Shown: positions 1 to 64,000 of the stretch, piece by piece
How the letters are laid out: the number at the start of each line of letters is the position of its first letter
How positions within the stretch are numbered: position 1 is the first letter of the stretch
Source: Lichenihabitans psoromatis
Lineage (GTDB): Bacteria > Pseudomonadota > Alphaproteobacteria > Rhizobiales > Beijerinckiaceae
Reading direction: 5' to 3'
Length of the DNA stretch: 64,000 nt
Assembly: GCF_004323635.1 (NCBI RefSeq)
Contig: NZ_CP036515.1
Location: forward strand, 2,357,501 to 2,421,500
Translations under genes and position numbers: made by a program
The notes under the pieces: generated by a model
What the model saw: only the letters and a program-made list of their open reading frames with translations
What the model was told of the DNA's origin: nothing
The model's database searches: none

Positions 1-2272
1 TGACGTTGTTGCGGTTCAGCGAGACGAAGACGTCATTGGCATCATAGGACAGGGCCGCCGTGAGGAACGGCAGGTTTGTGCTGGCATTCGCGAAGGTTCC
101 GGTGACGCTCGATGCCGTGAGGATCTTGTAATTGACATAAGGCAAGAACGATCCGGTCGGCGCCGCCTGGACCGCGACCGTGCCGCCCGTGATCGTGGCC
201 GCGCCGGTCGCGACGACCGAACTGGCTTGGCTCGGGGTCGCCGCAATCGCGAGTGTCGATCCGGAGGCGAACTGCAAGGCGCCGGCGACGTTCAGCGTGG
301 TCGCCGCAACGGATGTCGTTCCGGCCAGCAACGCGGTCTGCGCCACAAGGCTTCCGGGTGCGAGCGTTCCGCCGGCGTTGACCTGGACCGCACCCACCGT
401 CCCCGACCCGGCGAGCGTGCCGGTCGCGTTCACGGTCGAGGGCGAGACGATCGATCCTGCAACCTCCAATGTGCCGCCGTTGATGATTGTCGGACCCGTA
501 TAGGTGTTCTTGCCGGTCAGCGTCAGCTGGCCCGTGCCGCCCAAGGTCAGGCCACCGGCGCCGCCGATGTCGTTGTTATAGGAGTCACTTGCGTAATAGC
601 CGCCGAGCGACGCATCCATCGTGATGGCGGTCTGCCCGTTGAAGGCGCCATAGCCATCATAGGCCGCATAGAGGTTCAGACGCCCCCAATTGTCGTAGGT
701 GTTGCCGCTGAGCAGCGGATAACCCGACGGCAGGCCGGTGGTGGCCAGGATCTCGATCCGCTGTGCATCGGTGAGATAGGGGAAGCGCGTCAGCAACAGG
801 ACCTGGGCCTGAATCGGAACCTGCGAGGCCAGGAGCGGCGTGCTCGGTCCGATCGGCGTGAACCCATAGGTCAATTCCGCCGTATAAGCCGCCTTATTGG
901 CCGCAGCATTGCCGAAGGGATCGCTGGCGTTCGCGCCCGACGCCTGGGCGGCCTGAATGCAGGCCGCGACACTCGTGGTTCCGCACGCGCTGCTGAGGTA
1001 AGCTTGGGTCGATTGCACAGCCTGATAGGTTGCATAAGCCGCGGTATTGGCCGGGTTGGTCCAATCCACACGATTGCCGTTCGCATCGTAGAGCGTCGCA
1101 TAGATGTTGGTGGCGGCCAGCGCCGTCGCCTCCATGCGGCCGCCGATCACGTCCAGCGGCGAATGCATTCCGGCCAGGATACGGTCGTTGCCGAGGTCGG
1201 CCGCGCGGGTCAGCAGTTCCTGCCCTTGTTGCGGGATCAGGAAGGCGAGGCCGAGAGCCTGCAACTCGCCCGAGTTGGTGTGGCCGCTCGGGAAAGCACC
1301 ATCGGCATAAGGGTTGGTCGAGTTGATGACCTGATAAAGCGGTGATGGAATGTTCACGGCCGTGCTGACGCGATACGGGCGCGGAGCGGTGCCGATCCCC
1401 GGCACGTAGGCGCCGACCCCAAAGGTTGCGCTGATCAGATTGCCACTGGCGTCGAAGGTGCCGAGATTGGGCGCGGTCAGCGGTTTGCCGCCATTCGCAT
1501 CGATCATGGCCTGTGTGACCGTGAAGCCTTTGACCCAATTTGCCGTGGTCCCGTACGGCGCCGGAACCGTGAACGACGAGAGATAGCTCGGCACGACGAA
1601 ATTCGCGGTGTCGGCGGTGCTCAGTCCCTTGGGATTGGTGCTGACGTTATAGTTGGCGTAACGCGCATCGAGAGGATTGATGGCCGGATTGGCGCCCTGG
1701 TAGCGCTCGAAGATCCGCTTCGGCGGCTCGGTCGAAGAGTTGTTCCGGACGACGTTGTTGATGAAGTTGACCGCATTGGCGAGCGGCGTCGCCGTGCCAT
1801 TGGAGAAGGTCGCTGAACCGGCGCTCGCGCCGTTCAGAAAGTTGATGTTGTTCTGATAATCCGCCAGCGTCGATGTCGCGTAGGTGGTCGATGTCAAACC
1901 GGCGGGGGTCACGCCCGAGGCGGACGCGGCTGCACCGGTCAGATAGAGGGACGTCAGTGCGCCGAGGCCATTTTGAATGCTGTAGGGCTGCGCCGTCCGG
2001 TCGTCGTGCAAAGCCTTGAGGGTTTGGTCGGTCGTGCGATTTTGCGTCATGGTCACGACGGTCTGATAATTCTGGACCATCACGGCTGGATTATTCTGCA
2101 TCAGCACAGCGTAATCGTCCAGCACCCCGGCAATCTGGCTGCCAACACTTGCAGTCGAGCTGTTCGTAAAGTTGACGGGCGGCGACGTCGGGACTTGCTG
2201 AGCGTGGGAATATGTTCCACTTAGAAGAACAGTTGCTATTGCTATACTCGACGTTGTGGCTTGGAATCGCAT
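1..2272 (-). CDS. PAP2-family acid phosphatase fused to autotransporter passenger (3' end beyond window)
   Basis: Reading frame open from an ATG at 2272 down to base 1, about 757 residues, and still open at the edge. It begins with a signal peptide (MRFQATTSSIAIATVLLSG, cleavage near SHA-QQ). The middle carries class A acid phosphatase/PAP2 motifs: PSGH at residues 328-331 and R364-x5-H370-xxx-D374 in GMHSPLDVIGG. From about residue 520 the sequence becomes the Gly/Thr/Asn-rich repeat typical of autotransporter passengers (LTGKNTYTGPTIINGGTLEV, AGGTLAPGS), ending with SYDANDVFVSLNRN, which normally directly precedes the outer-membrane beta-barrel. I infer a phosphatase exported through the Sec system and displayed or released at the cell surface by its own barrel, which would lie outside the window. 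Family knowledge: phosphatase-autotransporters exist in Proteobacteria, but substrate cannot be read from sequence. Confidence 0.85.
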   Translation of the reverse strand, partial: MRFQATTSSIAIATVLLSGTYSHAQQVPTSPPVNFTNSSTASVGSQIAGVLDDYAVLMQNNPAVMVQNYQTVVTMTQNRTTDQTLKALHDDRTAQPYSIQNGLGALTSLYLTGAAASASGVTPAGLTSTTYATSTLADYQNNINFLNGASAGSATFSNGTATPLANAVNFINNVVRNNSSTEPPKRIFERYQGANPAINPLDARYANYNVSTNPKGLSTADTANFVVPSYLSSFTVPAPYGTTANWVKGFTVTQAMIDANGGKPLTAPNLGTFDASGNLISATFGVGAYVPGIGTAPRPYRVSTAVNIPSPLYQVINSTNPYADGAFPSGHTNSGELQALGLAFLIPQQGQELLTRAADLGNDRILAGMHSPLDVIGGRMEATALAATNIYATLYDANGNRVDWTNPANTAAYATYQAVQSTQAYLSSACGTTSVAACIQAAQASGANASDPFGNAAANKAAYTAELTYGFTPIGPSTPLLASQVPIQAQVLLLTRFPYLTDAQRIEILATTGLPSGYPLLSGNTYDNWGRLNLYAAYDGYGAFNGQTAITMDASLGGYYASDSYNNDIGGAGGLTLGGTGQLTLTGKNTYTGPTIINGGTLEVAGSIVSPSTVNATGTLAGSGTVGAVQVNAGGTLAPGSLVAQTALLAGTTSVAATTLNVAGALQFASGSTLAIAATPSQASSVVATGAATITGGTVAVQAAPTGSFLPYVNYKILTASSVTGTFANASTNLPFLTAALSYDANDVFVSLNRNNV

Positions 2273-2588
2273 CGTTTCGGCCCTAGTGAACTCGGACAGT
2301 GCACTAGCGCAATTTTTCGACACGATTTCGTAATATTTTTGCCCCAGATCAGATCGTCAGACGAAATGTATTTTTGCAACATCGTGACGGTTTTTCAAAT
2401 AAAACGTGACACCGATGTGACGATATTCATCGACCCGTCGTCGACGCACGATAGTCCGTCATGTGCCGGCGACAGCGGGCATGACGGGCTCGTGCGGCTG
2501 CTTGACGGGTCGGGCCGGGCCAACCATGGTAACGAGGTCTATCTCGCGGAAGGAGAGGGTCCGGCCGCTTTGACGCGAACCGGCCTGA
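2273..2588. other. Intergenic region with AT-rich promoter stretch
   Basis: 316 bases between the divergent phosphatase-autotransporter and CNNM/CorC genes. Bases 2310-2430 are clearly AT-richer than the surroundings and hold three phased GTGAC/GTCAC words (see the Pho-box entry). No convincing gene is seen here. A purine-rich AAGGAGAGG at about 2560 lies 20 bases before the plus-strand start, too far for a standard ribosome binding site. Confidence 0.5.
2406..2423 (-). promoter_or_regulatory. Pho-box-like direct repeat upstream of the phosphatase gene
   Basis: Read on the minus strand the site is TCGTCAC-ATCG-GTGTCAC: two 7-base half sites with a GTCAC core, spaced 4 bases, giving an 11-base period. 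This matches the architecture of PhoB boxes (CTGTCAT direct repeats, 11-base period). A further GTCAC at 2388-2384 falls exactly 22 bases further on, keeping the phase. The site is about 134 bases upstream of the ATG at 2272 and points toward the phosphatase gene. Control by phosphate starvation is an inference. Confidence 0.4.
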
Positions 2589-3872
2589 TTGCCAGTGTTC
2601 GAACTCGTCGTTGCGGTTTTTCTCATCCTGTTGAACGGGGTGTTTGCTCTTTCTGAATTGGCGGTCGTTTCGGCCCGGAAGGGTCGCCTTCGAGCTCTGG
2701 CGGAAGAAGGCCGGACCGGGGCCCGTGCTGCTTTGAGCCTCGCCGACAATCCCGGTAAGTTTCTCTCGACGGTGCAGATCGGCATCACGCTCATCGGCAT
2801 TCTGGCCGGCGCATTTTCGGGTGCGGCGCTCGGCGGACGTCTGACCGACATGCTGCTCGATCGGGGCGCGCCGCTTTGGCTTGCGGAACCGCTTGGTTAC
2901 GGTGTCGTCATCGTGGTCATCACCTATCTCTCGGTGGTGGTCGGCGAGCTCGTCCCGAAGCAACTCGCGCTTCGCAACGCCGAATCCATCGCCTGCCTTG
3001 TCGCCCCGCCGATGACGCTCTTGTCCCGCATCGGGGCGCCTCCTGTCTGGCTGCTCGATGCCTCCACCCGACTGGTGTTCCACCTGCTCGGGCAGAAGGC
3101 CGCGTCGGATCGGGCCGTGACGGGCGACGAATTGCGCTCGCTTGTGGCGGAGGCGGAAGCCGCCGGCGTGATCGAAAATAGCGAGCGCGACATGATCTCG
3201 GGTGTATTGCGGCTCGGCGACCGGACCGCGCGAAGCCTGATGACGCCGCGGACCGAAGTGGATTGGATCAATCTTGCCGAAAGCGAAGGCGTGATCCGGG
3301 CCAAGCTCATCGCCAGCCCGCATTCGCGGTTGCCCGTTGGGGAGCGCGGCACCGACGATCTTCTCGGCGTCGTCCAATCGCGTGATGTGCTGGCAGCGAT
3401 CTTGGCAGGGCGCACACTCGATCTGCGCGCCTTTCTGCGCACGGCCCCGATCGTGCCTGATTCGATCGATGCACTGGCGGTGCTCGAAACGCTTCGGGCG
3501 GCTGAGGTGCCGATGCTGCTGGTGCATGACGAATACGGACATTTCGAGGGAATCGTGACGCCCGCCGATGTTCTCGAGGCCATTGCGGGCGTTTTCCGTT
3601 CGAGCGACGGGGAGGAAGACGAGCAAGCGGTCCAGCGCCAGGACGGAACATGGCTGCTGGCCGGATCGATGCCGGCGTACGAAATGGCCGAGCGCCTTGG
3701 CTTGTCGTTGCCGGAGCGACGTGGCTTCCAGACCGTGGCCGGTCTGGTCATCGCCGAGATGCGTCATCTGCCGAAGACTGGCGAGATCGTCATCGTCGGA
3801 GACTGGCGCCTCGAAGTCGTCGATCTCGACGGGCGTCGCGTCGATAAGGTGCTGGCGTCGCGCGTCGGTTGA
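2589..3872 (+). CDS. CNNM/CorC (hemolysin-like) integral membrane protein
   Basis: 427 residues. The N-terminal half is a DUF21/CNNM transmembrane domain with hydrophobic stretches near residues 1-25, 55-75 and 90-125. It is followed by a CBS pair (about 190-320, with the diagnostic MTPRTEVDWI and DEYGHFEGIVTPADVLE segments) and a CorC_HlyC domain at the C terminus (about 335-427). The family is linked to Mg2+/Co2+ transport or efflux; the older hemolysin name is historical. A stop codon lies immediately before the TTG at 2589, so the start must be this TTG or the GTG at 2595; neither has a strong ribosome binding site. It reads divergently from the phosphatase-autotransporter. Confidence 0.85.
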   Translation: MPVFELVVAVFLILLNGVFALSELAVVSARKGRLRALAEEGRTGARAALSLADNPGKFLSTVQIGITLIGILAGAFSGAALGGRLTDMLLDRGAPLWLAEPLGYGVVIVVITYLSVVVGELVPKQLALRNAESIACLVAPPMTLLSRIGAPPVWLLDASTRLVFHLLGQKAASDRAVTGDELRSLVAEAEAAGVIENSERDMISGVLRLGDRTARSLMTPRTEVDWINLAESEGVIRAKLIASPHSRLPVGERGTDDLLGVVQSRDVLAAILAGRTLDLRAFLRTAPIVPDSIDALAVLETLRAAEVPMLLVHDEYGHFEGIVTPADVLEAIAGVFRSSDGEEDEQAVQRQDGTWLLAGSMPAYEMAERLGLSLPERRGFQTVAGLVIAEMRHLPKTGEIVIVGDWRLEVVDLDGRRVDKVLASRVG

Positions 3873-3899
3873 CCGCGCGCGACGGAGGGGCCGCGAGCG

Positions 3900-4325
3900 T
3901 CAGCCGACGAGCTGCGCGTCCATGGTGATGTGGGCCTTCAGGAGCTTCGAAACCGGGCAGCCGGCCTTGGCTTGGCCCGCAAGCTCTTCGAATTGGGCTT
4001 GATCGATCCCCGGGATTTTGGCCGTCAGGGTCAGGTGGACGGCCGTGATGGCGTATCCGTCGCCTTCCTTGTCGAGCGTCACCTCGGCGGTCGTCTCCAT
4101 CTGGTCGGCTGTGAGGTGAGCCTCACCGAGGATGAGCGACAGCGCCATGGTGAAGCAGCCCGCATGCGCGGCGCCGATCAGTTCCTCGGGATTGGTGCCA
4201 GACTTGCCCTCGAAACGAGCCGCGAAGCCATAGGGGTAGCTTGCAAGCGCGCCACTCTTGGTCGAGATCGCGCCTTTGCCGTCTTTTAGACCGCCCTGCC
4301 ACACTGCCGAACCTTGCGTTTTCAT
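3900..4325 (-). CDS. osmC: OsmC/Ohr-family peroxiredoxin (OsmC subgroup)
   Basis: 141 residues beginning MKTQGSAVWQGGLKDGKG, the normal OsmC start. Both redox cysteines are present: one in GAAHAGCFTMALS and one in QAKAGCPVSKLL. The catalytic Arg/Glu environment is represented by FEGKSGTNPEELIGAAHA. The family reduces organic and lipid hydroperoxides in the cytoplasm with thiol donors. The ATG at 4325 is preceded by GGAGA about five bases upstream; longer in-frame starts would run through into the IS element and are rejected. An IS3-family element begins 90 bases upstream, so the gene's promoter may be displaced or altered by it. Confidence 0.9.
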   Translation of the reverse strand: MKTQGSAVWQGGLKDGKGAISTKSGALASYPYGFAARFEGKSGTNPEELIGAAHAGCFTMALSLILGEAHLTADQMETTAEVTLDKEGDGYAITAVHLTLTAKIPGIDQAQFEELAGQAKAGCPVSKLLKAHITMDAQLVG

Positions 4326-4443
4326 GGGGTGTCTCCGTTTGTGCTGGTTCCCAAGCTCGGGCACCTGCGGCAAAAACGAACGACGGTCGGAAAAGATCGC
4401 ATTGCGACCGATCTGTGGAGTGGGCCCCTTCCGGTGGACGGTT

Positions 4444-5268
4444 TTAAGCCGCCGACTTGACCGTCTGCCGGGTGAAGTAATCCTCGAACTGTTTTGGGCT
4501 GAGATAGCCGAGGGCAGAATGCAGCCTCGTAGCGTTGTAGGTCTCTTCGATGAAGCGGGGAAGGTGTTCGGCCACATCCTCGAACGTCTCGAAGGCCATC
4601 GGGTAGACCGCCTCGACCTTGAGGGTCTTCATGAAGCTTTCGGCCTTGGCATTGTCGTATGGATTGCCACGTCTTCCCATAGATCCTTTGAGGCCGCGGG
4701 CCGCGAGTTCGTCGCGGTAGACCTTGGCAGCATATTGCGATCCTCGATCCGAGTGATGCACGCAACCGGACGACGGTTTGCGATCCACAACGGCAGCCCT
4801 CAGAGCCGCCAGGGTCAACCGGGCATCGATCGATCGGCTCATGGCATAGCCCACGACCCTTCTCGACCAGGCGTCGAGGACAATGGCAACGTAGACGAAT
4901 GAGCCGACCACTTGAACGTAGGTGATGTCGGCGACCCAGAGTTGGTCTGGCCCGTTCAGCGCCATGTCCTGTGTCAGATTGGCGAAGATGGGATGATCGT
5001 GATCACTGTCGGTCGTGATGGTTGTGCGCCGTCGGATCCGCGGTTGCAGGTCATGCTCGCGCATGAGCCGGCGGACCTTCTTGTGATTGACCACGAGACC
5101 CTGCTGCCCAAGAGCTGCTCGAACACGACGCCATCCGTAACGCTCGAACTCTTCGCAGATCCGCCACATCGCTTCGACAAGGGCGGTTTCGTCGACGGCA
5201 GCCACCGGCCCGTCATAGAACGTGGAGCGAGCAAGACCCATCAGCCGGCACCCCTCTGCGACAGACAA
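4444..5268 (-). CDS. IS3-family transposase OrfB (DDE integrase domain)
   Basis: 274 residues from a TTG at 5268. An HTH_21-like segment ([15 protein letters not shown]) precedes the rve integrase core. DDE residues are visible: Asp in WVADITYV, Asp in [10 protein letters not shown], Glu in [15 protein letters not shown]. The reading frame is open upstream of 5268 with OrfB-like sequence ([17 protein letters not shown]), so the active protein is probably the OrfAB fusion made by -1 frameshifting near 5330, where A-AAG-GGG-G sits in the orfA frame. Ends 28 bases from the left inverted repeat. Confidence 0.9.
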
Positions 5269-5588
5269 GCCGCAGGGCCTGCTAAGGACACGGGCACGCT
5301 TTTCGGCCGGAGAGATGCATGAGAAGCCCCCTTTAGAAAGTCCAGCTCGAGAGCCTGTTTTCCGACCAGCCGCTCAAGCGCTGCGATGCGCGCCTCATAG
5401 GCCTGCAGAAGGTCTGCCGCGCCCAGGTCCTGATCGAGCGCCCCCGCCTGAAACTTATCTACCCAGATCCGGATCAGGTTGCGTGACAGATCGTGGCGCT
5501 TGGCGAGACCATGCAGGGTCTCGCCAGCCAGGTACTCCTGGACAACCTGTCGCTTGAATTCGACGCTGTGGGTTCGGTGTTGACTCAT
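5241..5588 (-). CDS. IS3-family transposase OrfA (helix-turn-helix)
   Basis: 115 residues. The N terminus is an HTH_Tnp_1 domain ([20 protein letters not shown], then [16 protein letters not shown]), followed by a leucine-zipper-like helix ([19 protein letters not shown]) and ELDFLKG, where IS3 elements usually frameshift into orfB. It overlaps orfB by 28 bases. Residues after the LKG segment ([10 protein letters not shown] onward) are the unshifted OrfA tail. Binds the element ends and regulates transposition by analogy with the family. Confidence 0.85.
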
Positions 5589-5755
5589 GGACTTTCATCT
5601 TTCGAAAGCCCGACCTCCGGTCAATCGACGATCGCCAACCTGTCCATTGTCAGGGGCCCACTCCACTGCAGGGTCAATAGTGGTCCGAGCTGGAGCGCAG
5701 GGGCCGAAGGCGCCATGACGGGCGAACCTGGGGCGAGCAGGAGTGATGTCGACCG

Positions 5756-7195
5756 ATGATCGAGCAGCCCGGGCACATCAGGCAGCCGAGCCAAACCATG
5801 CGGCTTATCGTGATCGGCGGCGGCTATACTGGCGCGGCCGTCGTAATCCATGCGATTCGCACGACATTGACGCCGCTTTGGATCGATGTCGTCGAGCCCC
5901 AGGCCGACCTCGGTTTCGGCACGGCCTATGGCACGCTCGATCCGGTGCATCGCATCAACGTGCCGACCAACAAAATGTCGGTTCTTCCCGACGACGTCGA
6001 TCATCTCACTCGCTGGTTGTTCGATCATCAGGCGTTGCCCGATGCCGCCAGCACGGACCCTCAGGGTCATCACTACGTGCCGCGACATGCCTATGGCCGC
6101 TATATCGAGGCGACCCTACGCGAGGCGATCGTTTCCGCGCGCGATCGCGTGAGCTTTCGACACCACGTGGCCACCGCCTCGGCGGTAGATCCGTCGGATG
6201 AGCTCGGCGCGGCCTGGACCGTGACGCTCGCCGGAGAAGCCGAGCCGCTCCGGGGTGATGTCGTCGCTTTATGCACCGGCCACTCTCCCCCGCTGCTGCC
6301 TTGCCCCGTGAGCGCGACCGCGCTAGCCGACCCTCGGTTCATCCGCAATCCCTGGCGCCGCGACGCCTTTGCGCCGATCGGACGACTGGACGACGTTCTG
6401 ATCGTCGGAACCGGATTGAGCATGGCGGATGTGATCGCTTCGCTCGACCGCGCCGGCCATTCTGGCGCCGTGACGGCTGTGTCGCGCCGAGGACTTCTGG
6501 CGCTTCCGCATGGCACCTTCGTCGACGGGATCGACTTTCTCGACGGATACGACCTGCCGCGAACCGCGCTCGACCTGCTTCGGCTCGTCCGCCGACGCAT
6601 GCGCGACGCCGCTCCGACGCCGGGATGGCAGGCGATGGCCGACGCGTTTCGATCACGCCTCCCCGAGATCTGGCGTGCGCTGCCCGCCAAGGAGCAAAGA
6701 CGCGTCGTCCATCGCCTGCTGCCCTTTTGGGAGGTGCACCGCTTTCGTATCGCGCCCCAACCGCATGAGCTGATCGAGCGGCACCGCGGGCTCGGCCGAC
6801 TGAAACTCGAGCGAGCGAGCATCGTTGGCATCGATCAGGACGGGGGCCGCCTTGTCGCGACATTGAAGCGTCCCGGTCAACGACGAAACGAGCGCTTCTT
6901 TGACGCCATCGTGCTCTGCACGGGACCCGGCAAAGCGATCGCCGACGTGCCACTTCTGCGTCACCTTCTCGATCGCGGTCTCGCGCGGCCCGACGCGATC
7001 GGGCAGGGGATCGAGACCGATCTCGGGAGCCGGATCCTCAATTGCGAAGGGCGGGCTCAACCTGGCCTCTTGGCGATCGGGCCGCTTACGCGCGGCAGTT
7101 TTGGCGAGATGACCGGGGCACCCGATATCGTGCGTCATATCGCGCGCGTGATGGTTGGGCTGCTCGAGCCGGTGTCGAGCGACACGCTAGTTTGA
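5756..7195 (+). CDS. FAD/NAD(P)-binding protein (NAD_binding_9 type)
   Basis: 479 residues. The Rossmann motif IVIGGGYTGAAVVIHA lies near residue 17, followed by the family signatures GFGTAYGT and HRINVPTNKMS, typical of the FAD-NAD(P)-binding (PF13454) family that includes HcfA-like proteins. A second nucleotide-binding segment occurs at DDVLIVGTGLSMADVI (about residue 215). The family is poorly characterised; the sequence supports a soluble flavoprotein oxidoreductase but no substrate. Start: ATG 5756 has AGGAG 12 bases upstream; ATG 5798, just before the Rossmann strand, is an alternative. The IS element ends 90 bases upstream, so expression may depend on the IS or on a truncated native promoter. 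Confidence 0.75.
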   Translation: MIEQPGHIRQPSQTMRLIVIGGGYTGAAVVIHAIRTTLTPLWIDVVEPQADLGFGTAYGTLDPVHRINVPTNKMSVLPDDVDHLTRWLFDHQALPDAASTDPQGHHYVPRHAYGRYIEATLREAIVSARDRVSFRHHVATASAVDPSDELGAAWTVTLAGEAEPLRGDVVALCTGHSPPLLPCPVSATALADPRFIRNPWRRDAFAPIGRLDDVLIVGTGLSMADVIASLDRAGHSGAVTAVSRRGLLALPHGTFVDGIDFLDGYDLPRTALDLLRLVRRRMRDAAPTPGWQAMADAFRSRLPEIWRALPAKEQRRVVHRLLPFWEVHRFRIAPQPHELIERHRGLGRLKLERASIVGIDQDGGRLVATLKRPGQRRNERFFDAIVLCTGPGKAIADVPLLRHLLDRGLARPDAIGQGIETDLGSRILNCEGRAQPGLLAIGPLTRGSFGEMTGAPDIVRHIARVMVGLLEPVSSDTLV

Positions 7196-7276
7196 GCGGT
7201 CCGTTATCAGACGCTTGAGCCGAGCCCCGCATCCACCAAGCTGAGCCGGAGGAACGGAACGACGGATGTCGAGTTT

Positions 7277-7294
7277 TTGGGGTTCCTACCCCAA
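7277..7294. repeat. Short hairpin TTGGGG-TTCCTA-CCCCAA before the alcohol dehydrogenase
   Basis: Perfect 6-base inverted repeat with a 6-base loop, 17 bases before the ATG at 7311 and preceded by a run of T. It could be a small mRNA hairpin or an operator; there is no T-tract after it, so it is not a standard terminator. Confidence 0.3.
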
Positions 7295-7310
7295 ATCAAG
7301 AGACCCCGTC

Positions 7311-8483
7311 ATGAAAGCTCTCTGCTGGCACGGCACCAACGACATCCGGTGCGACACCGTTCCTGATCCCAAAATCGAAGAGGCGCGCGACGTCATCATC
7401 AAGGTGACGAGCTGTGCGATCTGCGGGTCCGACCTGCATCTCATGGACGGCCTCATGCCGACCATGAAGAGCGGCGACATCCTCGGACATGAATTCATGG
7501 GAGAGGTCGTGGAGACCGGCTCGGCCCATACGAAATTCAAGAAGGGCGACCGGATCGTCGTTCCGTTCAATATCAATTGCGGCGAGTGCCGTCAGTGCAA
7601 ACTCGGCAACTATTCGGTGTGCCAACGCTCGAACCGCAACGCCGCCATGGCGGCCGAGCAGTTCGGCTACACGACCGCAGGCTTGTTCGGCTATTCACAT
7701 CTGACCGGCGGATATTCCGGCGGGCAAGCCGAATATGTGCGCGTACCGATGGCGGATGTCGCACCCATGAAGGTGCCGGACGGCATGACCGATGAGGAAG
7801 TGCTGTTCCTGACCGATATCTTTCCTACGGGATATCAGGGTGCGGAGCATTGCGAGATCAAGGGCGGTGAGATCATCGCGATCTGGGGATGTGGTCCGGT
7901 GGGTTTGTTCGCCATCCAATCGGCGAAGGTGCTGGGCGCCGAGCGGATCATCGCGATCGACACCGTCCCCGAGCGGATCGCGATGGCGCGCAAGTCCGGC
8001 GCGACCGACATCATCGATTTCGCTCAAGAGGATGTTTACGAGCGCATTGTGGAGATCAGCAAAGGCGAAGGCGCCGATGCGGTGATCGATTGCGTCGGCA
8101 TGGAAGCGAGCGCCGGGCATGGACAAGCGGGTCTTTTGAGCGCCGCCAAAGAGAAGCTGGTTCCGTCCGAACGCGTCTATGCGCTTGAGCAGGCCATCAA
8201 GGCAGTTCGCCCCTGCGGCATCGTCTCTGTCCCGGGTGTCTATGGTGGCCCCGTGTCGGTCAATATGGGGCAGATCGTGCAGAAGGGTCTGACGCTTCGG
8301 AGCGGCCAGACGCATGTGAAGCGTTATCTCGAGCCCCTGACCAAGCTGATCCAAGACAAGAAGGTCGACACGACATCCCTGATCACGCATCGAAGCGATA
8401 AGCTGGAGGATGGTCCGGACCTCTACAGCATGTTCAAGGCCAAGAAGGACGGCTGCGTGAAGGTCGTGTTCCACCCGACCTGA
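7311..8483 (+). CDS. Zinc-dependent alcohol dehydrogenase (FdhA-like, medium chain)
   Basis: 390 residues from ATG 7311. Catalytic zinc ligands lie in SCAICGSDLHL and GHEFMGEVVE. The structural zinc loop is INCGECRQCKLGNYSVC. The NAD-binding motif is IWGCGPVGLFAIQSAKVLGA. The subfamily resembles glutathione-independent formaldehyde dehydrogenases and threonine-dehydrogenase-like enzymes; the actual substrate is unknown. AGAG lies about eight bases before the ATG; an upstream ATG at 7266 would add 15 poorly conserved residues and is less likely. A 50-bp near copy of its 3' end occurs at 18070-18119, evidence for a lost paralogue. Confidence 0.85.
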   Translation: MKALCWHGTNDIRCDTVPDPKIEEARDVIIKVTSCAICGSDLHLMDGLMPTMKSGDILGHEFMGEVVETGSAHTKFKKGDRIVVPFNINCGECRQCKLGNYSVCQRSNRNAAMAAEQFGYTTAGLFGYSHLTGGYSGGQAEYVRVPMADVAPMKVPDGMTDEEVLFLTDIFPTGYQGAEHCEIKGGEIIAIWGCGPVGLFAIQSAKVLGAERIIAIDTVPERIAMARKSGATDIIDFAQEDVYERIVEISKGEGADAVIDCVGMEASAGHGQAGLLSAAKEKLVPSERVYALEQAIKAVRPCGIVSVPGVYGGPVSVNMGQIVQKGLTLRSGQTHVKRYLEPLTKLIQDKKVDTTSLITHRSDKLEDGPDLYSMFKAKKDGCVKVVFHPT

Positions 8484-8581
8484 ACCGATCGATCACGCCG
8501 CGGGCAATCTCCGAGCGCTCGATCGTTGGCGTTCCGTGAGGAAATGAAGGCTGCTCGCTTCGAGCGACATGCCAACCAGCT

Positions 8582-9214
8582 TCAAGCGCCCAGCACCGCA
8601 TTGTCCCGCCGCGACAGGAGCACCACCTCGGCGCCTTCATCGGCGTCTTGGAGGAGCGTCTCGCGCGGCGTGCCGATCCGCGCCCGCATCGAAAGCCCTT
8701 GGATAAGATCGAGAACCAGGCTCGCGCGCGCGGCAACAGGGAAATCAGCCGGGATCTCTCCCGCGCTGATCCCCTCGCGGAAACGGCATTCCACGAGCGC
8801 CGCGGTGGCATCAGCCGAGTCCCTTAGGGATAGTCGGACCTCGGCATCGTCTACGAGTGGTGCGATGCAGCCGAGAAGACATCCCGGCGCGGAGTCTTCC
8901 TCGGTCGCACTTTCCACGGCATATCGCAGGAGGCCGCGGATCGCATCACGAAGCAATTGCGGCGTGAGCAGTGCAGCCGCGGCGCGCGTGCCTTTCGTTT
9001 CGGCGTAAGACCGGAGGACGCGCAAGAACAACGTCCGCTTATCGCCAAAGACGGCATAGAGGCTCGGCCGTCCCACGCCCATTGCGGCAACGAGATCATC
9101 GATCGTCACGCCGTCGTAGCCTTTCGACCAGAACACCTGGATCGCCTTGTCCAACGCCTGCTGCTCGTCGAAGCCGCGCGGCCGTCCACGCGGCTTGGCG
9201 CTATTTTGAAACAT
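8582..9214 (-). CDS. TetR/AcrR family transcriptional regulator
   Basis: 210 residues. The N-terminal helix-turn-helix is classical TetR: ALDKAIQVFWSKGYDGVTID, then DLVAAMGVGRPSLYAVFGDK, after the usual RGRPRGF basic tail. The C-terminal ligand domain resembles TetR_C_16-type proteins with GCLLG near residue 115. AAGGAG lies 11 bases before the ATG. It is divergent from the SDR gene at 9307, with 92 bases between the starts and two palindromic words inside that gap, so it most likely represses itself and the SDR. The ligand is unknown. Confidence 0.88.
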   Translation of the reverse strand: MFQNSAKPRGRPRGFDEQQALDKAIQVFWSKGYDGVTIDDLVAAMGVGRPSLYAVFGDKRTLFLRVLRSYAETKGTRAAAALLTPQLLRDAIRGLLRYAVESATEEDSAPGCLLGCIAPLVDDAEVRLSLRDSADATAALVECRFREGISAGEIPADFPVAARASLVLDLIQGLSMRARIGTPRETLLQDADEGAEVVLLSRRDNAVLGA

Positions 9215-9216
9215 TC

Positions 9217-9227
9217 AGTTCAAAACT
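9217..9227. promoter_or_regulatory. Palindromic word AGTTCAAAACT, possible second TetR operator
   Basis: AGTT-CAA-AACT lies between the AAGGAG and the ATG of the tetR gene. Its AGTT/AACT arms resemble the core of the palindrome at 9258-9274. Binding here would block tetR expression (autoregulation). Short, so weak evidence alone. Confidence 0.25.
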
Positions 9228-9257
9228 CCTTGCAGGGTCCCGCTAATTTTCGTACCA

Positions 9258-9274
9258 GACAGTTCTAAATTGTC
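9258..9274. promoter_or_regulatory. Candidate TetR operator, imperfect 17-base palindrome
   Basis: GACAGTT-CTA-AATTGTC has 7-base arms with one mismatch and sits midway in the divergent tetR/SDR intergenic region, where local repressors of this family usually bind. Assignment to the neighbouring TetR protein is inference. Confidence 0.4.
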
Positions 9275-9306
9275 ACGCGGCCCTCACATCGCAAGGAGAC
9301 TACAGC

Positions 9307-10053
9307 ATGCAACGGTATGACGCGAAACGGGCTGTCATCATCGGCGGCACAAGCGGCATTGGGCTCGCGACGGCGAAGATGCTCGTCCAGGGAGGCGCGC
9401 GCGTTGTGGTGACGGGGCGCTCGCCGGCCGGCCTGGAGTCGACGCAGAAAGAGCTCGGGGCGGCCGGCATCGTGGTATCGAGCGACGCGCGCTCGTTGAC
9501 GGACCTCGATGTCCTCGCCTCTCGGGTGAAGTCCGAGTTCGACACCTTCGACCTGCTCTTCGTCAACGCCGGGTTCAGCACCTTCGCGCCTCTCGCGGAC
9601 ACGACCGAGGCGGCCTTCGACGAAATGTTCAACCTGAACGCCAAGGGACCGTTCTTCGCGGTCCAGAAGCTCGGGCCGCTGATCAACCAGGGCGGCGCTG
9701 TCGTCCTCACGACCTCGACCGCAAACGTCAAGGGGATGCCGATGATCGCCGCCTATGGCGGGGCCAAGGCCGCGCTGCGATCCTTCGCGCGGACGTTCGC
9801 CGCTGAGCTGCTTCCGCGCGGCATTCGCGTCAATGCGGTGTCGCCCGGCCCCATCGAGACGCCGATCATCGGCAAAGCCTTTCCCGATAAAGCAACGGCC
9901 GACTACCTCACCGGGCAAATGCGCGATGCCAATCCGATGAAACGCTTCGGAACGCCTGATGAAGTCGCCAAGGCCGTCCTCTTCCTCGCTTTCGACGCGA
10001 CCTACACGAACGGCCTCGAACTTCCGGTCGATGGGGGTTGGTCGCAGCTCTGA
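9307..10053 (+). CDS. SDR-family NAD(P)-dependent oxidoreductase
   Basis: 248 residues with a complete classical SDR layout: GGTSGIGLA cofactor loop near residue 14, NAG near 92, catalytic Ser in LTTSTANV, Tyr and Lys in AAYGGAKAA, and PGPIETP after strand 6. The C-terminal LPVDGGWSQL is the usual SDR end. AAGGAG lies eight bases before the ATG. Divergent from, and presumably repressed by, the TetR protein at 8582-9214, so it may act on the compound that protein senses. Substrate unknown. Confidence 0.88.
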   Translation: MQRYDAKRAVIIGGTSGIGLATAKMLVQGGARVVVTGRSPAGLESTQKELGAAGIVVSSDARSLTDLDVLASRVKSEFDTFDLLFVNAGFSTFAPLADTTEAAFDEMFNLNAKGPFFAVQKLGPLINQGGAVVLTTSTANVKGMPMIAAYGGAKAALRSFARTFAAELLPRGIRVNAVSPGPIETPIIGKAFPDKATADYLTGQMRDANPMKRFGTPDEVAKAVLFLAFDATYTNGLELPVDGGWSQL

Positions 10054-10094
10054 GGGCCTTAGGCCACCGCCACGTGAGTCAACGCGCGTTCCGT

Positions 10095-10170
10095 CCATCG
10101 ATCGATCTTCAATTGAGATCGCAGTCGTCATGGGCGGGACGGGCGGCATCGGCCTGGCGGCGTCCGAGAC
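10095..10170 (+). pseudogene. Relic of an SDR N-terminus
   Basis: One frame reads IEIAVVMGGTGGIGLAAS, a textbook SDR cofactor-binding start (GGTGGIGLA), then degenerates within about 20 residues with no SDR continuation. It lies between an SDR gene and blh. Most simply it is the remaining 5' scrap of a deleted SDR gene; chance resemblance is possible because only about 18 residues match. Confidence 0.35.
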
Positions 10171-10240
10171 CACTGACTCTCACAATCGCACATCTCGCGG
10201 GGTTAAGGCGTGACCTCGCTCCTTTAAAAAGGATTCCAGA

Positions 10241-11566
10241 GTGTCGAATTCCGTTTCGATGCATCCGTCTGCGACGCAGATATCGGACAAGCTCTTCGTC
10301 GCGCCTCAACCGGATCTCGCGGACTTTCCCGACCTTGCCGCTGCCGGGTTCGTCGGCGTCATCAGCAATCGTCCGGCGAACGAACAACCCGGTCAGCCGA
10401 GCCCTGCGGCCGAGCGGCACGCGGCCGACGAAGGCGGCCTATCCTTCCACTTCATTCCCGTGACGGCATCGACCATCACCGAGGCCGATGTGCGAGCGTT
10501 CCAAAAGGCCGTGTCTGAGGTTTCCGGCCCCGTCTTCGCGCATTGCAAAAGCGGCGTCCGCGCCGCGAGCCTCCATGCCATCGGCGAAGTGCTGGACGGG
10601 CGATTGGCCCAGCAAGACTTGGCCGATCTCAGCACCAAGTGGGGCGTCGATCTTTCAATCGCCGCCAAATGGCTGGCCCGCGATGTGGAGCGGCGGCCGC
10701 GCGTCAAGGGCTTCTTCGATCCACGCACGTTCAGCGTGCAATATGTCGTGTCGGACCCAGCCACTCACCAATGCGCCATCATCGATCCAGTGCTGGATTT
10801 CGATGAGAGGTCGGGCTCGATCACCACGACGAGCGCCGATGCCATCCTGCGATACGTTGCGGAGGAGAAGCTGACTGTCCAGTGGATCCTCGATACACAC
10901 CCGCATGCCGACCATCTCTCATCGGCCCACGACCTGCGTGAGAAAACCGGCGCGCCGACCGCGATCGGCGCGCATGTCCGCGAGGTCCAGCGGCTGTGGC
11001 AGGTCATCTATAATTGGCCCGAGCTGAAAACCGATGGCTCGCAATGGGACCACCTGTTCGAGGATGGCGAGCGTTTCACCATCGGGACGATCGACGCACA
11101 GGTTCTATTTTCCCCTGGTCATACCTTGTCATCGATCACCTATCTGATCGGCGACGCGGCCTTCGTGCATGACACGTTCTTCATGCCCGATTCCGGAACC
11201 GCCCGCGCCGATTTCCCGGGTGGCAGCGCGGAGCAGCTGTGGGACTCGCTGCAGGCGATTCTGGCTTTGCCGGAGGACACGCGGCTCTTCACGGGCCACG
11301 ACTACCAGCCTCTAGGCCGGGCGCCGCGCTGGGAAAGCACGGTCGGCGAGCAGAAGGCGCGCAATATCCAATTGGCCGGTGTGGACAAGCCGGCTTTTAT
11401 CGGAGCGCGGCAGGCGCGCGACAGAAGCCTGCCGATGCCGAAGCTGATCCTGCAGGCCCTGCAGGTCAACATCATGGGCGGCCGCCTGCCAGAGCCGGAA
11501 AGCAATGGCCGCCGCTATCTCAGACTACCAATCGACGCCTTTGGGGAGGTCTCCTGGGAGACGTAA
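10241..11566 (+). CDS. blh: Blh-type bifunctional sulfur transferase/persulfide dioxygenase (DUF442 + metallo-beta-lactamase)
   Basis: 441 residues in two domains. Residues about 8-115 form a DUF442 phosphatase-like sulfurtransferase with the Cys loop VFAHCKSGVRAAS (Cys-x5-Arg). Residues about 145-400 form an ETHE1-type metallo-beta-lactamase with DTHPHADHLSS, SPGHT, and the later metal ligands in VHDTFF and TGHDY. This domain order matches Blh of Agrobacterium and Xylella, which oxidises sulfide-derived persulfide and is controlled by BigR in those organisms; no BigR gene is visible here. GTG 10241 has AAAAGGA eight bases upstream; ATG 10259 is an alternative. Confidence 0.85.
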   Translation: MSNSVSMHPSATQISDKLFVAPQPDLADFPDLAAAGFVGVISNRPANEQPGQPSPAAERHAADEGGLSFHFIPVTASTITEADVRAFQKAVSEVSGPVFAHCKSGVRAASLHAIGEVLDGRLAQQDLADLSTKWGVDLSIAAKWLARDVERRPRVKGFFDPRTFSVQYVVSDPATHQCAIIDPVLDFDERSGSITTTSADAILRYVAEEKLTVQWILDTHPHADHLSSAHDLREKTGAPTAIGAHVREVQRLWQVIYNWPELKTDGSQWDHLFEDGERFTIGTIDAQVLFSPGHTLSSITYLIGDAAFVHDTFFMPDSGTARADFPGGSAEQLWDSLQAILALPEDTRLFTGHDYQPLGRAPRWESTVGEQKARNIQLAGVDKPAFIGARQARDRSLPMPKLILQALQVNIMGGRLPEPESNGRRYLRLPIDAFGEVSWET

Positions 11567-11695
11567 ATCTAGGACCGCGCGGGCGAGCGGCTTGGGCGCC
11601 CTGAACAGGATCTGCTCTTCGACCGCGTCAGACGGGCCTCAAGCGGCGAACGAAGCGAACGAGATCGAAACCGCAAAACCGATAGGATCGTAACC

Positions 11696-12592
11696 ATGAA
11701 GCTGAGCGACGCGCCCTTCGCCGAGAAGAAATTCATGACCGTCCATGGTCAGCGAATGGCCTATATCGACGAGGGCGACGGCGATGCCATCGTCTTTTCG
11801 CACGGCAATCCGACATCGTCCTATCTCTGGCGCAACATCATGCCAGCCTGCCGAGGGCTCGGCCGGCTGATTGCCTGCGATCTGGTCGGTCAGGGAGATT
11901 CAGATAAGCTGCAAAATTCCGGTCCTGACCGATACGGCTACGTCGAACAGCGCAGCTTCATGCATGCGCTTTGGGATCAGCTCGATCTCGGTGACAACAT
12001 CATCTTCGTCGTCCACGACTGGGGCTCGGCGCTCGGCTTCGACTATGCGAGCAAGCATGCCGATCGGGTGCAGGGCATCGCCTACATGGAATCGATCGTC
12101 ATGCCGCTCGAGTGGAGTGACTTCAGCGAATCCATACGTCCTGCCTTCGAGGCGATGCGTTCTCCCGCAGGCGACGCGATGGTCCTGCAGGACAATGTCT
12201 TCGTCGAGCAGGTCCTGTTCGGAACCATTGGTCGGCCACTCTCCGATGTCGTCAAAGCGGAATATCGCAGACCGTTCCTGAACGCCGGGGAGGATCGGCG
12301 GCCGACCCTGAGCTGGCCGCGCCAGATCCCCATTGCGGGTGAACCGGCCGATGTGGCCGAGGCGGTCAAGGCCTATTCGCGATGGCTGGCGACCAGCTCT
12401 GTGCCGAAGCTCTATGTCCACGCAACGCCGGGCATCGTCGATAGCAGTCCGAACCAGGTCGCCTTCTGCCGGACCTTCCCGAATCAAGAAGAAATCCAGG
12501 TGGAGGGAAACCATTTCATTCCCGAGGAGGCCCCCGACGTTGTCGCGCCGGGCGTGGCCACCTTTGTCCGCCGCCTTCGCGGCATCGCATAA
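11696..12592 (+). CDS. Haloalkane dehalogenase (alpha/beta hydrolase, LinB/DhaA type)
   Basis: 298 residues. Key elements of haloalkane dehalogenases are present: oxyanion/halide motif HGNPTSSYLWRNIM near residue 36, nucleophile Asp followed by Trp in VVHDWGSALG (about 105), Glu in YMESIVMP as the catalytic acid of the HLD-II subfamily, and His in VEGNHFIPEEAP. These enzymes hydrolyse carbon-halogen bonds to alcohol and halide in the cytoplasm. Spacing to the SDR gene downstream is 17 bases, so the two are probably co-transcribed. The natural substrate cannot be inferred. Confidence 0.85.
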   Translation: MKLSDAPFAEKKFMTVHGQRMAYIDEGDGDAIVFSHGNPTSSYLWRNIMPACRGLGRLIACDLVGQGDSDKLQNSGPDRYGYVEQRSFMHALWDQLDLGDNIIFVVHDWGSALGFDYASKHADRVQGIAYMESIVMPLEWSDFSESIRPAFEAMRSPAGDAMVLQDNVFVEQVLFGTIGRPLSDVVKAEYRRPFLNAGEDRRPTLSWPRQIPIAGEPADVAEAVKAYSRWLATSSVPKLYVHATPGIVDSSPNQVAFCRTFPNQEEIQVEGNHFIPEEAPDVVAPGVATFVRRLRGIA

Positions 12593-12609
12593 TAACAGCG
12601 AGACACTCA

Positions 12610-13311
12610 ATGGCCGACTTTCCCTATCGCTGCGCCTTGATCATCGGCGCCGGACCAGGCATCAGTGCTTCGCTTGCGCGGCGTTTGTCTCAGATCGGCG
12701 TGCAAGTCGGCCTCGCCGCTCGCGATGTCGAAAAGCTCAAACCGCTCGCGGAGGAGACCGGCGCCGCCGTCTTTGCCGTCGACGCCTCCCAGCCGGAGCA
12801 AGTGGCGCAGCTGTTCCTCGATATGGAGAGCCAGGTCGCGGAGCCCGATATCGTGATTTATAACGCGAGCTCGCGCGTCCCCGGTCCGCTCTCGAGCGTC
12901 GATCCCGCCGCGGTCGCGCAATCAATCGCCATCACCACGTTCGGCGCGTTCTTGGCCGCCCAGCAGGCCGCGAAGCGAATGGAGGCGAAAGGGCATGGAG
13001 CGATCTTCTTCACCGGCGCGAGTGCTGGCATGAAGGGTTTCGCCCAATCGGCGGCGTTCGCGATGGGCAAGTTCGGACTGCGTGGGCTCGCTCAGAGCGC
13101 CGCAAGGGAGCTCGGCCCGAAGGGGATCCACGTTGCGCATTTCAACATCGACGGCGGCGTCCGCTCACCGCGCCGACCGGATCCCAGCGATCAACCTGAC
13201 AGCACGCTCGATCCCGACGCCATCGCCCAGACGTACATCGACGTCCTCGCGCAGCCGAGAAACGCATGGTCGCATGAAATCGACCTTCGGCCGTGGACAG
13301 AACGATTCTAG
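12610..13311 (+). CDS. Atypical SDR-family protein lacking the catalytic tyrosine
   Basis: 233 residues. The cofactor loop is IIGAGPGISASLARRL and the Ser region is FFTGASAGMKGF, but the YxxxK position reads FAMGK, so Tyr is replaced by Phe while Lys stays. The downstream RELGPKGIHVAHFNIDG is typical of a subgroup of glucose-dehydrogenase-like SDRs that also often have Phe here, so this is a family trait rather than damage. Seventeen bases behind the dehalogenase gene, a probable operon partner. Catalysis by the normal SDR mechanism is doubtful. Confidence 0.75.
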   Translation: MADFPYRCALIIGAGPGISASLARRLSQIGVQVGLAARDVEKLKPLAEETGAAVFAVDASQPEQVAQLFLDMESQVAEPDIVIYNASSRVPGPLSSVDPAAVAQSIAITTFGAFLAAQQAAKRMEAKGHGAIFFTGASAGMKGFAQSAAFAMGKFGLRGLAQSAARELGPKGIHVAHFNIDGGVRSPRRPDPSDQPDSTLDPDAIAQTYIDVLAQPRNAWSHEIDLRPWTERF

Positions 13312-13354
13312 AGGCTGAACCGAAATCATGTGTTGGAGCGGAGGATTGCGAGGC

Positions 13355-13779
13355 TCACGGACGAGGTGCGGGAAGCCCTTTCGTCTCGTCCTCTGAACTC
13401 TGCTGCCTCGTGACCCCAATCGGCTGATGCGGCCCAATTCTGCTGGCGCGCGACAGGATCTCCACGCGTGGATCACGCTTCAGATGCGGGAAGAGGTGCC
13501 AAGGCGGTACGAGATCTAAGGGGACCTCGACGTCGATCAACCACCCCAGCAGTCCGCGCGCGAGGGCGTCGAACACGACGCCGGAGCTCGCGACGGCCTC
13601 AGCGAGCGAAGTGAAGACCCGGGGGATATTCCAGTTGCGGCGAGAGACGACGCCTTTGCGCCATCTCGGTCGTAGAGCCCCGCGATCTGGAACCCAGCTT
13701 TGCGATAAGCCGGCAGGTGAGCGTCGGCCACGATGCCGCCGGTGCCGATGATGACGATCGGCCGCTGGTGAGCCGGCAT
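13355..13779 (-). pseudogene. Degraded Gfo/Idh/MocA-family oxidoreductase
   Basis: From an ATG at 13779 the frame reads a perfect Gfo/Idh/MocA start (RPIVIIGTGGIVADAHLPAY, then RKAGFQIAGLYDRDGAKA). Near 13625 the homology jumps to another frame (IPRVFTSLAEAVASSGVVFD), a one-base frameshift. It then skips about 80-100 residues straight to the domain's later segment (PPWHLFPHLKRDPRVEI) and ends in unrelated sequence. The EKP region and catalytic His are absent. A frameshift plus internal deletion make this a clear remnant. Confidence 0.7.
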
Positions 13780-14187
13780 CGCAGTCGGCGAACGTACCAA
13801 CGCTTTAACCGACGAATTCGGGCTGCGATAGCAGGCCCAATCCGGCATATGATGTGAGGCCGATGCTGCAAGCCAAGAACCCGCTTGCACGTCCCTCAAG
13901 GTCGACCGGAAGCGGTGGTGGCGATCGGATCGATGTTTATCCGCAGCAAGGGACGACGAGCGTGGTCTGGGCCGCAACGACACGTGGCGTCGATCCGGGC
14001 ACGCAGGTGTTGCGAAGTCTGCAGAACGACAGCATGTCATGCCCCCGATCCCGAAATCGGACGGATCGGCGCCGATCTCTTTGCGACAAGGATGAGTCGG
14101 ATCGCTTCTGATAAAGCTCATTAGCAGAATCGGATGGATGCTCTCGACCCCTGACGCAGAGCATTTCATCTGGACCCTGACGTTAGA
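13780..14187. other. Non-coding or degraded stretch
   Basis: About 400 bases between the Gfo/Idh/MocA relic and the DUF1993 gene. Short open frames exist on both strands, but none shows recognisable domains or a ribosome binding site. Probably decayed accessory DNA. Confidence 0.4.
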
Positions 14188-14199
14188 GTGGAGGTTTTC

Positions 14200-14763
14200 A
14201 TGTCACTGACCGAACTTCTTGTTCCGACCTTCAAGAATATGTTGCGGACGCTCTCCGGCCTGCTCGAAAAAGCGGAACAGCAAATGCCCGACCGGGCGGA
14301 GGGCCTGCTGGCGGCACGTTTGACGGCAGACATGTACCCGCTGTCATCCCAATTACGCTTCGCTGCCTATCAAGCCCAAGAGGCTTCGCTCAGGTTACGG
14401 GGTGAGAGCATTCCGTCGTCGCTTGTCGACGTGGCAACCGAAGGACGTCATGCCGGCGATGTGCCTGGATCGCTGTCGCAAGCCCGCGCTCGGATTGGCG
14501 AAGCGCTGTCGTTTCTGGATGGCCTTTCCGGCGACGCGCTTGATGCGGGTGCCATTCTGCCGATCACGCTCGAGCTTCCGAGGGGTATTTCGTTCGATAT
14601 GACCGGCGAAGACTATGCGCGAGATTGGGTGCTCGCTCAGTTCTATTTCCATGTCGTCACCGCTTACGCCATCCTGCGTCAGCAAGGTGTCGAGATCGGG
14701 AAAGCCGATTACGTGCCTCACATGTTTGCCTATCTCCGACCGGGAACAAGGCCGTCTGCCTAA
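14200..14763 (+). CDS. DUF1993 family protein
   Basis: 187 residues from ATG 14200, which has GGAGG five bases upstream; the GTG at 14188 would destroy that ribosome binding site's role. The family pattern is clear: LLVPTFKNMLRTLSGLLEKA near the start, LAARLTADMYPLSSQLRFAA at about residue 50, and a C-terminal ARDWVLAQFYFHVVTAYAIL followed by GKADYVPHMF. DUF1993 proteins are DinB-like four-helix proteins without established function, found in many bacteria and fungi. Confidence 0.85.
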   Translation: MSLTELLVPTFKNMLRTLSGLLEKAEQQMPDRAEGLLAARLTADMYPLSSQLRFAAYQAQEASLRLRGESIPSSLVDVATEGRHAGDVPGSLSQARARIGEALSFLDGLSGDALDAGAILPITLELPRGISFDMTGEDYARDWVLAQFYFHVVTAYAILRQQGVEIGKADYVPHMFAYLRPGTRPSA

Positions 14764-14768
14764 GCCAT

Positions 14769-14810
14769 GACCGACAGCTTGCGGCTTTGTCAGCCAGACA
14801 ACTGTCGGTC
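14769..14810. repeat. 9-base inverted repeat downstream of the DUF1993 gene
   Basis: GACCGACAG (14769-14777) and CTGTCGGTC (14802-14810) are perfectly complementary, and inside the loop GGCT/AGCC can pair again. It begins six bases after the DUF1993 stop codon. It may stabilise or end that transcript; no T-tract directly follows, though a T6 run occurs near 14862. Confidence 0.35.
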
Positions 14811-14945
14811 CGCAGACCCTCTTGCAACCGATGCTGCCTTCGGTTGCCAGCGATCACCGATTTTTTGGAGACGAGTGACTGCTTTCGCCAAATTCAGACA
14901 TTAAAGCAGCTGCTTTTAAACCCCAATTGAAAGGTGACGTCGACA

Positions 14946-15722
14946 ATGACATCCGTTTCAATCACGCGACGCGCCGCAGTCTTGACCGCTGTTTTTAGCA
15001 TCATGGGAAAAAGCAGCGGTTCGGCCGCGTCGGCGCCAACTCTGGTCACCGAAAGGCTGACGCTAAAGGGACAGCCTCTCGAGTTGAAACGGTATGGAGC
15101 GGCGAGCAGAGGTAAGCGACCGACGGTTCTCCTGCTGCACGGCTCCAAGGGGCTGGATGCGAACTATCAAGCCTATGATCGCTACGCCTGCGATCTTGCA
15201 GGCGCCAACATCGACACGTTGCTATTCACCTATTTTCAGCCGGGAGAGCTGAAAGCGATCAATGAGGCTCAAAATGCGTCCTCTCGGGAGGTGGAGTATG
15301 CTCGATCTGTCGATCGATGGGTTTCTCTCGTGAGGTCTGTCGCAAGCATGGCTCGTGAGCATGAGAATAGCTCGGGTTCTGTGGGCCTCCTCGGCTTTTC
15401 GCTTGGGGGATTTGTTGGCGTTGCAGCGGCCAGCGACCCAATGTTTTCCGTCCTCACCGTGTTTTACGCAGGACTACCCACTTTCTATACACGACGTATC
15501 GACCATCTGCCGCCGCTGTTGGACATCCATGGTGATGCTGATCGATCAGTGTCCTTAAGCCAGGGCTCAAAGCTTGTAGAAACAGCCAAGCGCCTCGGCG
15601 GTGTCGCGGAACTCGTTGTGTTTCGAAACGAAGGGCACGGCTTCGATCTCGATCTCTCCAATCGAGATGCGTTCAATGCCCGGCAGCGTGCGATTGCTTT
15701 TACGGCTCAGTGGCTTCGCTAG
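14946..15722 (+). CDS. Exported dienelactone-hydrolase-like alpha/beta hydrolase
   Basis: 258 residues from ATG 14946 (AAAGG 11 bases upstream). The N terminus SVSITRRAAVLTAVFSIMG is a signal peptide with a twin Arg. Catalytic elements: LLLHGSKG oxyanion region, nucleophile Ser in LLGFSLGGFVG (Ser rather than the Cys of true dienelactone hydrolases), Asp in DIHGDADRSV and His in NEGHGFDLDL. The fold fits the DLH/prolyl-oligopeptidase-like esterases in the periplasm. Substrate unknown. Base composition is slightly less GC-rich than in neighbouring genes, hinting at transfer. Confidence 0.8.
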   Translation: MTSVSITRRAAVLTAVFSIMGKSSGSAASAPTLVTERLTLKGQPLELKRYGAASRGKRPTVLLLHGSKGLDANYQAYDRYACDLAGANIDTLLFTYFQPGELKAINEAQNASSREVEYARSVDRWVSLVRSVASMAREHENSSGSVGLLGFSLGGFVGVAAASDPMFSVLTVFYAGLPTFYTRRIDHLPPLLDIHGDADRSVSLSQGSKLVETAKRLGGVAELVVFRNEGHGFDLDLSNRDAFNARQRAIAFTAQWLR

Positions 15723-16050
15723 CGGCTGCTCATGAAAGAGACGCGAGCCTCGTGATCGAAAGTCTGTGTGCAAGAGCACTGAAATTAAGCTGTTTGAGTG
15801 CCCCACCAACGTCCGTTTCCACGGTCTGCGACGATGGTCGCTTCCCATCCATCGTCGAGATTGGCCGCGGTCCGATTCATTCTGATGATCAGAGATCCCG
15901 GAGCCAGGTGGCTTCTCTGGATCCAACTCGAATAGTGTCTATCGCAAGACCAGCACGACTTGAGATAAATGGTTTCAACCCGCATCAGAGGCGTGGGCAC
16001 AGCCCAGCTTGCTCCGTGGTAAGCAACGCAGATCAAAGGAGCGAGCCGCA
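15723..16050. other. Gene-free stretch
   Basis: 328 bases between the exported hydrolase and the cupin gene. I see no gene, strong hairpin or repeat, apart from AAAGGA at 16035-16040 that serves as the ribosome binding site of the cupin gene. Confidence 0.4.
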
Positions 16051-16440
16051 ATGAAATGTCTGCGCATTTATGCGACTCCGGACGGCGAGTCGCATTTCGA
16101 CGATGTCGAATTGCCAACAACGAAGATGTCGGTGCACCCCGATGCTGTGCCGTTTGACGTGACCTCCAGTTACCCAGCATCCCACGTCCGGATCGCCCGC
16201 ATCCCTGCCGGCATGCGCGAGGTTGCCTGGCACACAGTTCCAGACCCGAACCTTTGTGTCAGGCTAGATGGTTCGGTTGACTATGAGACGAGCGATGGAG
16301 ACATGCGCCACGTCCCGGCGGGTCGTTTTGTTTTAGTAGAAGACACACACGGCAAGGGACATCTGTCACGCCACTCCCCCGAGGCGCAAACTGTCATTTG
16401 GATTTCGCTACCAAACGGCCTCGACATGCCGCCGATTTAG
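16051..16440 (+). CDS. Small cupin-like protein
   Basis: 129 residues from ATG 16051 with AAAGGA ten bases upstream. The central part looks like a small cupin barrel: WHTVPDPNLCVRLDGSVDYE, then DGDMRHVPAGRFVLVEDTHG and a closing HLSRHSPEAQTVIWISLP. Metal-binding His residues are present (WHT, GKGH, RHS), though the order departs from the standard cupin motifs. Probably an uncharacterised cytoplasmic enzyme or sensor; function unknown. Confidence 0.65.
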   Translation: MKCLRIYATPDGESHFDDVELPTTKMSVHPDAVPFDVTSSYPASHVRIARIPAGMREVAWHTVPDPNLCVRLDGSVDYETSDGDMRHVPAGRFVLVEDTHGKGHLSRHSPEAQTVIWISLPNGLDMPPI

Positions 16441-16546
16441 TCCGGTCGGGCATATCGTCCGCGTCAATGCCAAGAGTTTTCATCGCACCATCAGCTGATT
16501 GAGGCACACATTCCTGGAATGATACGCTGCTATCGACAGAGAGCGC

Positions 16547-17074
16547 TCATTGGAGCGGGGGTGGATCTGACCTGAGCAACGCATAATGGGCGGCGTCCCA
16601 TCTGACCGTTCCTAATCGAGCCAAGGAGCGGCGCACGCCTTCGCGTAAAAACCCGAGCTTTTCATAAGTACGGATAGCAGGTTCATTAAATGTATAAACG
16701 TTCAACTCAATCCGTTCGATCCGCTCGTCGACAAACGTTGTATCGATAACCTTTTGAAGGAACGGGTGGGCCAACCCCCGACCTCGTTCTGCAGGACTTA
16801 TACCGATAAAACCGAGGAGGACGACCCCCTGATGCCAATCGATGATTGTCGTAGCGGTGGCAACGAAAGCACCATTGACTTCGCCGGCCCACATTCGTCT
16901 TTTTGGCTCGTCGCCTTCCGTTTCTTTAAGAAAGGCTATGATTTGAGCCTCGTCTAAGGGAAATGTCCGGGCCGGACTTCCCCATTGAGCCAAATCCTCC
17001 GCTGTGGGGAACCAGGTCAATAGAGATGCAATATCGTCATAACGGAATGCGCGTAGAAGCAACTGGTCCTCCAT
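16547..17074 (-). CDS. GNAT-family N-acetyltransferase (RimJ/RimL-like)
   Basis: 175 residues with Acetyltransf_3/RimL layout: LLRAFRYDDIASLLTWF at the start, acetyl-CoA loop in GISPAERGRGLAHPFLQKVI, and the C-terminal NEPAIRTYEKLGFLREGVRR. Members acetylate protein N termini, antibiotics or small molecules; the acceptor here is unknown. Reads convergent to the cupin gene and divergent from the TMEM175 gene. Confidence 0.85.
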   Translation of the reverse strand: MEDQLLLRAFRYDDIASLLTWFPTAEDLAQWGSPARTFPLDEAQIIAFLKETEGDEPKRRMWAGEVNGAFVATATTIIDWHQGVVLLGFIGISPAERGRGLAHPFLQKVIDTTFVDERIERIELNVYTFNEPAIRTYEKLGFLREGVRRSLARLGTVRWDAAHYALLRSDPPPLQ

Positions 17075-17383
17075 TTTAACACCTTTGATCAGGTACGCCT
17101 TCGTGACCTGTTTGACCGTCGGCCGAGGCTACCAAGGTCGATAGCAACGCATGGACTCCTCGATAAAGACTGCCGTCCTTATGCGTGAATGGCCACGTCT
17201 TGCCTGCGCCAACACAGCCTGGATATCGTCAAAAGGGTAGCTCAGGGTCAGCCCTCGTTGATAGCTGCGCTTTACGCAACTCGGTCATTCAACGACTTAC
17301 ATTTGTAGCCGGGCAGCGGATATGAACTCGAGAGAAGAGCCGATCGTCGCCCCTGCCGGGTCGCCAGGGAGTTGGGAGTCGTG
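17075..17383. other. Gene-free stretch before the TMEM175 gene
   Basis: 309 bases between divergent GNAT and TMEM175 genes; the promoters of both should lie here. A 40-codon minus-strand open piece near 17140-17260 has no recognisable family. No clear operator seen. Confidence 0.4.
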
Positions 17384-17983
17384 ATGGGCAAAGAGCGTAT
17401 GCTGGCGTTTACGGACGGGGTGATCGCCGTGATCATCACGATCATGGTGCTTGAACTTAAGCCGCCAAGTGGGACCACACTGGCCGATTTGGAGCACCTG
17501 TGGCCGGTTTTCCTGGCCTACGTCATGAGCTTCACCTACGTGGGAATCTACTGGAACAACCACCATCATCTCTATCAGCTGGTCGAGCGCGTCAGCGGCG
17601 GGATCATGTGGGCGAACCTGCACCTGCTGTTCTGGATTTCCCTGATCCCATTTGCGACCGCGTGGGTGGGCGAGCACGAGGCGGATCCCTGGCCGACCGC
17701 TGTTTATGGACTGTCGCTGCTGATGGCGGCTTTGTCTTGGTGGCTCATGCAGACCGTCATCATGCGTGACCAGGGCGCGGCGTCGCCGCTGCGGACCGCG
17801 GTCGGGTGGGATTGGAAGGGGAAGCTAGCGCCGGTCTTTTACGCGGCGGGCATCGGGCTTTCCTTCGTGCATGTCGCGCTCGCCGATGTTGCCTATGCGG
17901 CCGTGGCCCTCCTCTGGCTCGTGCCTGACCGACGGATGGAACGCATGCTGTCGACCACCCCATCAGGAGGATCGCCGCCGTAA
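17384..17983 (+). CDS. TMEM175-family potassium channel-like protein (DUF1211)
   Basis: 199 residues from ATG 17384, with GGGAG five bases upstream; TTG 17372 and GTG 17381 are weaker. Six hydrophobic helices are visible. The first, RMLAFTDGVIAVIITIMVLELKPP, contains FTDG, the counterpart of the FSD signature of TMEM175. Later helices include the family's YWNNHHHLYQLV and WANLHLLFWISLIPF segments. Bacterial TMEM175 proteins form tetrameric K+ leak channels in the inner membrane. No partner gene nearby. Confidence 0.85.
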   Translation: MGKERMLAFTDGVIAVIITIMVLELKPPSGTTLADLEHLWPVFLAYVMSFTYVGIYWNNHHHLYQLVERVSGGIMWANLHLLFWISLIPFATAWVGEHEADPWPTAVYGLSLLMAALSWWLMQTVIMRDQGAASPLRTAVGWDWKGKLAPVFYAAGIGLSFVHVALADVAYAAVALLWLVPDRRMERMLSTTPSGGSPP

Positions 17984-18069
17984 CCGGCGCGCAAAGGCGG
18001 CTTGAACACGATTGTGTTCTCGGGAGGGAGGCGAGAGACACGGGCCACCTCTCATTGCAGCACCGTCGA

Positions 18070-18119
18070 CAAGAAGGACGGCTGCGTGACGACCGTATTC
18101 CACCCGACCTGAACCGATC
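18070..18119 (+). pseudogene. 3' remnant of a second FdhA-like alcohol dehydrogenase
   Basis: These 50 bases match 8441-8490, the end of the alcohol dehydrogenase gene, at 46 positions, including the stop codon (18110-18112) and bases beyond it. The frame reads KKDGCVTTVFHPT-stop against KKDGCVKVVFHPT-stop. Nothing upstream resembles the rest of the gene. This is the scar of a deleted paralogue or a recombination footprint. Confidence 0.65.
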
Positions 18120-18277
18120 ACGGCGCGAGACGCGACGTCTCCCGAACTCTTGAAGCACGCCTCGCGCCGATATGCCCCGTCGGATAATAAACATCTCGTT
18201 AACGATCGGACCATGGAGCTAAACGCGACAACTCGCGTTGACGTCCCGAGCCTCATCAAACCTTTCAGGCCTGAGCG

Positions 18278-18466
18278 ATGACCAAGTCACAGACCACCAC
18301 CTTTTCGTCCGATCGCATTCGCATCGGCGCCGCCGCCTGGGTGCGTCCGAGCATCGCCGATGTGGAGGAGGTGGCTCGCGGGTTTCGCGCCATGCCGCGA
18401 CCGAGCCCCTCCTATCTCTATCGGCAGGGCCAGGCTCGGTCAGCACCGTCGGATGCCGTCGCCTAA
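18278..18466 (+). CDS. Small hypothetical protein (62 aa)
   Basis: ATG 18278 to TAA 18466. Starts MTKSQTTTFSSDRIRIGAAA and contains a short predicted helix (SIADVEEVARGFRAM); no family recognised. The ribosome binding site is weak. Support comes from a proper intrinsic terminator 60 bases downstream on the same strand, which implies a plus-strand transcript across this open frame. It could also be a non-coding transcript. Confidence 0.4.
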   Translation: MTKSQTTTFSSDRIRIGAAAWVRPSIADVEEVARGFRAMPRPSPSYLYRQGQARSAPSDAVA

Positions 18467-18526
18467 GCGTCTCTCCGCCCGATCCATCTGGTATCGTCGA
18501 GCGCGTTTGATAACTGTTTGAAGTCT

Positions 18527-18557
18527 AGGCGCTGTCTCACCGGCAGCGCCTTTTTTT
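18527..18557 (+). terminator. Intrinsic terminator
   Basis: 8-base stem AGGCGCTG / CAGCGCCT (18527-18534 with 18544-18551), 9-base loop, followed by T7. It ends the plus-strand transcript carrying the small open frame at 18278-18466. Confidence 0.75.
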
Positions 18558-18597
18558 GCATAAGGGGACAACTAACCCGCTCCGATCTTGGCGTCAG

Positions 18598-21500
18598 TCA
18601 GGTTGGGCTTGTGTCGAACAACTCGAGACATGCGACCGCAAGGCTGAGCCTTTCTTCGGTAGCCACTTTGGTGCAATCGAAAACCACCCGCCCGTTTCGA
18701 ATTTCGAAGCCGGCGCGAGCCTGCAGCGGGATGTGAGCGAAGAGTTCATCTGCTGCGCGGCCGAGACGCGGCGTGAGAGCGATCGCCTTTGGGCCGCCAT
18801 CGACGCGGGCGATGCCAAGTTGGCGGCACAGTCCCTTGAGGCGCGCGAGCGTCAATAGCTCACCGACGGCCTCCGGAATTGGCCCAAAGCGGTCTTGGAT
18901 CTCATCGCTCATGGCATCGACGTCGCTGGCCTCCATCGTCCGCGCGATGCGAGCGTAGAGATTGAGGCGGACCTCCGGCTCCGGCAGATAGTCCGGCGGC
19001 AAACGCCCCATCGTTGCGATGTGGATCTCGGGTGACCAATTCTCGGCGTCGTCGTCGCGGGCTGTGCGGATCGCGAGTTGCAGCAGATGCTGATAGAGCC
19101 CCAGCCCGACCACACGCACACGCCCGGCCTGATCCTCGCCGAGCAGGTCTCCGGCGCCCCGAGAATCGAGATCGCGTGCGCTGATCGCCATGCCGCTTCC
19201 GAGGCGATCCAGGGTCGTCAAGGTTGCCAGCCGTTGCTCGGTGGCTGTTGGCAAGGGCTGGTCCGAGCGGGTCATCAGATAGCATGTCCCCTGCCGGCTG
19301 CCGCGCCCGACGCGTCCGCGCAATTGATGCAATTGTGCGAGCCCAAAGCGTTCGGCGCCGCAGACGATCATCGTATTGGCGCGCGGCACGTCGAGCCCGC
19401 TCTCGATGATGCTGGTGGCCAACAAGACGTCGGCCTTGCGATGCGCGAAGGCCATCATGGCGGCATCGACCTCATGGGCCTCCATCTGTCCGTGCCCCGT
19501 CAGAATGGTGAGTTCGGGGACATGCGCTGCAAGATCTGGAGCGAGTTGGTCGAGATCCTCGATCCGCGGCACGACGACGAAACTTTGGCCGCCATTGGCC
19601 TTCTCGTGCATCAAGGCGATGCGGATCGTTGCCATATCGAACGGCGCCACCAACGTGCGGATAGGGCGGCGTCGCGCCGGGGGCGTGGCGATGACGCTGA
19701 GGTCTTGCAAACCGACGAGCGCCGATTGCAGTGTTCTTGGGATCGGCGTCGCGGTCATGGTCAGGACGTGGATACCCGTCCCGAGTTCACGGATCCTGGC
19801 CTTGTCGGCTGTGCCGAACCGCTGTTCCTCGTCGACGATCAGCAGGCCGAGATCCTTAAACGCGACGTCGTCACGGGTCAGTGCATGGGTTCCGACCACG
19901 AGGCGCACGGACCCATCGGCGAGCCCTTGCTTGACCGCGAGCGCCTCCGCCGCGGAGACCATTCTGGAGAGATGCGCGACTGGGATGCCGAACGCAGCAA
20001 AGCGCTGCTCGACCGTGTGAAGATGCTGCCTGACCAACACGGTCGTGGGCGCCACGAGCGCCACCTGCCGCCCCGCGAAGACGGCGGCGGCGGCCGCTCT
20101 CAGCGCCACTTCGGTCTTGCCGAAGCCGACATCCCCGACCACGAGCCTATCCATCGGGCGGCCGGATGCGAGATCACGCAGCACGTCGTCGATCGCATGG
20201 ATCTGGTCCGGCGTCGGCCCATAGGGAAAGCCGGCGACGAACCGCTCGTAGTAGCCGCGCGGCGGCACGAGTTTTGGCGCGACGGTCTCGTCGCGACGAC
20301 GGGCGAGGGCCACGAGACCGCGCGCGGTCTCGGTCACGTCGTGGCTGATTTTGGCCCGTCGTTTCTGCCACGCATCGGTGTCGAGCCTGTCGAGCGTGAT
20401 GCCGTCTTGCTCGGCGCCATAGCGCCAGATCCGGTCCATCTCCTCCACCGGGGCGAGCAGGTCGGTGCCCTTGGCGTAATCGAGCCGCACCGCGTCGCGT
20501 CCCGCCGCTGCGCCGGTTTCGATGGTTTCGAGGCCGCGCAAGATGCCGATCCCGTGGTCGGCGTGGATGACGAAGTCGCCGAAAGCAAATTCGCCGTCTC
20601 CCATATGCCAGGGGATCGGAACGGCGTGAAACGAGGAGGCCCGCGCCTGATGTCCCAGCAGGTCCGCGGCAGTCACCAAGGCTACTCCGCCGTCGCGATC
20701 CTCGAAGCCATGGTCTGCGGATAAGCGCATCAGCAGGATCGAGTCCGCTTTCGCTTCCGTCCGCTCGGACCATGCGTCCAGCCGCACCGGCTTGCGGCCC
20801 GACGCGCGTTCCGCTTCCTTGGCCAGGGTGGCGAGATCGCGCTCGCGTGCCGCCCCGAGCACGATCCGCAAGCCGGCGCGACGGGCGTCCTCGAGATAGG
20901 CCGCAAAAGCTTGCCCGGGCTTGTCATCGAGGCAGAACCGCGCCATCACGGCCGTCGGTTGCCGCTCGGGGAACGCTGCGAGGCGCGGGACGACCAGCTC
21001 GCTCCATTCATCCGGCGTCAGAAAAAGGCGGTGGGGTGGGAGCGCCTTGTGGCTCAGGTTCGGCGTAGCCGCATCGGCCGCGACCCGGTCGCGATAGGCC
21101 TCGGCGATCTGCTCGAACAGGTGCTCGATACGCCCATCGGCCTTCGGTTCAAGCATCAGGCTCGCGTCCGGCATCATGTCGAGCAGCGTCGTCATCGTCG
21201 GATAAGCGACCGGCAGCCAATGTTCGACGCCCGGAAAGCGTTCGACCTCGGTGCCATCCGGTGTTTGCACCAGTTCCGAAGCGGCACCGACCCTGATCTT
21301 GACCACAGACCCGGTGCTTCGTTGCGACACCGGATCATAACGATGGATGCTCGTGATCGCTCCATCGATCAGCGTGATGCGGAAGGGTTTCGACGCCGCG
21401 GTGAAGATGTCGATCACCTCGCCTCGGATCGCGACATGGCCGCTCGCGTCGACCCTGTCGGCATGGACGTAGCCGAGTCGACCGACCTTAGCCGCAAAGG

Positions 21501-21885
21501 CCTCGACATCGAGGAGAGTGCCGGTGCGAAGCACGATCTGATGCGCCACGGCATCGCCGGGCGGAACGCGCTGGACCAGAGCGTCCGGTGTCGTCACCAA
21601 GATCGTGGTACCGAGATCCTGCGGTGACGCGCCGAGATCGTGCAGCACGCGCATGCGGCGGCTCATGTGATCGGGTGAGGGCGGTGCCCGGTCGTAGGGA
21701 AGGCAGTCCCACGCCGGAAAGCAATGACAGGTGAGATCAGGTGCCATCTGGCCAAGGATGCGAGCGAGCGCCTCGCCGCGGTGGTCGTCGTCGACCGCGA
21801 CGATCAAACCTTTTGGCTTTTCGCGTGTCATAAAATCGAGAAGTTCGATGGCCAAAAACGCGACCGGACGGTTCGACATCATCAT
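18598..21885 (-). CDS. Mfd-type transcription-repair coupling factor-like helicase
   Basis: About 1095 residues from ATG 21885 (MMMSNRPV; an ATG at 21993 would add 36 poorly conserved residues). Mfd domain order is kept: UvrB-homology region (CFPAWDCLPYDRAPPSPDHM; RGEVIDIFTA), RNA polymerase interaction/Tudor-like domain (VIHADHGIGILRGLETIE), translocase motor with Walker A VVGDVGFGKTEVAL, DEEQRFG box and TATPIPRTLQ, TRG motif (RDLDSRGAGDLLGEDQAG), and C-terminal D7 (LPEPEVRLNLYARIAR ... DRFGPIPEAVGELL). Mfd displaces stalled RNA polymerase and recruits UvrA. The linker and polymerase-binding segments are diverged from canonical Mfd, so it may be a second, Mfd-like paralogue, as occurs in several Hyphomicrobiales. 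Confidence 0.8.
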   Translation of the reverse strand: MMMSNRPVAFLAIELLDFMTREKPKGLIVAVDDDHRGEALARILGQMAPDLTCHCFPAWDCLPYDRAPPSPDHMSRRMRVLHDLGASPQDLGTTILVTTPDALVQRVPPGDAVAHQIVLRTGTLLDVEAFAAKVGRLGYVHADRVDASGHVAIRGEVIDIFTAASKPFRITLIDGAITSIHRYDPVSQRSTGSVVKIRVGAASELVQTPDGTEVERFPGVEHWLPVAYPTMTTLLDMMPDASLMLEPKADGRIEHLFEQIAEAYRDRVAADAATPNLSHKALPPHRLFLTPDEWSELVVPRLAAFPERQPTAVMARFCLDDKPGQAFAAYLEDARRAGLRIVLGAARERDLATLAKEAERASGRKPVRLDAWSERTEAKADSILLMRLSADHGFEDRDGGVALVTAADLLGHQARASSFHAVPIPWHMGDGEFAFGDFVIHADHGIGILRGLETIETGAAAGRDAVRLDYAKGTDLLAPVEEMDRIWRYGAEQDGITLDRLDTDAWQKRRAKISHDVTETARGLVALARRRDETVAPKLVPPRGYYERFVAGFPYGPTPDQIHAIDDVLRDLASGRPMDRLVVGDVGFGKTEVALRAAAAAVFAGRQVALVAPTTVLVRQHLHTVEQRFAAFGIPVAHLSRMVSAAEALAVKQGLADGSVRLVVGTHALTRDDVAFKDLGLLIVDEEQRFGTADKARIRELGTGIHVLTMTATPIPRTLQSALVGLQDLSVIATPPARRRPIRTLVAPFDMATIRIALMHEKANGGQSFVVVPRIEDLDQLAPDLAAHVPELTILTGHGQMEAHEVDAAMMAFAHRKADVLLATSIIESGLDVPRANTMIVCGAERFGLAQLHQLRGRVGRGSRQGTCYLMTRSDQPLPTATEQRLATLTTLDRLGSGMAISARDLDSRGAGDLLGEDQAGRVRVVGLGLYQHLLQLAIRTARDDDAENWSPEIHIATMGRLPPDYLPEPEVRLNLYARIARTMEASDVDAMSDEIQDRFGPIPEAVGELLTLARLKGLCRQLGIARVDGGPKAIALTPRLGRAADELFAHIPLQARAGFEIRNGRVVFDCTKVATEERLSLAVACLELFDTSPT

Positions 21886-22171
21886 CCTATCAGCAAGCGC
21901 GCGGGTGGTTCGATGGAGGGCAGACGCCAACGTATTTGCTCGCAAATGGCTCCCGACCGCAGGCGCAAGACGACGTCTTTGTGACCACATCAACCGGGCA
22001 TCGAACGCCTCGTACAGCTGTGCCTATGAGACCTGATGGCAAGGACCGTGGCGCCCTGTCACACCGCTGCAACACCAACCTGATCCCGTCCGGGAATGCG
22101 TCGAGCGTCCTCGGGACAGATAGCGACACCCCTTCGGGAGTGCGCATCCAATCGCGCGTGAGGGTCAGATC

Positions 22172-24595
22172 ATGGACAATGTTTCTCGGCTCGATCAGAC
22201 GCCCGGGCTCCCGGGCCCGTTAAGCGCTCAAGACCTCAGCCTGATCCACCGCTATTGGCTCGCGTCCAACTATCTTTCGGTCGGGCAAATCTATCTGCTC
22301 GACAATCCGCTTCTCCGCGACCCACTGACGCCCGAGCACATCAAAGCGCGCCTGCTGGGCCATTGGGGTACGACACCCGGCCTCAACTTTATCTATGTGC
22401 ATCTCAATCGGATGATCCGCGCGCGGGACCTCAACATCATCTACATCTGCGGGCCTGGGCATGGTGGCCCCGGCATGGTGGCCAATACCTACCTCGAAGG
22501 GACCTACAGCGAGATCTATCCCGCGATCACACAGGATGCGGACGGCCTGCAGAAGCTCTTCCGGCAATTTTCCTTCCCGGGCGGGATTCCGAGCCATGCC
22601 GCGCCGGAAACACCGGGATCGATCCACGAAGGCGGCGAGCTTGGCTATGCGCTTGTGCATGCCTTTGGGGCGGCCTTCGATAATCCTGATCTGATCGTCG
22701 CCTGCGTGGTGGGCGACGGCGAAGCTGAAACCGGCCCGCTCGCAGCCTCGTGGCATTCCAACAAGTTCCTCAACCCGAGGAGCGACGGCGCTGTGCTGCC
22801 GATCCTGCATCTCAACGGTTACAAGATCGCCAATCCGACCATTCTCGGCCGCATGAGCGACATCGAAGTACGGGCGTTGTTTACCGGCTATGGTTACGAG
22901 CCGATCTTCGTCGAAGGCAGCGACCCCGCCGAGATGCATCAGTTGATGGCGGCCGCCATGGAGCGCGCGTTCAACATCATTCAGGATATCCAGGCGCAGG
23001 CGCGGAGTGGCTTCGGCAGCACGCGGCCCGTCTGGCCCATGATCATCCTGCGGAGCCCGAAAGGCTGGACCGGCCCGAAAGTGGTCGACGGCAAGAAGGT
23101 CGAAGGCTTCTGGCGCGCCCATCAGGTACCGGTCGACAATGCGCGCGGGAGCGAGGGGCATCGCAAGATCCTCGAAGATTGGATGCGGAGCTATGATCCG
23201 GACGACCTGTTCGACGCGTCAGGGCGGTTCAAGCCGGAACTCGCCGCGCTGGCGCCGACCGGCACGCGCCGCATGGGTGCCAACCCGCATGCCAACGGCG
23301 GCTTGCTCAAGCGTGATCTGAGACTGCCTGATTGGCGCAGCGTCGCCGTGGACGTGCCGCATCCGGGTGGCACCATCGGCGAGGCGACGCGAGCGCTCGG
23401 GATCTACTTTCGGCATGTCTTCGAGCTCAATGCCGAAGCTCGGAACTTCCGCATCGTCGGTCCCGATGAGACCGCCTCGAACCGGCTCGATGCCGTCTTC
23501 GAGGTGACTGACCGCGTGTGGATGGAGAATATCCAGCCCGACGACGTGTCGCTTGCCCACGAGGGGCGCGTCCTCGAGGTCTTGAGCGAACATCTTTGTC
23601 AGGGTTGGCTCGAAGGCTACTTGCTGACGGGACGCCACGGTTTCTTCTCGTGCTACGAAGCCTTCATTCACATCATCGACTCGATGTTCAACCAGCATGC
23701 CAAATGGCTGAAGGTTTCGCGCGAACTCGGCTGGCGTCGGCCGATCGCCTCGCTCAACTATTTGCTGACGTCGCATGTCTGGCGGCAGGACCATAACGGG
23801 TTCAGCCACCAGGACCCTGGCTTCGTGGATCTCGTGGCCAACAAGCGGGCCGATACGGTGCGGATCTATTTCCCGCCGGACGCCAATACGCTGCTCTGGG
23901 TCGCCGACCATTGCTTGAAGACCTACGACCGCGTGAACGTCATCGTGGCCGGCAAGCAACCCTCGCCGCAATGGCTCGATGCCGATGCGGCCGCGATCCA
24001 CTGCGAGGCTGGTATCGGCATCTGGCGCTGGGCCAGCAACGATGACGATGGTGCGGAGCCGGATGTCGTAATGGCCTGCGCCGGCGACGTGCCGACGCTC
24101 GAGACGCTGGCGGCAGTCGATCTGCTGCGGACGGCCTTGCCCGATCTCAAGATCCGCGTCGTCAACGTGGTCGATCTGATGACCCTCCAGTCGCAGAGCA
24201 ACCATCCGCATGGCATGCCGGATCGCGATTTCGATGGGCTGTTCACCTGCGATAAGCCGGTGATCTTCGCCTACCACGGCTATCCGGCGCTCATTCATCG
24301 CCTGACCTACAGCCGCGCCAACCATGCCAATATCCATGTGCGCGGCTTCATCGAGGAGGGCACGACGACGACCCCCTTCGACATGGTGGTGTTGAATGAA
24401 CTCGACCGCTTTCATCTCGCGATCGAGGTCATCGAGCGGGTTCCGGGGCTGGCCGGAAAAGCCGCCTATGCGAAGCAGCGGTTTCGCGACACGCTGATCG
24501 AGCATCGGGCCTATGTGTGCCAGCATGGCGAGGATATGCCGGAGATCTCCGGCTGGGCTTGGCCTCACGACACGGCAGCGCGCGCTGATGGCTGA
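22172..24595 (+). CDS. xfp: Phosphoketolase (xylulose-5-phosphate/fructose-6-phosphate)
   Basis: 807 residues, full family length. Thiamine diphosphate-dependent enzyme: N-terminal [19 protein letters not shown], the TPP/Mg2+ motif [20 protein letters not shown] near residue 175, [12 protein letters not shown], and the characteristic [18 protein letters not shown] of the second domain. It cleaves xylulose-5-P (or fructose-6-P) with phosphate to acetyl-phosphate plus glyceraldehyde-3-P (or erythrose-4-P) in the cytoplasm. ackA follows 24 bases downstream, so acetyl-phosphate is converted to acetate with ATP gain. An alternative fate via phosphotransacetylase is not encoded here. Confidence 0.97.
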
Positions 24596-24619
24596 GGCCG
24601 TCGGTACGGTGGAGCGATC

Positions 24620-25795
24620 ATGACCGACGCGGTTCTGGCCCTGAATGCCGGCTCCTCCAGCATCAAGTTCGGGCTTTTCGAAGCCCGCGCCGCTGACGGT
24701 CCGGTGCTGATCGCCAAGGGCCTGCTCGAGGATCAAGGGTCCGAGCCGCATTTCACAGTTCGCGACCCGGCGGGGGCGACGCTCGTCGATCGGCAGTGGT
24801 CGGGCGCGACCGCGCATGAAGACCTGCTCGGCGCCTTACTGGAGTGGGTCGAGACCCACCTCGACGGCAAAAAGCTCGCGGCGGTCGGCCATCGCATCGT
24901 CCATGGCGGGCTGCGGTTCGTCGAACCGGTTAGGCTGACCGATGAGACGATTGCCGCGATCGATGACCTGACGCCGCTGGCGCCCCTGCATCAGCCGCGC
25001 AGCCTCGAGCCGATCCGAGCGCTGCGGACGCTTCGGCCCGATCTGCCGCAGGTCGGCTGTTTCGACACCGCCTTCCACCACGATCTTGCGCCGCCGGTCA
25101 GCCGCTACGCCGTCCCGCGCCGGTTCGAGGAGGCGGGTGTTCGCAAATACGGGTTTCACGGGCTCTCGTATCATTTCATCGCGGGTCGGCTGGCCCAGGT
25201 CGCACCGGAGCTGGTTGCCCGGCGCACGGTCGTGGCCCATCTCGGCAATGGCGCGAGTCTCTGCGCCATGCGGGACGGGCGCAGCCGTGACACAACGATG
25301 GGCTTCACGGCGCTCGACGGTCTGGTGATGGGCACCCGTTGCGGCGCAATCGACCCCGGCGTCGTGCTGCATCTGCAGAAACAGCATGGGATGAGCGCCG
25401 ATGCGGTCGAGCACATGCTTTATCACGAGGCGGGGCTGCTCGGGGTCTCGGGCCTCTCGAGCGACATGCGGACACTGACCGAGAGCGACGATCCGCGCGC
25501 CCATGAGGCGATCGATCTCTTCGGCTTCCACATCTCACGCGAGACGGCCGCGATGGCCAACACGCTCGGCGGCCTCGATGCTTTGGTGTTCACCGGCGGC
25601 ATCGGCGAACATTCCGCCGCCGTCCGGGCCGATGTCTGCGCGCGGCTGGCCTGGCTCGGCGTCGAGATCGACACCGCCGCCAACGATCAGCACGGCGAGC
25701 GCCTCGCGACCCAAACCAGCCGCGTCGAGGTGCTCTGTCTTGCGACCGATGAGGAGATCGTGATCGCGCGCGCCGCCCTGCACCTCATGGGCTAG
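24620..25795 (+). CDS. ackA: Acetate kinase
   Basis: 391 residues with all acetate/propionate kinase signatures: LALNAGSSSIKFGLF at the N terminus, GHRIVHGG, CFDTAFHHDL, RKYGFHGLSYHFI, VVAHLGNGASLCA, and VFTGGIGEHSAAVRADVC near the C terminus. Catalyses acetyl-phosphate + ADP to acetate + ATP (reversible). Directly follows xfp with 24 bases between, a standard phosphoketolase-acetate kinase pair. Confidence 0.97.
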   Translation: MTDAVLALNAGSSSIKFGLFEARAADGPVLIAKGLLEDQGSEPHFTVRDPAGATLVDRQWSGATAHEDLLGALLEWVETHLDGKKLAAVGHRIVHGGLRFVEPVRLTDETIAAIDDLTPLAPLHQPRSLEPIRALRTLRPDLPQVGCFDTAFHHDLAPPVSRYAVPRRFEEAGVRKYGFHGLSYHFIAGRLAQVAPELVARRTVVAHLGNGASLCAMRDGRSRDTTMGFTALDGLVMGTRCGAIDPGVVLHLQKQHGMSADAVEHMLYHEAGLLGVSGLSSDMRTLTESDDPRAHEAIDLFGFHISRETAAMANTLGGLDALVFTGGIGEHSAAVRADVCARLAWLGVEIDTAANDQHGERLATQTSRVEVLCLATDEEIVIARAALHLMG

Positions 25796-25865
25796 TGGCT
25801 CACGCTTGCGCGCCGCGGGGCTCGTGTTAAGCCGGATCACCCGCAGCCCGTGACCCGGCGCCTCC

Positions 25866-27899
25866 ATGAACGATCCGCTTCTTCAGCCTTTCAGCCTCAA
25901 GCATCTGACGTTTCGCAATCGGCTGATGTCGACCGCGCATGAGCCCGCCTATACCGAGGATGGCCTGCCGAAAGATCGCTATCGCCTCTACCATGCCGAA
26001 AAGGCCAAGGGCGGCATCGGCTTGACCATGATCGGCGGCTCGTCGGTCGTCGCGCCTGACAGCCCGCAGGCTTTCGGCAACATCCTGCTCTACAAGGACG
26101 ACGTGGTCGGCTGGCTGCGCGAGCTTGCCGACGACGTGCACGAGCATGGCGCGGCCGTGATGATCCAGATCACCCATCTCGGGCGGCGCACCTCCTGGTC
26201 GAAAGCCGATTGGCTGCCGGTGCTGGCGCCCTCGGGCGTCCGCGAGCAGGCGCATCGCGCTTTTCCGAAAGCCATGGAGGATTGGGATATCCGGCGCGTC
26301 GTCGCGGCCTATGCGGATGCGGCCGAGCGTGTGAAGGCCGGCGGCCTCGATGGCATTGAGATCGAATGTTACGGCCATCTGATCGACCAGTTCTGGTCGC
26401 CGGCCACCAACCTGCGCGAGGATGATTATGGCGGCGTGCTCGACAACCGCATGCGGTTCGGCTTCGAGGTGCTCCGGGCAATCCGCGACCGCGTCGGCTC
26501 CGATTTCGTGGTCGGGGCTCGGCTGGTTTGCGACGAGGACTGGGACAAGGGTCTGTCGCGTGACGCCGGCACGTTGATCGCGCAGCGGCTCGCATCCTCC
26601 GGATTGATCGATTTCGTCAACGTGATCCGCGGCCACATCGACACGGATGCGGCCTTGTCGGAGGTGATCCCGGCGATGGGATCGCGCTCGGCGCCGCACC
26701 TCGATTTGGCCGGCGACATCCGCACCGCGACGCGGGTGCCAACCTTTCACGCGGCCCGCATTCAGGATGTGGCAACGGCGCGGCATGCGATCGAAAGCGG
26801 CAAGCTCGACATGGTCGGCATGACGCGCGCCCATATGGCGGACCCGCATATCGCCCGCAAGATCATCGAGGGGCGCGAGGCAGAGATCCGGCCTTGCGTC
26901 GGCATGGCTTATTGCATCGACTCGATCTATGGCGGCCAGGCGCTCTGCATCCACAATGCGGCGACCGGGCGCGAAGCCACCATGCCACACGTCGTGACGC
27001 GGTCGACCGGTCCGCGCCGTAAGGTCGTGATCATTGGCGCAGGGCCGGGCGGTCTCGAAGCGGCGCGGGTCGCAGGCGCGCGCGGCCATGAGGTCGTGCT
27101 GTTCGAGGCCGCCGACAAAGCGGGCGGTCAGGTTCTGGTGACGGCGGGCCTGAAGCGACGCCGCGAGATCCTCGGCATCGTCGATTGGCGGCTCGCGCAA
27201 TGCGAGCGGCATGGGGTCGAGCTTCGCTTCAACACCTATGCGGAGGCGGCGGACGTGCTGGCCGAGACCCCGGATGTCGTTGTTGTCGCGACGGGAGGCA
27301 TCCCCAACACGGGGTTTCTGTCGGCCGGCGAAGACCTCGTGACCACGAGTTGGGACATCCTGACCGGCTCGGCGCGGCTCGGCAGCCAAATCCTGCTCTA
27401 CGACGATAATGGCGCGCATCCGGGCATGACGGCGGGCGAGTTCATGGCGCGCGCCGGTGCGAGTCTCGAGATCGTCACGCCGGAGCGGATCGTAGCGCCC
27501 GACGTCGGCGGCACCAGCTATCCGGCTTATTTCCGGGCCTTCGCCGAGCACGACGTGACGCTGACGCTCAACCTAAGGCTCGACAGCGTCCGCCGCGACG
27601 GCAACCGCCTCGTCGCCACCTTCATCGACGACTACGGTCGGCGTACGGTCGAGAAGAGCGCCGACCAGATTGTCGTCGAGCATGGCACTGTGCCGCTCGA
27701 CGAGCTTTATTTTGCGCTGAAGCCGCTCTCCCGCAATTTGGGCGAGGTGGATCACGCGGCCTTGTTGTCCGATCGCCCGCAAGATGTGGCGACCAATCCA
27801 GAAGGGGCATTCACGCTGTGGCGGATCGGTGACGCGGTCGCGTCGCGCAACATCCATGCGGCGGTCTATGACGCGCTGCGGCTCGTCAAAGACATCTAA
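25866..27899 (+). CDS. NADH:flavin oxidoreductase/FAD fusion, dimethylglycine or N-methylproline demethylase-like (DgcA/StcD family)
   Basis: 677 residues. An Old Yellow Enzyme TIM barrel (residues 1-360: NRLMSTAHEPAYTEDGLPKD, QITHLGRRTSW, EIECYGHLIDQFWSP) is joined to a disulfide-reductase-like FAD/NAD domain (VVIIGAGPGGLEAARVAGAR at about 380). The linker carries RPCVGMAYC...ALCIHN: three cysteines, with the second of the usual four replaced by Met, as seen in the StcD/demethylase branch. This family includes 2,4-dienoyl-CoA reductase, trimethylamine dehydrogenase, DgcA and StcD. Next to carnitine-degradation genes, oxidative demethylation of a betaine-derived amine is the best inference. 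Converges with the carnitine dehydrogenase gene three bases away. Confidence 0.8.
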   Translation: MNDPLLQPFSLKHLTFRNRLMSTAHEPAYTEDGLPKDRYRLYHAEKAKGGIGLTMIGGSSVVAPDSPQAFGNILLYKDDVVGWLRELADDVHEHGAAVMIQITHLGRRTSWSKADWLPVLAPSGVREQAHRAFPKAMEDWDIRRVVAAYADAAERVKAGGLDGIEIECYGHLIDQFWSPATNLREDDYGGVLDNRMRFGFEVLRAIRDRVGSDFVVGARLVCDEDWDKGLSRDAGTLIAQRLASSGLIDFVNVIRGHIDTDAALSEVIPAMGSRSAPHLDLAGDIRTATRVPTFHAARIQDVATARHAIESGKLDMVGMTRAHMADPHIARKIIEGREAEIRPCVGMAYCIDSIYGGQALCIHNAATGREATMPHVVTRSTGPRRKVVIIGAGPGGLEAARVAGARGHEVVLFEAADKAGGQVLVTAGLKRRREILGIVDWRLAQCERHGVELRFNTYAEAADVLAETPDVVVVATGGIPNTGFLSAGEDLVTTSWDILTGSARLGSQILLYDDNGAHPGMTAGEFMARAGASLEIVTPERIVAPDVGGTSYPAYFRAFAEHDVTLTLNLRLDSVRRDGNRLVATFIDDYGRRTVEKSADQIVVEHGTVPLDELYFALKPLSRNLGEVDHAALLSDRPQDVATNPEGAFTLWRIGDAVASRNIHAAVYDALRLVKDI

Positions 27900-27902
27900 G
27901 CC

Positions 27903-29390
27903 TCAGCGCTTCGCTCCAACGGCGCGTCCCGCGCTGTCCGGCCGGGGCAGGGCGGCATGCGCGCGGATCAGATGGTCCACGGCCGCCAGAACAGCCCCGT
28001 CGGCCGCGATGGCTCGTTCTGCGTCCGTATCGACATGCAGCAGCATCTGTTCGGCGGTCGCGATCACGGTGCCGTCGCGGCTCAGACGATGAAACACATG
28101 CAACCGCTTCGCATCGCCGCCGAGAACCTGGGTATCGACCCGCAGGGCCTCGTCGAGCTTGGCTTGGCCGAGATGCATCAAGTGTGTTTCGACCGTGAAG
28201 AATGAGCGGCCCGATGCCAGATAGGCCGCATCGACGCCGATGCGCCGCAACAGCGCGTCGCTGGCTTCGGCACAGCATTGGAGATAGCGGCTCTCCGTCA
28301 TGTGCCCGTTATAGTCGATCCATTCGGGCAGCACGCGCCCGCGCCAGAGGCGCAGGGGCGCGCTGTCGTCGGTTTCGGCTTTGATCTCGGCCGGCCCAAG
28401 CAGGCTCATGATCCGCGCTTCATGTGCCTTGACGACCGCACCGGCAGCGAAATCCTGCGCCCGCAGAGCGCCCAGCACCGAAACGAGGCAATCGTCGCGC
28501 TTGCGTTCGAGGTCGCGGATCGACACGCCGCCAGCTTGTTGGTCCGATTGGTTCGAGACCGTGTCGATCAGCTCTTGTGTCAGTTCCGGCGCGTCGAGCT
28601 TGGTCCAGGGCAGTTTCAGCGCCGGGCCGAATTGTGCCAGGAAGTGGCGCATGCCCGCCTCGCCACCCGCCAGCCGATAGATCAGGAACGTGCCCATGAA
28701 GGACCAGCGAAGACCGGCGCCATAGCGCACGGCGTCGTCGATCTCCTCGGTGGTAGCGATTCCGTCGTTGACGAGCCACAAGGCCTCGCGCCACAGCGCC
28801 TCGAGTAGACGGTCGGCGATGAAGCCGTCGATCTCCTTGCGGACATGCAGCGGCCGCATCCCGATCCGCTCGTAAAGCGCGGCGGCGATATCCTTGGTGG
28901 CCTGCGCGGTCTTCTCGCCACCGCAGATTTCGACCAGTGGCAGCAGATAGACGGGGTTGAACGGGTGACCGACCACCAGCCGCTCGGGATGCGCCATGCC
29001 GCTTTGCAGCCTCGTCGGCAGCAGGCCCGAGGTCGAGGATGCGATCACGACGCCGGGCCGAGCTGCCGCGTCGATCTCGGCCAGGACCTTGATCTTCAAG
29101 GCCTCGATCTCCGGCAGGCTCTCGACGACGAAATCGGCGTCCCGCACCGCGGCGTCGATGGAGGCTGCCACCCGCAGGGTCCCTTCGGGAAGCGCCAGCC
29201 CGGACATCAGCTTGGCCTGCGCGCGACGAGCGTTGGCCGTCACCTCGTTCAGCTTACGGGCGATGTCCGGGTCGGGGTCGAACACGGTTACGTCGAACCC
29301 GTTGAGGAGGAAACGTGCGGCCCAACCGGCGCCGATAACGCCGCCGCCCACGAGCCCGATGGTCTTGATGCCGGTCATGTCATGCTCCAT
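27903..29390 (-). CDS. lcdH: Carnitine 3-dehydrogenase fused to betainyl-CoA thioesterase
   Basis: 495 residues. Residues 1-320 are a 3-hydroxyacyl-CoA-dehydrogenase-type enzyme: GLVGGGVIGAGWAARFLLNG, STSGLLPTRLQSGMAHPERL, VGHPFNPVYLLPLVE. Residues about 345-480 form a hotdog thioesterase (VLPEWIDYNGHMTESRYLQ). This fusion is known from rhizobial carnitine loci: the first domain oxidises L-carnitine to 3-dehydrocarnitine with NAD+, the second hydrolyses betainyl-CoA to glycine betaine. Its ATG overlaps the stop of the BKACE gene upstream (TGATG), showing translational coupling. ATG 29378 is an alternative start. Confidence 0.88.
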   Translation of the reverse strand: MEHDMTGIKTIGLVGGGVIGAGWAARFLLNGFDVTVFDPDPDIARKLNEVTANARRAQAKLMSGLALPEGTLRVAASIDAAVRDADFVVESLPEIEALKIKVLAEIDAAARPGVVIASSTSGLLPTRLQSGMAHPERLVVGHPFNPVYLLPLVEICGGEKTAQATKDIAAALYERIGMRPLHVRKEIDGFIADRLLEALWREALWLVNDGIATTEEIDDAVRYGAGLRWSFMGTFLIYRLAGGEAGMRHFLAQFGPALKLPWTKLDAPELTQELIDTVSNQSDQQAGGVSIRDLERKRDDCLVSVLGALRAQDFAAGAVVKAHEARIMSLLGPAEIKAETDDSAPLRLWRGRVLPEWIDYNGHMTESRYLQCCAEASDALLRRIGVDAAYLASGRSFFTVETHLMHLGQAKLDEALRVDTQVLGGDAKRLHVFHRLSRDGTVIATAEQMLLHVDTDAERAIAADGAVLAAVDHLIRAHAALPRPDSAGRAVGAKR

Positions 29391-30280
29391 CAGGTCGGCT
29401 GCCGCAGGTTCAATTTGGCCCGTACCTCGGCCGGGCCGAGGACCCGCGCGCCCATGGCGGTCAGGATCGTTCCGGCGCGTTCGACGAGCGCCCCATTGGT
29501 GGCCAGCGTTCCCTTGCCGAGGAACAGGTTGTCTTCGAGCCCGACCCGGACGTTGCCGCCGGCCAGCGCCGCCATCGCAACGTAAGGCAATTGGTTGCGG
29601 CCGATCGCGAAGGCCGAGAAGACGGTCTCCTTCGGCAGTCGCTGCGCCATGGCCATCAGGGTCAATGGATCGTCGGGCGCCCCATACGGAATGCCCATGC
29701 AGAGTTGGATCAGCGGCGTTCCGTCAAGCAGCCCCTCCTTGATGAGGTCATGCACGAAGACGAGATGGCCAAAATCGAACACCTCGAGTTCGGGCTTCAC
29801 GCCGAGCGCCTTCACCCGCGCCGCCATGGCGCGCAGCGTGGATGGCGTATTCGTCATGACGTAGTCGCCGAGCGAGAAGTTCATGGTGCCACAATCAAGC
29901 GTGCAGATCTCCGGCAGCAATTCGGCGACGTGGGCGAGGCGCTCGGTCGGCCCGACCATGTCGGTGCCGGCGGCAAGCGGCAGCGGGGTCTCGCCTGAGC
30001 CGAATACGACGTCGCCGCCCATGCCGGCCGTGAGATTGAGGATGACGTCGACATCGGATGCGCGGATGCGCTCGACCACCTCGCGATAGAGATGGACGTC
30101 GCGCGCCGCTTTGCCGGTCACCGGGTCACGAACATGGATATGCGCGATCGCGGCTCCGGCGCGGGCGGCCTCGATGCACGCCTCTGCGATCGCGGCCGGC
30201 GTGACCGGAACATGCGGTGAGCGGCCCGTGGTATCGCCCGCGCCCGTAACCGCGCAGGTGATGAAGACATCGTGGTTCAT
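29390..30280 (-). CDS. BKACE-family 3-dehydrocarnitine cleavage enzyme
   Basis: 296 residues from ATG 30280 (GAGAG upstream); longer readings lack similarity. Zn2+-binding beta-keto acid cleavage enzyme: metal ligands in [12 protein letters not shown] and Glu in [14 protein letters not shown], with [10 protein letters not shown] and TLDCGTMNF in the substrate-binding strands. BKACEs condense a beta-keto acid with acetyl-CoA; in carnitine loci the substrate is 3-dehydrocarnitine, giving acetoacetate and betainyl-CoA. The overlap with the dehydrogenase/thioesterase gene supports exactly that step order. First gene of a two-gene minus operon, divergent from the solute-binding protein. Confidence 0.88.
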
Positions 30281-30426
30281 GGCGTTCTCTCTTGGTCGTA
30301 TTCGTCGGTCAACATGGCGCGGGACCGCTCTCCAGACGTGACACACCACGACACAGACACGACGAAATGCGACACGCAAGCATTGAGGCCGGGGTGAAAA
30401 ATCAGCCACATGGCCCATAGCGTGGG

Positions 30427-30456
30427 CATGTCGCTAAATGTCTCGAACATGTCGCT
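30427..30456. promoter_or_regulatory. Direct repeat CATGTCGCT x2 with 21-base period, possible AraC-type operator
   Basis: CATGTCGCT occurs at 30427-30435 and 30448-30456, exactly 21 bases apart, in the divergent promoter region between the BKACE and solute-binding-protein genes. AraC-family regulators commonly bind such tandem half sites two helical turns apart, and a GlxA/CdhR-type regulator is encoded 4 kb downstream. A TGTCGC in inverse orientation lies at 30369-30374. Assignment is inference. Confidence 0.45.
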
Positions 30457-30546
30457 TTCGGCTTTATGGTTGGCGCACTCACGCCCTAGCATCGCATGAG
30501 AAAAGGCGGGCCGCATGGGCCACGTCCTCGCCCGGGAGCAAGCACG

Positions 30547-32118
30547 ATGTCGCGCAGCAGCGGATGGTTAGGCGGTCTCGATCGTCGCGAGTTTCTGACC
30601 GGGGCCGCTCTTCTGGGTGGTGTGGCGGCAGTCGGGTCTCTCTTCCCGATCAGCGCATTTGCGGCGGATGCGACGCCGGTCACGGGCGGAGCGCTGAAAA
30701 TCGGCATGTCCGGCGGCGCGACCTCGGACAGTCTCGATCCGCGCTTCATGACCGATTGGGTGCCGGTCAACCTCGGCTACCAGATCATGAATGGACTGGT
30801 CGAGATCGACGAACACAACAAGGCCATGCCCGAACTGTTCGAAAGCTGGGAGGCCAAACCCGGCGCCACCGAGTGGATCTTCAACATTCGCAAGGGCGTG
30901 ACCTTCTCCAATGGCAAGACGCTCGATGCCGACGACATCATCTATTCGCTGAACCTGCACCGCGGCGATACGAAATCGGCCGCCAAGGCGGTCATCGCCG
31001 ATGTGACCGACATCAAGAAACTCAGCCCGAACCAGGTTCAGATTTCGCTGAGCAGCGGCAACGTCGATCTTCCGTTCATCCTGTCCGATTATCACCTGAT
31101 GGTGGTGCCGAACGGGTGGACCGATTGGATGAAGCCCGTCGGCACAGCCGGCTATACGCTTGAAACCTTCGAGCCCGGCGTCCGCTCCGTCACGAAGCGC
31201 CGCGAGGGCTACTGGAAAGCGGGGCGTGGCCACGTCGATTCGATCGAGATCATCGACATCAACGACACCAGCGCCCGCACGACGGCGCTGATCACAGGGC
31301 AGGTCGACGTTATCAGCCGCCTCAACCCACGAACCGTGGACCTTCTGAAGAAGAAGGCGGGTCTGCAGGTGATCCGCAATCCGGCCGGACAGCACGCCAC
31401 ATTTCTGATGAACACCGAAGTGAAGCCGTTCGACGACAATAACGTGCGGCTCGCGATGAAATACGGGGTCGACCGGAAGCGCATGATCGACACCGTGCTG
31501 AACGGCTACGGCGTCATCGGCAACGATCAGCCGATCCCGAAGACGGACCGGTTCTACAATGCCGACCTGCCGCAGCATTCCTACGATCCCGACAAGTCGA
31601 AGTTCTATCTGAAGCAAGCCGGCCTAACCGATCTGCCCGTCACGCTGCAGGTATCGGAAGCCGCCTTTACGGGCGCGATCGATGCGGCGAGCCTGTATCA
31701 GGCCGCGTGCGGCAAGGCTGGTATCGACATGACGGTCAAGCGCGAGCCAGCCGATGGCTACTGGGACAATGTTTGGCTAAAAGCGCCGTTCTGCGTCTCC
31801 TATTGGGGAGGTCGGCCGACCGCCGACCAGATGTTGACCATCGCGTATAAATCCGACGCGAAATGGAACGAGACGCATTGGAAGAACCCGCAATTCGACC
31901 AGTTGCTCGTCGCGGCCCGGACGGAATTCGACGAGGCCAAGCGCAAGCAGATGTATGGCGACTTGCAGAAGATGATCTCCGACGATTGCGGCGTCGTGAT
32001 CCCGATGTTCATGGATTACCTCGAAGCCGGGGCCGCTAAGGTCAAAGGTATGGGGCCGCATCCGATGTTCGACCTGATGGGGCAGCGGCTCGGCGAAAAG
32101 GTCTGGATCGAGGCGTGA
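30547..32118 (+). CDS. ABC transporter solute-binding protein, family 5 (SBP_bac_5), Tat-exported
   Basis: 523 residues from ATG 30547 (GGGAG upstream). The N terminus has a twin-arginine signal, GLDRREFLTGAALLGG, with cleavage after SAFA. The mature protein is a peptide/nickel-type solute-binding protein: PELFESWEAKPGATEWIFNI, RKGVTFSNGKTLDADDIIYS, and PKTDRFYNADLPQHSYDP. No permease or ATPase gene follows, so the rest of the transporter must be elsewhere. Position in the carnitine region suggests a quaternary amine or acylated carnitine ligand, but family 5 ligands are diverse. Followed after 10 bases by the CocE-type hydrolase. Confidence 0.85.
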   Translation: MSRSSGWLGGLDRREFLTGAALLGGVAAVGSLFPISAFAADATPVTGGALKIGMSGGATSDSLDPRFMTDWVPVNLGYQIMNGLVEIDEHNKAMPELFESWEAKPGATEWIFNIRKGVTFSNGKTLDADDIIYSLNLHRGDTKSAAKAVIADVTDIKKLSPNQVQISLSSGNVDLPFILSDYHLMVVPNGWTDWMKPVGTAGYTLETFEPGVRSVTKRREGYWKAGRGHVDSIEIIDINDTSARTTALITGQVDVISRLNPRTVDLLKKKAGLQVIRNPAGQHATFLMNTEVKPFDDNNVRLAMKYGVDRKRMIDTVLNGYGVIGNDQPIPKTDRFYNADLPQHSYDPDKSKFYLKQAGLTDLPVTLQVSEAAFTGAIDAASLYQAACGKAGIDMTVKREPADGYWDNVWLKAPFCVSYWGGRPTADQMLTIAYKSDAKWNETHWKNPQFDQLLVAARTEFDEAKRKQMYGDLQKMISDDCGVVIPMFMDYLEAGAAKVKGMGPHPMFDLMGQRLGEKVWIEA

Positions 32119-32128
32119 GCCGCTTCCC

Positions 32129-34138
32129 ATGACGAGCGACGTCGACGTCACCGAGAACCTATGGATCCCGCTGCGGGACGGCACCCGGCTCGCAGCACGC
32201 CTGTGGTTGCCGGCGACGGCCGGGGCACACCCTGTTCCAGCCATCCTCGAATACATCCCCTATCGCAAGCGGGATGGGACCCGGGGACGGGACGAGCCGA
32301 TGCACGGCTTCTTTGCGGCGCATGGCTATGCGGCGATCCGCGTCGACATGCGCGGCTCGGGCGAGTCGGACGGTCTGCTGCACGATGAATATGCGGCGCA
32401 GGAGCAAAACGACGCCCTGGAGGTGATCGCCTGGATCGCGGCGCAGCCGTGGTGTGAGGGCGGAGTCGGGCTGATGGGCAAGTCCTGGGGCGGCTTCAAC
32501 GCGCTGCAGATCGCGGCGCGGCGACCACCCGCCCTCAAGGCGATCATCACGGTCTATTCGACCGACGACCGCTACGCCGACGATATCCACTATATGGGCG
32601 GTTGCCTGCTCAACGATAATCTATGGTGGGGCACCATCATGATGGCGTTTCAGGCGCGACCGCCGGATCCGTCGATCGTCGGGGCCGGGTGGCGGGACGC
32701 TTGGCTGGACCGGCTCGACGCCATGCCGTTCTGGCCGGCGCTCTGGATGGCCCATCCGACGCGCGACGCCTATTGGCGTCACGGCTCGGTCTGCGAGGAT
32801 TTCTCGGCCATCACGGTGCCGGTGCTGGCGATCGGCGGCTGGGCCGACAGCTACACCAATGCGGTGCCACGTCTGCTCGAAGGCTTGAGCGTCCCGCGTC
32901 TCGGCTTGATCGGACCGTGGGCCCACATCTATCCGCATGATGGCGTGCCGACCCCGGCGTTCGATTTCCTCGGTGAGGCCACCCGATGGTGGGATTATTG
33001 GCTAAAGGGGCGCGACACCGGCTTGATGAACGAGCCGATGCTGCGGGCCTATATCGAGGAGCATCAGCAGCCCGCGACGAGCCGCCCCACGTCGCCGGGC
33101 CGTTTCGTTGGCGAGACCGTCTGGCCAAGCCCTGCCATCGAGACGCGGCGCTTTCACCTCGGACCCGGGACGCTCGGCGCGGCGACGCATCCGTCCGGTG
33201 CGTCGGTGTCGATCCGCTCGCCGCTTTGGACCGGGACTACCTGCGGCGAATGGATGGGCACCGGCGTGCCGGGCGAAATGGCCGCTGATCAGCGGCCGGA
33301 CGACGGCTTGTCCCTGGTGTTCGACACGGAACCGCTGGTGATGTCGCTCGAGGTCCTCGGCAATCCGGATCTTGAGCTCGATCTGTCGTCGGACCTGCCG
33401 CATGCCCAGATCGCGGTGCGGCTCTGCGATGTCGCGCCGGACGGGTCCTCGCTGCGGGTCAGCTATGCCGTGCTGAACTTGGCGCATCGCGAGGGGTCGG
33501 CCGAGCCGCGCCCCCTGGTGCCGGGGCAGGCGACCCGCATTAGGGTTCGGCTGAAGATGTGCGGCCATCGCTTTGCGCCGGGACACCGCATTCGCATCGC
33601 GGTCTCGACCGCCTATTGGCCGCTGGTCTGGCCCTCGCGGGACGCCGCCACCCTGACGATCGCGACGGGGGCGAGCGCGTTGCTGCTGCCCGTGCGGACG
33701 CTGGCTCCCGACGACGGGCTTCTTTTGCCGCCGCCCGTAGCGACGCCACAGACCCCGCACACCAAATTGAGCGACGGCGCTCTGGCCCGGACCGTGACGC
33801 TCGACCGGATGAACAATGTCGCGACCTACGAGACGATCGGGCAGGGGGGGCTTTTCGGTGAAGGCGTGGTGCGCTGGGACGAGATCGGCACGTCGCTATC
33901 GCATGACCTCAAGCGTCATCTGACGATCGCGGCCGACGACCCTACGTCAGCGACCGCGACGCTCGACCAGTCCTATGTGATGGATCTCCACGGCACGACG
34001 ATCGCGATCGAGACGGTCACGACGCTACGGGCCGATCACGATGCCTTCGTCCTGACCGGCAGCATGACGGTGCGGCAGGACGGCGATGTGGTGCGTACGC
34101 GCGACTGGGAGCAGTGCTTTTCCCGCGACACGTTGTGA
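32129..34138 (+). CDS. CocE/NonD-family alpha/beta hydrolase (X-Pro dipeptidyl-peptidase-like)
   Basis: 669 residues. Peptidase_S15 core: LEYIPYRKRDGTRGRDEPMH, AIRVDMRGSGESDG, nucleophile Ser in GLMGKSWGGFNALQIA (about residue 117), Asp in AIGGWADSYTNA, His in IGPWAHIYPHD. The C-terminal part is the jelly-roll PepX_C domain with RIRIAVSTAYWPLVWPSRD. A last 120 residues extend past it. Family members hydrolyse esters or X-Pro peptides. No signal peptide, so cytoplasmic. Co-transcribed after the solute-binding protein; it may open an ester- or amide-linked carnitine precursor taken up by that protein (inference). Its stop overlaps the next gene's GTG. Confidence 0.85.
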   Translation: MTSDVDVTENLWIPLRDGTRLAARLWLPATAGAHPVPAILEYIPYRKRDGTRGRDEPMHGFFAAHGYAAIRVDMRGSGESDGLLHDEYAAQEQNDALEVIAWIAAQPWCEGGVGLMGKSWGGFNALQIAARRPPALKAIITVYSTDDRYADDIHYMGGCLLNDNLWWGTIMMAFQARPPDPSIVGAGWRDAWLDRLDAMPFWPALWMAHPTRDAYWRHGSVCEDFSAITVPVLAIGGWADSYTNAVPRLLEGLSVPRLGLIGPWAHIYPHDGVPTPAFDFLGEATRWWDYWLKGRDTGLMNEPMLRAYIEEHQQPATSRPTSPGRFVGETVWPSPAIETRRFHLGPGTLGAATHPSGASVSIRSPLWTGTTCGEWMGTGVPGEMAADQRPDDGLSLVFDTEPLVMSLEVLGNPDLELDLSSDLPHAQIAVRLCDVAPDGSSLRVSYAVLNLAHREGSAEPRPLVPGQATRIRVRLKMCGHRFAPGHRIRIAVSTAYWPLVWPSRDAATLTIATGASALLLPVRTLAPDDGLLLPPPVATPQTPHTKLSDGALARTVTLDRMNNVATYETIGQGGLFGEGVVRWDEIGTSLSHDLKRHLTIAADDPTSATATLDQSYVMDLHGTTIAIETVTTLRADHDAFVLTGSMTVRQDGDVVRTRDWEQCFSRDTL

Positions 34139-35148
34139 CGGGCGAGCCAGAACAGATCGCCTTTCTGCTGGTGCCCCAATTTTCGATGCTGGCCTTTTTG
34201 TCGGCCGTCGAACCGCTCCGGGTCGCCAATCGCTTGTCGGACCGTGATCTCTTCGCGTGGCGCGCCTATTCGGCGGATGGTGGTCCTGTCGAAGCGTCAA
34301 ATGGCATGCGGATCATGGTGGAGGCGCCGCTCAGCGCCCTGGCGTCCTGCTCGATCCTGATCGTCTGCGCCGGTTTCGAGCCCGAGCGTCATGCAAGCCG
34401 GGACGTGATCCGCCTGTTGCAGAAGGCGGCGCGCGCCGGCTCCACCATGGGAGCGCTGGATACCGGCGCCTTTCTGCTGGCACGGGCGCGCCTGCTCGAC
34501 GATGTCGCCGTGACGATGCATTGGGAGGCGGTGCCGGCCTTTCGCGAGTCCTTTCCGCATATAAGGGTCAAGGATGCGCTCTATGTCAGCGAACGTGGCC
34601 GAACCACCTGCGCCGGTGGGTCCGCCGCGATCGATCTGATGCTCGACCGGATCGCCGCGACCCATGGCGAGCCTCTCGCGATCGCGATCCAGCAGCAATT
34701 CATTCATGAGCGCATTAGGGGCCGGGAGGACCATCAGCGCCTCGCCCCTATCGTGGAGGATGGCGCGAACCGGGTCGGGCGGGCAGTCGCGGCGATGGAG
34801 CGGCATCTCGACGAGCCGATCGACAAACAACGTCTCGCGCGGGCCTGCGGGGTGTCGACGCGCCAATTCGAGCGACTGTTCGCCCGCCAGACCGGAACGT
34901 CCCCGGCGCGCCATTATCTCGGCCTCCGGTTGCTGCGCGCCCGTCATCTGTTGCGACAGACCGATTTGAGCGTGATCCAGATTGCGGCCGCCACCGGTTT
35001 CGGATCTGCATCGTCCTTGTCCCGAGCTTATCGATCCCGCTTTGCCGTTGCGCCACGCGAGGACCGGATTGAGCCGTCGCGATGGAGCGTTCCCCTCGCG
35101 ATCACGCCGGGACAGCCAGGCATCCCAACGAAGAACGGAACCCTTTGA
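34135..35148 (+). CDS. GlxA-family AraC-type transcriptional regulator (CdhR-like)
   Basis: 337 residues from GTG 34135, which overlaps the upstream stop (GTGA); an ATG at 34114 would overlap further without its own signal. N-terminal DJ-1/PfpI-like domain (IAFLLVPQFSMLAFLSAVEP; GALDTGAFLLARA) and C-terminal AraC double helix-turn-helix (LARACGVSTRQFERLFARQT; LSVIQIAAATGFGSASSLSRAYR). GlxA-type regulators in carnitine/betaine loci (CdhR, GbdR) respond to the quaternary amine and activate catabolic genes. Coupling to the hydrolase gene suggests self-contained control of this cluster; candidate sites are the 21-base-spaced repeats at 30427-30456. Confidence 0.88.
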   Translation: MTGEPEQIAFLLVPQFSMLAFLSAVEPLRVANRLSDRDLFAWRAYSADGGPVEASNGMRIMVEAPLSALASCSILIVCAGFEPERHASRDVIRLLQKAARAGSTMGALDTGAFLLARARLLDDVAVTMHWEAVPAFRESFPHIRVKDALYVSERGRTTCAGGSAAIDLMLDRIAATHGEPLAIAIQQQFIHERIRGREDHQRLAPIVEDGANRVGRAVAAMERHLDEPIDKQRLARACGVSTRQFERLFARQTGTSPARHYLGLRLLRARHLLRQTDLSVIQIAAATGFGSASSLSRAYRSRFAVAPREDRIEPSRWSVPLAITPGQPGIPTKNGTL

Positions 35149-35191
35149 CGTCGCCGCACATTTCCCCTCGGGCAAACCAAAGGGGAATTGA

Positions 35192-35656
35192 ATGCGTAGA
35201 TTAATTTTGAGCACCGCTCTTGTGGCCATGACGGTGTCGCTTCCGCTCGTCGCGCAGGCGCAAGTCGTTCAGGGCACCGTGAACGGTGCACAGAATGGCG
35301 CTGATCAGGGGAATGCGGCGGCTGGCCCGCTCGGCGGGATCGTTGGCGGAGCCATCGGCGCCGGTGTCGGCGCAGCAACCGGCGCGGTCGGTACGGCCGG
35401 CAACATCGTCGGAGCCGTCCTCGGCGCCGACGACCGGCCGCGTTTTCACGACTATACCGTCCGTCAGCATCGCCGCTCCTATGACTGGCGCGATGGCGAT
35501 GTCCAGATCGGCGCTATCCTGCCGCCGCGCGGTGTCGTGCTCTATCCGGTTCCGGGTGAATTCCGTGTCGACCATCGCTACCGCTACGCGGTCGTGAACG
35601 ACAGGACCGTCATCGTTGACCCGCGCAGCCGCCGGATCGTCGACATCATCGATTGA
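35192..35656 (+). CDS. DUF1236 exported glycine-zipper protein
   Basis: 154 residues. Signal peptide MRRLILSTALVAMTVSLPLV with cleavage after AQA. Then a glycine-rich zipper (GPLGGIVGGAIGAGVGAATG) and a C-terminal DUF1236 segment (ILPPRGVVLYPVPGEF; YRYAVVNDRTVIVDPRSRRI). Found widely in Hyphomicrobiales as a periplasmic protein of unknown function. GGGGAA lies before the ATG, and a strong terminator stands 50 bases after the stop, so it is its own transcript. Confidence 0.85.
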   Translation: MRRLILSTALVAMTVSLPLVAQAQVVQGTVNGAQNGADQGNAAAGPLGGIVGGAIGAGVGAATGAVGTAGNIVGAVLGADDRPRFHDYTVRQHRRSYDWRDGDVQIGAILPPRGVVLYPVPGEFRVDHRYRYAVVNDRTVIVDPRSRRIVDIID

Positions 35657-35707
35657 TCGAACCCGTTAGGCTCGGATGATATCCTGCCCCGACGGATCAA
35701 AAACGAA

Positions 35708-35744
35708 AGGGCTGACCGGCATCAAGCCGGTCAGCCCTTTTTTT
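35708..35744 (+). terminator. Strong intrinsic terminator, probably bidirectional
   Basis: 13-base perfect stem AGGGCTGACCGGC / GCCGGTCAGCCCT with a 5-base loop, then T7. On the minus strand the same stem is followed by TTCGTTTTT, so it can also end the convergent SWIB transcript. Confidence 0.9.
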
Positions 35745-35820
35745 GGTCTCGCCACGCCCTTGAGCCTGGTGCCCAGTAGGCAGCAAAACTGAACGGCCTG
35801 CAATTCGTCGGCAGGTTGGC

Positions 35821-36177
35821 CTAAGACTTCAAATGGGGCGAGAGAAGCTTGTTCATTTCGAACATCGTCGCGCTATCCTTGCCGAAAATGACCTTCAGCT
35901 TGTCGTCGGCCAGAATTTCGCGCTTGTTCGCCGGGTTCTGCAAATTGTGCTTGCGAATGTGATCCCAGATCTTGCTGATCACCTCGGTACGCGGCATCGG
36001 CTCGTGACCCACGATGGCGCCAAGCTCCTTCGACGGCTGAACGGGCTTCATCAAGCCGGCGGCCGGCTTCTTGGCAGCGGGAGCCGCCGCCTTCGCCTTG
36101 GTGGCCTTCGCCTCTTTGGCCGGGGCTGCCGCAGCGGCCTTCTCGGCCGGAGCCTTGGTCTTGGGTGTGGTGGGCAT
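35821..36177 (-). CDS. SWIB/MDM2-domain protein with Lys/Ala-rich N-terminal tail
   Basis: 118 residues from ATG 36177 (AGGAAAGG upstream). Residues 1-45 are a low-complexity Ala/Lys/Pro tail resembling histone H1-like DNA-binding tails (PAKEAKATKAKAAAPAAKKP). Residues 45-118 form a SWIB domain (LMKPVQPSKELGAIVGHEPM, then KIWDHIRKHNLQNPANKR and the closing FGKDSATMFEMNKLLSPHL). SWIB is mainly eukaryotic chromatin-remodelling-associated, but such short forms occur in Alphaproteobacteria and Chlamydiae. A nucleoid-associated role is likely by composition; not experimentally established here. Confidence 0.88.
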   Translation of the reverse strand: MPTTPKTKAPAEKAAAAAPAKEAKATKAKAAAPAAKKPAAGLMKPVQPSKELGAIVGHEPMPRTEVISKIWDHIRKHNLQNPANKREILADDKLKVIFGKDSATMFEMNKLLSPHLKS

Positions 36178-36470
36178 GATCACCTTTCCTATATGTCCGG
36201 GCTGACGGGAACCGCCGCCATTCTCTGTAACAAAGAAGACGCGAAATAAACGCAACTGTCGATGGCAAATTCAGATTGCACGAACCATCACGGACTTCCA
36301 CATCGGCATTCGATCGCGACGCGCACCGAACACCGACCAGAGAGAGACGCGACGAGGGGACGTTGCCCCCCTCTGGATCTGCCGGGACGTTATCGGGCGT
36401 CCAAAAGCCCGTCAACGCAACCGACGGGCTTCATTGCGTAAAATCCAGTAGGTTTGGGCTCTTCTTTCGC

Positions 36471-38318
36471 TCAAAGCGCCGCAAAGATGCTGGCGCCCCC
36501 ATCGGCAGGCCCGACTGCGGCTCGAAACGGAGCGAATAATTCTCGTCCGGTGCCGAAGTGAGATGGTGTGAGATCGGCTGTCGCAAGCGGCCGGGCGGCC
36601 CATTCGGCGGCATCGACCAGCACATCGAGCCGGCCACTCACGGCATCGACCCGCAGCATGTCGCCGTCGCGCAACTTGGCGATATCGCCGCCTTCGGCCG
36701 CTTCCGGCGTCACATGGATCGCGGCCGGCACCTTTCCGGAGGCGCCGGAGAGCCGTCCGTCGGTGACGAGAGCGACCTTGAGGCCCCGGTCCTGCAACAC
36801 GCCAAGCGGCGGCATCAGCTTATGCAACTCCGGCATCCCGTTCGCTTTGGGACCTTGGAAGCGCACGACCGCGATCATGTCGCTCGTCAGTTCACCGGCC
36901 CGGAAGGCGCTCTGCAGCTCCTCCTGCGTGTGGAAGATGCGAACCGGTGCTTCGATCGCATGGCGTTCGGCCTTGATGGCCGACGTCTTGATGATGGCGC
37001 GTCCGATATTGCCGGCCAGCATCTTCAACCCGCCGGTTGGGGCGAAGGGGTCTGCCGCGCCGCGCAGCACGGTCTCGTCCGCGCTTGTGCCTGCTCCGTC
37101 GCGCCAGGTCAGGTGACCGTCATGACCGAGCACCGGCTCGCGCGTGTAGGAGTCGAGCCCCTCGCCATTGACGGTGGCGACATCGGGGTGCAGCAGGCCG
37201 GCATCGAGCAATTCGCCGATCACGACAGCCATGCCGCCAGCCGCGTGGAAGTGGTTCACGTCGGCCTTCCCGTTCGGATAGACGCGGGTCAACAGCGGCA
37301 CCACCTCGGCGAGATCGGAGAAGTCGTCCCAGGTCAGTTTGATGCCGGCCGCTGCCGCCATGGCGACGAGATGCAGCGTGTGATTGGTGGATCCGCCTGT
37401 CGCATGCAGGCCGATGATGCTGTTGACGAAGGCTTTTTCGTCGAGCATGCGGCCGAGCGGCGTATAGGCGTTGCCAAGCGCGGTGATTTCCATGGCGCGC
37501 TTGGCGGCGGCCTTGGTCAAGGCGTCGCGTAACGGCGTGTTCGGATTGACGAAGGAGGCACCGGGCAGGTGAAGGCCCATGATCTCCATCATCATCTGAT
37601 TGGTATTGGCGGTTCCGTAAAATGTGCACGTGCCGGGACCGTGATAGGCGGCGGCTTCCGACTCGAGCAGCGCGTCGCGATTGACCTTACCCTCCGCGAA
37701 TAATTGCCGAATTTTGGACTTCTCGTCGTTCGGTAGGCCCGATGTCATCGGCCCCGCCGGAATGAACACCGCGGGCAAATGGCCGAATGCCAGCGCGCCG
37801 ATCACGAGGCCCGGCACGATCTTGTCGCAGATCCCGAGATAGACGGACGAATCGAAGGTTTGATGCGAGAGCGCGACGGCCGTCGACAGCGCGATCACCT
37901 CGCGCGAGAACAGCGACAATTCCATGCCGTCCTCGCCTTGTGTGACGCCGTCGCACATGGCCGGAACGCCCCCTGCGACCTGCGCGACGCCGCCCGCCTC
38001 GCGCGCCGCCGCGCGGATCATCTCGGGGTAGGTTTCATAGGGCTGGTGGGCCGACAGCATGTCGTTATAGGCAGTGACGATCGCCAGATTGGCACCATGG
38101 CCACTGCGGAGCATGGCCTTGTCGGCCGGCCCGCAGGCCGCGAAGCCATGCGCCTGATTGGCACAACCGAGACCCTGTCGTTTCGGTCCCGCTGCCGCGG
38201 CCGCGTCGATCCTGTCGAGATAGCGCGCACGCGGACCGCGGCTCCGCTCCGTGATCCGCTGCGTCACCTCGCCGACGCGGGCCTGCAGAGGAGAGCGTGG
38301 TCTTGGCATCTGGGTCAT
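36471..38318 (-). CDS. edd: 6-phosphogluconate dehydratase
   Basis: 615 residues, typical length. IlvD/Edd family: iron-sulfur cysteines in [19 protein letters not shown] and in [11 protein letters not shown], plus the C-terminal [39 protein letters not shown] at the N terminus and [16 protein letters not shown] favour Edd over dihydroxyacid dehydratase. Converts 6-phosphogluconate to 2-keto-3-deoxy-6-phosphogluconate in the Entner-Doudoroff pathway. eda and zwf are not in the window. GAGAGG precedes the ATG. Confidence 0.95.
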
Positions 38319-38470
38319 AACGGTCCTCTCGGATGCGACTGTCGGGCCGAAGCCGGGTGGGTTACCGGCAAAACGTTTTATTCCGGTACTCCACGCCTGC
38401 CATATCGCTTTGGCTAAACCATGTCAGCCTCGGCGTGCGCGCGGTGCAACGGTCCCGGTCAGGACCGGTG

Positions 38471-39574
38471 TCACGCGATCCCCAACAGGCGTCGGTTGCG
38501 CGCGTCGTCCGGCGCGGTGCCGGCAAAATCGTCGAAAGCGCGTTCGGTGACCCGGATGATGTGGGCCGCTATGAACTCGGCGCCTTCGCGAGCGCCGTCT
38601 TCTGGATGCTTGAGGCAACATTCCCACTCGAGGACCGCCCAGCTCTCGTAGCCATATTGCGCCATTTTCGAGAAGATGCCCAAGAAATCGACATGTCCAT
38701 CGCCCAACGATCGAAACCGGGCCGCTCGATCGATCCACGGTTGAAAGCCGGAGTAGAAGCCCTGTCGGCCGGTCGGGTTGAATTCCGCATCCTTGACGTG
38801 AAACGCCTTGATGCGCTCGTGGTAGATGTCGATGAAGCTGAGATAATCGAGGCCCTGCAGCAGGAAGTGCGAGGGATCGTAATTGATGTTGCATCTCGGA
38901 TGATCGTTGGCGGCCGCCAAGAACATCTCGAACGTGACGCCGTCGAACACGTCTTCGCCCGGATGGAGCTCGAAGCCGATGTCGCAGCCGGCCTCGTCAT
39001 AGGCATTGAAGATCGGCACCCAGCGGCGGGCGAGTTCGGCGAAGCTCGTCTCGATCAATCCCGCCGGACGCTGTGGCCACGGATAGACGAAGGGCCAGGC
39101 GAGCGCGCCGGTGAACGACACGCTGGTGGTCAGCCCAAGATGGCGAGACGCCTTGGCGGCATGTTTCAACTGTTCGACGGCCCACGCCTGACGCGCCGAC
39201 GGGTTGCCGCGCATAGCGGCCGGCGCAAAGGCATCGAACGCATCGTCGAAGGCTGGGTTCACGGCGACCAACTGGCCCTGCAGATGCGTCGAGAGTTCCG
39301 TGATCGAAAGCCCATGGCTCGCCACGAGACCGGCGATCTCGTCGGCGTAGCTTTTCGAGGTCGCTGCCTTCTCGAGATCGAAGAGCCGTATATCCCAGGT
39401 CGGGATCTGCACGCCCTTATAGCCGAGGCCGGCGGCCCAGCCGCAGATCGCATCGAGGGAGTTGAACGGCGCAGCGTCGCCGGCGAATTGCGCCAGAAAA
39501 AGGCCGGGTCCCTTCATGGTGGCGGGACCTTTGTGTTTCGGACCGCCGGGTTTCAGAGCGTCGATGCTGGACAT
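38471..39574 (-). CDS. Sugar phosphate isomerase/epimerase (AP_endonuc_2 TIM barrel)
   Basis: 367 residues from ATG 39574 with GAGGAAA upstream. Xylose-isomerase-like TIM barrel: LGYKGVQIPTWDIRLFDLEK near the start, metal-binding Glu/His in DIGFELHPGEDVFDGVTF, NINYDPSHFLLQGLDYL, IKAFHVKDAEFNPTG and VLEWECCLKHPEDG. Such proteins epimerise or isomerise sugars or inositol derivatives; the specific substrate cannot be read. Lies upstream of edd on the same strand with 152 bases between, so it may feed carbohydrate metabolism with it. Confidence 0.85.
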   Translation of the reverse strand: MSSIDALKPGGPKHKGPATMKGPGLFLAQFAGDAAPFNSLDAICGWAAGLGYKGVQIPTWDIRLFDLEKAATSKSYADEIAGLVASHGLSITELSTHLQGQLVAVNPAFDDAFDAFAPAAMRGNPSARQAWAVEQLKHAAKASRHLGLTTSVSFTGALAWPFVYPWPQRPAGLIETSFAELARRWVPIFNAYDEAGCDIGFELHPGEDVFDGVTFEMFLAAANDHPRCNINYDPSHFLLQGLDYLSFIDIYHERIKAFHVKDAEFNPTGRQGFYSGFQPWIDRAARFRSLGDGHVDFLGIFSKMAQYGYESWAVLEWECCLKHPEDGAREGAEFIAAHIIRVTERAFDDFAGTAPDDARNRRLLGIA

Positions 39575-39751
39575 GGTGTCGTTTCCTCAAAGGGTCGGAA
39601 CGTTTGCCGTCTTCTCGACTTTGCTGTCTGCGGCTTGTCGTGCACAGGTTTCGGCGAGATCGTTCATGGACTCAAGGGGAGAAGGCGTGATGCGACGCGG
39701 TCGCATCAACCTGTTCCTTGTCCCGGCCCGACCCTCGACCTAAGAGAGCGT

Positions 39752-41221
39752 ATGTCTGAGCTCAAAACCCATCGACCGCTTGTTCTTGCCTCGATCATGG
39801 CTGCCATGTTCATGGTCGCGATCGAAGCCACGATCGTGGCCACCGCTATGCCGCAGATTGTCGGCCAACTCGGCGGATTACAATTTTACAGTTGGGTCTT
39901 TTCGGCCTTCCTGTTGACCCAGACCGCCACCACGGTCGTGTTCGGCAAATTATCCGATCTCTTCGGTCGCAAGGCGGTGTTGCTGGCCGGGATCGCCGTC
40001 TTTCTGGTCGGATCGGTGCTCTGCGGCTTCGCTTGGTCGATGCCGTCGATGATCGTCTTTCGTCTCATCCAGGGTGTCGGGGCCGGAGCGATCCAGCCGG
40101 TTGGCATGACGGTGGTGGGGGATCTTTATTCGGCGCAGGAGCGCGGTAAGATCCAGGGCTATCTCGCCAGCGTCTGGGCCATTTCGGCCGTGGTCGGGCC
40201 GCTTGCGGGCGGTCTCATCATCCAGCATGCGTCCTGGGCCTGGATCTTCTGGATCAACGTGCCGCTTGGGCTGCTGGCCGCGGTCGGCTTCGTGCGCTAC
40301 CTCCACGAGGACATCGATCGGGACCATCGGCGGTCGATCGACTATACCGGAGCCGCCCTGTTTACGGTCGCGATCGCCTCCATGATGGTTGCATTGACCG
40401 ATGTTTCGACGGCGCCATGGCTACAAACCAGCCTCGTAACCGCGCTTTTCGTGGTGAGCGCGACCCTCTTCATCATGCAGGAGCGCCGGGCACCAGAGCC
40501 GATGATCGCGCTCGAACTCTGGGCGCGACGCCCGATCGCGGCCGCGAATGGGGCATCGTTGCTGGCCGGCATGGCCCTGATCGGGCTGACGACCTTTCTG
40601 CCCATGTATGTGCAGGGCGTCATGCAGCAGTCGCCGCTGGTGGCGGGTTTCGCGCTGACCATGATGGTGCTCGGCTGGCCGATCGGCGCGACGCTGGCGG
40701 CCAGGATCCTCGGCCGTTTCGGGATCCGCCGGGTGCTTTTGGCTGGCAGCTTGCTGATGCCCGTCGGTGCCGTGGTGTTTGCCTCGCTTGGCCCAAATAG
40801 TTCTCCGGTCGTTGCGGGGATCGGATCGCTGATCATGGGCTTTGGTATGGGGCTGCTGAGCACGACCTCTCTGGTGCTGATCCAGGAGATCGTCGATTGG
40901 TCGCAGCGCGGCAGCGCGACTGCGTCGAATATCTTTGCCCGCAACCTTGGCAGCACGCTCGGTGCCACGGTGTTCGGTGCGGTGCTGAATTACGGTCTCG
41001 CCCGATCAGGTTCGGCAAACGGCGTGTCGTCGGAGGATCTGCGCCGCCTCCTCGACGGTTCGGCCGCGTCGGCCGGCCTGGATGCCTCGGTCCGGGCCGT
41101 GCTCGAGCACTCGTTACATCTGACGTTCCTGGCCGTGCTTGTCGTCGCGATCGTGACGGTCGGTTTTGCGGCTCTGGTTCCCGCCATCACGCTGGCACGT
41201 CGCCCCGCACCAGCCAATTGA
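39752..41221 (+). CDS. MFS drug exporter, DHA2 (14-helix EmrB-like) family
   Basis: 489 residues from ATG 39752 (AAGAGAG upstream). About 14 hydrophobic helices. Motif A-like FGKLSDLFGRKAVLLAGI after helix 2, motif C-like WAISAVVGPLAGGLIIQHAS in helix 5 (antiporter signature), and the early MVAIEATIVATAMPQI typical of DHA2. Proton-driven efflux of drugs or metabolites from the inner membrane. No EmrA-type partner next to it. The frame stays open far upstream (to 38333), but that part is antisense to the isomerase gene and is not coding. Confidence 0.88.
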   Translation: MSELKTHRPLVLASIMAAMFMVAIEATIVATAMPQIVGQLGGLQFYSWVFSAFLLTQTATTVVFGKLSDLFGRKAVLLAGIAVFLVGSVLCGFAWSMPSMIVFRLIQGVGAGAIQPVGMTVVGDLYSAQERGKIQGYLASVWAISAVVGPLAGGLIIQHASWAWIFWINVPLGLLAAVGFVRYLHEDIDRDHRRSIDYTGAALFTVAIASMMVALTDVSTAPWLQTSLVTALFVVSATLFIMQERRAPEPMIALELWARRPIAAANGASLLAGMALIGLTTFLPMYVQGVMQQSPLVAGFALTMMVLGWPIGATLAARILGRFGIRRVLLAGSLLMPVGAVVFASLGPNSSPVVAGIGSLIMGFGMGLLSTTSLVLIQEIVDWSQRGSATASNIFARNLGSTLGATVFGAVLNYGLARSGSANGVSSEDLRRLLDGSAASAGLDASVRAVLEHSLHLTFLAVLVVAIVTVGFAALVPAITLARRPAPAN

Positions 41222-41258
41222 TGGCTGGGTCGGCCATCCGGGGGGCGGAAGTGACGCC

Positions 41259-42041
41259 ATGCTGATGTGGACGCTGCTTGAGACCGCGAAAGTGCCGGGC
41301 GATACAGCAGAATTGCGCCTCATGCAGCGCGGCGACGAGTTTCTGATCAAGCTCGACCGGATCGACCTGATGGGAACGCGGATGCGCGGATCCGAGGAGG
41401 CTTTGGCGCGGCTCGGCTGTGCTAACCTCGAGATGGTCGCCAAACCACGCATTCTGATCGGTGGTCTCGGGATGGGGTTCACGCTTCGCGCCGTGCTGGA
41501 TCTCGCCCGACCTGCGGCGCGCGTCGAGGTGGCCGAACTGGTTCCTGCGGTCGTGACCTGGGCGAGAGGGCCGCTGGCGAGCGTGTTCGGCGAGAGCCTC
41601 GACGATCCGCGCCTCACCCTCCATGTCGCCGACGTCGGCGCCATCATGCGGGCCGGCCTCGGCGCCTATGATGCGATTCTGCTCGATGTCGACAATGGTC
41701 CTGAAGGACTGACCCGGCAGGCCAATGACAGCCTCTACGGATATGCGGGACTGCGCGATGCCTTTGCGGCGGTGCGGCCGGGCGGCATCGTCGCGGTTTG
41801 GTCCGCCGGGCCGGACCGCGCCTTTACGCAGCGGCTCCGCCAGACCGGCTTCGAGGTTGATGAAGTGACGGTGCGAGGGCATCGCAACCGCGGTCCGCGT
41901 CACCTGATCTGGGTGGCGACACGGCCGTTGGGACGCCCGAAGGCGATCAAGCCGGCGGTTCCGACAGGCGCGCGGGCGAAAGCGCTGACCAAAGCCACGA
42001 AGCCAAAAAGGGTGAATAAATCTAGTAATTCGGTGGACTAA
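41259..42041 (+). CDS. Spermidine synthase-like methyltransferase-fold protein
   Basis: 260 residues from ATG 41259. Rossmann motif RILIGGLGMGFTLRAVLDLA near residue 65, then VEVAELVPAVVTWARGPL and YDAILLDVDNGPEGLT, the usual order of spermidine synthase/SpeE-like proteins. The aminopropyl-binding Asp/Tyr region is not obviously complete, and a basic Lys-rich tail (about 230-260) is appended. Such orphans are annotated SpeE-like in many Hyphomicrobiales without proven activity. Starts 37 bases after the exporter, likely same transcript. Confidence 0.75.
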   Translation: MLMWTLLETAKVPGDTAELRLMQRGDEFLIKLDRIDLMGTRMRGSEEALARLGCANLEMVAKPRILIGGLGMGFTLRAVLDLARPAARVEVAELVPAVVTWARGPLASVFGESLDDPRLTLHVADVGAIMRAGLGAYDAILLDVDNGPEGLTRQANDSLYGYAGLRDAFAAVRPGGIVAVWSAGPDRAFTQRLRQTGFEVDEVTVRGHRNRGPRHLIWVATRPLGRPKAIKPAVPTGARAKALTKATKPKRVNKSSNSVD

Positions 42042-42113
42042 GAGAGCAGGCGCAATTAGGTTAGGCTCCATGGTCGCGGATCGTGTTCCGCCCTCTGCAA
42101 CGGGAGCCTTTCA

Positions 42114-42215
42114 ATGTCGCGTGATCGCACGCCCTTGCGGCTCGCTGAGCAGCGGGCCAATACACTACCGATTGTCACGCGCGCCCTGACGGCACGCCTT
42201 TTGAAAGCGGCCTAA
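42114..42215 (+). CDS. Candidate 33-aa leader peptide upstream of the sulfur operon
   Basis: ATG 42114 to TAA 42215, preceded by CGGGAGCC at a good spacing. It reads MSRDRTPLRLAEQRANTLPI followed by VTRALTARLLKAA, an Arg/Leu-rich peptide, and ends 32 bases before the flavin reductase ATG. No domain recognised. A translated leader controlling the downstream sulfonate genes is possible; coding status is unproven. Confidence 0.4.
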   Translation: MSRDRTPLRLAEQRANTLPIVTRALTARLLKAA

Positions 42216-42247
42216 GCCACGCGCCGTCGCCGCAACTCTGGTGTCCC

Positions 42248-42769
42248 ATGTCAGACGTCCTCAACATGCCTGAAACCGATCATTCCTTCGCGCTGCGGCA
42301 AGCCATGCGCCACATGGCAGGCGGCGTCTGCGTCATCACGGCCGGTACTGGCGTCGAGCGGGCCGGATTGACCGTGACCTCGGCCACGTCCTTGTCGATG
42401 GAGCCGCCCACCATGCTGATCTGTGTCAACAGAACCGCATCGGCTTGGGCCATCATCCGGAAGCACGGGCATTTCGTGGTCAATATCCTCTCGGCTCATC
42501 AAGAGGATGTGGCGTCTCGCTTTGCCGGCCGAGACGGCGTCAAAGGAGCGGCGCGTTATGATGGTGCCGACTGGGATGTGCTCGGCAGCGGCGCGAGCGG
42601 CCTCCGCGGGGCGCTCGCGGTGATCGATTGCGCCGTGGACGAGATCATCGAACGCCACAGTCACGGGATCATCATCGGAGCGGTCAAATCCGTCACGCTG
42701 GGCGAGGGCCCAAATCATGATCCGCTCGTTTATGGTCATGGGCGCTTTGCGGCCCTTCGGCTTCCCTGA
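42248..42769 (+). CDS. Flavin reductase (NADPH:FMN, Flavin_Reduct family)
   Basis: 173 residues. Typical flavin-reductase-like start (FALRQAMRHMAGGVCVITAG), LTVTSATSLSMEPPTMLICV, GHFVVNILSAHQEDVASRFAG, and the closing HDPLVYGHGRFAAL. Supplies reduced FMN for the two-component monooxygenases encoded directly downstream (SsuD-like and NtaA/DszA-like). The 54-base gap to ssuD supports an operon. Confidence 0.88.
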   Translation: MSDVLNMPETDHSFALRQAMRHMAGGVCVITAGTGVERAGLTVTSATSLSMEPPTMLICVNRTASAWAIIRKHGHFVVNILSAHQEDVASRFAGRDGVKGAARYDGADWDVLGSGASGLRGALAVIDCAVDEIIERHSHGIIIGAVKSVTLGEGPNHDPLVYGHGRFAALRLP

Positions 42770-42823
42770 TCGACCTGACTGCCTCGGTCCGAGACACGAT
42801 GACCGATCGCTCGTGAGTATGCC

Positions 42824-44038
42824 ATGACCCAATCCGACCTCCAATCCGACCTCCAATCCGACCTGCCGCCCGCCGCCACCGAAACTGACATCCTGTGGTT
42901 CCTGCCAACCCATGGCGATGGTCGTTACCTCGGCAGCGAAGTCGGTGCGCGACATGTTTCGCTTGCCTATCTCGGCGAGATCGCCCGGGCGGCGGATGAT
43001 CTCGGCTATTTCGGCGTGTTGCTGCCGACGGGCCGCTCCTGCGAGGATTCGTGGGTCATCGCCTCGGCCATGGTGCCGCTGACGGAGCGGCTCCGGTTTC
43101 TCGTCGCGGTTCGACCCGGCCTGCAGGAACCCGCCGTCGCGGCCCGCATGACCGCGACGCTCGATCGCATCTCGAACGGGCGCTTGCTCATCAACGTCGT
43201 GACCGGGGGCGACCCGATCGAAGCCAAGGGCGACGGCATCTTCGGCAGCCACGCGGATCGTTATGCGGTCACGGACGAGTTCTTGACGATCTACCGGCAG
43301 CTTCTCCGCATGGAGGACACCAGTTTCCAGGGGCGGCACCTCCGTATCGAAAAAGGGCAGTTGCTCTATCCACCCGTGCAGGATCCTTATCCGCCGCTCT
43401 ATTTCGGCGGATCGTCCGAGGTCGGCATGCAGGTCGCGGCCGACCACGTCGATACCTATCTGACATGGGGCGAGCCACCTGCCGATGTGGCCGACAAGCT
43501 GCGCGCCGCCAAAGCCGTCGCTGAAACGCGCGGGCGCACCTTCTCCTATGGAATCCGTCTGCACGTGATCGTGCGCGAAACATCCGAAGAGGCCTGGTCG
43601 GCGGCGGCGGACCTCATCAAACATGTCGACGATGAGACCATTGCGTCCGCCCAGAAGACCTTCTCGCGTTATGATTCGGTCGGCCAGCAACGGATGGCCA
43701 AGCTGCATGGCGGCAATCGCGACAAGCTCGAGGTGAGCCCGAACCTCTGGGCCGGCGTCGGTCTCGTGCGCGGCGGGGCCGGCACGGCGCTGGTCGGTAA
43801 TCCGGACGAAGTCGCCGAGCGCATCAAGGAGTATATGGCGCTCGGGATCGATCGCTTCATTCTGTCCGGATATCCACATCTTGAGGAATGCTATCGTTTC
43901 GCCGAACTGGTATTCCCGAAATTACCACTGAAGAAAACGACGGGACGCGACAGGGGGCCGGCCAAGAATGCTGGCCCGTTCGGTGAAGTCATCGCCAACG
44001 TGGTGGCGCCCTCGCATCGCAAGACGGCGGCCGGCTGA
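42824..44038 (+). CDS. ssuD: FMNH2-dependent alkanesulfonate monooxygenase
   Basis: 404 residues. Luciferase-like TIM barrel of the SsuD type: [13 protein letters not shown] at the N terminus, [59 protein letters not shown], and [20 protein letters not shown]. Uses FMNH2 and O2 to release sulfite from alkanesulfonates, a sulfur-starvation function. The extreme N terminus contains a threefold QSDL repeat encoded by a 12-base tandem repeat, absent from typical SsuD. No ssuABC transporter genes follow. Confidence 0.88.
42830..42865 (+). repeat. 12-base tandem repeat x3 inside ssuD
   Basis: CAATCCGACCT(C/G) repeated three times without gaps, encoding Gln-Ser-Asp-Leu three times directly after Met-Thr. 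The unit is a multiple of three, so copy changes keep the frame. Sited where slippage would alter only the disordered N terminus. Confidence 0.85.
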
Positions 44039-44058
44039 CCATCACGAGAGGAAGCGCC

Positions 44059-45420
44059 TTGCCCCGCGAGATCCGTCTCAACGCATTCGAGATGAATTGC
44101 GTCGTGCATCAATCGCCGGGTCTGTGGCGACATCCGCGCGACCGGTCGCGCGATTATCGCAAGCTGCAGTCCTGGGTCGCTCTCGCGCGCACGCTGGAAA
44201 GGGGATTGTTCGACGGGATTTTCCTCGCGGATGTGCTCGGCGTCTACGATGTCTTCGGAGGCAGCGCGCAGTCGGCCTTGGCTCACGCGACACAGGTGCC
44301 CGTCAACGACCCGCTCTTGTTGGTTCCCGCCATGGCGGCCGCGACGGAGCATCTCGGCTTCGGCGTGACGGTCACGTTGTCGTATGAGCCGCCGTTGCCT
44401 TTCGCGCGGCGCATGTCGACGCTGGATCATCTGACTGACGGCCGGATCGGGTGGAATGTCGTGACCGGCTACCTCGATAGCGCGGCACGCGGCATGGGCG
44501 AGGCGGGTCAACGCCGCCACGACGATCGCTACGCCGCGGCTGAAGACTATATGGCCGTCGTCTATAAGTTATGGGAAGGCTCTTGGGCCGACGATGCCGT
44601 GGTGGCCGATGCGGCAACTGGCATTTTCACACACCCTGATCGCGTCCGCCGCGTTAGCCATGAGGGCACGCATTATCGGCTCGACGCGATGCATCTCAGC
44701 GAGCCATCGCCGCAGCGAACGCCCGTGCTCTACCAAGCCGGCACATCGCCAGCCGGCCGCGCATTCGCGGGGCGTCATGCCGAATGCGTTTTCATGTCTG
44801 GCCCATCGGTGCAGGTCATCACGCCACGCGTCGCTTCGATCCGCGCGGCTGCACGGGACGCCGGTCGCGATCCAGCCGGGATTTTGATCTTCGCTCTGAT
44901 GACCATCATCGTGGCTCCGAGCGATGCGGAGGCCAAGGCCCTGCTGGACGACTATCGGGGCTATGCGGACCACGAGGGCGCCTTGACGCTGATGTCGGGT
45001 TGGACCGGCGTCGATTTTTCGACCTTGGATCTCGACAGCATCGTTCAGCATGTCGAAAACGACGCCGGGCGATCGGCGCTCGACAACATCACACGTGCCG
45101 ACCCAAGTAGAACCTGGACGGTCCGAGACGTTGCCGAGCACGTGGCGATCGGGGGGATCGGGCCGCTCATCGTTGGATCACCCGCGACGGTTGCGGATGA
45201 ACTCGAACGGTGGATGGAGACGACCGACCTCGATGGCTTCAACCTCGCTTTCGCGGTTCGGCCGGAGACGTTCGATGCCGTGGTCGACCTTCTTGTGCCC
45301 GAGTTGCAGCGACGCGGTCGTTATAAGACGGCTTATTCGCCCGGCACGCTCCGCAACAAGCTGTTCGGTCATGACCGGCTGGACGAGACGCATCCAGCCG
45401 CGAGCGTCCGCTGGCGCTAA
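44059..45420 (+). CDS. NtaA/SnaA/DszA-family FMN-dependent monooxygenase
   Basis: 453 residues from TTG 44059 with AGAGGAAG six bases upstream. Luciferase-like family: NCVVHQSPGLWRHPRDRSRD, GLFDGIFLADVLGVYDVFGG, STLDHLTDGRIGWNVVTGYLDS, and the family's RRVSHEGTHYRLDAMHLSEPSP split by a short gap earlier. This group includes nitrilotriacetate, dibenzothiophene sulfone and dimethylsulfone monooxygenases. Beside SsuD and a flavin reductase, action on an organosulfur compound is favoured. Last gene of the operon; converges on the DUF2312 gene three bases away. Confidence 0.85.
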   Translation: MPREIRLNAFEMNCVVHQSPGLWRHPRDRSRDYRKLQSWVALARTLERGLFDGIFLADVLGVYDVFGGSAQSALAHATQVPVNDPLLLVPAMAAATEHLGFGVTVTLSYEPPLPFARRMSTLDHLTDGRIGWNVVTGYLDSAARGMGEAGQRRHDDRYAAAEDYMAVVYKLWEGSWADDAVVADAATGIFTHPDRVRRVSHEGTHYRLDAMHLSEPSPQRTPVLYQAGTSPAGRAFAGRHAECVFMSGPSVQVITPRVASIRAAARDAGRDPAGILIFALMTIIVAPSDAEAKALLDDYRGYADHEGALTLMSGWTGVDFSTLDLDSIVQHVENDAGRSALDNITRADPSRTWTVRDVAEHVAIGGIGPLIVGSPATVADELERWMETTDLDGFNLAFAVRPETFDAVVDLLVPELQRRGRYKTAYSPGTLRNKLFGHDRLDETHPAASVRWR

Positions 45421-45423
45421 GCC

Positions 45424-45693
45424 TCAGGCTGCCTTGGCACGGGAAGTGCCTTCGGTTTCCATCGCGCGCATGTAGAGATCGAGCAGCGACTCGTGCTCGT
45501 CCCGCTCGTCCTCATCCTGCTTGCGCAGCTTGAGGATTTCTTTGAGGACCTTAACGTCGAACCCTTCACCCTTGGCCTCAGCGAAAACCTCTTTCTTGCC
45601 TTCGGTCAAGGCTTTGAGCTCCTCTTCGATATGCTCGATCCGCTCGATAAACGATCTGATCCGGTCGCCGGCGATGCCAACTGTGTCCGTCAT
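45424..45693 (-). CDS. DUF2312 protein, GapR-like nucleoid-associated protein
   Basis: 89 residues covering the full DUF2312 domain: GDRIRSFIERIEHIEEELKAL coiled coil, then EVFAEAKGEGFDVKVLKEIL and LRKQDEDERDEHESLLDLYM. GapR of Caulobacter, from this family, is a tetramer that clamps overtwisted DNA ahead of polymerases. Alphaproteobacteria often have several copies, so whether this is the main GapR is uncertain. GAGGA precedes the ATG. Confidence 0.85.
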   Translation of the reverse strand: MTDTVGIAGDRIRSFIERIEHIEEELKALTEGKKEVFAEAKGEGFDVKVLKEILKLRKQDEDERDEHESLLDLYMRAMETEGTSRAKAA

Positions 45694-45896
45694 ATGAATA
45701 TCCTCGATCCAGTCCGGGTCGTCAGTGTTGCGGCCGTTTCGTCGCTGCGCGACGTCCGGGCCCGCGCCCCTGATCTAGAACCAGATCGTAAGCGAGGCGT
45801 TAAAGGCCGCCGGTCGACGGGCCGCTGCCGTCACCAAAGCCTCACCGAGGACCGGCACAGATCGATGCTCTGACAGTCGTGATCGGCACGTGGGCG

Positions 45897-46646
45897 TCAT
45901 GTCTGCCCTCTTGATCTGAAATGCAGGTAGGTCTGATCGAAACCGCTGATGTGTTGCAGCCCCGTCCAATTCAGGATTTGGACGATTTTTCCCTGCGAGG
46001 CGATCAACCCGTCCGCGCGGAGTTCCTGGAGCGTGCGATTGACATGCACGGTCGACAAGCCTGTGGCATCGCCGATCTCGGCTTGCGTGAGCGGAAGCGA
46101 AAAACTCGCGTTTCCGGCCAAGCCAACGACTTTAAATCGAAGGTATAATTCGCAGAGGAGATGCGAAATCCGTTGGATGGCGGAGCGCCGGCCCACGTTG
46201 ACGATCCACTCACGGAAGACGGCCGAATCGATCAGCGTGTCGCGCCAGAGGGCCGCCCCGATCCCCGGAAATTCACGCGCCAGTTCCTGAACGGCGGCAT
46301 GGGACACGAAGGCAACGCGGCTCGGGACGAGAGTGCCGACGGCGTGATCCATGCGGCCGAGATAGAGGCTCTGCAGGTCTGGCATGTCACCGGGAATATG
46401 GAACGACATGATTTGCCGAGCCCCGTTCTGCACGGTCTTGTACCGATGCATGAACCCGTCGAGCAGCAGGCAACACCGATCCACACGGTCGCCATCGCGA
46501 ACCACGTCCTGATCGGCCCCATAGGTTCGTATGGTCAGTCGTAAGGCGCCGATTGCGCGCTTTTCAGCGCCGGTTAATTCAGAATTCGAGTCGAGTTTGA
46601 CGATCAGGCGGGTATGTTCGGGCGAAAGCGCAGCAAGTGTATCCAT
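45897..46646 (-). CDS. Crp/Fnr-family transcriptional regulator
   Basis: 249 residues. N-terminal cyclic-nucleotide-binding-like barrel (YGADQDVVRDGDRVDRCCLL; RQIMSFHIPGDMPDLQSLYL), long dimer helix, and a C-terminal HTH_Crp (LTQAEIGDATGLSTVHVNRT, LQELRADGLIASQGKIVQI). The cysteine pattern of FNR is absent, and the ligand pocket is unlike cAMP-CRP, as in many rhizobial regulators. Neighbours are a GGDEF-EAL protein and an acyl-amino-acid synthase, suggesting a signalling role; targets unknown. Confidence 0.85.
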   Translation of the reverse strand: MDTLAALSPEHTRLIVKLDSNSELTGAEKRAIGALRLTIRTYGADQDVVRDGDRVDRCCLLLDGFMHRYKTVQNGARQIMSFHIPGDMPDLQSLYLGRMDHAVGTLVPSRVAFVSHAAVQELAREFPGIGAALWRDTLIDSAVFREWIVNVGRRSAIQRISHLLCELYLRFKVVGLAGNASFSLPLTQAEIGDATGLSTVHVNRTLQELRADGLIASQGKIVQILNWTGLQHISGFDQTYLHFRSRGQT

Positions 46647-46872
46647 GGTTGGTCCCGTGCAGAGGAGCGCGGTCGTAGCGATCTATGCTTCGAGTCCGGC
46701 GGAGGTCGCCAACGGCATTCCGTTTAGGCAGGCTTACGGAACGCTTCGATCGCGATGTCGGATCCATAACGCTTCGATATCTCCCGATCCTGGCCGCAGC
46801 GTCGCGACATCGAGCGGTCAGGCATCAACCGCGTCACGATCTTGCCGTCGACGCATCCCCATCAACCCATCG

Positions 46873-49296
46873 TCAGGAGGCGCAAGCGATCGTCTTTAAC
46901 AGATCCAGCCGATCGCTCTGACGGGATCCGAATGCCGATCGCTCCAGGACCGAGATGATCTCGTCGCGTGGCACAGGACGCCCAAGCAAAAATCCTTGCA
47001 CCTCGTCGATATGCTTCATGCCGCGCACGAATGCGAGTTGGTCGTCCGTCTCGATGCCTTCGATCACCACAGCGAGACCGAGACGCTGGATTAGCGCGCC
47101 GACGCCGTCGAGAATGATGAGCGATCGTTCGCTCTTTCCAACATCCTCGAGGAACGAGCGGTCGAGCTTAATCTTCTGCAGCGGGAAATTATGCAGATAG
47201 CTGAGGCTCGAATGTCCGGTTCCGAAATCGTCCAGCACCACGGTGACACCCAGATCCTGAATGCGCTGCAGCGCTGTCCGGATCGAGGACGTATTTTGCA
47301 GCAGGACCGTTTCGGTGATTTCGACTTCGAGCCGGTTTGCAGGCAAGCCGGCGGACCACAGGGCATCTTGGATGGTCTCGACGATGTCGCTCTGGAATTG
47401 AACGGCCGAGAGATTGACCGCAACACGCGTCTCGTTCGGCCATGTTCGACATGCGACACAGGCCAAATGGAGCACGCGCGCGCCGAGTTCGGTGATCAGG
47501 CCCATCTCTTCGGCCATGGGGATGAACACAGTCGGAGAGATCAGGCCTCGCTCCGGATGCCGCCATCGCAGTAAGGCTTCGCAGGTCCCGATCCGCATGG
47601 TCTCGAGTGTCACGAGCGGTTGATAAAAGAGCTCGACGGCGTCCGTCTGAAACGCCGTGGTGAGATCCAATTCGAGCGTTCGCCTGCGGAGAACCTCCTG
47701 ATCCATGCCGGCATCGAAGAAGAACCAACGCCCTCTACCGGCCGTCTTGGCGCGATAGAGAGCCAGATCGGCCCTCTGCATCAGCAAATCAATATCGATC
47801 CTGCCGATCGGCGTCAGGGCGACGCCGATGCTTGCACCAATTTTGATTTTCTTGCCGAGGAGAAGAAACGGTTGCGTGAGCGCCTCGATCATGGCGCTCG
47901 AGAGAGCGGAGGCCTGCTTTTCATCCGCCACGCTCGACTGGAGCACAACGAACTCATCGCCGCCAAAACGGCCGAGCAGATCGTCGCTGCCGAGAAGACC
48001 CTTCAGCCGATCCGACACCTCCCGCAGGAGCAAGTCGCCATACGCGTGGCCAAGCGTGTCATTGACGGATTTGAAGCGATCAAGATCGATGAAGTGAAGC
48101 GCGCAATGCGTGCCGGCTAGATCCGCCGCGGCTACACGCCCGGTCATCTCCTCGACAAAGAAGGCTCGGTTCGAGATATCCGTGACCGTGTCGTAGCGGG
48201 CGAGACGCAAGATCTTGTCTTCGGTTTCGCGCCGGAGGGTAATGTCCTCCGCTACGATCACCGTCCCGCCGTTGCTCATCGGCTGCAACGTGAGCGTGGC
48301 GCTCCGGCCATCTGCGATGTCGATCACGATACTGCCGCCCTCTCTCGCGTGCAGCATGGGCTCGACTGTGGTGGATTCATGCCCAGAGGTGCGTATGTTG
48401 ACGTTCGCACCGGCTTTGGTCAGCAGGTCGGAAAACGTCAGATTCTGCAGGTCGGTGGTTTTGGGGAGACCCAAAATCTCGGTGAGCCGCGGATTACAAA
48501 CCTGGACCCTGGTTTCGCGGTCGAGCATGCAAAGACCGTGCGGCATGTTGTTCAGCGCGGCATCGAACCGCTCGGCCAGAACGCCGATCTTATTGTTCGC
48601 CGTCAGAGCATCGAGAAGCGTGGCCTGCAAGCGTTGACACATGATCCGAAGCGCCGCCACGAACGGCAGTGTGACCAGGGTCAGGAAGGCATAATACCAG
48701 TTGGCCTGCAGGATCCACCCGAGGCAGAGCGGCAGAAACAAGCCTCCGATCTGGATCGAGGCGATGCCGACTCGGCCAAAGTTTCGGCCGGGAATCGCTG
48801 CGGCACAGCCGATCGTGACGACAGCCGACAGAAGCTGTGCGAAACCGTCGGTCGTGGTGGTGAGACAAAGCAGGCACCAAATCCCAAGCACCAAGCAGTG
48901 CAATCCCGCGCCGATCGAGTAGCCCCGTTCCCACCGTGCTGCCGAGGCTTCCGTAGCGACCGGTGCGGGATCGGCGAGATAGCGCCTGATGAGAAGCAGT
49001 CGCGCCGAAATCACGACCAGGATTGCCACACAGCAAGCCGCGAGCGCCCAAGACTGCGTCTTCGCCGCCGTGACCGCGACAGCGAGGATGGTGGTCGCCG
49101 TGCCGATCACAAGCGACCGGCTGTCCCGGAAGAGCGTGTCGACGAGAAGTCCATAGACCTCGCGTGGTAACTTCAATCCAGCCTTAGGCAGCTCGTTTCT
49201 AACCACAATCGTCCGCCGAGCGAGGGATGCGTCTCCTGCGTGATGCCGTTCACGCCCACATGCATCCGCGTCATCCGACAAGGTACCACAAAGCAT
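46873..49296 (-). CDS. Membrane GGDEF-EAL cyclic-di-GMP protein with PAS domain
   Basis: 807 residues from ATG 49296 (GTG 49206 is an alternative). Four to six hydrophobic helices in residues 50-215, a PAS-like segment (RFDAALNNMPHGLCMLDRET), then GGDEF (FIDLDRFKSVNDTLGHAYGD; RFGGDEFVVL intact) and EAL (EALLRWRHPERGLI intact, VAVNLSAVQFQS, VLDDFGTGHSSLSYL, GIETDDQL). Both catalytic motifs appear complete, so it could make or degrade c-di-GMP. The segment YDTVTDISNRAFF deviates from the usual DALTGLPNR. A membrane-sensor input is inferred. Confidence 0.9.
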   Translation of the reverse strand: MLCGTLSDDADACGRERHHAGDASLARRTIVVRNELPKAGLKLPREVYGLLVDTLFRDSRSLVIGTATTILAVAVTAAKTQSWALAACCVAILVVISARLLLIRRYLADPAPVATEASAARWERGYSIGAGLHCLVLGIWCLLCLTTTTDGFAQLLSAVVTIGCAAAIPGRNFGRVGIASIQIGGLFLPLCLGWILQANWYYAFLTLVTLPFVAALRIMCQRLQATLLDALTANNKIGVLAERFDAALNNMPHGLCMLDRETRVQVCNPRLTEILGLPKTTDLQNLTFSDLLTKAGANVNIRTSGHESTTVEPMLHAREGGSIVIDIADGRSATLTLQPMSNGGTVIVAEDITLRRETEDKILRLARYDTVTDISNRAFFVEEMTGRVAAADLAGTHCALHFIDLDRFKSVNDTLGHAYGDLLLREVSDRLKGLLGSDDLLGRFGGDEFVVLQSSVADEKQASALSSAMIEALTQPFLLLGKKIKIGASIGVALTPIGRIDIDLLMQRADLALYRAKTAGRGRWFFFDAGMDQEVLRRRTLELDLTTAFQTDAVELFYQPLVTLETMRIGTCEALLRWRHPERGLISPTVFIPMAEEMGLITELGARVLHLACVACRTWPNETRVAVNLSAVQFQSDIVETIQDALWSAGLPANRLEVEITETVLLQNTSSIRTALQRIQDLGVTVVLDDFGTGHSSLSYLHNFPLQKIKLDRSFLEDVGKSERSLIILDGVGALIQRLGLAVVIEGIETDDQLAFVRGMKHIDEVQGFLLGRPVPRDEIISVLERSAFGSRQSDRLDLLKTIACAS

Positions 49297-49486
49297 AAGG
49301 CTTCGCGGGTCGGGTCACCGTTCATTTGACGCGAGAACATTGAACCCACTTGCGTCGGAAAAGGTCCGCTGCCGGCGAAATCTGTGCGCCGTTTCCGCAA
49401 CGGGCAAACGCGATTAACCATATTTATTTACAAACGTTAACAGCGCCCTAGGGTCCCGGTGTGCCATTTTTGCACGGGAGTCTAAC

Positions 49487-50251
49487 ATGATCGCCGCCGC
49501 TTCCAGATCGCATCTGAATTTCGCCGATCGCCTGGTTCATCTTCTCGACTATGTGGAATACCGACGGGCCGACACACCGGACCAACGCGACGCGATTTAC
49601 CGACTTCGATACGATGCCTACCTCAAAGAGGGGATGACCAAAGCCGACGCCAGGGGCATGTTGGTCGATCGGTACGACGATGCCGCCAATGCATGGACCT
49701 TCGGGCTCTATGTCGACGACCAGCTTTCGAGCTCGATCCGGATCAATGTTGCATCCGAGCGGCTCGGCCCTTCGCCAGCCACGGCGTTTTTCCCAGACCT
49801 GCTCGGACCCGACCTCGCGGCCGGCCGCGTCATCGTCGACCCGAACCGTCTTGTGACCGAACACACGGCCGCGCGTGCGATGCCGGAGCTTGCCTATCTC
49901 ACGGTTCGGCTCGGTTACGTCGCGGCTTGGCACTTTGACGCCGACGTGGTCACCGCGACCGTGCGGGCCGAACATCAAGCCTTCTACAAACGGGTGTTCG
50001 GGCTGCGCTCAGAATGTCTGCCGCGCACGATCCCGCCGATCGAAAAGCCATTCTGCCTGATGAGCTTTCGCGAGGCCTCGATGGTGTCCATCATGAACCG
50101 CTATCCCTGCTTCAGGTCGACCGAACAGGAGCGCTCTGCCTTGTTCGACAGGCCGGATGGGGCGCGCATCGACCTGACGCCGCTTGACCTTACGACGCCC
50201 GCCCTCGCCGAAACACGCCTCCTGCAGGCCGCAAAGGTCGCGGCTCGATAG
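49487..50251 (+). CDS. FeeM-type N-acyl amino acid synthase / LuxI-like GNAT-fold protein
   Basis: 254 residues with GGGAG before the ATG. The core matches the FeeM/autoinducer-synthase-like acyltransferase fold: EYRRADTPDQRDAIYRLRYD, AYLKEGMTKADARGMLVDRY, YVDDQLSSSIRINV, VDPNRLVTEHTAARAMPELA, and the closing EHQAFYKRVFGLRSECLPRT. FeeM-type enzymes join a fatty acyl chain from acyl-ACP to an amino acid such as Tyr. Close relatives occur in many Hyphomicrobiales, function mostly unknown. Divergent from the GGDEF-EAL gene with 190 bases between. Confidence 0.78.
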   Translation: MIAAASRSHLNFADRLVHLLDYVEYRRADTPDQRDAIYRLRYDAYLKEGMTKADARGMLVDRYDDAANAWTFGLYVDDQLSSSIRINVASERLGPSPATAFFPDLLGPDLAAGRVIVDPNRLVTEHTAARAMPELAYLTVRLGYVAAWHFDADVVTATVRAEHQAFYKRVFGLRSECLPRTIPPIEKPFCLMSFREASMVSIMNRYPCFRSTEQERSALFDRPDGARIDLTPLDLTTPALAETRLLQAAKVAAR

Positions 50252-50503
50252 GATCGGATAGCGATCTTTATCGACGTCTCGGCACACCAGCCGGATCGCG
50301 AGCATCGTCTCGCGCTCCGGCGGCCGGTCGGCGACCACCTTAGATGTCCTAAAAGAGAGCACTTCTCTCCGAGGCGGCCCGTCGGTCGTTGACGAACTTG
50401 AAACGAATGAGCGATGCGGAGGCAAAAATGTGGCGCGTTTGCAACAACAATCGGCCGAGCGCGCGTGTTGCTGCAATTCCGGTTGATTGCTTTTTTCAGT
50501 CTG

Positions 50504-50519
50504 TGATGATGCATCATCA
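50504..50519. promoter_or_regulatory. 16-base perfect palindrome in the porin leader
   Basis: TGATGATGCATCATCA lies 24 bases before the porin ATG. It could be a regulator binding site or a 5' UTR element; too tight to form a stable RNA hairpin. Confidence 0.35.
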
Positions 50520-50543
50520 GATTCGAACAGCGGAAGTGCACGG

Positions 50544-52028
50544 ATGAAATTGTTCAAGCAAATCCTTCTCACGTCGGCCGTTGGCCTTGCTGGCATTGCT
50601 GGCGCGCAGGCTGCTGATTTGCCGTTTCGGAAGGCTGCCCCGGTCGAATACGTTCGCGTTTGCGACTGGACCGGCGCTGGCTACTTCTACATCCCGGGCA
50701 CCGACACCTGCTTGAAGGTCGGCGGCATCATCCGCGCCGAATATGCTTACATCCAGAACAACTCGGCCTTCTTCCCGAGCCCGGGCGTCAGCACGGTTGC
50801 GGCTCCGCGCGCCAACGGCACGTTCATCCCGGGCCGTAGCCGTGACGCAAGCGGCTTCTTCGCTCGCGGTCGTATCGATGCCGACGCTCGCACGCAGACC
50901 GCCTATGGCACGCTGCGTACCTACGTCCGCTTCCAGATCGATCGTCTGCAGGGCAACTACTCGGGCGGCGGTGTCGCTGGTGGTCAGAACTCCTTCGCCA
51001 ACCAGGGCGGCAACAACGCCTACCTCGACAAGGGCTTCATCCAGTTCGCTGGGTTCACGGCCGGTCGCGTTCAGTCGTTCTTCGACTTCTACGCCGACAA
51101 CTACAACTTCGAAGGCATCGCCAACTCCGACGAAAGCAACAACGTCTTCGCTTACACCGCGACGTTCGGTGGCGGCTTCTCGGCAACGATCTCGGTCGAA
51201 GACCGCAACGGTCGTAACCTCAGCCAGAACATCGGCAACATCGCGTTCGGCAACGGCGCCATCAACCCGGCTGCCGGCCTCAACGGTCTGGCTGGCGCGA
51301 ACGCCGTCTACGCTGGCGAGACGATCCCGGATGTGGTCGGTGTCCTGCGCGTCGATCAGGCTTGGGGTGCGGCTCAGATCTCGGCTGCCTACCATGACGT
51401 GAACACGGTTGCGGGTCCGCTCGGCAACGTGGCGATCGCCAACCAGTTCGCTAACTCGACCACGGAAGGCTTCGCGGTTCAGGGCGGCGTGCAGATCAAG
51501 CTGCCGATGCTGGCTGCTGGCGACGATCTGTGGATCGAAGGCGGCTACCAGGAAGGCGCTTACCTCTACCAGGATTCCTCGAACTACCTGAACGCCGGCT
51601 TCAACTCGCTCGCGCTCGGCGGCTTCCAGCACATCGACCGTGACGCTGTCGCGATCGGCAACGGCGCTGGCGGCTACACCCTCCAGAAGGGTTCGGGCTT
51701 CCACGTCATGGGCGCCTTGCACCACTACTTCACGCCCCAGTTCCACGACGTTCTGTTCGGTTCGTACGAGACGATCGGCTACGGCAACATCGTCAAGAAC
51801 ATCGACTGGACCCGTGGCGGTATCGGCGACGCATCGGAATTCCGCGTCGGCAACCAGTTCATCTTCACCCCGGTTCACGACCTGAACTTCGGCGTGGAAG
51901 TGATCTACATGCGCATCGACCAGACCTTGGCTCACGAACTCGGCCAGGTCGCGACCGCTCTGCCGGTCGGCGTCAAGAAGAACCCCGATGCCTTCGAGGC
52001 TCGCCTCCGCGTCGAGCGCGACTTCTAA
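50544..52028 (+). CDS. Major outer-membrane porin (Porin_2, Omp2/RopA type)
   Basis: 494 residues from ATG 50544 (GGAAG upstream). Signal peptide MKLFKQILLTSAVGLAGIAG ending AQA, mature start ADLPFRKAAPVEYVRVCDWT, and the family hallmark GYFYIPGTDTCLKVGG with two cysteines. The rest is a Gly/Asn/aromatic beta-barrel ending in EARLRVERDF with the terminal Phe required for outer-membrane assembly. Codon use is strongly biased (GGC, AAC, TTC), as in highly expressed genes. Forms a trimeric diffusion channel. Followed by an intrinsic hairpin at 52115. Confidence 0.92.
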   Translation: MKLFKQILLTSAVGLAGIAGAQAADLPFRKAAPVEYVRVCDWTGAGYFYIPGTDTCLKVGGIIRAEYAYIQNNSAFFPSPGVSTVAAPRANGTFIPGRSRDASGFFARGRIDADARTQTAYGTLRTYVRFQIDRLQGNYSGGGVAGGQNSFANQGGNNAYLDKGFIQFAGFTAGRVQSFFDFYADNYNFEGIANSDESNNVFAYTATFGGGFSATISVEDRNGRNLSQNIGNIAFGNGAINPAAGLNGLAGANAVYAGETIPDVVGVLRVDQAWGAAQISAAYHDVNTVAGPLGNVAIANQFANSTTEGFAVQGGVQIKLPMLAAGDDLWIEGGYQEGAYLYQDSSNYLNAGFNSLALGGFQHIDRDAVAIGNGAGGYTLQKGSGFHVMGALHHYFTPQFHDVLFGSYETIGYGNIVKNIDWTRGGIGDASEFRVGNQFIFTPVHDLNFGVEVIYMRIDQTLAHELGQVATALPVGVKKNPDAFEARLRVERDF

Positions 52029-52338
52029 GCTTATCCATAGCTTAGGCGGGAGTGTTCCGATCTCCGAAAGGAAAGCGGAACCTCCGGACTGAGCGGCCTC
52101 GGCCGTGACATCATAAAGCCCGGCGCTCGGCCCAGCGCCGGGCTTTCTCGTTCTCGCGCCTGACGACGATCGGGTTATGTCTCAGCCACCCCGTCAGCGG
52201 CTGCCTGTCGAGCCTCCTCGACGCTCGAGCCAGCCGTGTCGTTCTTTGACATCCAACCGACATGTCCGCCTTGTCGCCAAAAGAGCTGACATTGCGACGC
52301 GAGTAGACATTGCGGGGCGATAGGCCATTTATGCTCGT
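52029..52338. other. Intergenic region between porin and ABC exporter
   Basis: 310 bases. The first part holds the porin terminator (52115-52146); the rest should hold the exporter promoter, but I see no convincing -35/-10 pair or operator and no additional gene. Confidence 0.4.
52115..52146 (+). terminator. Intrinsic terminator after the porin gene
   Basis: 13-base perfect stem AAAGCCCGGCGCT / AGCGCCGGGCTTT with a 6-base loop, followed by a short T-rich tail (CTTTCTCG). Strong stem, weak T tract. Confidence 0.75.
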
Positions 52339-54195
52339 ATGATCGAAGCGCTCAGTACGGTTCTCAGCCGAGTTCGCGAGCGAGCCGGGCCCTTTCGTCA
52401 CCTCGTTTCGCTCTTTCGTCTCGCCTGGACCGCAAGCCCATCGCTGGCGACGGCCAGCATGGTGCTTCGCTTGTTGCGAGCCATCCTGCCGGTCCTCGGG
52501 CTTTTCGTGGGTAAACTCATCATCGATGGCGTGGTGGCACAGTCCCGTCTGCCGTCGTTGGGCGATAATCCGTTTGTCTGGTTCCAATCCGGACGGCTCG
52601 ATGGGCTGCTGGTTCTGCTCGGTCTCGAATTCGGTCTCGCGATCGCATCGACGGCGCTTGGTCGAGCGAGCGGCTTGGCCGACAGCCTTCTGTCCGAGCG
52701 CTACAGCAATCTGGCCAGCGTCCGTCTCATGGATCATGCCGCGACGCTCGATCTCGAGCAGTTGGAGAGCAGCGCCGAGCAGGACAGGCTCGATCGGGCG
52801 CGCCGACAGGTCACCGGCCGAACCGCGCTTCTGTCACAGCTCTTCGCGCAAGCGCAGGACGTTCTCACGGTCTTGTCGCTCGCGGCCGGATTGGTGGCCT
52901 ATGCGCCCTGGCTGATCGCGCTCTTGTGCCTGGCGCTCATCCCCGGCTTTTTGGGCGAAAAGCATTTTAACGCGCAGAGCTATCGGCTCGACTACTTTCG
53001 GACTCCGGAACGTCGACAGCTCGACTACCTGCGCTATCTCGGGTCCAGCACCGAAACCGCCAAGGAGATCAAACTCTTCGGTCTGAGTGGCTTCCTGGCC
53101 GAGCGGTTTGGACGTTTCGCCGATGCGATGTATGCGGAAAATAGTGGCCTGGCGGTCCGTCGGGCCGCTTGGGGCGTGCTCTTCGCCGGCCTTGGCTCGC
53201 TCGCTTATTACCTCGCCTATTTCGTCATCGTTTGGCGAACAGTGTCGGGTCACTTCAGCCTCGGCGATCTCACGTTTCTGGCGGGCTCCTTCTTGCGTTT
53301 ACGGGGGCTTCTCGAAGGCTTGTTGCTCGGTTTCTCCCAGATCGCGGGGCAGGTGCTTCACCTGGCCGACCTGTTTTCCTTCTTCGAGCTTCGCCCCGGC
53401 ATCGTATCGGCGCCGGCCGCCCTCCCGGTACCGCGTCCGCTTCGTACCGGCTTTCGCTTCGAAGATGTCGGCTACCGCTACGCCGGATCGGAGACCTGGG
53501 CTGTGCGGCATCTCGATCTTACCTTGGCGAGCGGCGAGGTTCTGGCGCTCGTCGGCCAAAACGGAGCCGGGAAGACCACGATCGTCAAGCTGCTGGCCCG
53601 TCTCTACGATCCCACCGAAGGGCGTATTCTGCTCGATGGCGTCGATCTGCGGGACTATGATCTCGCCGAGCTTCGGGCTCGCATCGGCGTCATCTTTCAA
53701 GACTTCGTCCGCTTCCATTTCACCGCGGGCGAGAATATCGGGGTCGGGCGGATCGATGCGCTCGAGGATCGGGACCGGATCGAGGCGGCAGCCTCGCGCA
53801 GTCTCGCCGACCAACTCGTCGGGCGCTTGCCCATGCGCTACGATCAGCCTCTCGGGCGGCGGTTCAACAACGGCGTCGATCTGTCGGGTGGCGAATGGCA
53901 GAAGATCGCCATTGCTCGCGCCTATATGCGCGAGGCCGATGTCCTCATTCTCGATGAGCCCACCGCCGCTCTCGATGCGCGTGCCGAATATGAGGTCTTC
54001 GAGCGGTTTCGCGACCTCAGTCACGGGCGAACCGCCGTCTTGATTTCGCACCGCTTTTCGACCGTCCGGATGGCGGATCGGATCGTCGTGCTGGGTGGTG
54101 GCCGCGTCATCGAAAGCGGCAGCCATGCGGCCTTGGTGGCGGCCGGAGGCGCCTATGCCGAACTTTTCGACCTTCAGGCCTCCGGCTATCGCTGA
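52339..54195 (+). CDS. ABC exporter, fused permease/ATPase half-transporter
   Basis: 618 residues. The N-terminal 340 residues hold about six membrane helices; the C-terminal ATPase has Walker A LVGQNGAGKTTIVKLL, Q-loop GVIFQDFVRFHF, signature LSGGEWQKIAIARAY, Walker B VLILDEPTAALD and H-loop AVLISHRFST. Half-transporters of this kind homodimerise to export lipids, peptides or small molecules. No partner or substrate gene next to it apart from the aldo/keto reductase converging downstream. Confidence 0.9.
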   Translation: MIEALSTVLSRVRERAGPFRHLVSLFRLAWTASPSLATASMVLRLLRAILPVLGLFVGKLIIDGVVAQSRLPSLGDNPFVWFQSGRLDGLLVLLGLEFGLAIASTALGRASGLADSLLSERYSNLASVRLMDHAATLDLEQLESSAEQDRLDRARRQVTGRTALLSQLFAQAQDVLTVLSLAAGLVAYAPWLIALLCLALIPGFLGEKHFNAQSYRLDYFRTPERRQLDYLRYLGSSTETAKEIKLFGLSGFLAERFGRFADAMYAENSGLAVRRAAWGVLFAGLGSLAYYLAYFVIVWRTVSGHFSLGDLTFLAGSFLRLRGLLEGLLLGFSQIAGQVLHLADLFSFFELRPGIVSAPAALPVPRPLRTGFRFEDVGYRYAGSETWAVRHLDLTLASGEVLALVGQNGAGKTTIVKLLARLYDPTEGRILLDGVDLRDYDLAELRARIGVIFQDFVRFHFTAGENIGVGRIDALEDRDRIEAAASRSLADQLVGRLPMRYDQPLGRRFNNGVDLSGGEWQKIAIARAYMREADVLILDEPTAALDARAEYEVFERFRDLSHGRTAVLISHRFSTVRMADRIVVLGGGRVIESGSHAALVAAGGAYAELFDLQASGYR

Positions 54196-54204
54196 CCGTT
54201 GGGC

Positions 54205-55260
54205 TTAGATTGTCGTCAGCCGATGACTCTCCGCCACCTGCTTGCGGCGAAACTCGCCCTGCCGTTCAAACATCCAGCCCGGATATTCCGGTGGCAGCGC
54301 GCTGACCTTGCCCAGAACCTCGAGCTCCGTCGCGTCGAAAGAGACCTTTGTGGCCGCCAGATTATCCTCAAGTTGATCGACGCGCTTGGCGCCGATGATC
54401 ACGCTCATAACCTGGCGTTGGTGCAGCAACCACGCCAGAGCGATCTGCGCTACCGAGACGCCTTTCGCCTCGGCGATCGGCCGCATGGCGTCGATCACGT
54501 CGTAGGCCTTGTCGCGGTTGACGGGCGGAAAGTCGAAACTCTGCCGGCGGCTGCCTTGCTCGCCATTCTGGTCGCGGCCATATTTGCCGGACAGCAGGCC
54601 ACCAGCCAGCGGGCTCCAGACCATCAGGCCCATCCCCTCGGACGCCATCATCGGCACCAGTTCACGCTCGAGATCACGCGCCGCAACCGTGTAATAGGCT
54701 TGCAGCGTCTCGAAACGCGCGAGGTTGAGCCGCTCCGCGATGCCGAGCGCCTTGGCGATCTGCCAAGCCGCCCAGTTGGACACGCCGATGTAACGCACGT
54801 GACCATGCTGCACCAGGATGTCGAGCGCCCGCATGGTCTCCTCGATCGGGGTTGCCGGATCGAAGCCATGGATCTGATAGAGATCGATATAGTCGGTCTG
54901 CAGGCGCTTGAGGCTGGCCTTCACGCCCTCGAGAATATGCGTGCGGGAATTGCCGCGTGTGTTGGGCCCGTCACCGGTCGGACCGAAGACCTTGGTGGCC
55001 AGAACGACGTCGTGACGCGGCACCTTCAGATTATGCAACGCCTGTCCGGTAATCTCTTCCGACAGCCCGGCCGAGTAAACGTCCGCCGTATCGATGAAAT
55101 TGATCCCGTGATCGAGCGCCGTCTTGACGATCGTTTCGGCTTCCTGCTGCTGCAGAGAGCCGATTTTGCTCCAGACCTCTCCTGTCCCGCCGAACGTCAT
55201 GGTGCCGAGGCAGAGTTCCGAGACGAAGAGGCCGGTGCGGCCCAATTGATTATAGCGCAT
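54205..55260 (-). CDS. Aldo/keto reductase
   Basis: 351 residues from ATG 55260 (MRYNQLGRTGLFVSEL). The catalytic tetrad is present: Asp and Tyr in GINFIDTADVYSAG, Lys in VVLATKVFG, His in LYQIHGFDP. C-terminal NADPH-binding IGAKRVDQLEDNLAATKVSF. Of the AKR11/14-like group (YghZ/general stress protein 69 type) reducing aldehydes and ketones; substrate unknown. Longer in-frame starts read into unrelated sequence and are rejected. Confidence 0.9.
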   Translation of the reverse strand: MRYNQLGRTGLFVSELCLGTMTFGGTGEVWSKIGSLQQQEAETIVKTALDHGINFIDTADVYSAGLSEEITGQALHNLKVPRHDVVLATKVFGPTGDGPNTRGNSRTHILEGVKASLKRLQTDYIDLYQIHGFDPATPIEETMRALDILVQHGHVRYIGVSNWAAWQIAKALGIAERLNLARFETLQAYYTVAARDLERELVPMMASEGMGLMVWSPLAGGLLSGKYGRDQNGEQGSRRQSFDFPPVNRDKAYDVIDAMRPIAEAKGVSVAQIALAWLLHQRQVMSVIIGAKRVDQLEDNLAATKVSFDATELEVLGKVSALPPEYPGWMFERQGEFRRKQVAESHRLTTI

Positions 55261-55502
55261 GAGCGTTGATGTCCGTGATGGTGAAGCCGAAGGAGCCGGT
55301 GTGGCGTCGGTCGACGACGCCGGGTCCTCAGCATCCACCTGTGGCAGGTGGTCTCGATTGGAAGAGCAAAGTCGGACGAGATCGAAGCGCGTCGCTGGCC
55401 GATCTCGAGGAACCACTCTCGCCGATAATAGACGGGGCCGCCGAGAAAGGCGACCCGACCGCTATCAATCTGGCAACGTCGGCGCCGCGCCGCGCGGTAC
55501 GA

Positions 55503-57761
55503 TCAGCCGAGCAGCGGCGTCAGCAACGCCTGCTGCCGGGCGAGTTCCTCCGCCAGCGGTCGATAGGGCTCCCGGGTTGCGGTCCCGGCCGCGAAATCCA
55601 GCAAACCATTGTGGCAATGCCGCTCGTCGTCCCAGCCCGGATGATTGATGACCGGATAGACGCAAAGGCCTTCGACCGGGACGCCCGCCGCCAGTGCGGC
55701 GCGAACCTCGGACGCCACCATGGCAAACCAGGACGGGCGCCGATCCGCTTCGGTGCCGGTTTCGGCCACGAAGATCGGGCGACCGTAGCGAGCATAGGTT
55801 TCGGCCAGCAGGTAGCGGAATGGTTTGTATAGCGGGTGTCCGACGTCGATCGGCGGTCCCCCGTGGATCCATTGATTGTTGAAGTAGTAATTGACGCCGA
55901 CGACGTCGAGGTAGCGTGGCGCGCCGCCGAGTTGCGGCCACGCCACCCCAGCCAGCATGTCCCAGGCCTGAAACTGTGCCTGCCGATGCCCCTCCGCCGC
56001 GCCACGCTCATGGGGTCGTTGCGGGTCGGTGATGACGTTGATGACCGGGTCGGCGTGGATGAACCGCGCGCGTGGATCGACCTCCCAGATCGCGTCCATG
56101 GCGGCAATCGAGGCGCGGACCAGTTGCGTCTTCAACTCGAAGCCGCGTCCCCGTGCGAACGGGTTGAGATAAGCCGCGTCGCCGCCGCCCCAAGAGAAGA
56201 ACGAGATCTCGTTGACGGGTGCGTAGAACGGCACCGCATCGCTTTCCTGCCGCACCACTGCGGCCAGCGCTTTTGCAAAGCGGGCGAAGCGGGTCACGAA
56301 TTCCGGCCGCCAGAGGTCGATGTCGTCCGGCCAGCCGTAATGCAGCACGTCCCAGATCACCTGGGTTCCTGTGTCTCGCGCCGCCCGAAGCATGGGCAGC
56401 ACGCTCGTCCAGTCATACTGGCCGGGGCTTCGCTCGATCAGATGCCACCGAAAGCCATCGCGCACCGTGCGGATACCGTAGCCCGCAAGGGCACGGTAGT
56501 CGGAGGCCGCGTATCGATCGTGATTAATCGCGCCGATCATGTCGAGCCGTCGCCCGGTGCCGAGACGGTGGGTCGAGGCTTCGAAGCCGCCTTGCATGAA
56601 GCTGGCGAACAGGCCGGACCGCAGAGGAGGGGCGCGCTCGGCCAGCACATCGTCGAAGAGGGCTCGCCATTGGGGCACCACAGCCGCGACGGCATAGTCG
56701 CGCTCGACCTTGGCGCGCAGGCGATCCCCCAGGCTCCGCCGCATAGCGTCGTCATCGACGAGGCGCAGCATCGCGGCCGCAACGGCCTCGGGGTCTTCAT
56801 GCGCCACGAACAAGCCCGAGACGCCGTCTTCGATTTGCTCCAGCGCACCATTGTCGGGGGTCGCGATGACCGGGAGCCGCGCCGCCCCAGCCTCTGCAAT
56901 GACGTGCGGCATCCCTTCGTCGCGGGACAGCCAGACGAAGATGTCGAGACCGGCCAGGAGAGCCGGAACATCCGGTCTGTCGCCAAGGAACGTGAGCGCC
57001 GTGCCGAGCCCGAGTTGCAGCGCCAGCGCGCGAAGCGTGTCGGCATAGTCGGGCATGAAGGCGTCTGGACCGCCAATCACGACGAAGCGTGTGTTCGGGC
57101 GGGTTCGCCGCACGATGGCGGCCGCTTGGATGAAATCCTCGACCCGCTTCTTGCGGTCGAGCCGGCCGACCCAGCCGATCACGTGGTCGTCGTCGATCGC
57201 CCCAACGCTCGCCCGGGCCGCTGCTCTGTCGGACGGCCGAAACTCGGTGAGATCGACCATCGAGGGGATCTCGAGGGCATGGTGCGGCCGCCCCGGCATC
57301 CGCGCTGCGGCAGCGTCCCGAATGGTGCGACACACGCCGACATAGCGGGATGTGAGATGTTTCGGCCCCTCGAGCGCTTCCGACACGAGGCCGCCATGCT
57401 CAACTAAGGGCGGGCGATGATATAGCCGTTCGAGCGCCGGATAGACGTCAGCGACATTCTGCGACGACACCACGAGATCGTAGGACGGGATCTTCGAGGC
57501 CAGATAGCCGACCGTATCCTCGAACGAGAGGCCATAGGGCGTCTGGTCGACATCGATGCCAAGCGCCCGCAATTGGTCATGGGTCTGTTCGGGCATGCCC
57601 TCCTTGCGGAAGCAGGCCACGACATCGATGCGGTAGCGGCGCGGATCGAGATTGCGGGCGAGAAGCCGAATTTCGGTTTCCTCGCCGCCGACAACCAGCC
57701 AGGCGAAGACGAAGAGGATGCGGATCGGCCCCTCCGGCTGGTTGTCGGGAGGGCTCATCAA
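55503..57761 (-). CDS. Fusion: GT4-family glycosyltransferase + clan-A glycoside hydrolase
   Basis: 752 residues. Residues 1-380 are a GT-B glycosyltransferase (ILFVFAWLVVGGEETEIRLL; IGWVGRLDRKKRVEDFIQAA; DEGMPHVIAEAGAARLPVIA). Residues about 390-752 form a TIM-barrel glycoside hydrolase like GH1/GH5: GIRTVRDGFRWHLIERSPGQ, acid/base Glu518 in APVNEISFF, nucleophile Glu667 in FVAETGTEAD, and VVGVNYYFNNQW between. Both active sites look intact. The hydrolase could trim or transglycosylate the glycan the transferase builds. Its ATG overlaps the stop of the upstream dehydrogenase (ATGA). No signal peptide, so cytoplasmic. Confidence 0.82.
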   Translation of the reverse strand: MMSPPDNQPEGPIRILFVFAWLVVGGEETEIRLLARNLDPRRYRIDVVACFRKEGMPEQTHDQLRALGIDVDQTPYGLSFEDTVGYLASKIPSYDLVVSSQNVADVYPALERLYHRPPLVEHGGLVSEALEGPKHLTSRYVGVCRTIRDAAAARMPGRPHHALEIPSMVDLTEFRPSDRAAARASVGAIDDDHVIGWVGRLDRKKRVEDFIQAAAIVRRTRPNTRFVVIGGPDAFMPDYADTLRALALQLGLGTALTFLGDRPDVPALLAGLDIFVWLSRDEGMPHVIAEAGAARLPVIATPDNGALEQIEDGVSGLFVAHEDPEAVAAAMLRLVDDDAMRRSLGDRLRAKVERDYAVAAVVPQWRALFDDVLAERAPPLRSGLFASFMQGGFEASTHRLGTGRRLDMIGAINHDRYAASDYRALAGYGIRTVRDGFRWHLIERSPGQYDWTSVLPMLRAARDTGTQVIWDVLHYGWPDDIDLWRPEFVTRFARFAKALAAVVRQESDAVPFYAPVNEISFFSWGGGDAAYLNPFARGRGFELKTQLVRASIAAMDAIWEVDPRARFIHADPVINVITDPQRPHERGAAEGHRQAQFQAWDMLAGVAWPQLGGAPRYLDVVGVNYYFNNQWIHGGPPIDVGHPLYKPFRYLLAETYARYGRPIFVAETGTEADRRPSWFAMVASEVRAALAAGVPVEGLCVYPVINHPGWDDERHCHNGLLDFAAGTATREPYRPLAEELARQQALLTPLLG

Positions 57762-58858
57762 TCAACGCCCTTGAAGACGATCTGCAAAAAGTCGGGCCGT
57801 GTTTCGACCAGCGTCTTGAGGAAGGCCGGACCCTCGTCGAACGGCACCACATGGGTGATCATATGGTCCGCCACGTCACCGCCGACGTCGTCGAGGAGGT
57901 CGATCGTCTCGAGAGCCAGACGCCGCCGATCCCAGGCAAAGCCAAGGCCGCGCGGCACGCGGCCGATCTGAGCGCAACGGATCGACAGACCGTTGTGGTG
58001 GAACTCCTCACCAAGCCGCACCGCATCCGCGCCGCCCTGATAGAAGGCGAGATCGATCACCGTGCCTTGCGGCCGCAAGGCACGCAGCGCCGCCCGCAGA
58101 CTTTCGGCGTGAGCGCGCGTCTGGAACGCGAAATCGGCGCCGCGATCATTGCCGCCATGGTGCCAGCGATCTTTCGCGATGCGAACCGCATCCTCCTCGG
58201 TCACCGCTTCGATGCCGAGCGCCTCGGCCTTCTCGCGGCGATAAGCGGACGGATCGGCGATGAGCACTTCGGCCGCGCCGCTGCGCTGGGCGAAGAGCGC
58301 GGTCAGCAGGCCGACGACGCCCGCACCGATCACCACAACGGGGCGACCTGCAAGACCGATGCCGAGCGCGGCAACGTTGGTGCCGAAGATCTCCGCATCG
58401 GCATGCAAGATTCCGTTGGCCGCGATCGGGCCCATCTGGGCCACGTAGATGCCGAGGATGGGATCCATGTCGTCGGGGAGCTTGATCAGCGTATCGTGAA
58501 AGGGGTTGGCCGTATGGCCGCTCTTATGCGCGTATGTCGAGGCCACGATATCGCCCGCATGAAAGCCGGGGCTTCGTGATTCCGTGACGCGCGCCACCTC
58601 CATGTAGCCCATGAACGGCACGGGATAGTGCATACCGGCTTCGCCCGGCACGAAAAGCCCGCGCTCCCCATCCCAACGTGAGTGGAGATAGGGGTTGGTG
58701 CCTTTGACGAAGGTGAGTTCGGTGCCGGCCGAAAAACCCGTGTAGAGGGTTTCGAGCCGCACGCCGCCGTCACCGGGTGGGCCCTCCTCATAATCGAGGA
58801 AATAGGCTTGGCCGGGGTGTTCGACGCCGAGAGAACGGATGCGGCGATGGTCAGACAT
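57758..58858 (-). CDS. Zinc-type medium-chain dehydrogenase (sugar-linked context)
   Basis: 366 residues from ATG 58858 (MSDHRRIRSLGVEHPGQAYF). MDR fold: YTGFSAGTELTFVKGTNPYL, MGYMEVARVTESRSPGFHAG, and NAD(P) motif VVVIGAGVVGLLTALFAQRS. The structural zinc loop is absent, as in sugar/polyol and bacteriochlorophyllide-like dehydrogenases. It overlaps the upstream glycosyltransferase/Gfo gene by 8 bases and the downstream fusion by 4, a tightly coupled set, so the substrate is probably a nucleotide sugar or a polyol tied to the glycan. Confidence 0.8.
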   Translation of the reverse strand: MSDHRRIRSLGVEHPGQAYFLDYEEGPPGDGGVRLETLYTGFSAGTELTFVKGTNPYLHSRWDGERGLFVPGEAGMHYPVPFMGYMEVARVTESRSPGFHAGDIVASTYAHKSGHTANPFHDTLIKLPDDMDPILGIYVAQMGPIAANGILHADAEIFGTNVAALGIGLAGRPVVVIGAGVVGLLTALFAQRSGAAEVLIADPSAYRREKAEALGIEAVTEEDAVRIAKDRWHHGGNDRGADFAFQTRAHAESLRAALRALRPQGTVIDLAFYQGGADAVRLGEEFHHNGLSIRCAQIGRVPRGLGFAWDRRRLALETIDLLDDVGGDVADHMITHVVPFDEGPAFLKTLVETRPDFLQIVFKGVD

Positions 58859-60974
58859 GGGCGGTCTCACGGACGGAGGAGCGAAGATCGACGGGTTGGC
58901 CGCTGGCGGCTGAGCGCTGGATCGCGAGTGCGACCCGGTGGGTCGCGAGGGCTTCGGGGTAGGGGCAACGAATGTGGTTCGGGCCACCGCGCACCGCATC
59001 GATGAAGTCACGATCCTCGCGCCACACGGGGTCGCCCTCGGCGTGGCGGACGGGGCGTCCACGGCCGACATCCACCATCAGGTCATGGTCGGTGAGTTCG
59101 ATCGCGAGGCCATCGCCGAAGATGTGGAGGCCGATGCGATGGCCCCAGCGGAGCAGGCAGGTCGAGGCGAGGTTGGCGACGGCGCCGGATGCGAACTGAA
59201 GGGTCGCGGTGCTGGCGGTCGCGACGTCGAGGCCCGGAAAGTCATCGCGCGTTGTATATTCCGCCAAGCCGAAAACCCGATCGACGTCGCCGACGAGATA
59301 GCGTGCCAGATCGACGATATGGGTGGTCTGCTCGACCATCTGTCCGCCCGACTGGTCCTGCTTCCACCACCATTGCGGCGGCGGGGTGCCATCGAGCCAA
59401 TAACCCGACAGAAGGCGAGCCGGGTTATCGGCCAGGATATGCTTCGCCTCGTCCACGGTGTCGAGATAGCGCCAGTGATAACCGCAGCCGGTGATGAGCC
59501 CGGCCGCCGCGACCTCCCGCCCGATCGCCTCGGCGATCTCGATGTCGAGCGCCAGCGGCTTTTCGACGAAAAACGGCAGCCCTTTGGCGATGGCGGCCCG
59601 CTCGGGTGCGCCATGCGCGAAAGGCGGCACGCAGATGAAGACGGCATCGAGCTGTTCGGCCGCCAGCATCGCATCGACATCGCCGTAGCTTCGTGCCCCA
59701 AAACGCTCGGCCGCCTCGGTCGCGCGCTCCCGCGCCGGGTCGGCGAAGGCCGCAATCGTGACGTCGTCGAAACCGGCCAGCACACCGAGGTGTCGCTGCG
59801 CGATGCCTCCGGCGCCGATGAAGCCGATACGGGTCTTGTCGGGTTTCATGCCGTCCATCCTGTCTGCCGTGGTGGCGGACCGCGGCACGACGCCGAGGCC
59901 CTGGTAAAGTTGTGCCATGTCGGCCCCCATGCGGGCTGCCGTGAAAGAGGTCTGAAAGCGCTTGCGGGCCGCCCGTCCGTACCGGGCCGCCCGTGCTGGA
60001 TCCTCCAGCATGGCCTGGATGGCGGCCGCGAGGCGAGCCGGCTCGCCGGGGGGGACGAGCAGGCCTGTCACGCCATCGACGGCAGCCTCGTCGGTGCCGC
60101 CGACATTCGTCGCGACCACCGGCACCCCGGCCGCCATGGCTTCGAGGATCGTCAGCGGCAGTCCTTCGAAGCGGGAGGGAAGGACCAGGAGATCGGCAGC
60201 CCCGAGCAGGTCGGGTATGTCGTCCCTTTGGCCGAGCAGACGCACGGAGGCGGAAAGGTTCTGTGCGGCGATCTGCATTGCGATCGTCGCTTCGAGCGGC
60301 CCAGACCCGGCCAGAACGAAACACGCGTCCGGAAAACGCGCCAGAACCGCCGGCACCGCCTCGATCAGCGTCGCGTGATCCTTCTGGGCGGTGAATCGCG
60401 CGGCTGTCAGCAGCATCGGCAGTTGCGCCGATAGGCCAAGGTCGGCGCGGACGGCGGCGCGCGAGCGCGTGGCGGTTCGCGGATCATGGCCATTACGGAT
60501 CACCGCGAGGCGGTCATTCGGCACGCCCACGTCCCGATAGCTGCGGGCCGAGGCCTCGGACACGCAGACGATGCGGTCCACCAAGGCGATCCCATCGCGG
60601 TGGAGGTGGCGCTGCGCCGCATCGGTGATCATGTCGGGCAAATGTTCGGTACGGACCACGGCTGGAATGCCGGCCGCGCGGCCCATCGCGGCGAGGGCGT
60701 GGCCTTCCCATCCAATGCCGGCATGCACGTGCAGCAAAGCAATGCCGTCCTGGTGAAACCAATCGATCATGGCGGCCTCGTCCGGCGGCAGCAGACGCAG
60801 GCCGACGCCGAGTCTGGCGCCCCGATCGAGCAAGATCCGGCCGCCCGGACTGGGCGGGCAGGCGAGCACCACGTCGTAATCCCGCTTCAACGCCCCCGCC
60901 AAGGCGAGCATATGCTCGCCGACGCCGGAGGGCTCGAGGCTGTCGGTCGCGAGGCAGATCGAGCCGATCAGCAC
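58851..60974 (-). CDS. Fusion: GT4-family glycosyltransferase + Gfo/Idh/MocA sugar dehydrogenase
   Basis: 707 residues. Residues 1-370 are a GT4 glycosyltransferase with LEPSGVGEHMLALAGALK, AARFTAQKDHATLIEA and the EX7E pair at Glu270/Glu278 (RFEGLPLTILEAM). Residues about 377-707 are a Gfo/Idh/MocA oxidoreductase: TRIGFIGAGGIAQRHLGVLA, EKPLALD at 471-477 with the essential Lys, and GYHWRYLDT. Both halves are complete and joined by a short linker (RSATTADRMDGMKPD). The enzyme may oxidise or epimerise a sugar and transfer the same or a related sugar. An internal ATG before the second domain could also give a separate product. Confidence 0.82.
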   Translation of the reverse strand: MLIGSICLATDSLEPSGVGEHMLALAGALKRDYDVVLACPPSPGGRILLDRGARLGVGLRLLPPDEAAMIDWFHQDGIALLHVHAGIGWEGHALAAMGRAAGIPAVVRTEHLPDMITDAAQRHLHRDGIALVDRIVCVSEASARSYRDVGVPNDRLAVIRNGHDPRTATRSRAAVRADLGLSAQLPMLLTAARFTAQKDHATLIEAVPAVLARFPDACFVLAGSGPLEATIAMQIAAQNLSASVRLLGQRDDIPDLLGAADLLVLPSRFEGLPLTILEAMAAGVPVVATNVGGTDEAAVDGVTGLLVPPGEPARLAAAIQAMLEDPARAARYGRAARKRFQTSFTAARMGADMAQLYQGLGVVPRSATTADRMDGMKPDKTRIGFIGAGGIAQRHLGVLAGFDDVTIAAFADPARERATEAAERFGARSYGDVDAMLAAEQLDAVFICVPPFAHGAPERAAIAKGLPFFVEKPLALDIEIAEAIGREVAAAGLITGCGYHWRYLDTVDEAKHILADNPARLLSGYWLDGTPPPQWWWKQDQSGGQMVEQTTHIVDLARYLVGDVDRVFGLAEYTTRDDFPGLDVATASTATLQFASGAVANLASTCLLRWGHRIGLHIFGDGLAIELTDHDLMVDVGRGRPVRHAEGDPVWREDRDFIDAVRGGPNHIRCPYPEALATHRVALAIQRSAASGQPVDLRSSVRETAHV

Positions 60975-61018
60975 GGGCGTGAGGTGACCCGACGGGCCGA
61001 CGCGTCCATCACCGACCG

Positions 61019-63442
61019 TCAGACCATGGCCGAAGTCGATTGCAACGCTGTCTTGACCGGCATCGTGCCGCGCTCCGTCAAGCGGCGGTACGTCGCCAGC
61101 GCCTGGCCGACGACCTGATCCATGTTGTAGTAGCGGTAGGTCGCGAGCCGGCCGACGAAACTCACGTTCGGCAAGGCCTGCGCCAACGCCTCGTAGCGCT
61201 TGTACAAAGCCTGATTGGCCGGCCGCAGGATTGGGTAATAGGGGTCGCCCTCGGCCTGCGGGATCTCGTAGCTGATGCTGGTCTGCGGGTGGGACTGTCC
61301 CGTGAGATGCTTGTATTCGGTGATGCGTGTGTAGGGCACCGACTCGGACGGATAGTTGATGACGCCGACCGGCTGCAACCGGCGCCGGTTCAGCGTTTCG
61401 TGCCGAAATTCCAGGCTGCGATAGGGCAGGCGGCCGAAGCGGAAGTCGAAATATTCGTCGATAGGCCCGGTGAAGATGGTGTGGTCGGCCACCACGGCGT
61501 CCCAGACGTCGCGATATTCGACGCCAAGTTCAACATCGATCAGCGGGTGATCGAGCATCGCCTCGAACATGCGCGTATAACCGTCGGCCGGCATCGCCTG
61601 GAACGTATCCTGGAAATAGCGATCGTCCAGACCTGTCCGTGTCGGCACGCGCTGCGTCACCGTGCGGTCGAGGTCGGAGGGGTCCAATCCCCATTGCTTG
61701 CGGGTATAGCCGCGGAAAAATGTCTCGTAGAGGTCGCGCCCGACTTGCGACACGACTGCATCCTCGGCCGTGCGGATCGTGGGCAGTGGCTCGGCTCGGC
61801 CTTGCAGAAAGGCGGCTGCCTCCTCGTCGGTGGCGAGCGACAGACCGTAGAGACCGTTCAGCGTCGTCCGGTTGATCGGCATCGGCAACAGCTTGCCGGC
61901 ACCGACATCGGCCAGAACGCGGTGCTCGTAGGGGCGCCACCGGGTAAAGCGAGACAGATAGGTGGAGACGTCCGCGCTATTGGTATGGAAGATGTGTGGC
62001 CCATAGCGATGCACGAGGATGCCGGCGGCATCGAGGTGATCGTAGGCATTGCCGGCGATATGCGGGCGTCGGTCGACGACCAGGACGCGCTGACCCGAGC
62101 CCGCTGCGAGACGTTCGGCGAGGACCGCGCCCGCAAAGCCAGCCCCGACGATCAAAGCGTCATAAGGCTTCGGGCAGTTGGAGGAGCGAACCGTCGGGCG
62201 GAACACGAGTGATGCCGGTGCGAGCGACGAAGGTCGGGCGATCGGCATGGCGCGACGTTCGATCGCCTCGTCGACCAACCCGGCCATCCGCTTGAAGGTT
62301 TTGTCCCACGACCCCTGCGCCAGAACGGTATCGACGGCCGGAAGCCAAGACGCAACGTCGCGGGCTCGCGCAAGCTGGTCGGCGCAAGCCGCAAGGAACG
62401 TGTCGGGCGTCCCGGCGATTGCCACGCCTGCGAGATCGCCATAATGGCGCACCACGTCGGCGATCGGCGTGGACACCACCGGACGGCCGCCGGCGAGATA
62501 TTCGGGTGTCTTGGTGGGGCTGATGAAGGTGGTGGAGTCATTCAGCGCGAATGGCATCAGTGCCACATCCCACCCGCTCAAATAGGCCGGGAGATCGTCA
62601 TAAGACTTCGGGCCGAGGTAGTGGATATTGGGCAGGCGCGGCAGGTTGGCGGGATCGATCTTCACAATCGGCCCAACCACGACGACATGCCACTCCGGCC
62701 GCGACTCCGCGACCTGGCGGACGAGATCGAGGTCCATCCGCTCGTCGACGACGCCGAAGAAGCCGAAGCGCGGATGTGGCATACCGGCCTGATCAGCAGG
62801 TTCGGGCAGTTTCCCGTTACGGGCGCGCTGGAAATGGGCGACGTCAACGCTCGAGGCGAAGAGGTGAATGTTATCGTGCAGCCCGCGCTTCGCCTCATAG
62901 AGGCTCCGGCCGCCGGTGAACACGACGTCGGCGCGCTCGATCAGTTCGGCCTCGAGCATCGGAAGCTCGGCCGGGGCGGAGCGGAATGCCGAGAGTTCGT
63001 CCATACAATCGTAGACGATCGCGGCCGCCTCGAGATGTCGGGCGATCGGAAACATCATCGGCGCGTAGAACCAAAGAAGCGGCAGTCCGCCACCATTTTG
63101 CGCCACCAGCATATCGAGCAGACTCGATAAGGCTTTGTCGCGTTCGGCGGCACTCCACCAATGAGGATAGCGGGGCCGAAGCGCAGTGACGTCCTGCTCC
63201 GGAAAGGGGTGATGTTCGAGATAAGCGCGGTGATGATCACACGGGATCGGTTCTTCGAAAAAGAACACGCGGCGACCCTTTGCGAAGCGCGACATCAGGT
63301 GCTGCGGACGCTGGAACACGAAGTCCCACCGCAAATGGGAGAAGCAGATCAAAGGCCCGGGTCGTTGAGCGATGTCACGATCGTTGGCCGCCGCGAGCGG
63401 GATATCGTGAGCGTCGAAGGACGGCGGACCAAAAGCCTCCAT
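61019..63442 (-). CDS. Fusion: GT-B glycosyltransferase + UDP-galactopyranose mutase
   Basis: 807 residues. Residues 1-400 form a GT-B glycosyltransferase (LICFSHLRWDFVFQRPQHLM; IVYDCMDELSAF; SPTKTPEYLAGGRPVVSTPI). Residues about 425-807 are UDP-galactopyranose mutase: FAD motif ALIVGAGFAGAVLAERLAAG, HIAGNAYDHLD, RYGPHIFHTNS, PMPINRTTLNGLYG, FFRGYTRKQWGLDPSDLD, and YRSLEFRHETL. The mutase makes UDP-galactofuranose, which the attached transferase may use directly. Such fusions occur in Alphaproteobacteria but are not the norm (mutase alone is about 370-390 residues). Confidence 0.88.
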   Translation of the reverse strand: MEAFGPPSFDAHDIPLAAANDRDIAQRPGPLICFSHLRWDFVFQRPQHLMSRFAKGRRVFFFEEPIPCDHHRAYLEHHPFPEQDVTALRPRYPHWWSAAERDKALSSLLDMLVAQNGGGLPLLWFYAPMMFPIARHLEAAAIVYDCMDELSAFRSAPAELPMLEAELIERADVVFTGGRSLYEAKRGLHDNIHLFASSVDVAHFQRARNGKLPEPADQAGMPHPRFGFFGVVDERMDLDLVRQVAESRPEWHVVVVGPIVKIDPANLPRLPNIHYLGPKSYDDLPAYLSGWDVALMPFALNDSTTFISPTKTPEYLAGGRPVVSTPIADVVRHYGDLAGVAIAGTPDTFLAACADQLARARDVASWLPAVDTVLAQGSWDKTFKRMAGLVDEAIERRAMPIARPSSLAPASLVFRPTVRSSNCPKPYDALIVGAGFAGAVLAERLAAGSGQRVLVVDRRPHIAGNAYDHLDAAGILVHRYGPHIFHTNSADVSTYLSRFTRWRPYEHRVLADVGAGKLLPMPINRTTLNGLYGLSLATDEEAAAFLQGRAEPLPTIRTAEDAVVSQVGRDLYETFFRGYTRKQWGLDPSDLDRTVTQRVPTRTGLDDRYFQDTFQAMPADGYTRMFEAMLDHPLIDVELGVEYRDVWDAVVADHTIFTGPIDEYFDFRFGRLPYRSLEFRHETLNRRRLQPVGVINYPSESVPYTRITEYKHLTGQSHPQTSISYEIPQAEGDPYYPILRPANQALYKRYEALAQALPNVSFVGRLATYRYYNMDQVVGQALATYRRLTERGTMPVKTALQSTSAMV

Positions 63443-63515
63443 GAAATTTCCTTAAATATGTTGCGCAATACATTGGGTAGGAAGCAAACAACGAACCAAC
63501 GATCTGGCAGCAGCG

Positions 63516-64000
63516 TCACGGCGACGCGGCCAGCGCCGGCCAGAGAGCCCGTCCCTTCGGTGTTTCGATGATGAGGGACGCCAGCCGGTCGACACTGTGC
63601 GGCCACGTCCATCGTCGCTCTACGACGTCTCGCGGCCGAATTCGTTCACATGAATCAACAAGATTGAGCAAAGCTGTGCCGAAGGCGTCCGGCCCGGCAA
63701 TGCGCCCCGTCTCCGGCAGGATATACTCGAGGCCACAGCGCAACCCCGCATTGGCCAATACGGGAAGACCCGCCAGCATATATTCGGTGATGATCGCTGG
63801 TGCGCCATCGTCGACGCCGCACACGACGCCGACCCGCGCCATGTTCATGAGACGATTGACCTCCTCGAAGCCGACGCCCGGCGGCCCGACGAAGTCGATA
63901 TCGAGCCGAAGGTCCGCGGCCTGGCGACGAAGATCGTCGCTCATCTCTCCATAACCGAAGACGCAGAGCGCCTTCAGCGGGCGCGGCGAGCGTGCCAAAG
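63516..64000 (-). CDS. Glycosyltransferase, C-terminal part (continues beyond the window)
   Basis: About 161 residues visible; the frame is open at the right edge. Sequence is the C-terminal half of a GT-B enzyme: LKALCVFGYGEMSDDLRRQA, ANMARVGVVCGVDDGAPAII-like core with VDDGAPAIITEYMLAGLPVL (donor-binding region) and a final helical tail. The codon at 63998 (TTG) could be read as a start, but the preceding domain is certainly missing, so this is a partial gene. Same strand and locus as the fusion glycosyltransferases. Confidence 0.7.
   Translation of the reverse strand, partial: LARSPRPLKALCVFGYGEMSDDLRRQAADLRLDIDFVGPPGVGFEEVNRLMNMARVGVVCGVDDGAPAIITEYMLAGLPVLANAGLRCGLEYILPETGRIAGPDAFGTALLNLVDSCERIRPRDVVERRWTWPHSVDRLASLIIETPKGRALWPALAASP

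Follow-up and report, generated by a model that had tools for sequence, protein, structure and literature searches.

Mammals do not make galactofuranose (Galf), and what bacteria use it for has been learned from only a few systems. Genes for GT4 glycosyltransferases, UDP-galactopyranose mutase (UGM) and Gfo/Idh/MocA dehydrogenases are common in exopolysaccharide, O-antigen and capsule clusters. The pamABC(DE) galactan locus of Kingella kingae includes the UGM PamB, for which activity was shown in vitro and whose gene, like that of the operon described here, lies beside transferases, in this case UDP-Galf-using ones (PMC12269835). The Kingella enzymes differ in being encoded by separate genes, with transferases predicted to belong to GT111 and GT2, and the five genes include no GH1-like partner, Gfo/Idh or MDR enzyme (PMC12269835). 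A GH1-type enzyme that acts as a biosynthetic transferase is exemplified by the plant galactolipid galactosyltransferase SFR2, which we liken, as a type of enzyme, to the operon's glycoside hydrolase (GH) domain; it is a plant membrane-lipid enzyme unlinked to UGM or glycosyltransferases (GTs) (PMC11525325). The nearest named relatives found for two operon transferases, GTb and GTd, are Bacillus subtilis TuaH and, by fold, Anabaena HepE, respectively, and no fusion to UGM or GH was seen for proteins named TuaH or HepE. The nearest solved relative of the operon UGM, 3hdq (536 bits), which we take to be the Deinococcus radiodurans enzyme, is single-domain in its PDB record, whereas the operon UGM is fused to a GT.

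The window analyzed here is a 64,000-nucleotide stretch of the Lichenihabitans psoromatis genome. The five-gene minus-strand operon reported in a first-pass annotation was confirmed, its consecutive genes encoding a GT, GT-UGM, GT-Gfo/Idh/MocA, an MDR dehydrogenase and GT-GH:

63516..64000, minus strand: GT1, GT-B glycosyltransferase, 3' part inside the window
61019..63442, minus strand: GTb-GLF fusion, 807 aa, Pfam GLF and Glyco_trans_1_4
62228-63442, minus strand: TuaH-like glycosyltransferase part of GTb-GLF (Glyco_trans_1_4, E 7.9e-9)
61022-62170, minus strand: UDP-galactopyranose mutase part of GTb-GLF (Pfam GLF, E 3.2e-77)
58851..60974, minus strand: GTc-GFO fusion, 707 aa, PF00534 and PF01408
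59880-60974, minus strand: GT4 part of GTc-GFO (PF00534, E 2.1e-40)
58854-59846, minus strand: Gfo/Idh/MocA dehydrogenase part of GTc-GFO (PF01408, E 8.7e-23)
57758..58858, minus strand: MDR-family dehydrogenase, 366 aa (PF00107, E 4.3e-12)
55503..57761, minus strand: GTd-GH fusion, 752 aa, GT4 then GH1-like (beta/alpha)8 domain
56637-57761, minus strand: GT4 part of GTd-GH (PF00534, E 8.9e-35)
55506-56609, minus strand: GH1-like (beta/alpha)8 part of GTd-GH (matched to GH1 enzymes by both profile and model)

The GT1 gene runs past the window edge to about 64757 (L002 11017-12258), giving an ORF of 413 aa. None of the three fusion proteins has a hydrophobic segment; mild hydrophobicity is seen at the N terminus of GT1 (19-residue mean 1.84), and the MDR protein contains an internal stretch with a 19-residue mean of 2.01. 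Two neighbors are not supported as operon partners: an ABC transporter (52339-54195), which is on the other strand, matches part of the ABC protein found with the module elsewhere at 33-36% identity and has no recurring linkage to the operon in the mapped loci, and an aldo/keto reductase (54205-55416), whose linkage does not recur there either.

The fusions are genuine and recur in many bacteria. We compared 80 related loci, scoring fusion only where both parts were present; gene order is conserved and fusion recurrent, with GT-GH fused in 58 of 58 loci, GT-Gfo in 49 of 56 and GT-UGM in 45 of 58. MDR is joined to the Gfo/Idh/MocA domain in 30 of 56. Relatives also carry the same parts as separate genes, including G004 of the same genus, or fused further. 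Other arrangements include an expanded cassette in which GTb and UGM are separate proteins (L132), GTd without GH (G262), GH with GTb absent within 10 kb upstream (L119), and the GT-UGM fusion alone, with the other parts absent in a 19-kb stretch (G001). Because separate-gene versions persist, the fusions are not essential. A quick UGM tree of 73 rows, which left out L132, does not distinguish fusion gain from fusion loss. Separate genes in relatives could also suggest that the fusions here are assembly errors or missed stop codons, the outcome that the annotation had named as its refutation. The recurrence counts, with the same fused frames in independent genomes and on complete Rhizobiaceae plasmids, led us to reject this explanation, which we consider exceedingly improbable.

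By sequence, the UGM domain is a bacterial-class UDP-galactopyranose mutase, presumably active in this protein: it scores 373.7 bits against TIGR00031 (cut-off 303.75) and 259.3 bits against PF03275 (GLF; cut-off 26.3). At least 97% of 73 rows keep the FAD-binding GxGxxG motif (G9-A-G-F-x-G14) and W160, R174, Y185, R282, Y347 and D351, and we take the catalytic residues to be among these Arg, Tyr and Trp positions. GTc and GTd are GT4 enzymes, with a GT4-type Pfam domain and both Glu of E-x7-E conserved, and GT1 and GTb keep only the second Glu, the first position being Asp in GT1. GT1 occurs in 53 of the 55 expanded cassettes, and its PglH-like GT match reaches only E 6e-4. Against the TuaH model GTb reaches 79.5 bits, far under the cut-off of 550, and a sequence search of solved structures gave no hit for it at E 0.01. 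The closest fold match of the GTd model is HepE (4xsu), presumably a heterocyst envelope polysaccharide enzyme. Catalytic residues are retained in UGM, GH and the transferases.

The GH domain has the hallmarks of GH1, a (beta/alpha)8 fold with a catalytic Glu pair on strands 4 and 7 (Glu134 and Glu283, invariant in 49 of 49 rows) and an Asn preceding the acid/base Glu. It differs from CAZy GH1 enzymes in its GT4 fusion, its 14-20% identity among the matches listed and the absence of a match to PF00232 at E 0.001. Its motif near the last barrel strand is also altered: relative to W-x-x-x-D-N-F-E-W, which we take to be the GH1 motif near strand 8, the Glu position holds Gly in 47 of 49 rows and Glu in 2, and the leading Trp is Tyr in all 49. 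In our reading the domain either trims a sugar or works as a biosynthetic transglycosidase; we favor transglycosylation, at about even odds, over trimming, which is less likely. Unlike the operon GH, a Microcoleus GH1-RmlD protein does match PF00232; the window genome holds only separate partial matches to this protein. Separately, a Deinococcus GH-ACAD fusion drew attention to an ACAD/PIG-L/NodS-like/GT2 cluster of the window genome, which shows modest co-occurrence (8 of 22 GH-positive genomes vs 18 of 275; p 1.6e-4, kinship ignored).

Inside the operon is a core module of TuaH-like GT, UGM and GH1-like enzyme, to which the Gfo/Idh and MDR part is an add-on. The MDR motifs S-A-G-T-E and G-Y-M-E, each conserved in 97% or more of 60 rows, occupy sites where we would expect the zinc ligands Cys and His, and significant alignment to the solved relative is confined to the Rossmann part; the enzyme may lack the zinc ligands. 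The core is found without add-ons in Pseudomonas/Stutzerimonas, Azospirillum, Skermanella, Microcoleus, an acidobacterium, Chryseobacterium and Comamonas. Pantoea and other proteobacteria have a single protein of ~1250 residues that combines GH and GT with a third, C-terminal FAD domain; among the matches listed, 120 of 120 contained the GH and GTb domains, and in the one protein tested, UGMs made up 14 of 15 PDB matches of the FAD domain. This third domain resembles the eukaryotic UGM class, unlike the bacterial class of the operon, suggesting an apparent exchange of one class for the other between module forms.

UGM is found in 20 of 22 GH-positive genomes vs 18 of 275 GH-negative genomes, kinship ignored. 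The exceptions are G242 and G281, the latter with a contig that ends beside GTb; the Anaerolineae metagenome-assembled genome of L133 likewise lacks UGM. All 12 genomes with an expanded cassette without UGM have a single UGM elsewhere, as an unfused frame of 386-427 aa, which rules out a requirement for UGM within the operon and indicates that tethering is not required. Together, UGM co-occurrence and the eukaryotic-class UGM-like domain of the one-chain proteins point to a Galf-related product, as the first-pass annotation had proposed, and the core module probably serves Galf.

We favor, on balance, an operon that provides a cytosolic route to a small Galf-containing glycan or glycoconjugate, built on the GT/UGM/GH core. 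Counting against this reading are the arrangements in L119, G262 and G001, the genomes with GH but no UGM, and the hydrophobic stretches of GT1 and the MDR protein. As we infer it, with product, transferase specificities and channeling alike predicted, UGM would convert UDP-Galp to UDP-Galf, the attached GTb would transfer Galf to an acceptor, and the GH1-like domain, whose two glutamates are conserved, would use a retaining mechanism to re-transfer or trim a sugar of the resulting intermediate. To this core the present lineage would have added GT1, GTc, GTd and the oxidoreductase pair, which may oxidize, reduce or epimerize one sugar. The fusions would set stoichiometry and proximity of enzymes already cooperating. 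The coupling of donor synthesis to transfer that had been proposed for all three fusions is plausible only for GT-UGM; there is no need for the Gfo/Idh or GH domain to produce a donor. The operon does not encode export, and simpler forms of the module often have a neighboring ABC exporter gene of the MsbA-like/ABCB kind.

Alternatively, this could be an ordinary exopolysaccharide, O-antigen or capsule cluster whose lipid-linked repeat is exported and polymerized by machinery elsewhere, with the GH serving for clean-up, a role that hydrolases have in other polysaccharide operons. Such clusters commonly contain GT4, UGM and Gfo/Idh genes, and HepE is nearest to the GTd model. The Kingella pamABC genes likewise combine UGM and Galf transferases for a galactan (PMC12269835). 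However, we consider this interpretation unlikely. Pfam and profile matches place no polymerase, flippase or initiating transferase among the five genes, and none is named in the annotated flanks of three relatives; the operon lacks the set (initiating transferase, exporter, polymerase) that defines Wzx/Wzy- or ABC-dependent polysaccharide clusters. In addition, the GH shows no clear export signal, and its fusion partner is a cytosolic transferase. With this gene content, the capsule or holdfast-like polymer suggested earlier is unsupported.

The small number of genes and the adjoining exporter of simpler modules could instead indicate a pathway to a glycolipid or small-molecule glycoside. The GH1-like enzyme would then shift sugar between lipid- or aglycone-linked acceptors, like SFR2, a GH1-classified enzyme with transferase activity (PMC11525325), and the final product may be Galf-free. 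This is less likely still: the operon has no lipid-specific enzyme, most genomes with the module have UGM, and the apparent switch between UGM classes speaks for the importance of Galf.

Beyond the favored Galf route, we speculate that the module is a new, self-contained type of Galf synthase across bacterial phyla, with a GH1-like enzyme as an obligatory biosynthetic transglycosidase beside UGM and a transferase. It would be encoded as three genes, pairwise fusions or one polypeptide, use either of two distantly related UGM classes, and make an undescribed Galf glycoconjugate. We found no description of the module in the open-access literature, a search mostly outside subscription papers, and no biochemistry of its GT or GH in the literature searched. 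Being widespread and having both a glycosidase-fold partner and a natural one-chain form, the module points to an undescribed class of Galf glycan and offers a ready reagent for finding it. It also bears on the question of whether enzymes with a hydrolase fold assemble sugars, rather than degrade them, in bacterial cells.

Five minus-strand genes close the window, in the 5' to 3' order GT1, GTb-GLF, GTc-GFO, MDR and GTd-GH:

5' start outside the window, minus strand: GT1, glycosyltransferase
61019-63442, minus strand: GTb-GLF, glycosyltransferase fused to UDP-galactopyranose mutase (GLF, or UGM)
58851-60974, minus strand: GTc-GFO, glycosyltransferase fused to a Gfo/Idh/MocA dehydrogenase
57758-58858, minus strand: MDR, dehydrogenase
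55503-57761, minus strand: GTd-GH, glycosyltransferase fused to GH, a GH1-like (beta/alpha)8 domain

The first-pass annotation described these genes as a compact glycan operon with three fusions, and this description was confirmed: the reading frames are open, the junctions are tight, and Pfam and NCBIfam bore out the glycosyltransferase, UGM and Gfo/Idh/MocA parts. MDR and GTd-GH overlap at 57758-57761, by 4 bases if a TTG start is used and by 1 base if the adjoining ATG is used. An ABC transporter with a fused ATPase (52339-54195, plus strand) and an aldo/keto reductase (54205-55416, minus strand) adjoin the operon, a linkage that was not recurrent in the mapped loci. A 254-residue frame in the window (49487-50251, plus strand) is, by sequence impression, a candidate N-acyl amino acid/autoinducer-type acyltransferase.

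A GH-profile scan of species genomes returned at least 560 relatives, and eight domains were mapped on the best 80 loci, a sample picked by GH-domain similarity and biased to close relatives. Among these best 80 of at least 560, an expanded cassette of GTb, GTc, GFO, MDR, GTd and GH was found in 55 loci, with UGM present in 43 and GT1 in 53 of them. GTb and GH occurred without the add-ons in 18 loci (15 with UGM), and seven loci were partial, several at contig ends; one partial locus, L119, had no GTb despite 10 kb of upstream sequence. When both partners were present in this sample, fusion was observed for GTd and GH in 58 of 58 loci, GTc and GFO in 49 of 56, GTb and GLF in 45 of 58, GFO and MDR in 30 of 56, and GT1 and GTb in one of 53 (L059 of Rhizobium sp. 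CFBP 8762, in which GT1, GTb and UGM share a single 1221-residue frame at 1980-5645). Outside the 80-locus sample, genome G262 encodes GTd without GH. The search for unfused orthologues in relatives, proposed with the initial description, was successful: in the window's own genus, GTb and GLF are fused in G001, G002, G003 and G005 and are neighbouring genes in G004. The UGM of G005 matches that of the Lichenifustis flavocetrariae locus L085 both in sequence, which is identical, and in its position on the contig, and the window therefore derives from a relative of this lichen bacterium. In a UGM tree with 73 rows, two changes explain the fused state, one in the main alphaproteobacterial group and one in Azospirillum, whereas shuffled labels required 17.8.

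Stripped of its add-ons, the module consists of a TuaH-like GTb, UGM and GH, frequently beside an ABC exporter. Examples are Azospirillum, Skermanella, Stutzerimonas and Pseudomonas, along with four genomes among those examined from the window's order. The exporter scored highest against MsbA-like models, yet under their cut-offs, and its top homologue encoded in the window genome, at 46% identity, lies far from the operon. Microcoleus, an acidobacterium and a Chryseobacterium plasmid also carry the trio. Comamonas encodes a GH-GTb fusion; in Deinococcus, GH is joined to an acyl-CoA-dehydrogenase (ACAD)-like domain, and GTb and UGM are encoded close by.

On Deinococcus gobiensis plasmid P1, genes for a PIG-L deacetylase, a NodS-like methyltransferase, GT2, GTb and UGM lie downstream of the latter fusion (L140, 11944-14292). 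Homologues of the Deinococcus ACAD, PIG-L, NodS-like and GT2 proteins are clustered in the window genome, far from the operon (L179, 6982-10445; C1, about 3.997-4.000 Mb), and ACAD homologues were somewhat commoner in GH-positive (8 of 22) than in GH-negative (18 of 275) genomes. GH1-RmlD proteins, in which another GH1-type domain is fused to a nucleotide-sugar enzyme, are encoded near or beside GTb and UGM in Microcoleus vaginatus (L100, 16900-19152) and in loci L171, L175 and L176.

GH and UGM co-occur. One set of 297 genomes from the window's order included 22 with GH and 38 with UGM; UGM was found in 20 of 22 GH-positive compared to 18 of 275 GH-negative genomes (Fisher p 1.1e-18, kinship ignored), and per genus in 9 of 11 compared to 10 of 112, likewise with kinship ignored. 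The GH-positive genomes without UGM are G242 and G281, the latter with a contig that stops beside GTb. A direct test of 20 genomes or records showed UGM in 18, including each of the 12 that have an expanded cassette without it; the two lacking UGM were the Anaerolineae MAG and a plasmid record standing alone.

Gene order, fusions and co-occurrence were observed directly, as were domain identities and conserved catalytic residues. The UGM residues that we take to be catalytic are conserved, and the closest solved structure to this domain is 3hdq, presumably the D. radiodurans UGM. Both GT4-motif glutamates are kept in GTc and GTd, and only the second in GT1 and GTb. GFO retains E-K-P and a His, and MDR seems, from its sequence, to be without zinc ligands. 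In the pathway that we propose, UDP-galactofuranose made by the UGM domain would be used by the attached GTb, and the GH1-like domain would work on a cytosolic intermediate. We consider the chances about even that this domain is a transglycosidase; a trimming hydrolase is a less probable alternative, and it could also act in some other way. GFO and MDR may alter one sugar, and GT1, GTc and GTd may attach further sugars. Substrate channelling, suggested in the first-pass annotation, is possible but not necessary, because unfused and relocated versions persist.

UGM operons, GT4 enzymes and GH1 enzymes are already known. In the literature searched, we found no description of a GT/UGM/GH1-like trio that is conserved and recurrently fused, up to a form in which all three are one chain. 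This form is exemplified by a 1251-residue protein encoded on a Pantoea agglomerans plasmid (L141, 11992-15747), composed of GH, GTb and an FAD domain. The bacterial UGM model did not match this FAD domain, and UGMs account for 14 of the 15 PDB matches to it (best 4dsg, E 2.3e-45); we take these to be the trypanosome and Aspergillus enzymes, of the eukaryotic class. A protein search found at least 5339 relatives of the whole protein. The 120 matches listed (P0121-P0240), each of about 1250 residues, cover 99-100% of it, and the hosts are gamma- and betaproteobacteria such as Pantoea, Erwinia, Mixta, Enterobacter, Duganella, Janthinobacterium and Shewanella. All 120 of these listed proteins have GH and GTb domains and the GH nucleophile Glu; the acid/base Glu is present in 119, with Asp in one. 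None of the 120 matched the bacterial UGM model, and the FAD domain is assigned to a UGM class from a single one-chain protein. Their database names are mostly those of oxidoreductases (NAD(P)-binding protein, amine oxidase, FAD-dependent oxidoreductase, protoporphyrinogen oxidase), with UDP-galactopyranose mutase in four rows. According to PMC3624792, identity between bacterial and eukaryotic UGMs is 14-18%, and one class therefore seems to have taken over the role of the other. This apparent exchange within the module is the best argument that the module concerns galactofuranose.
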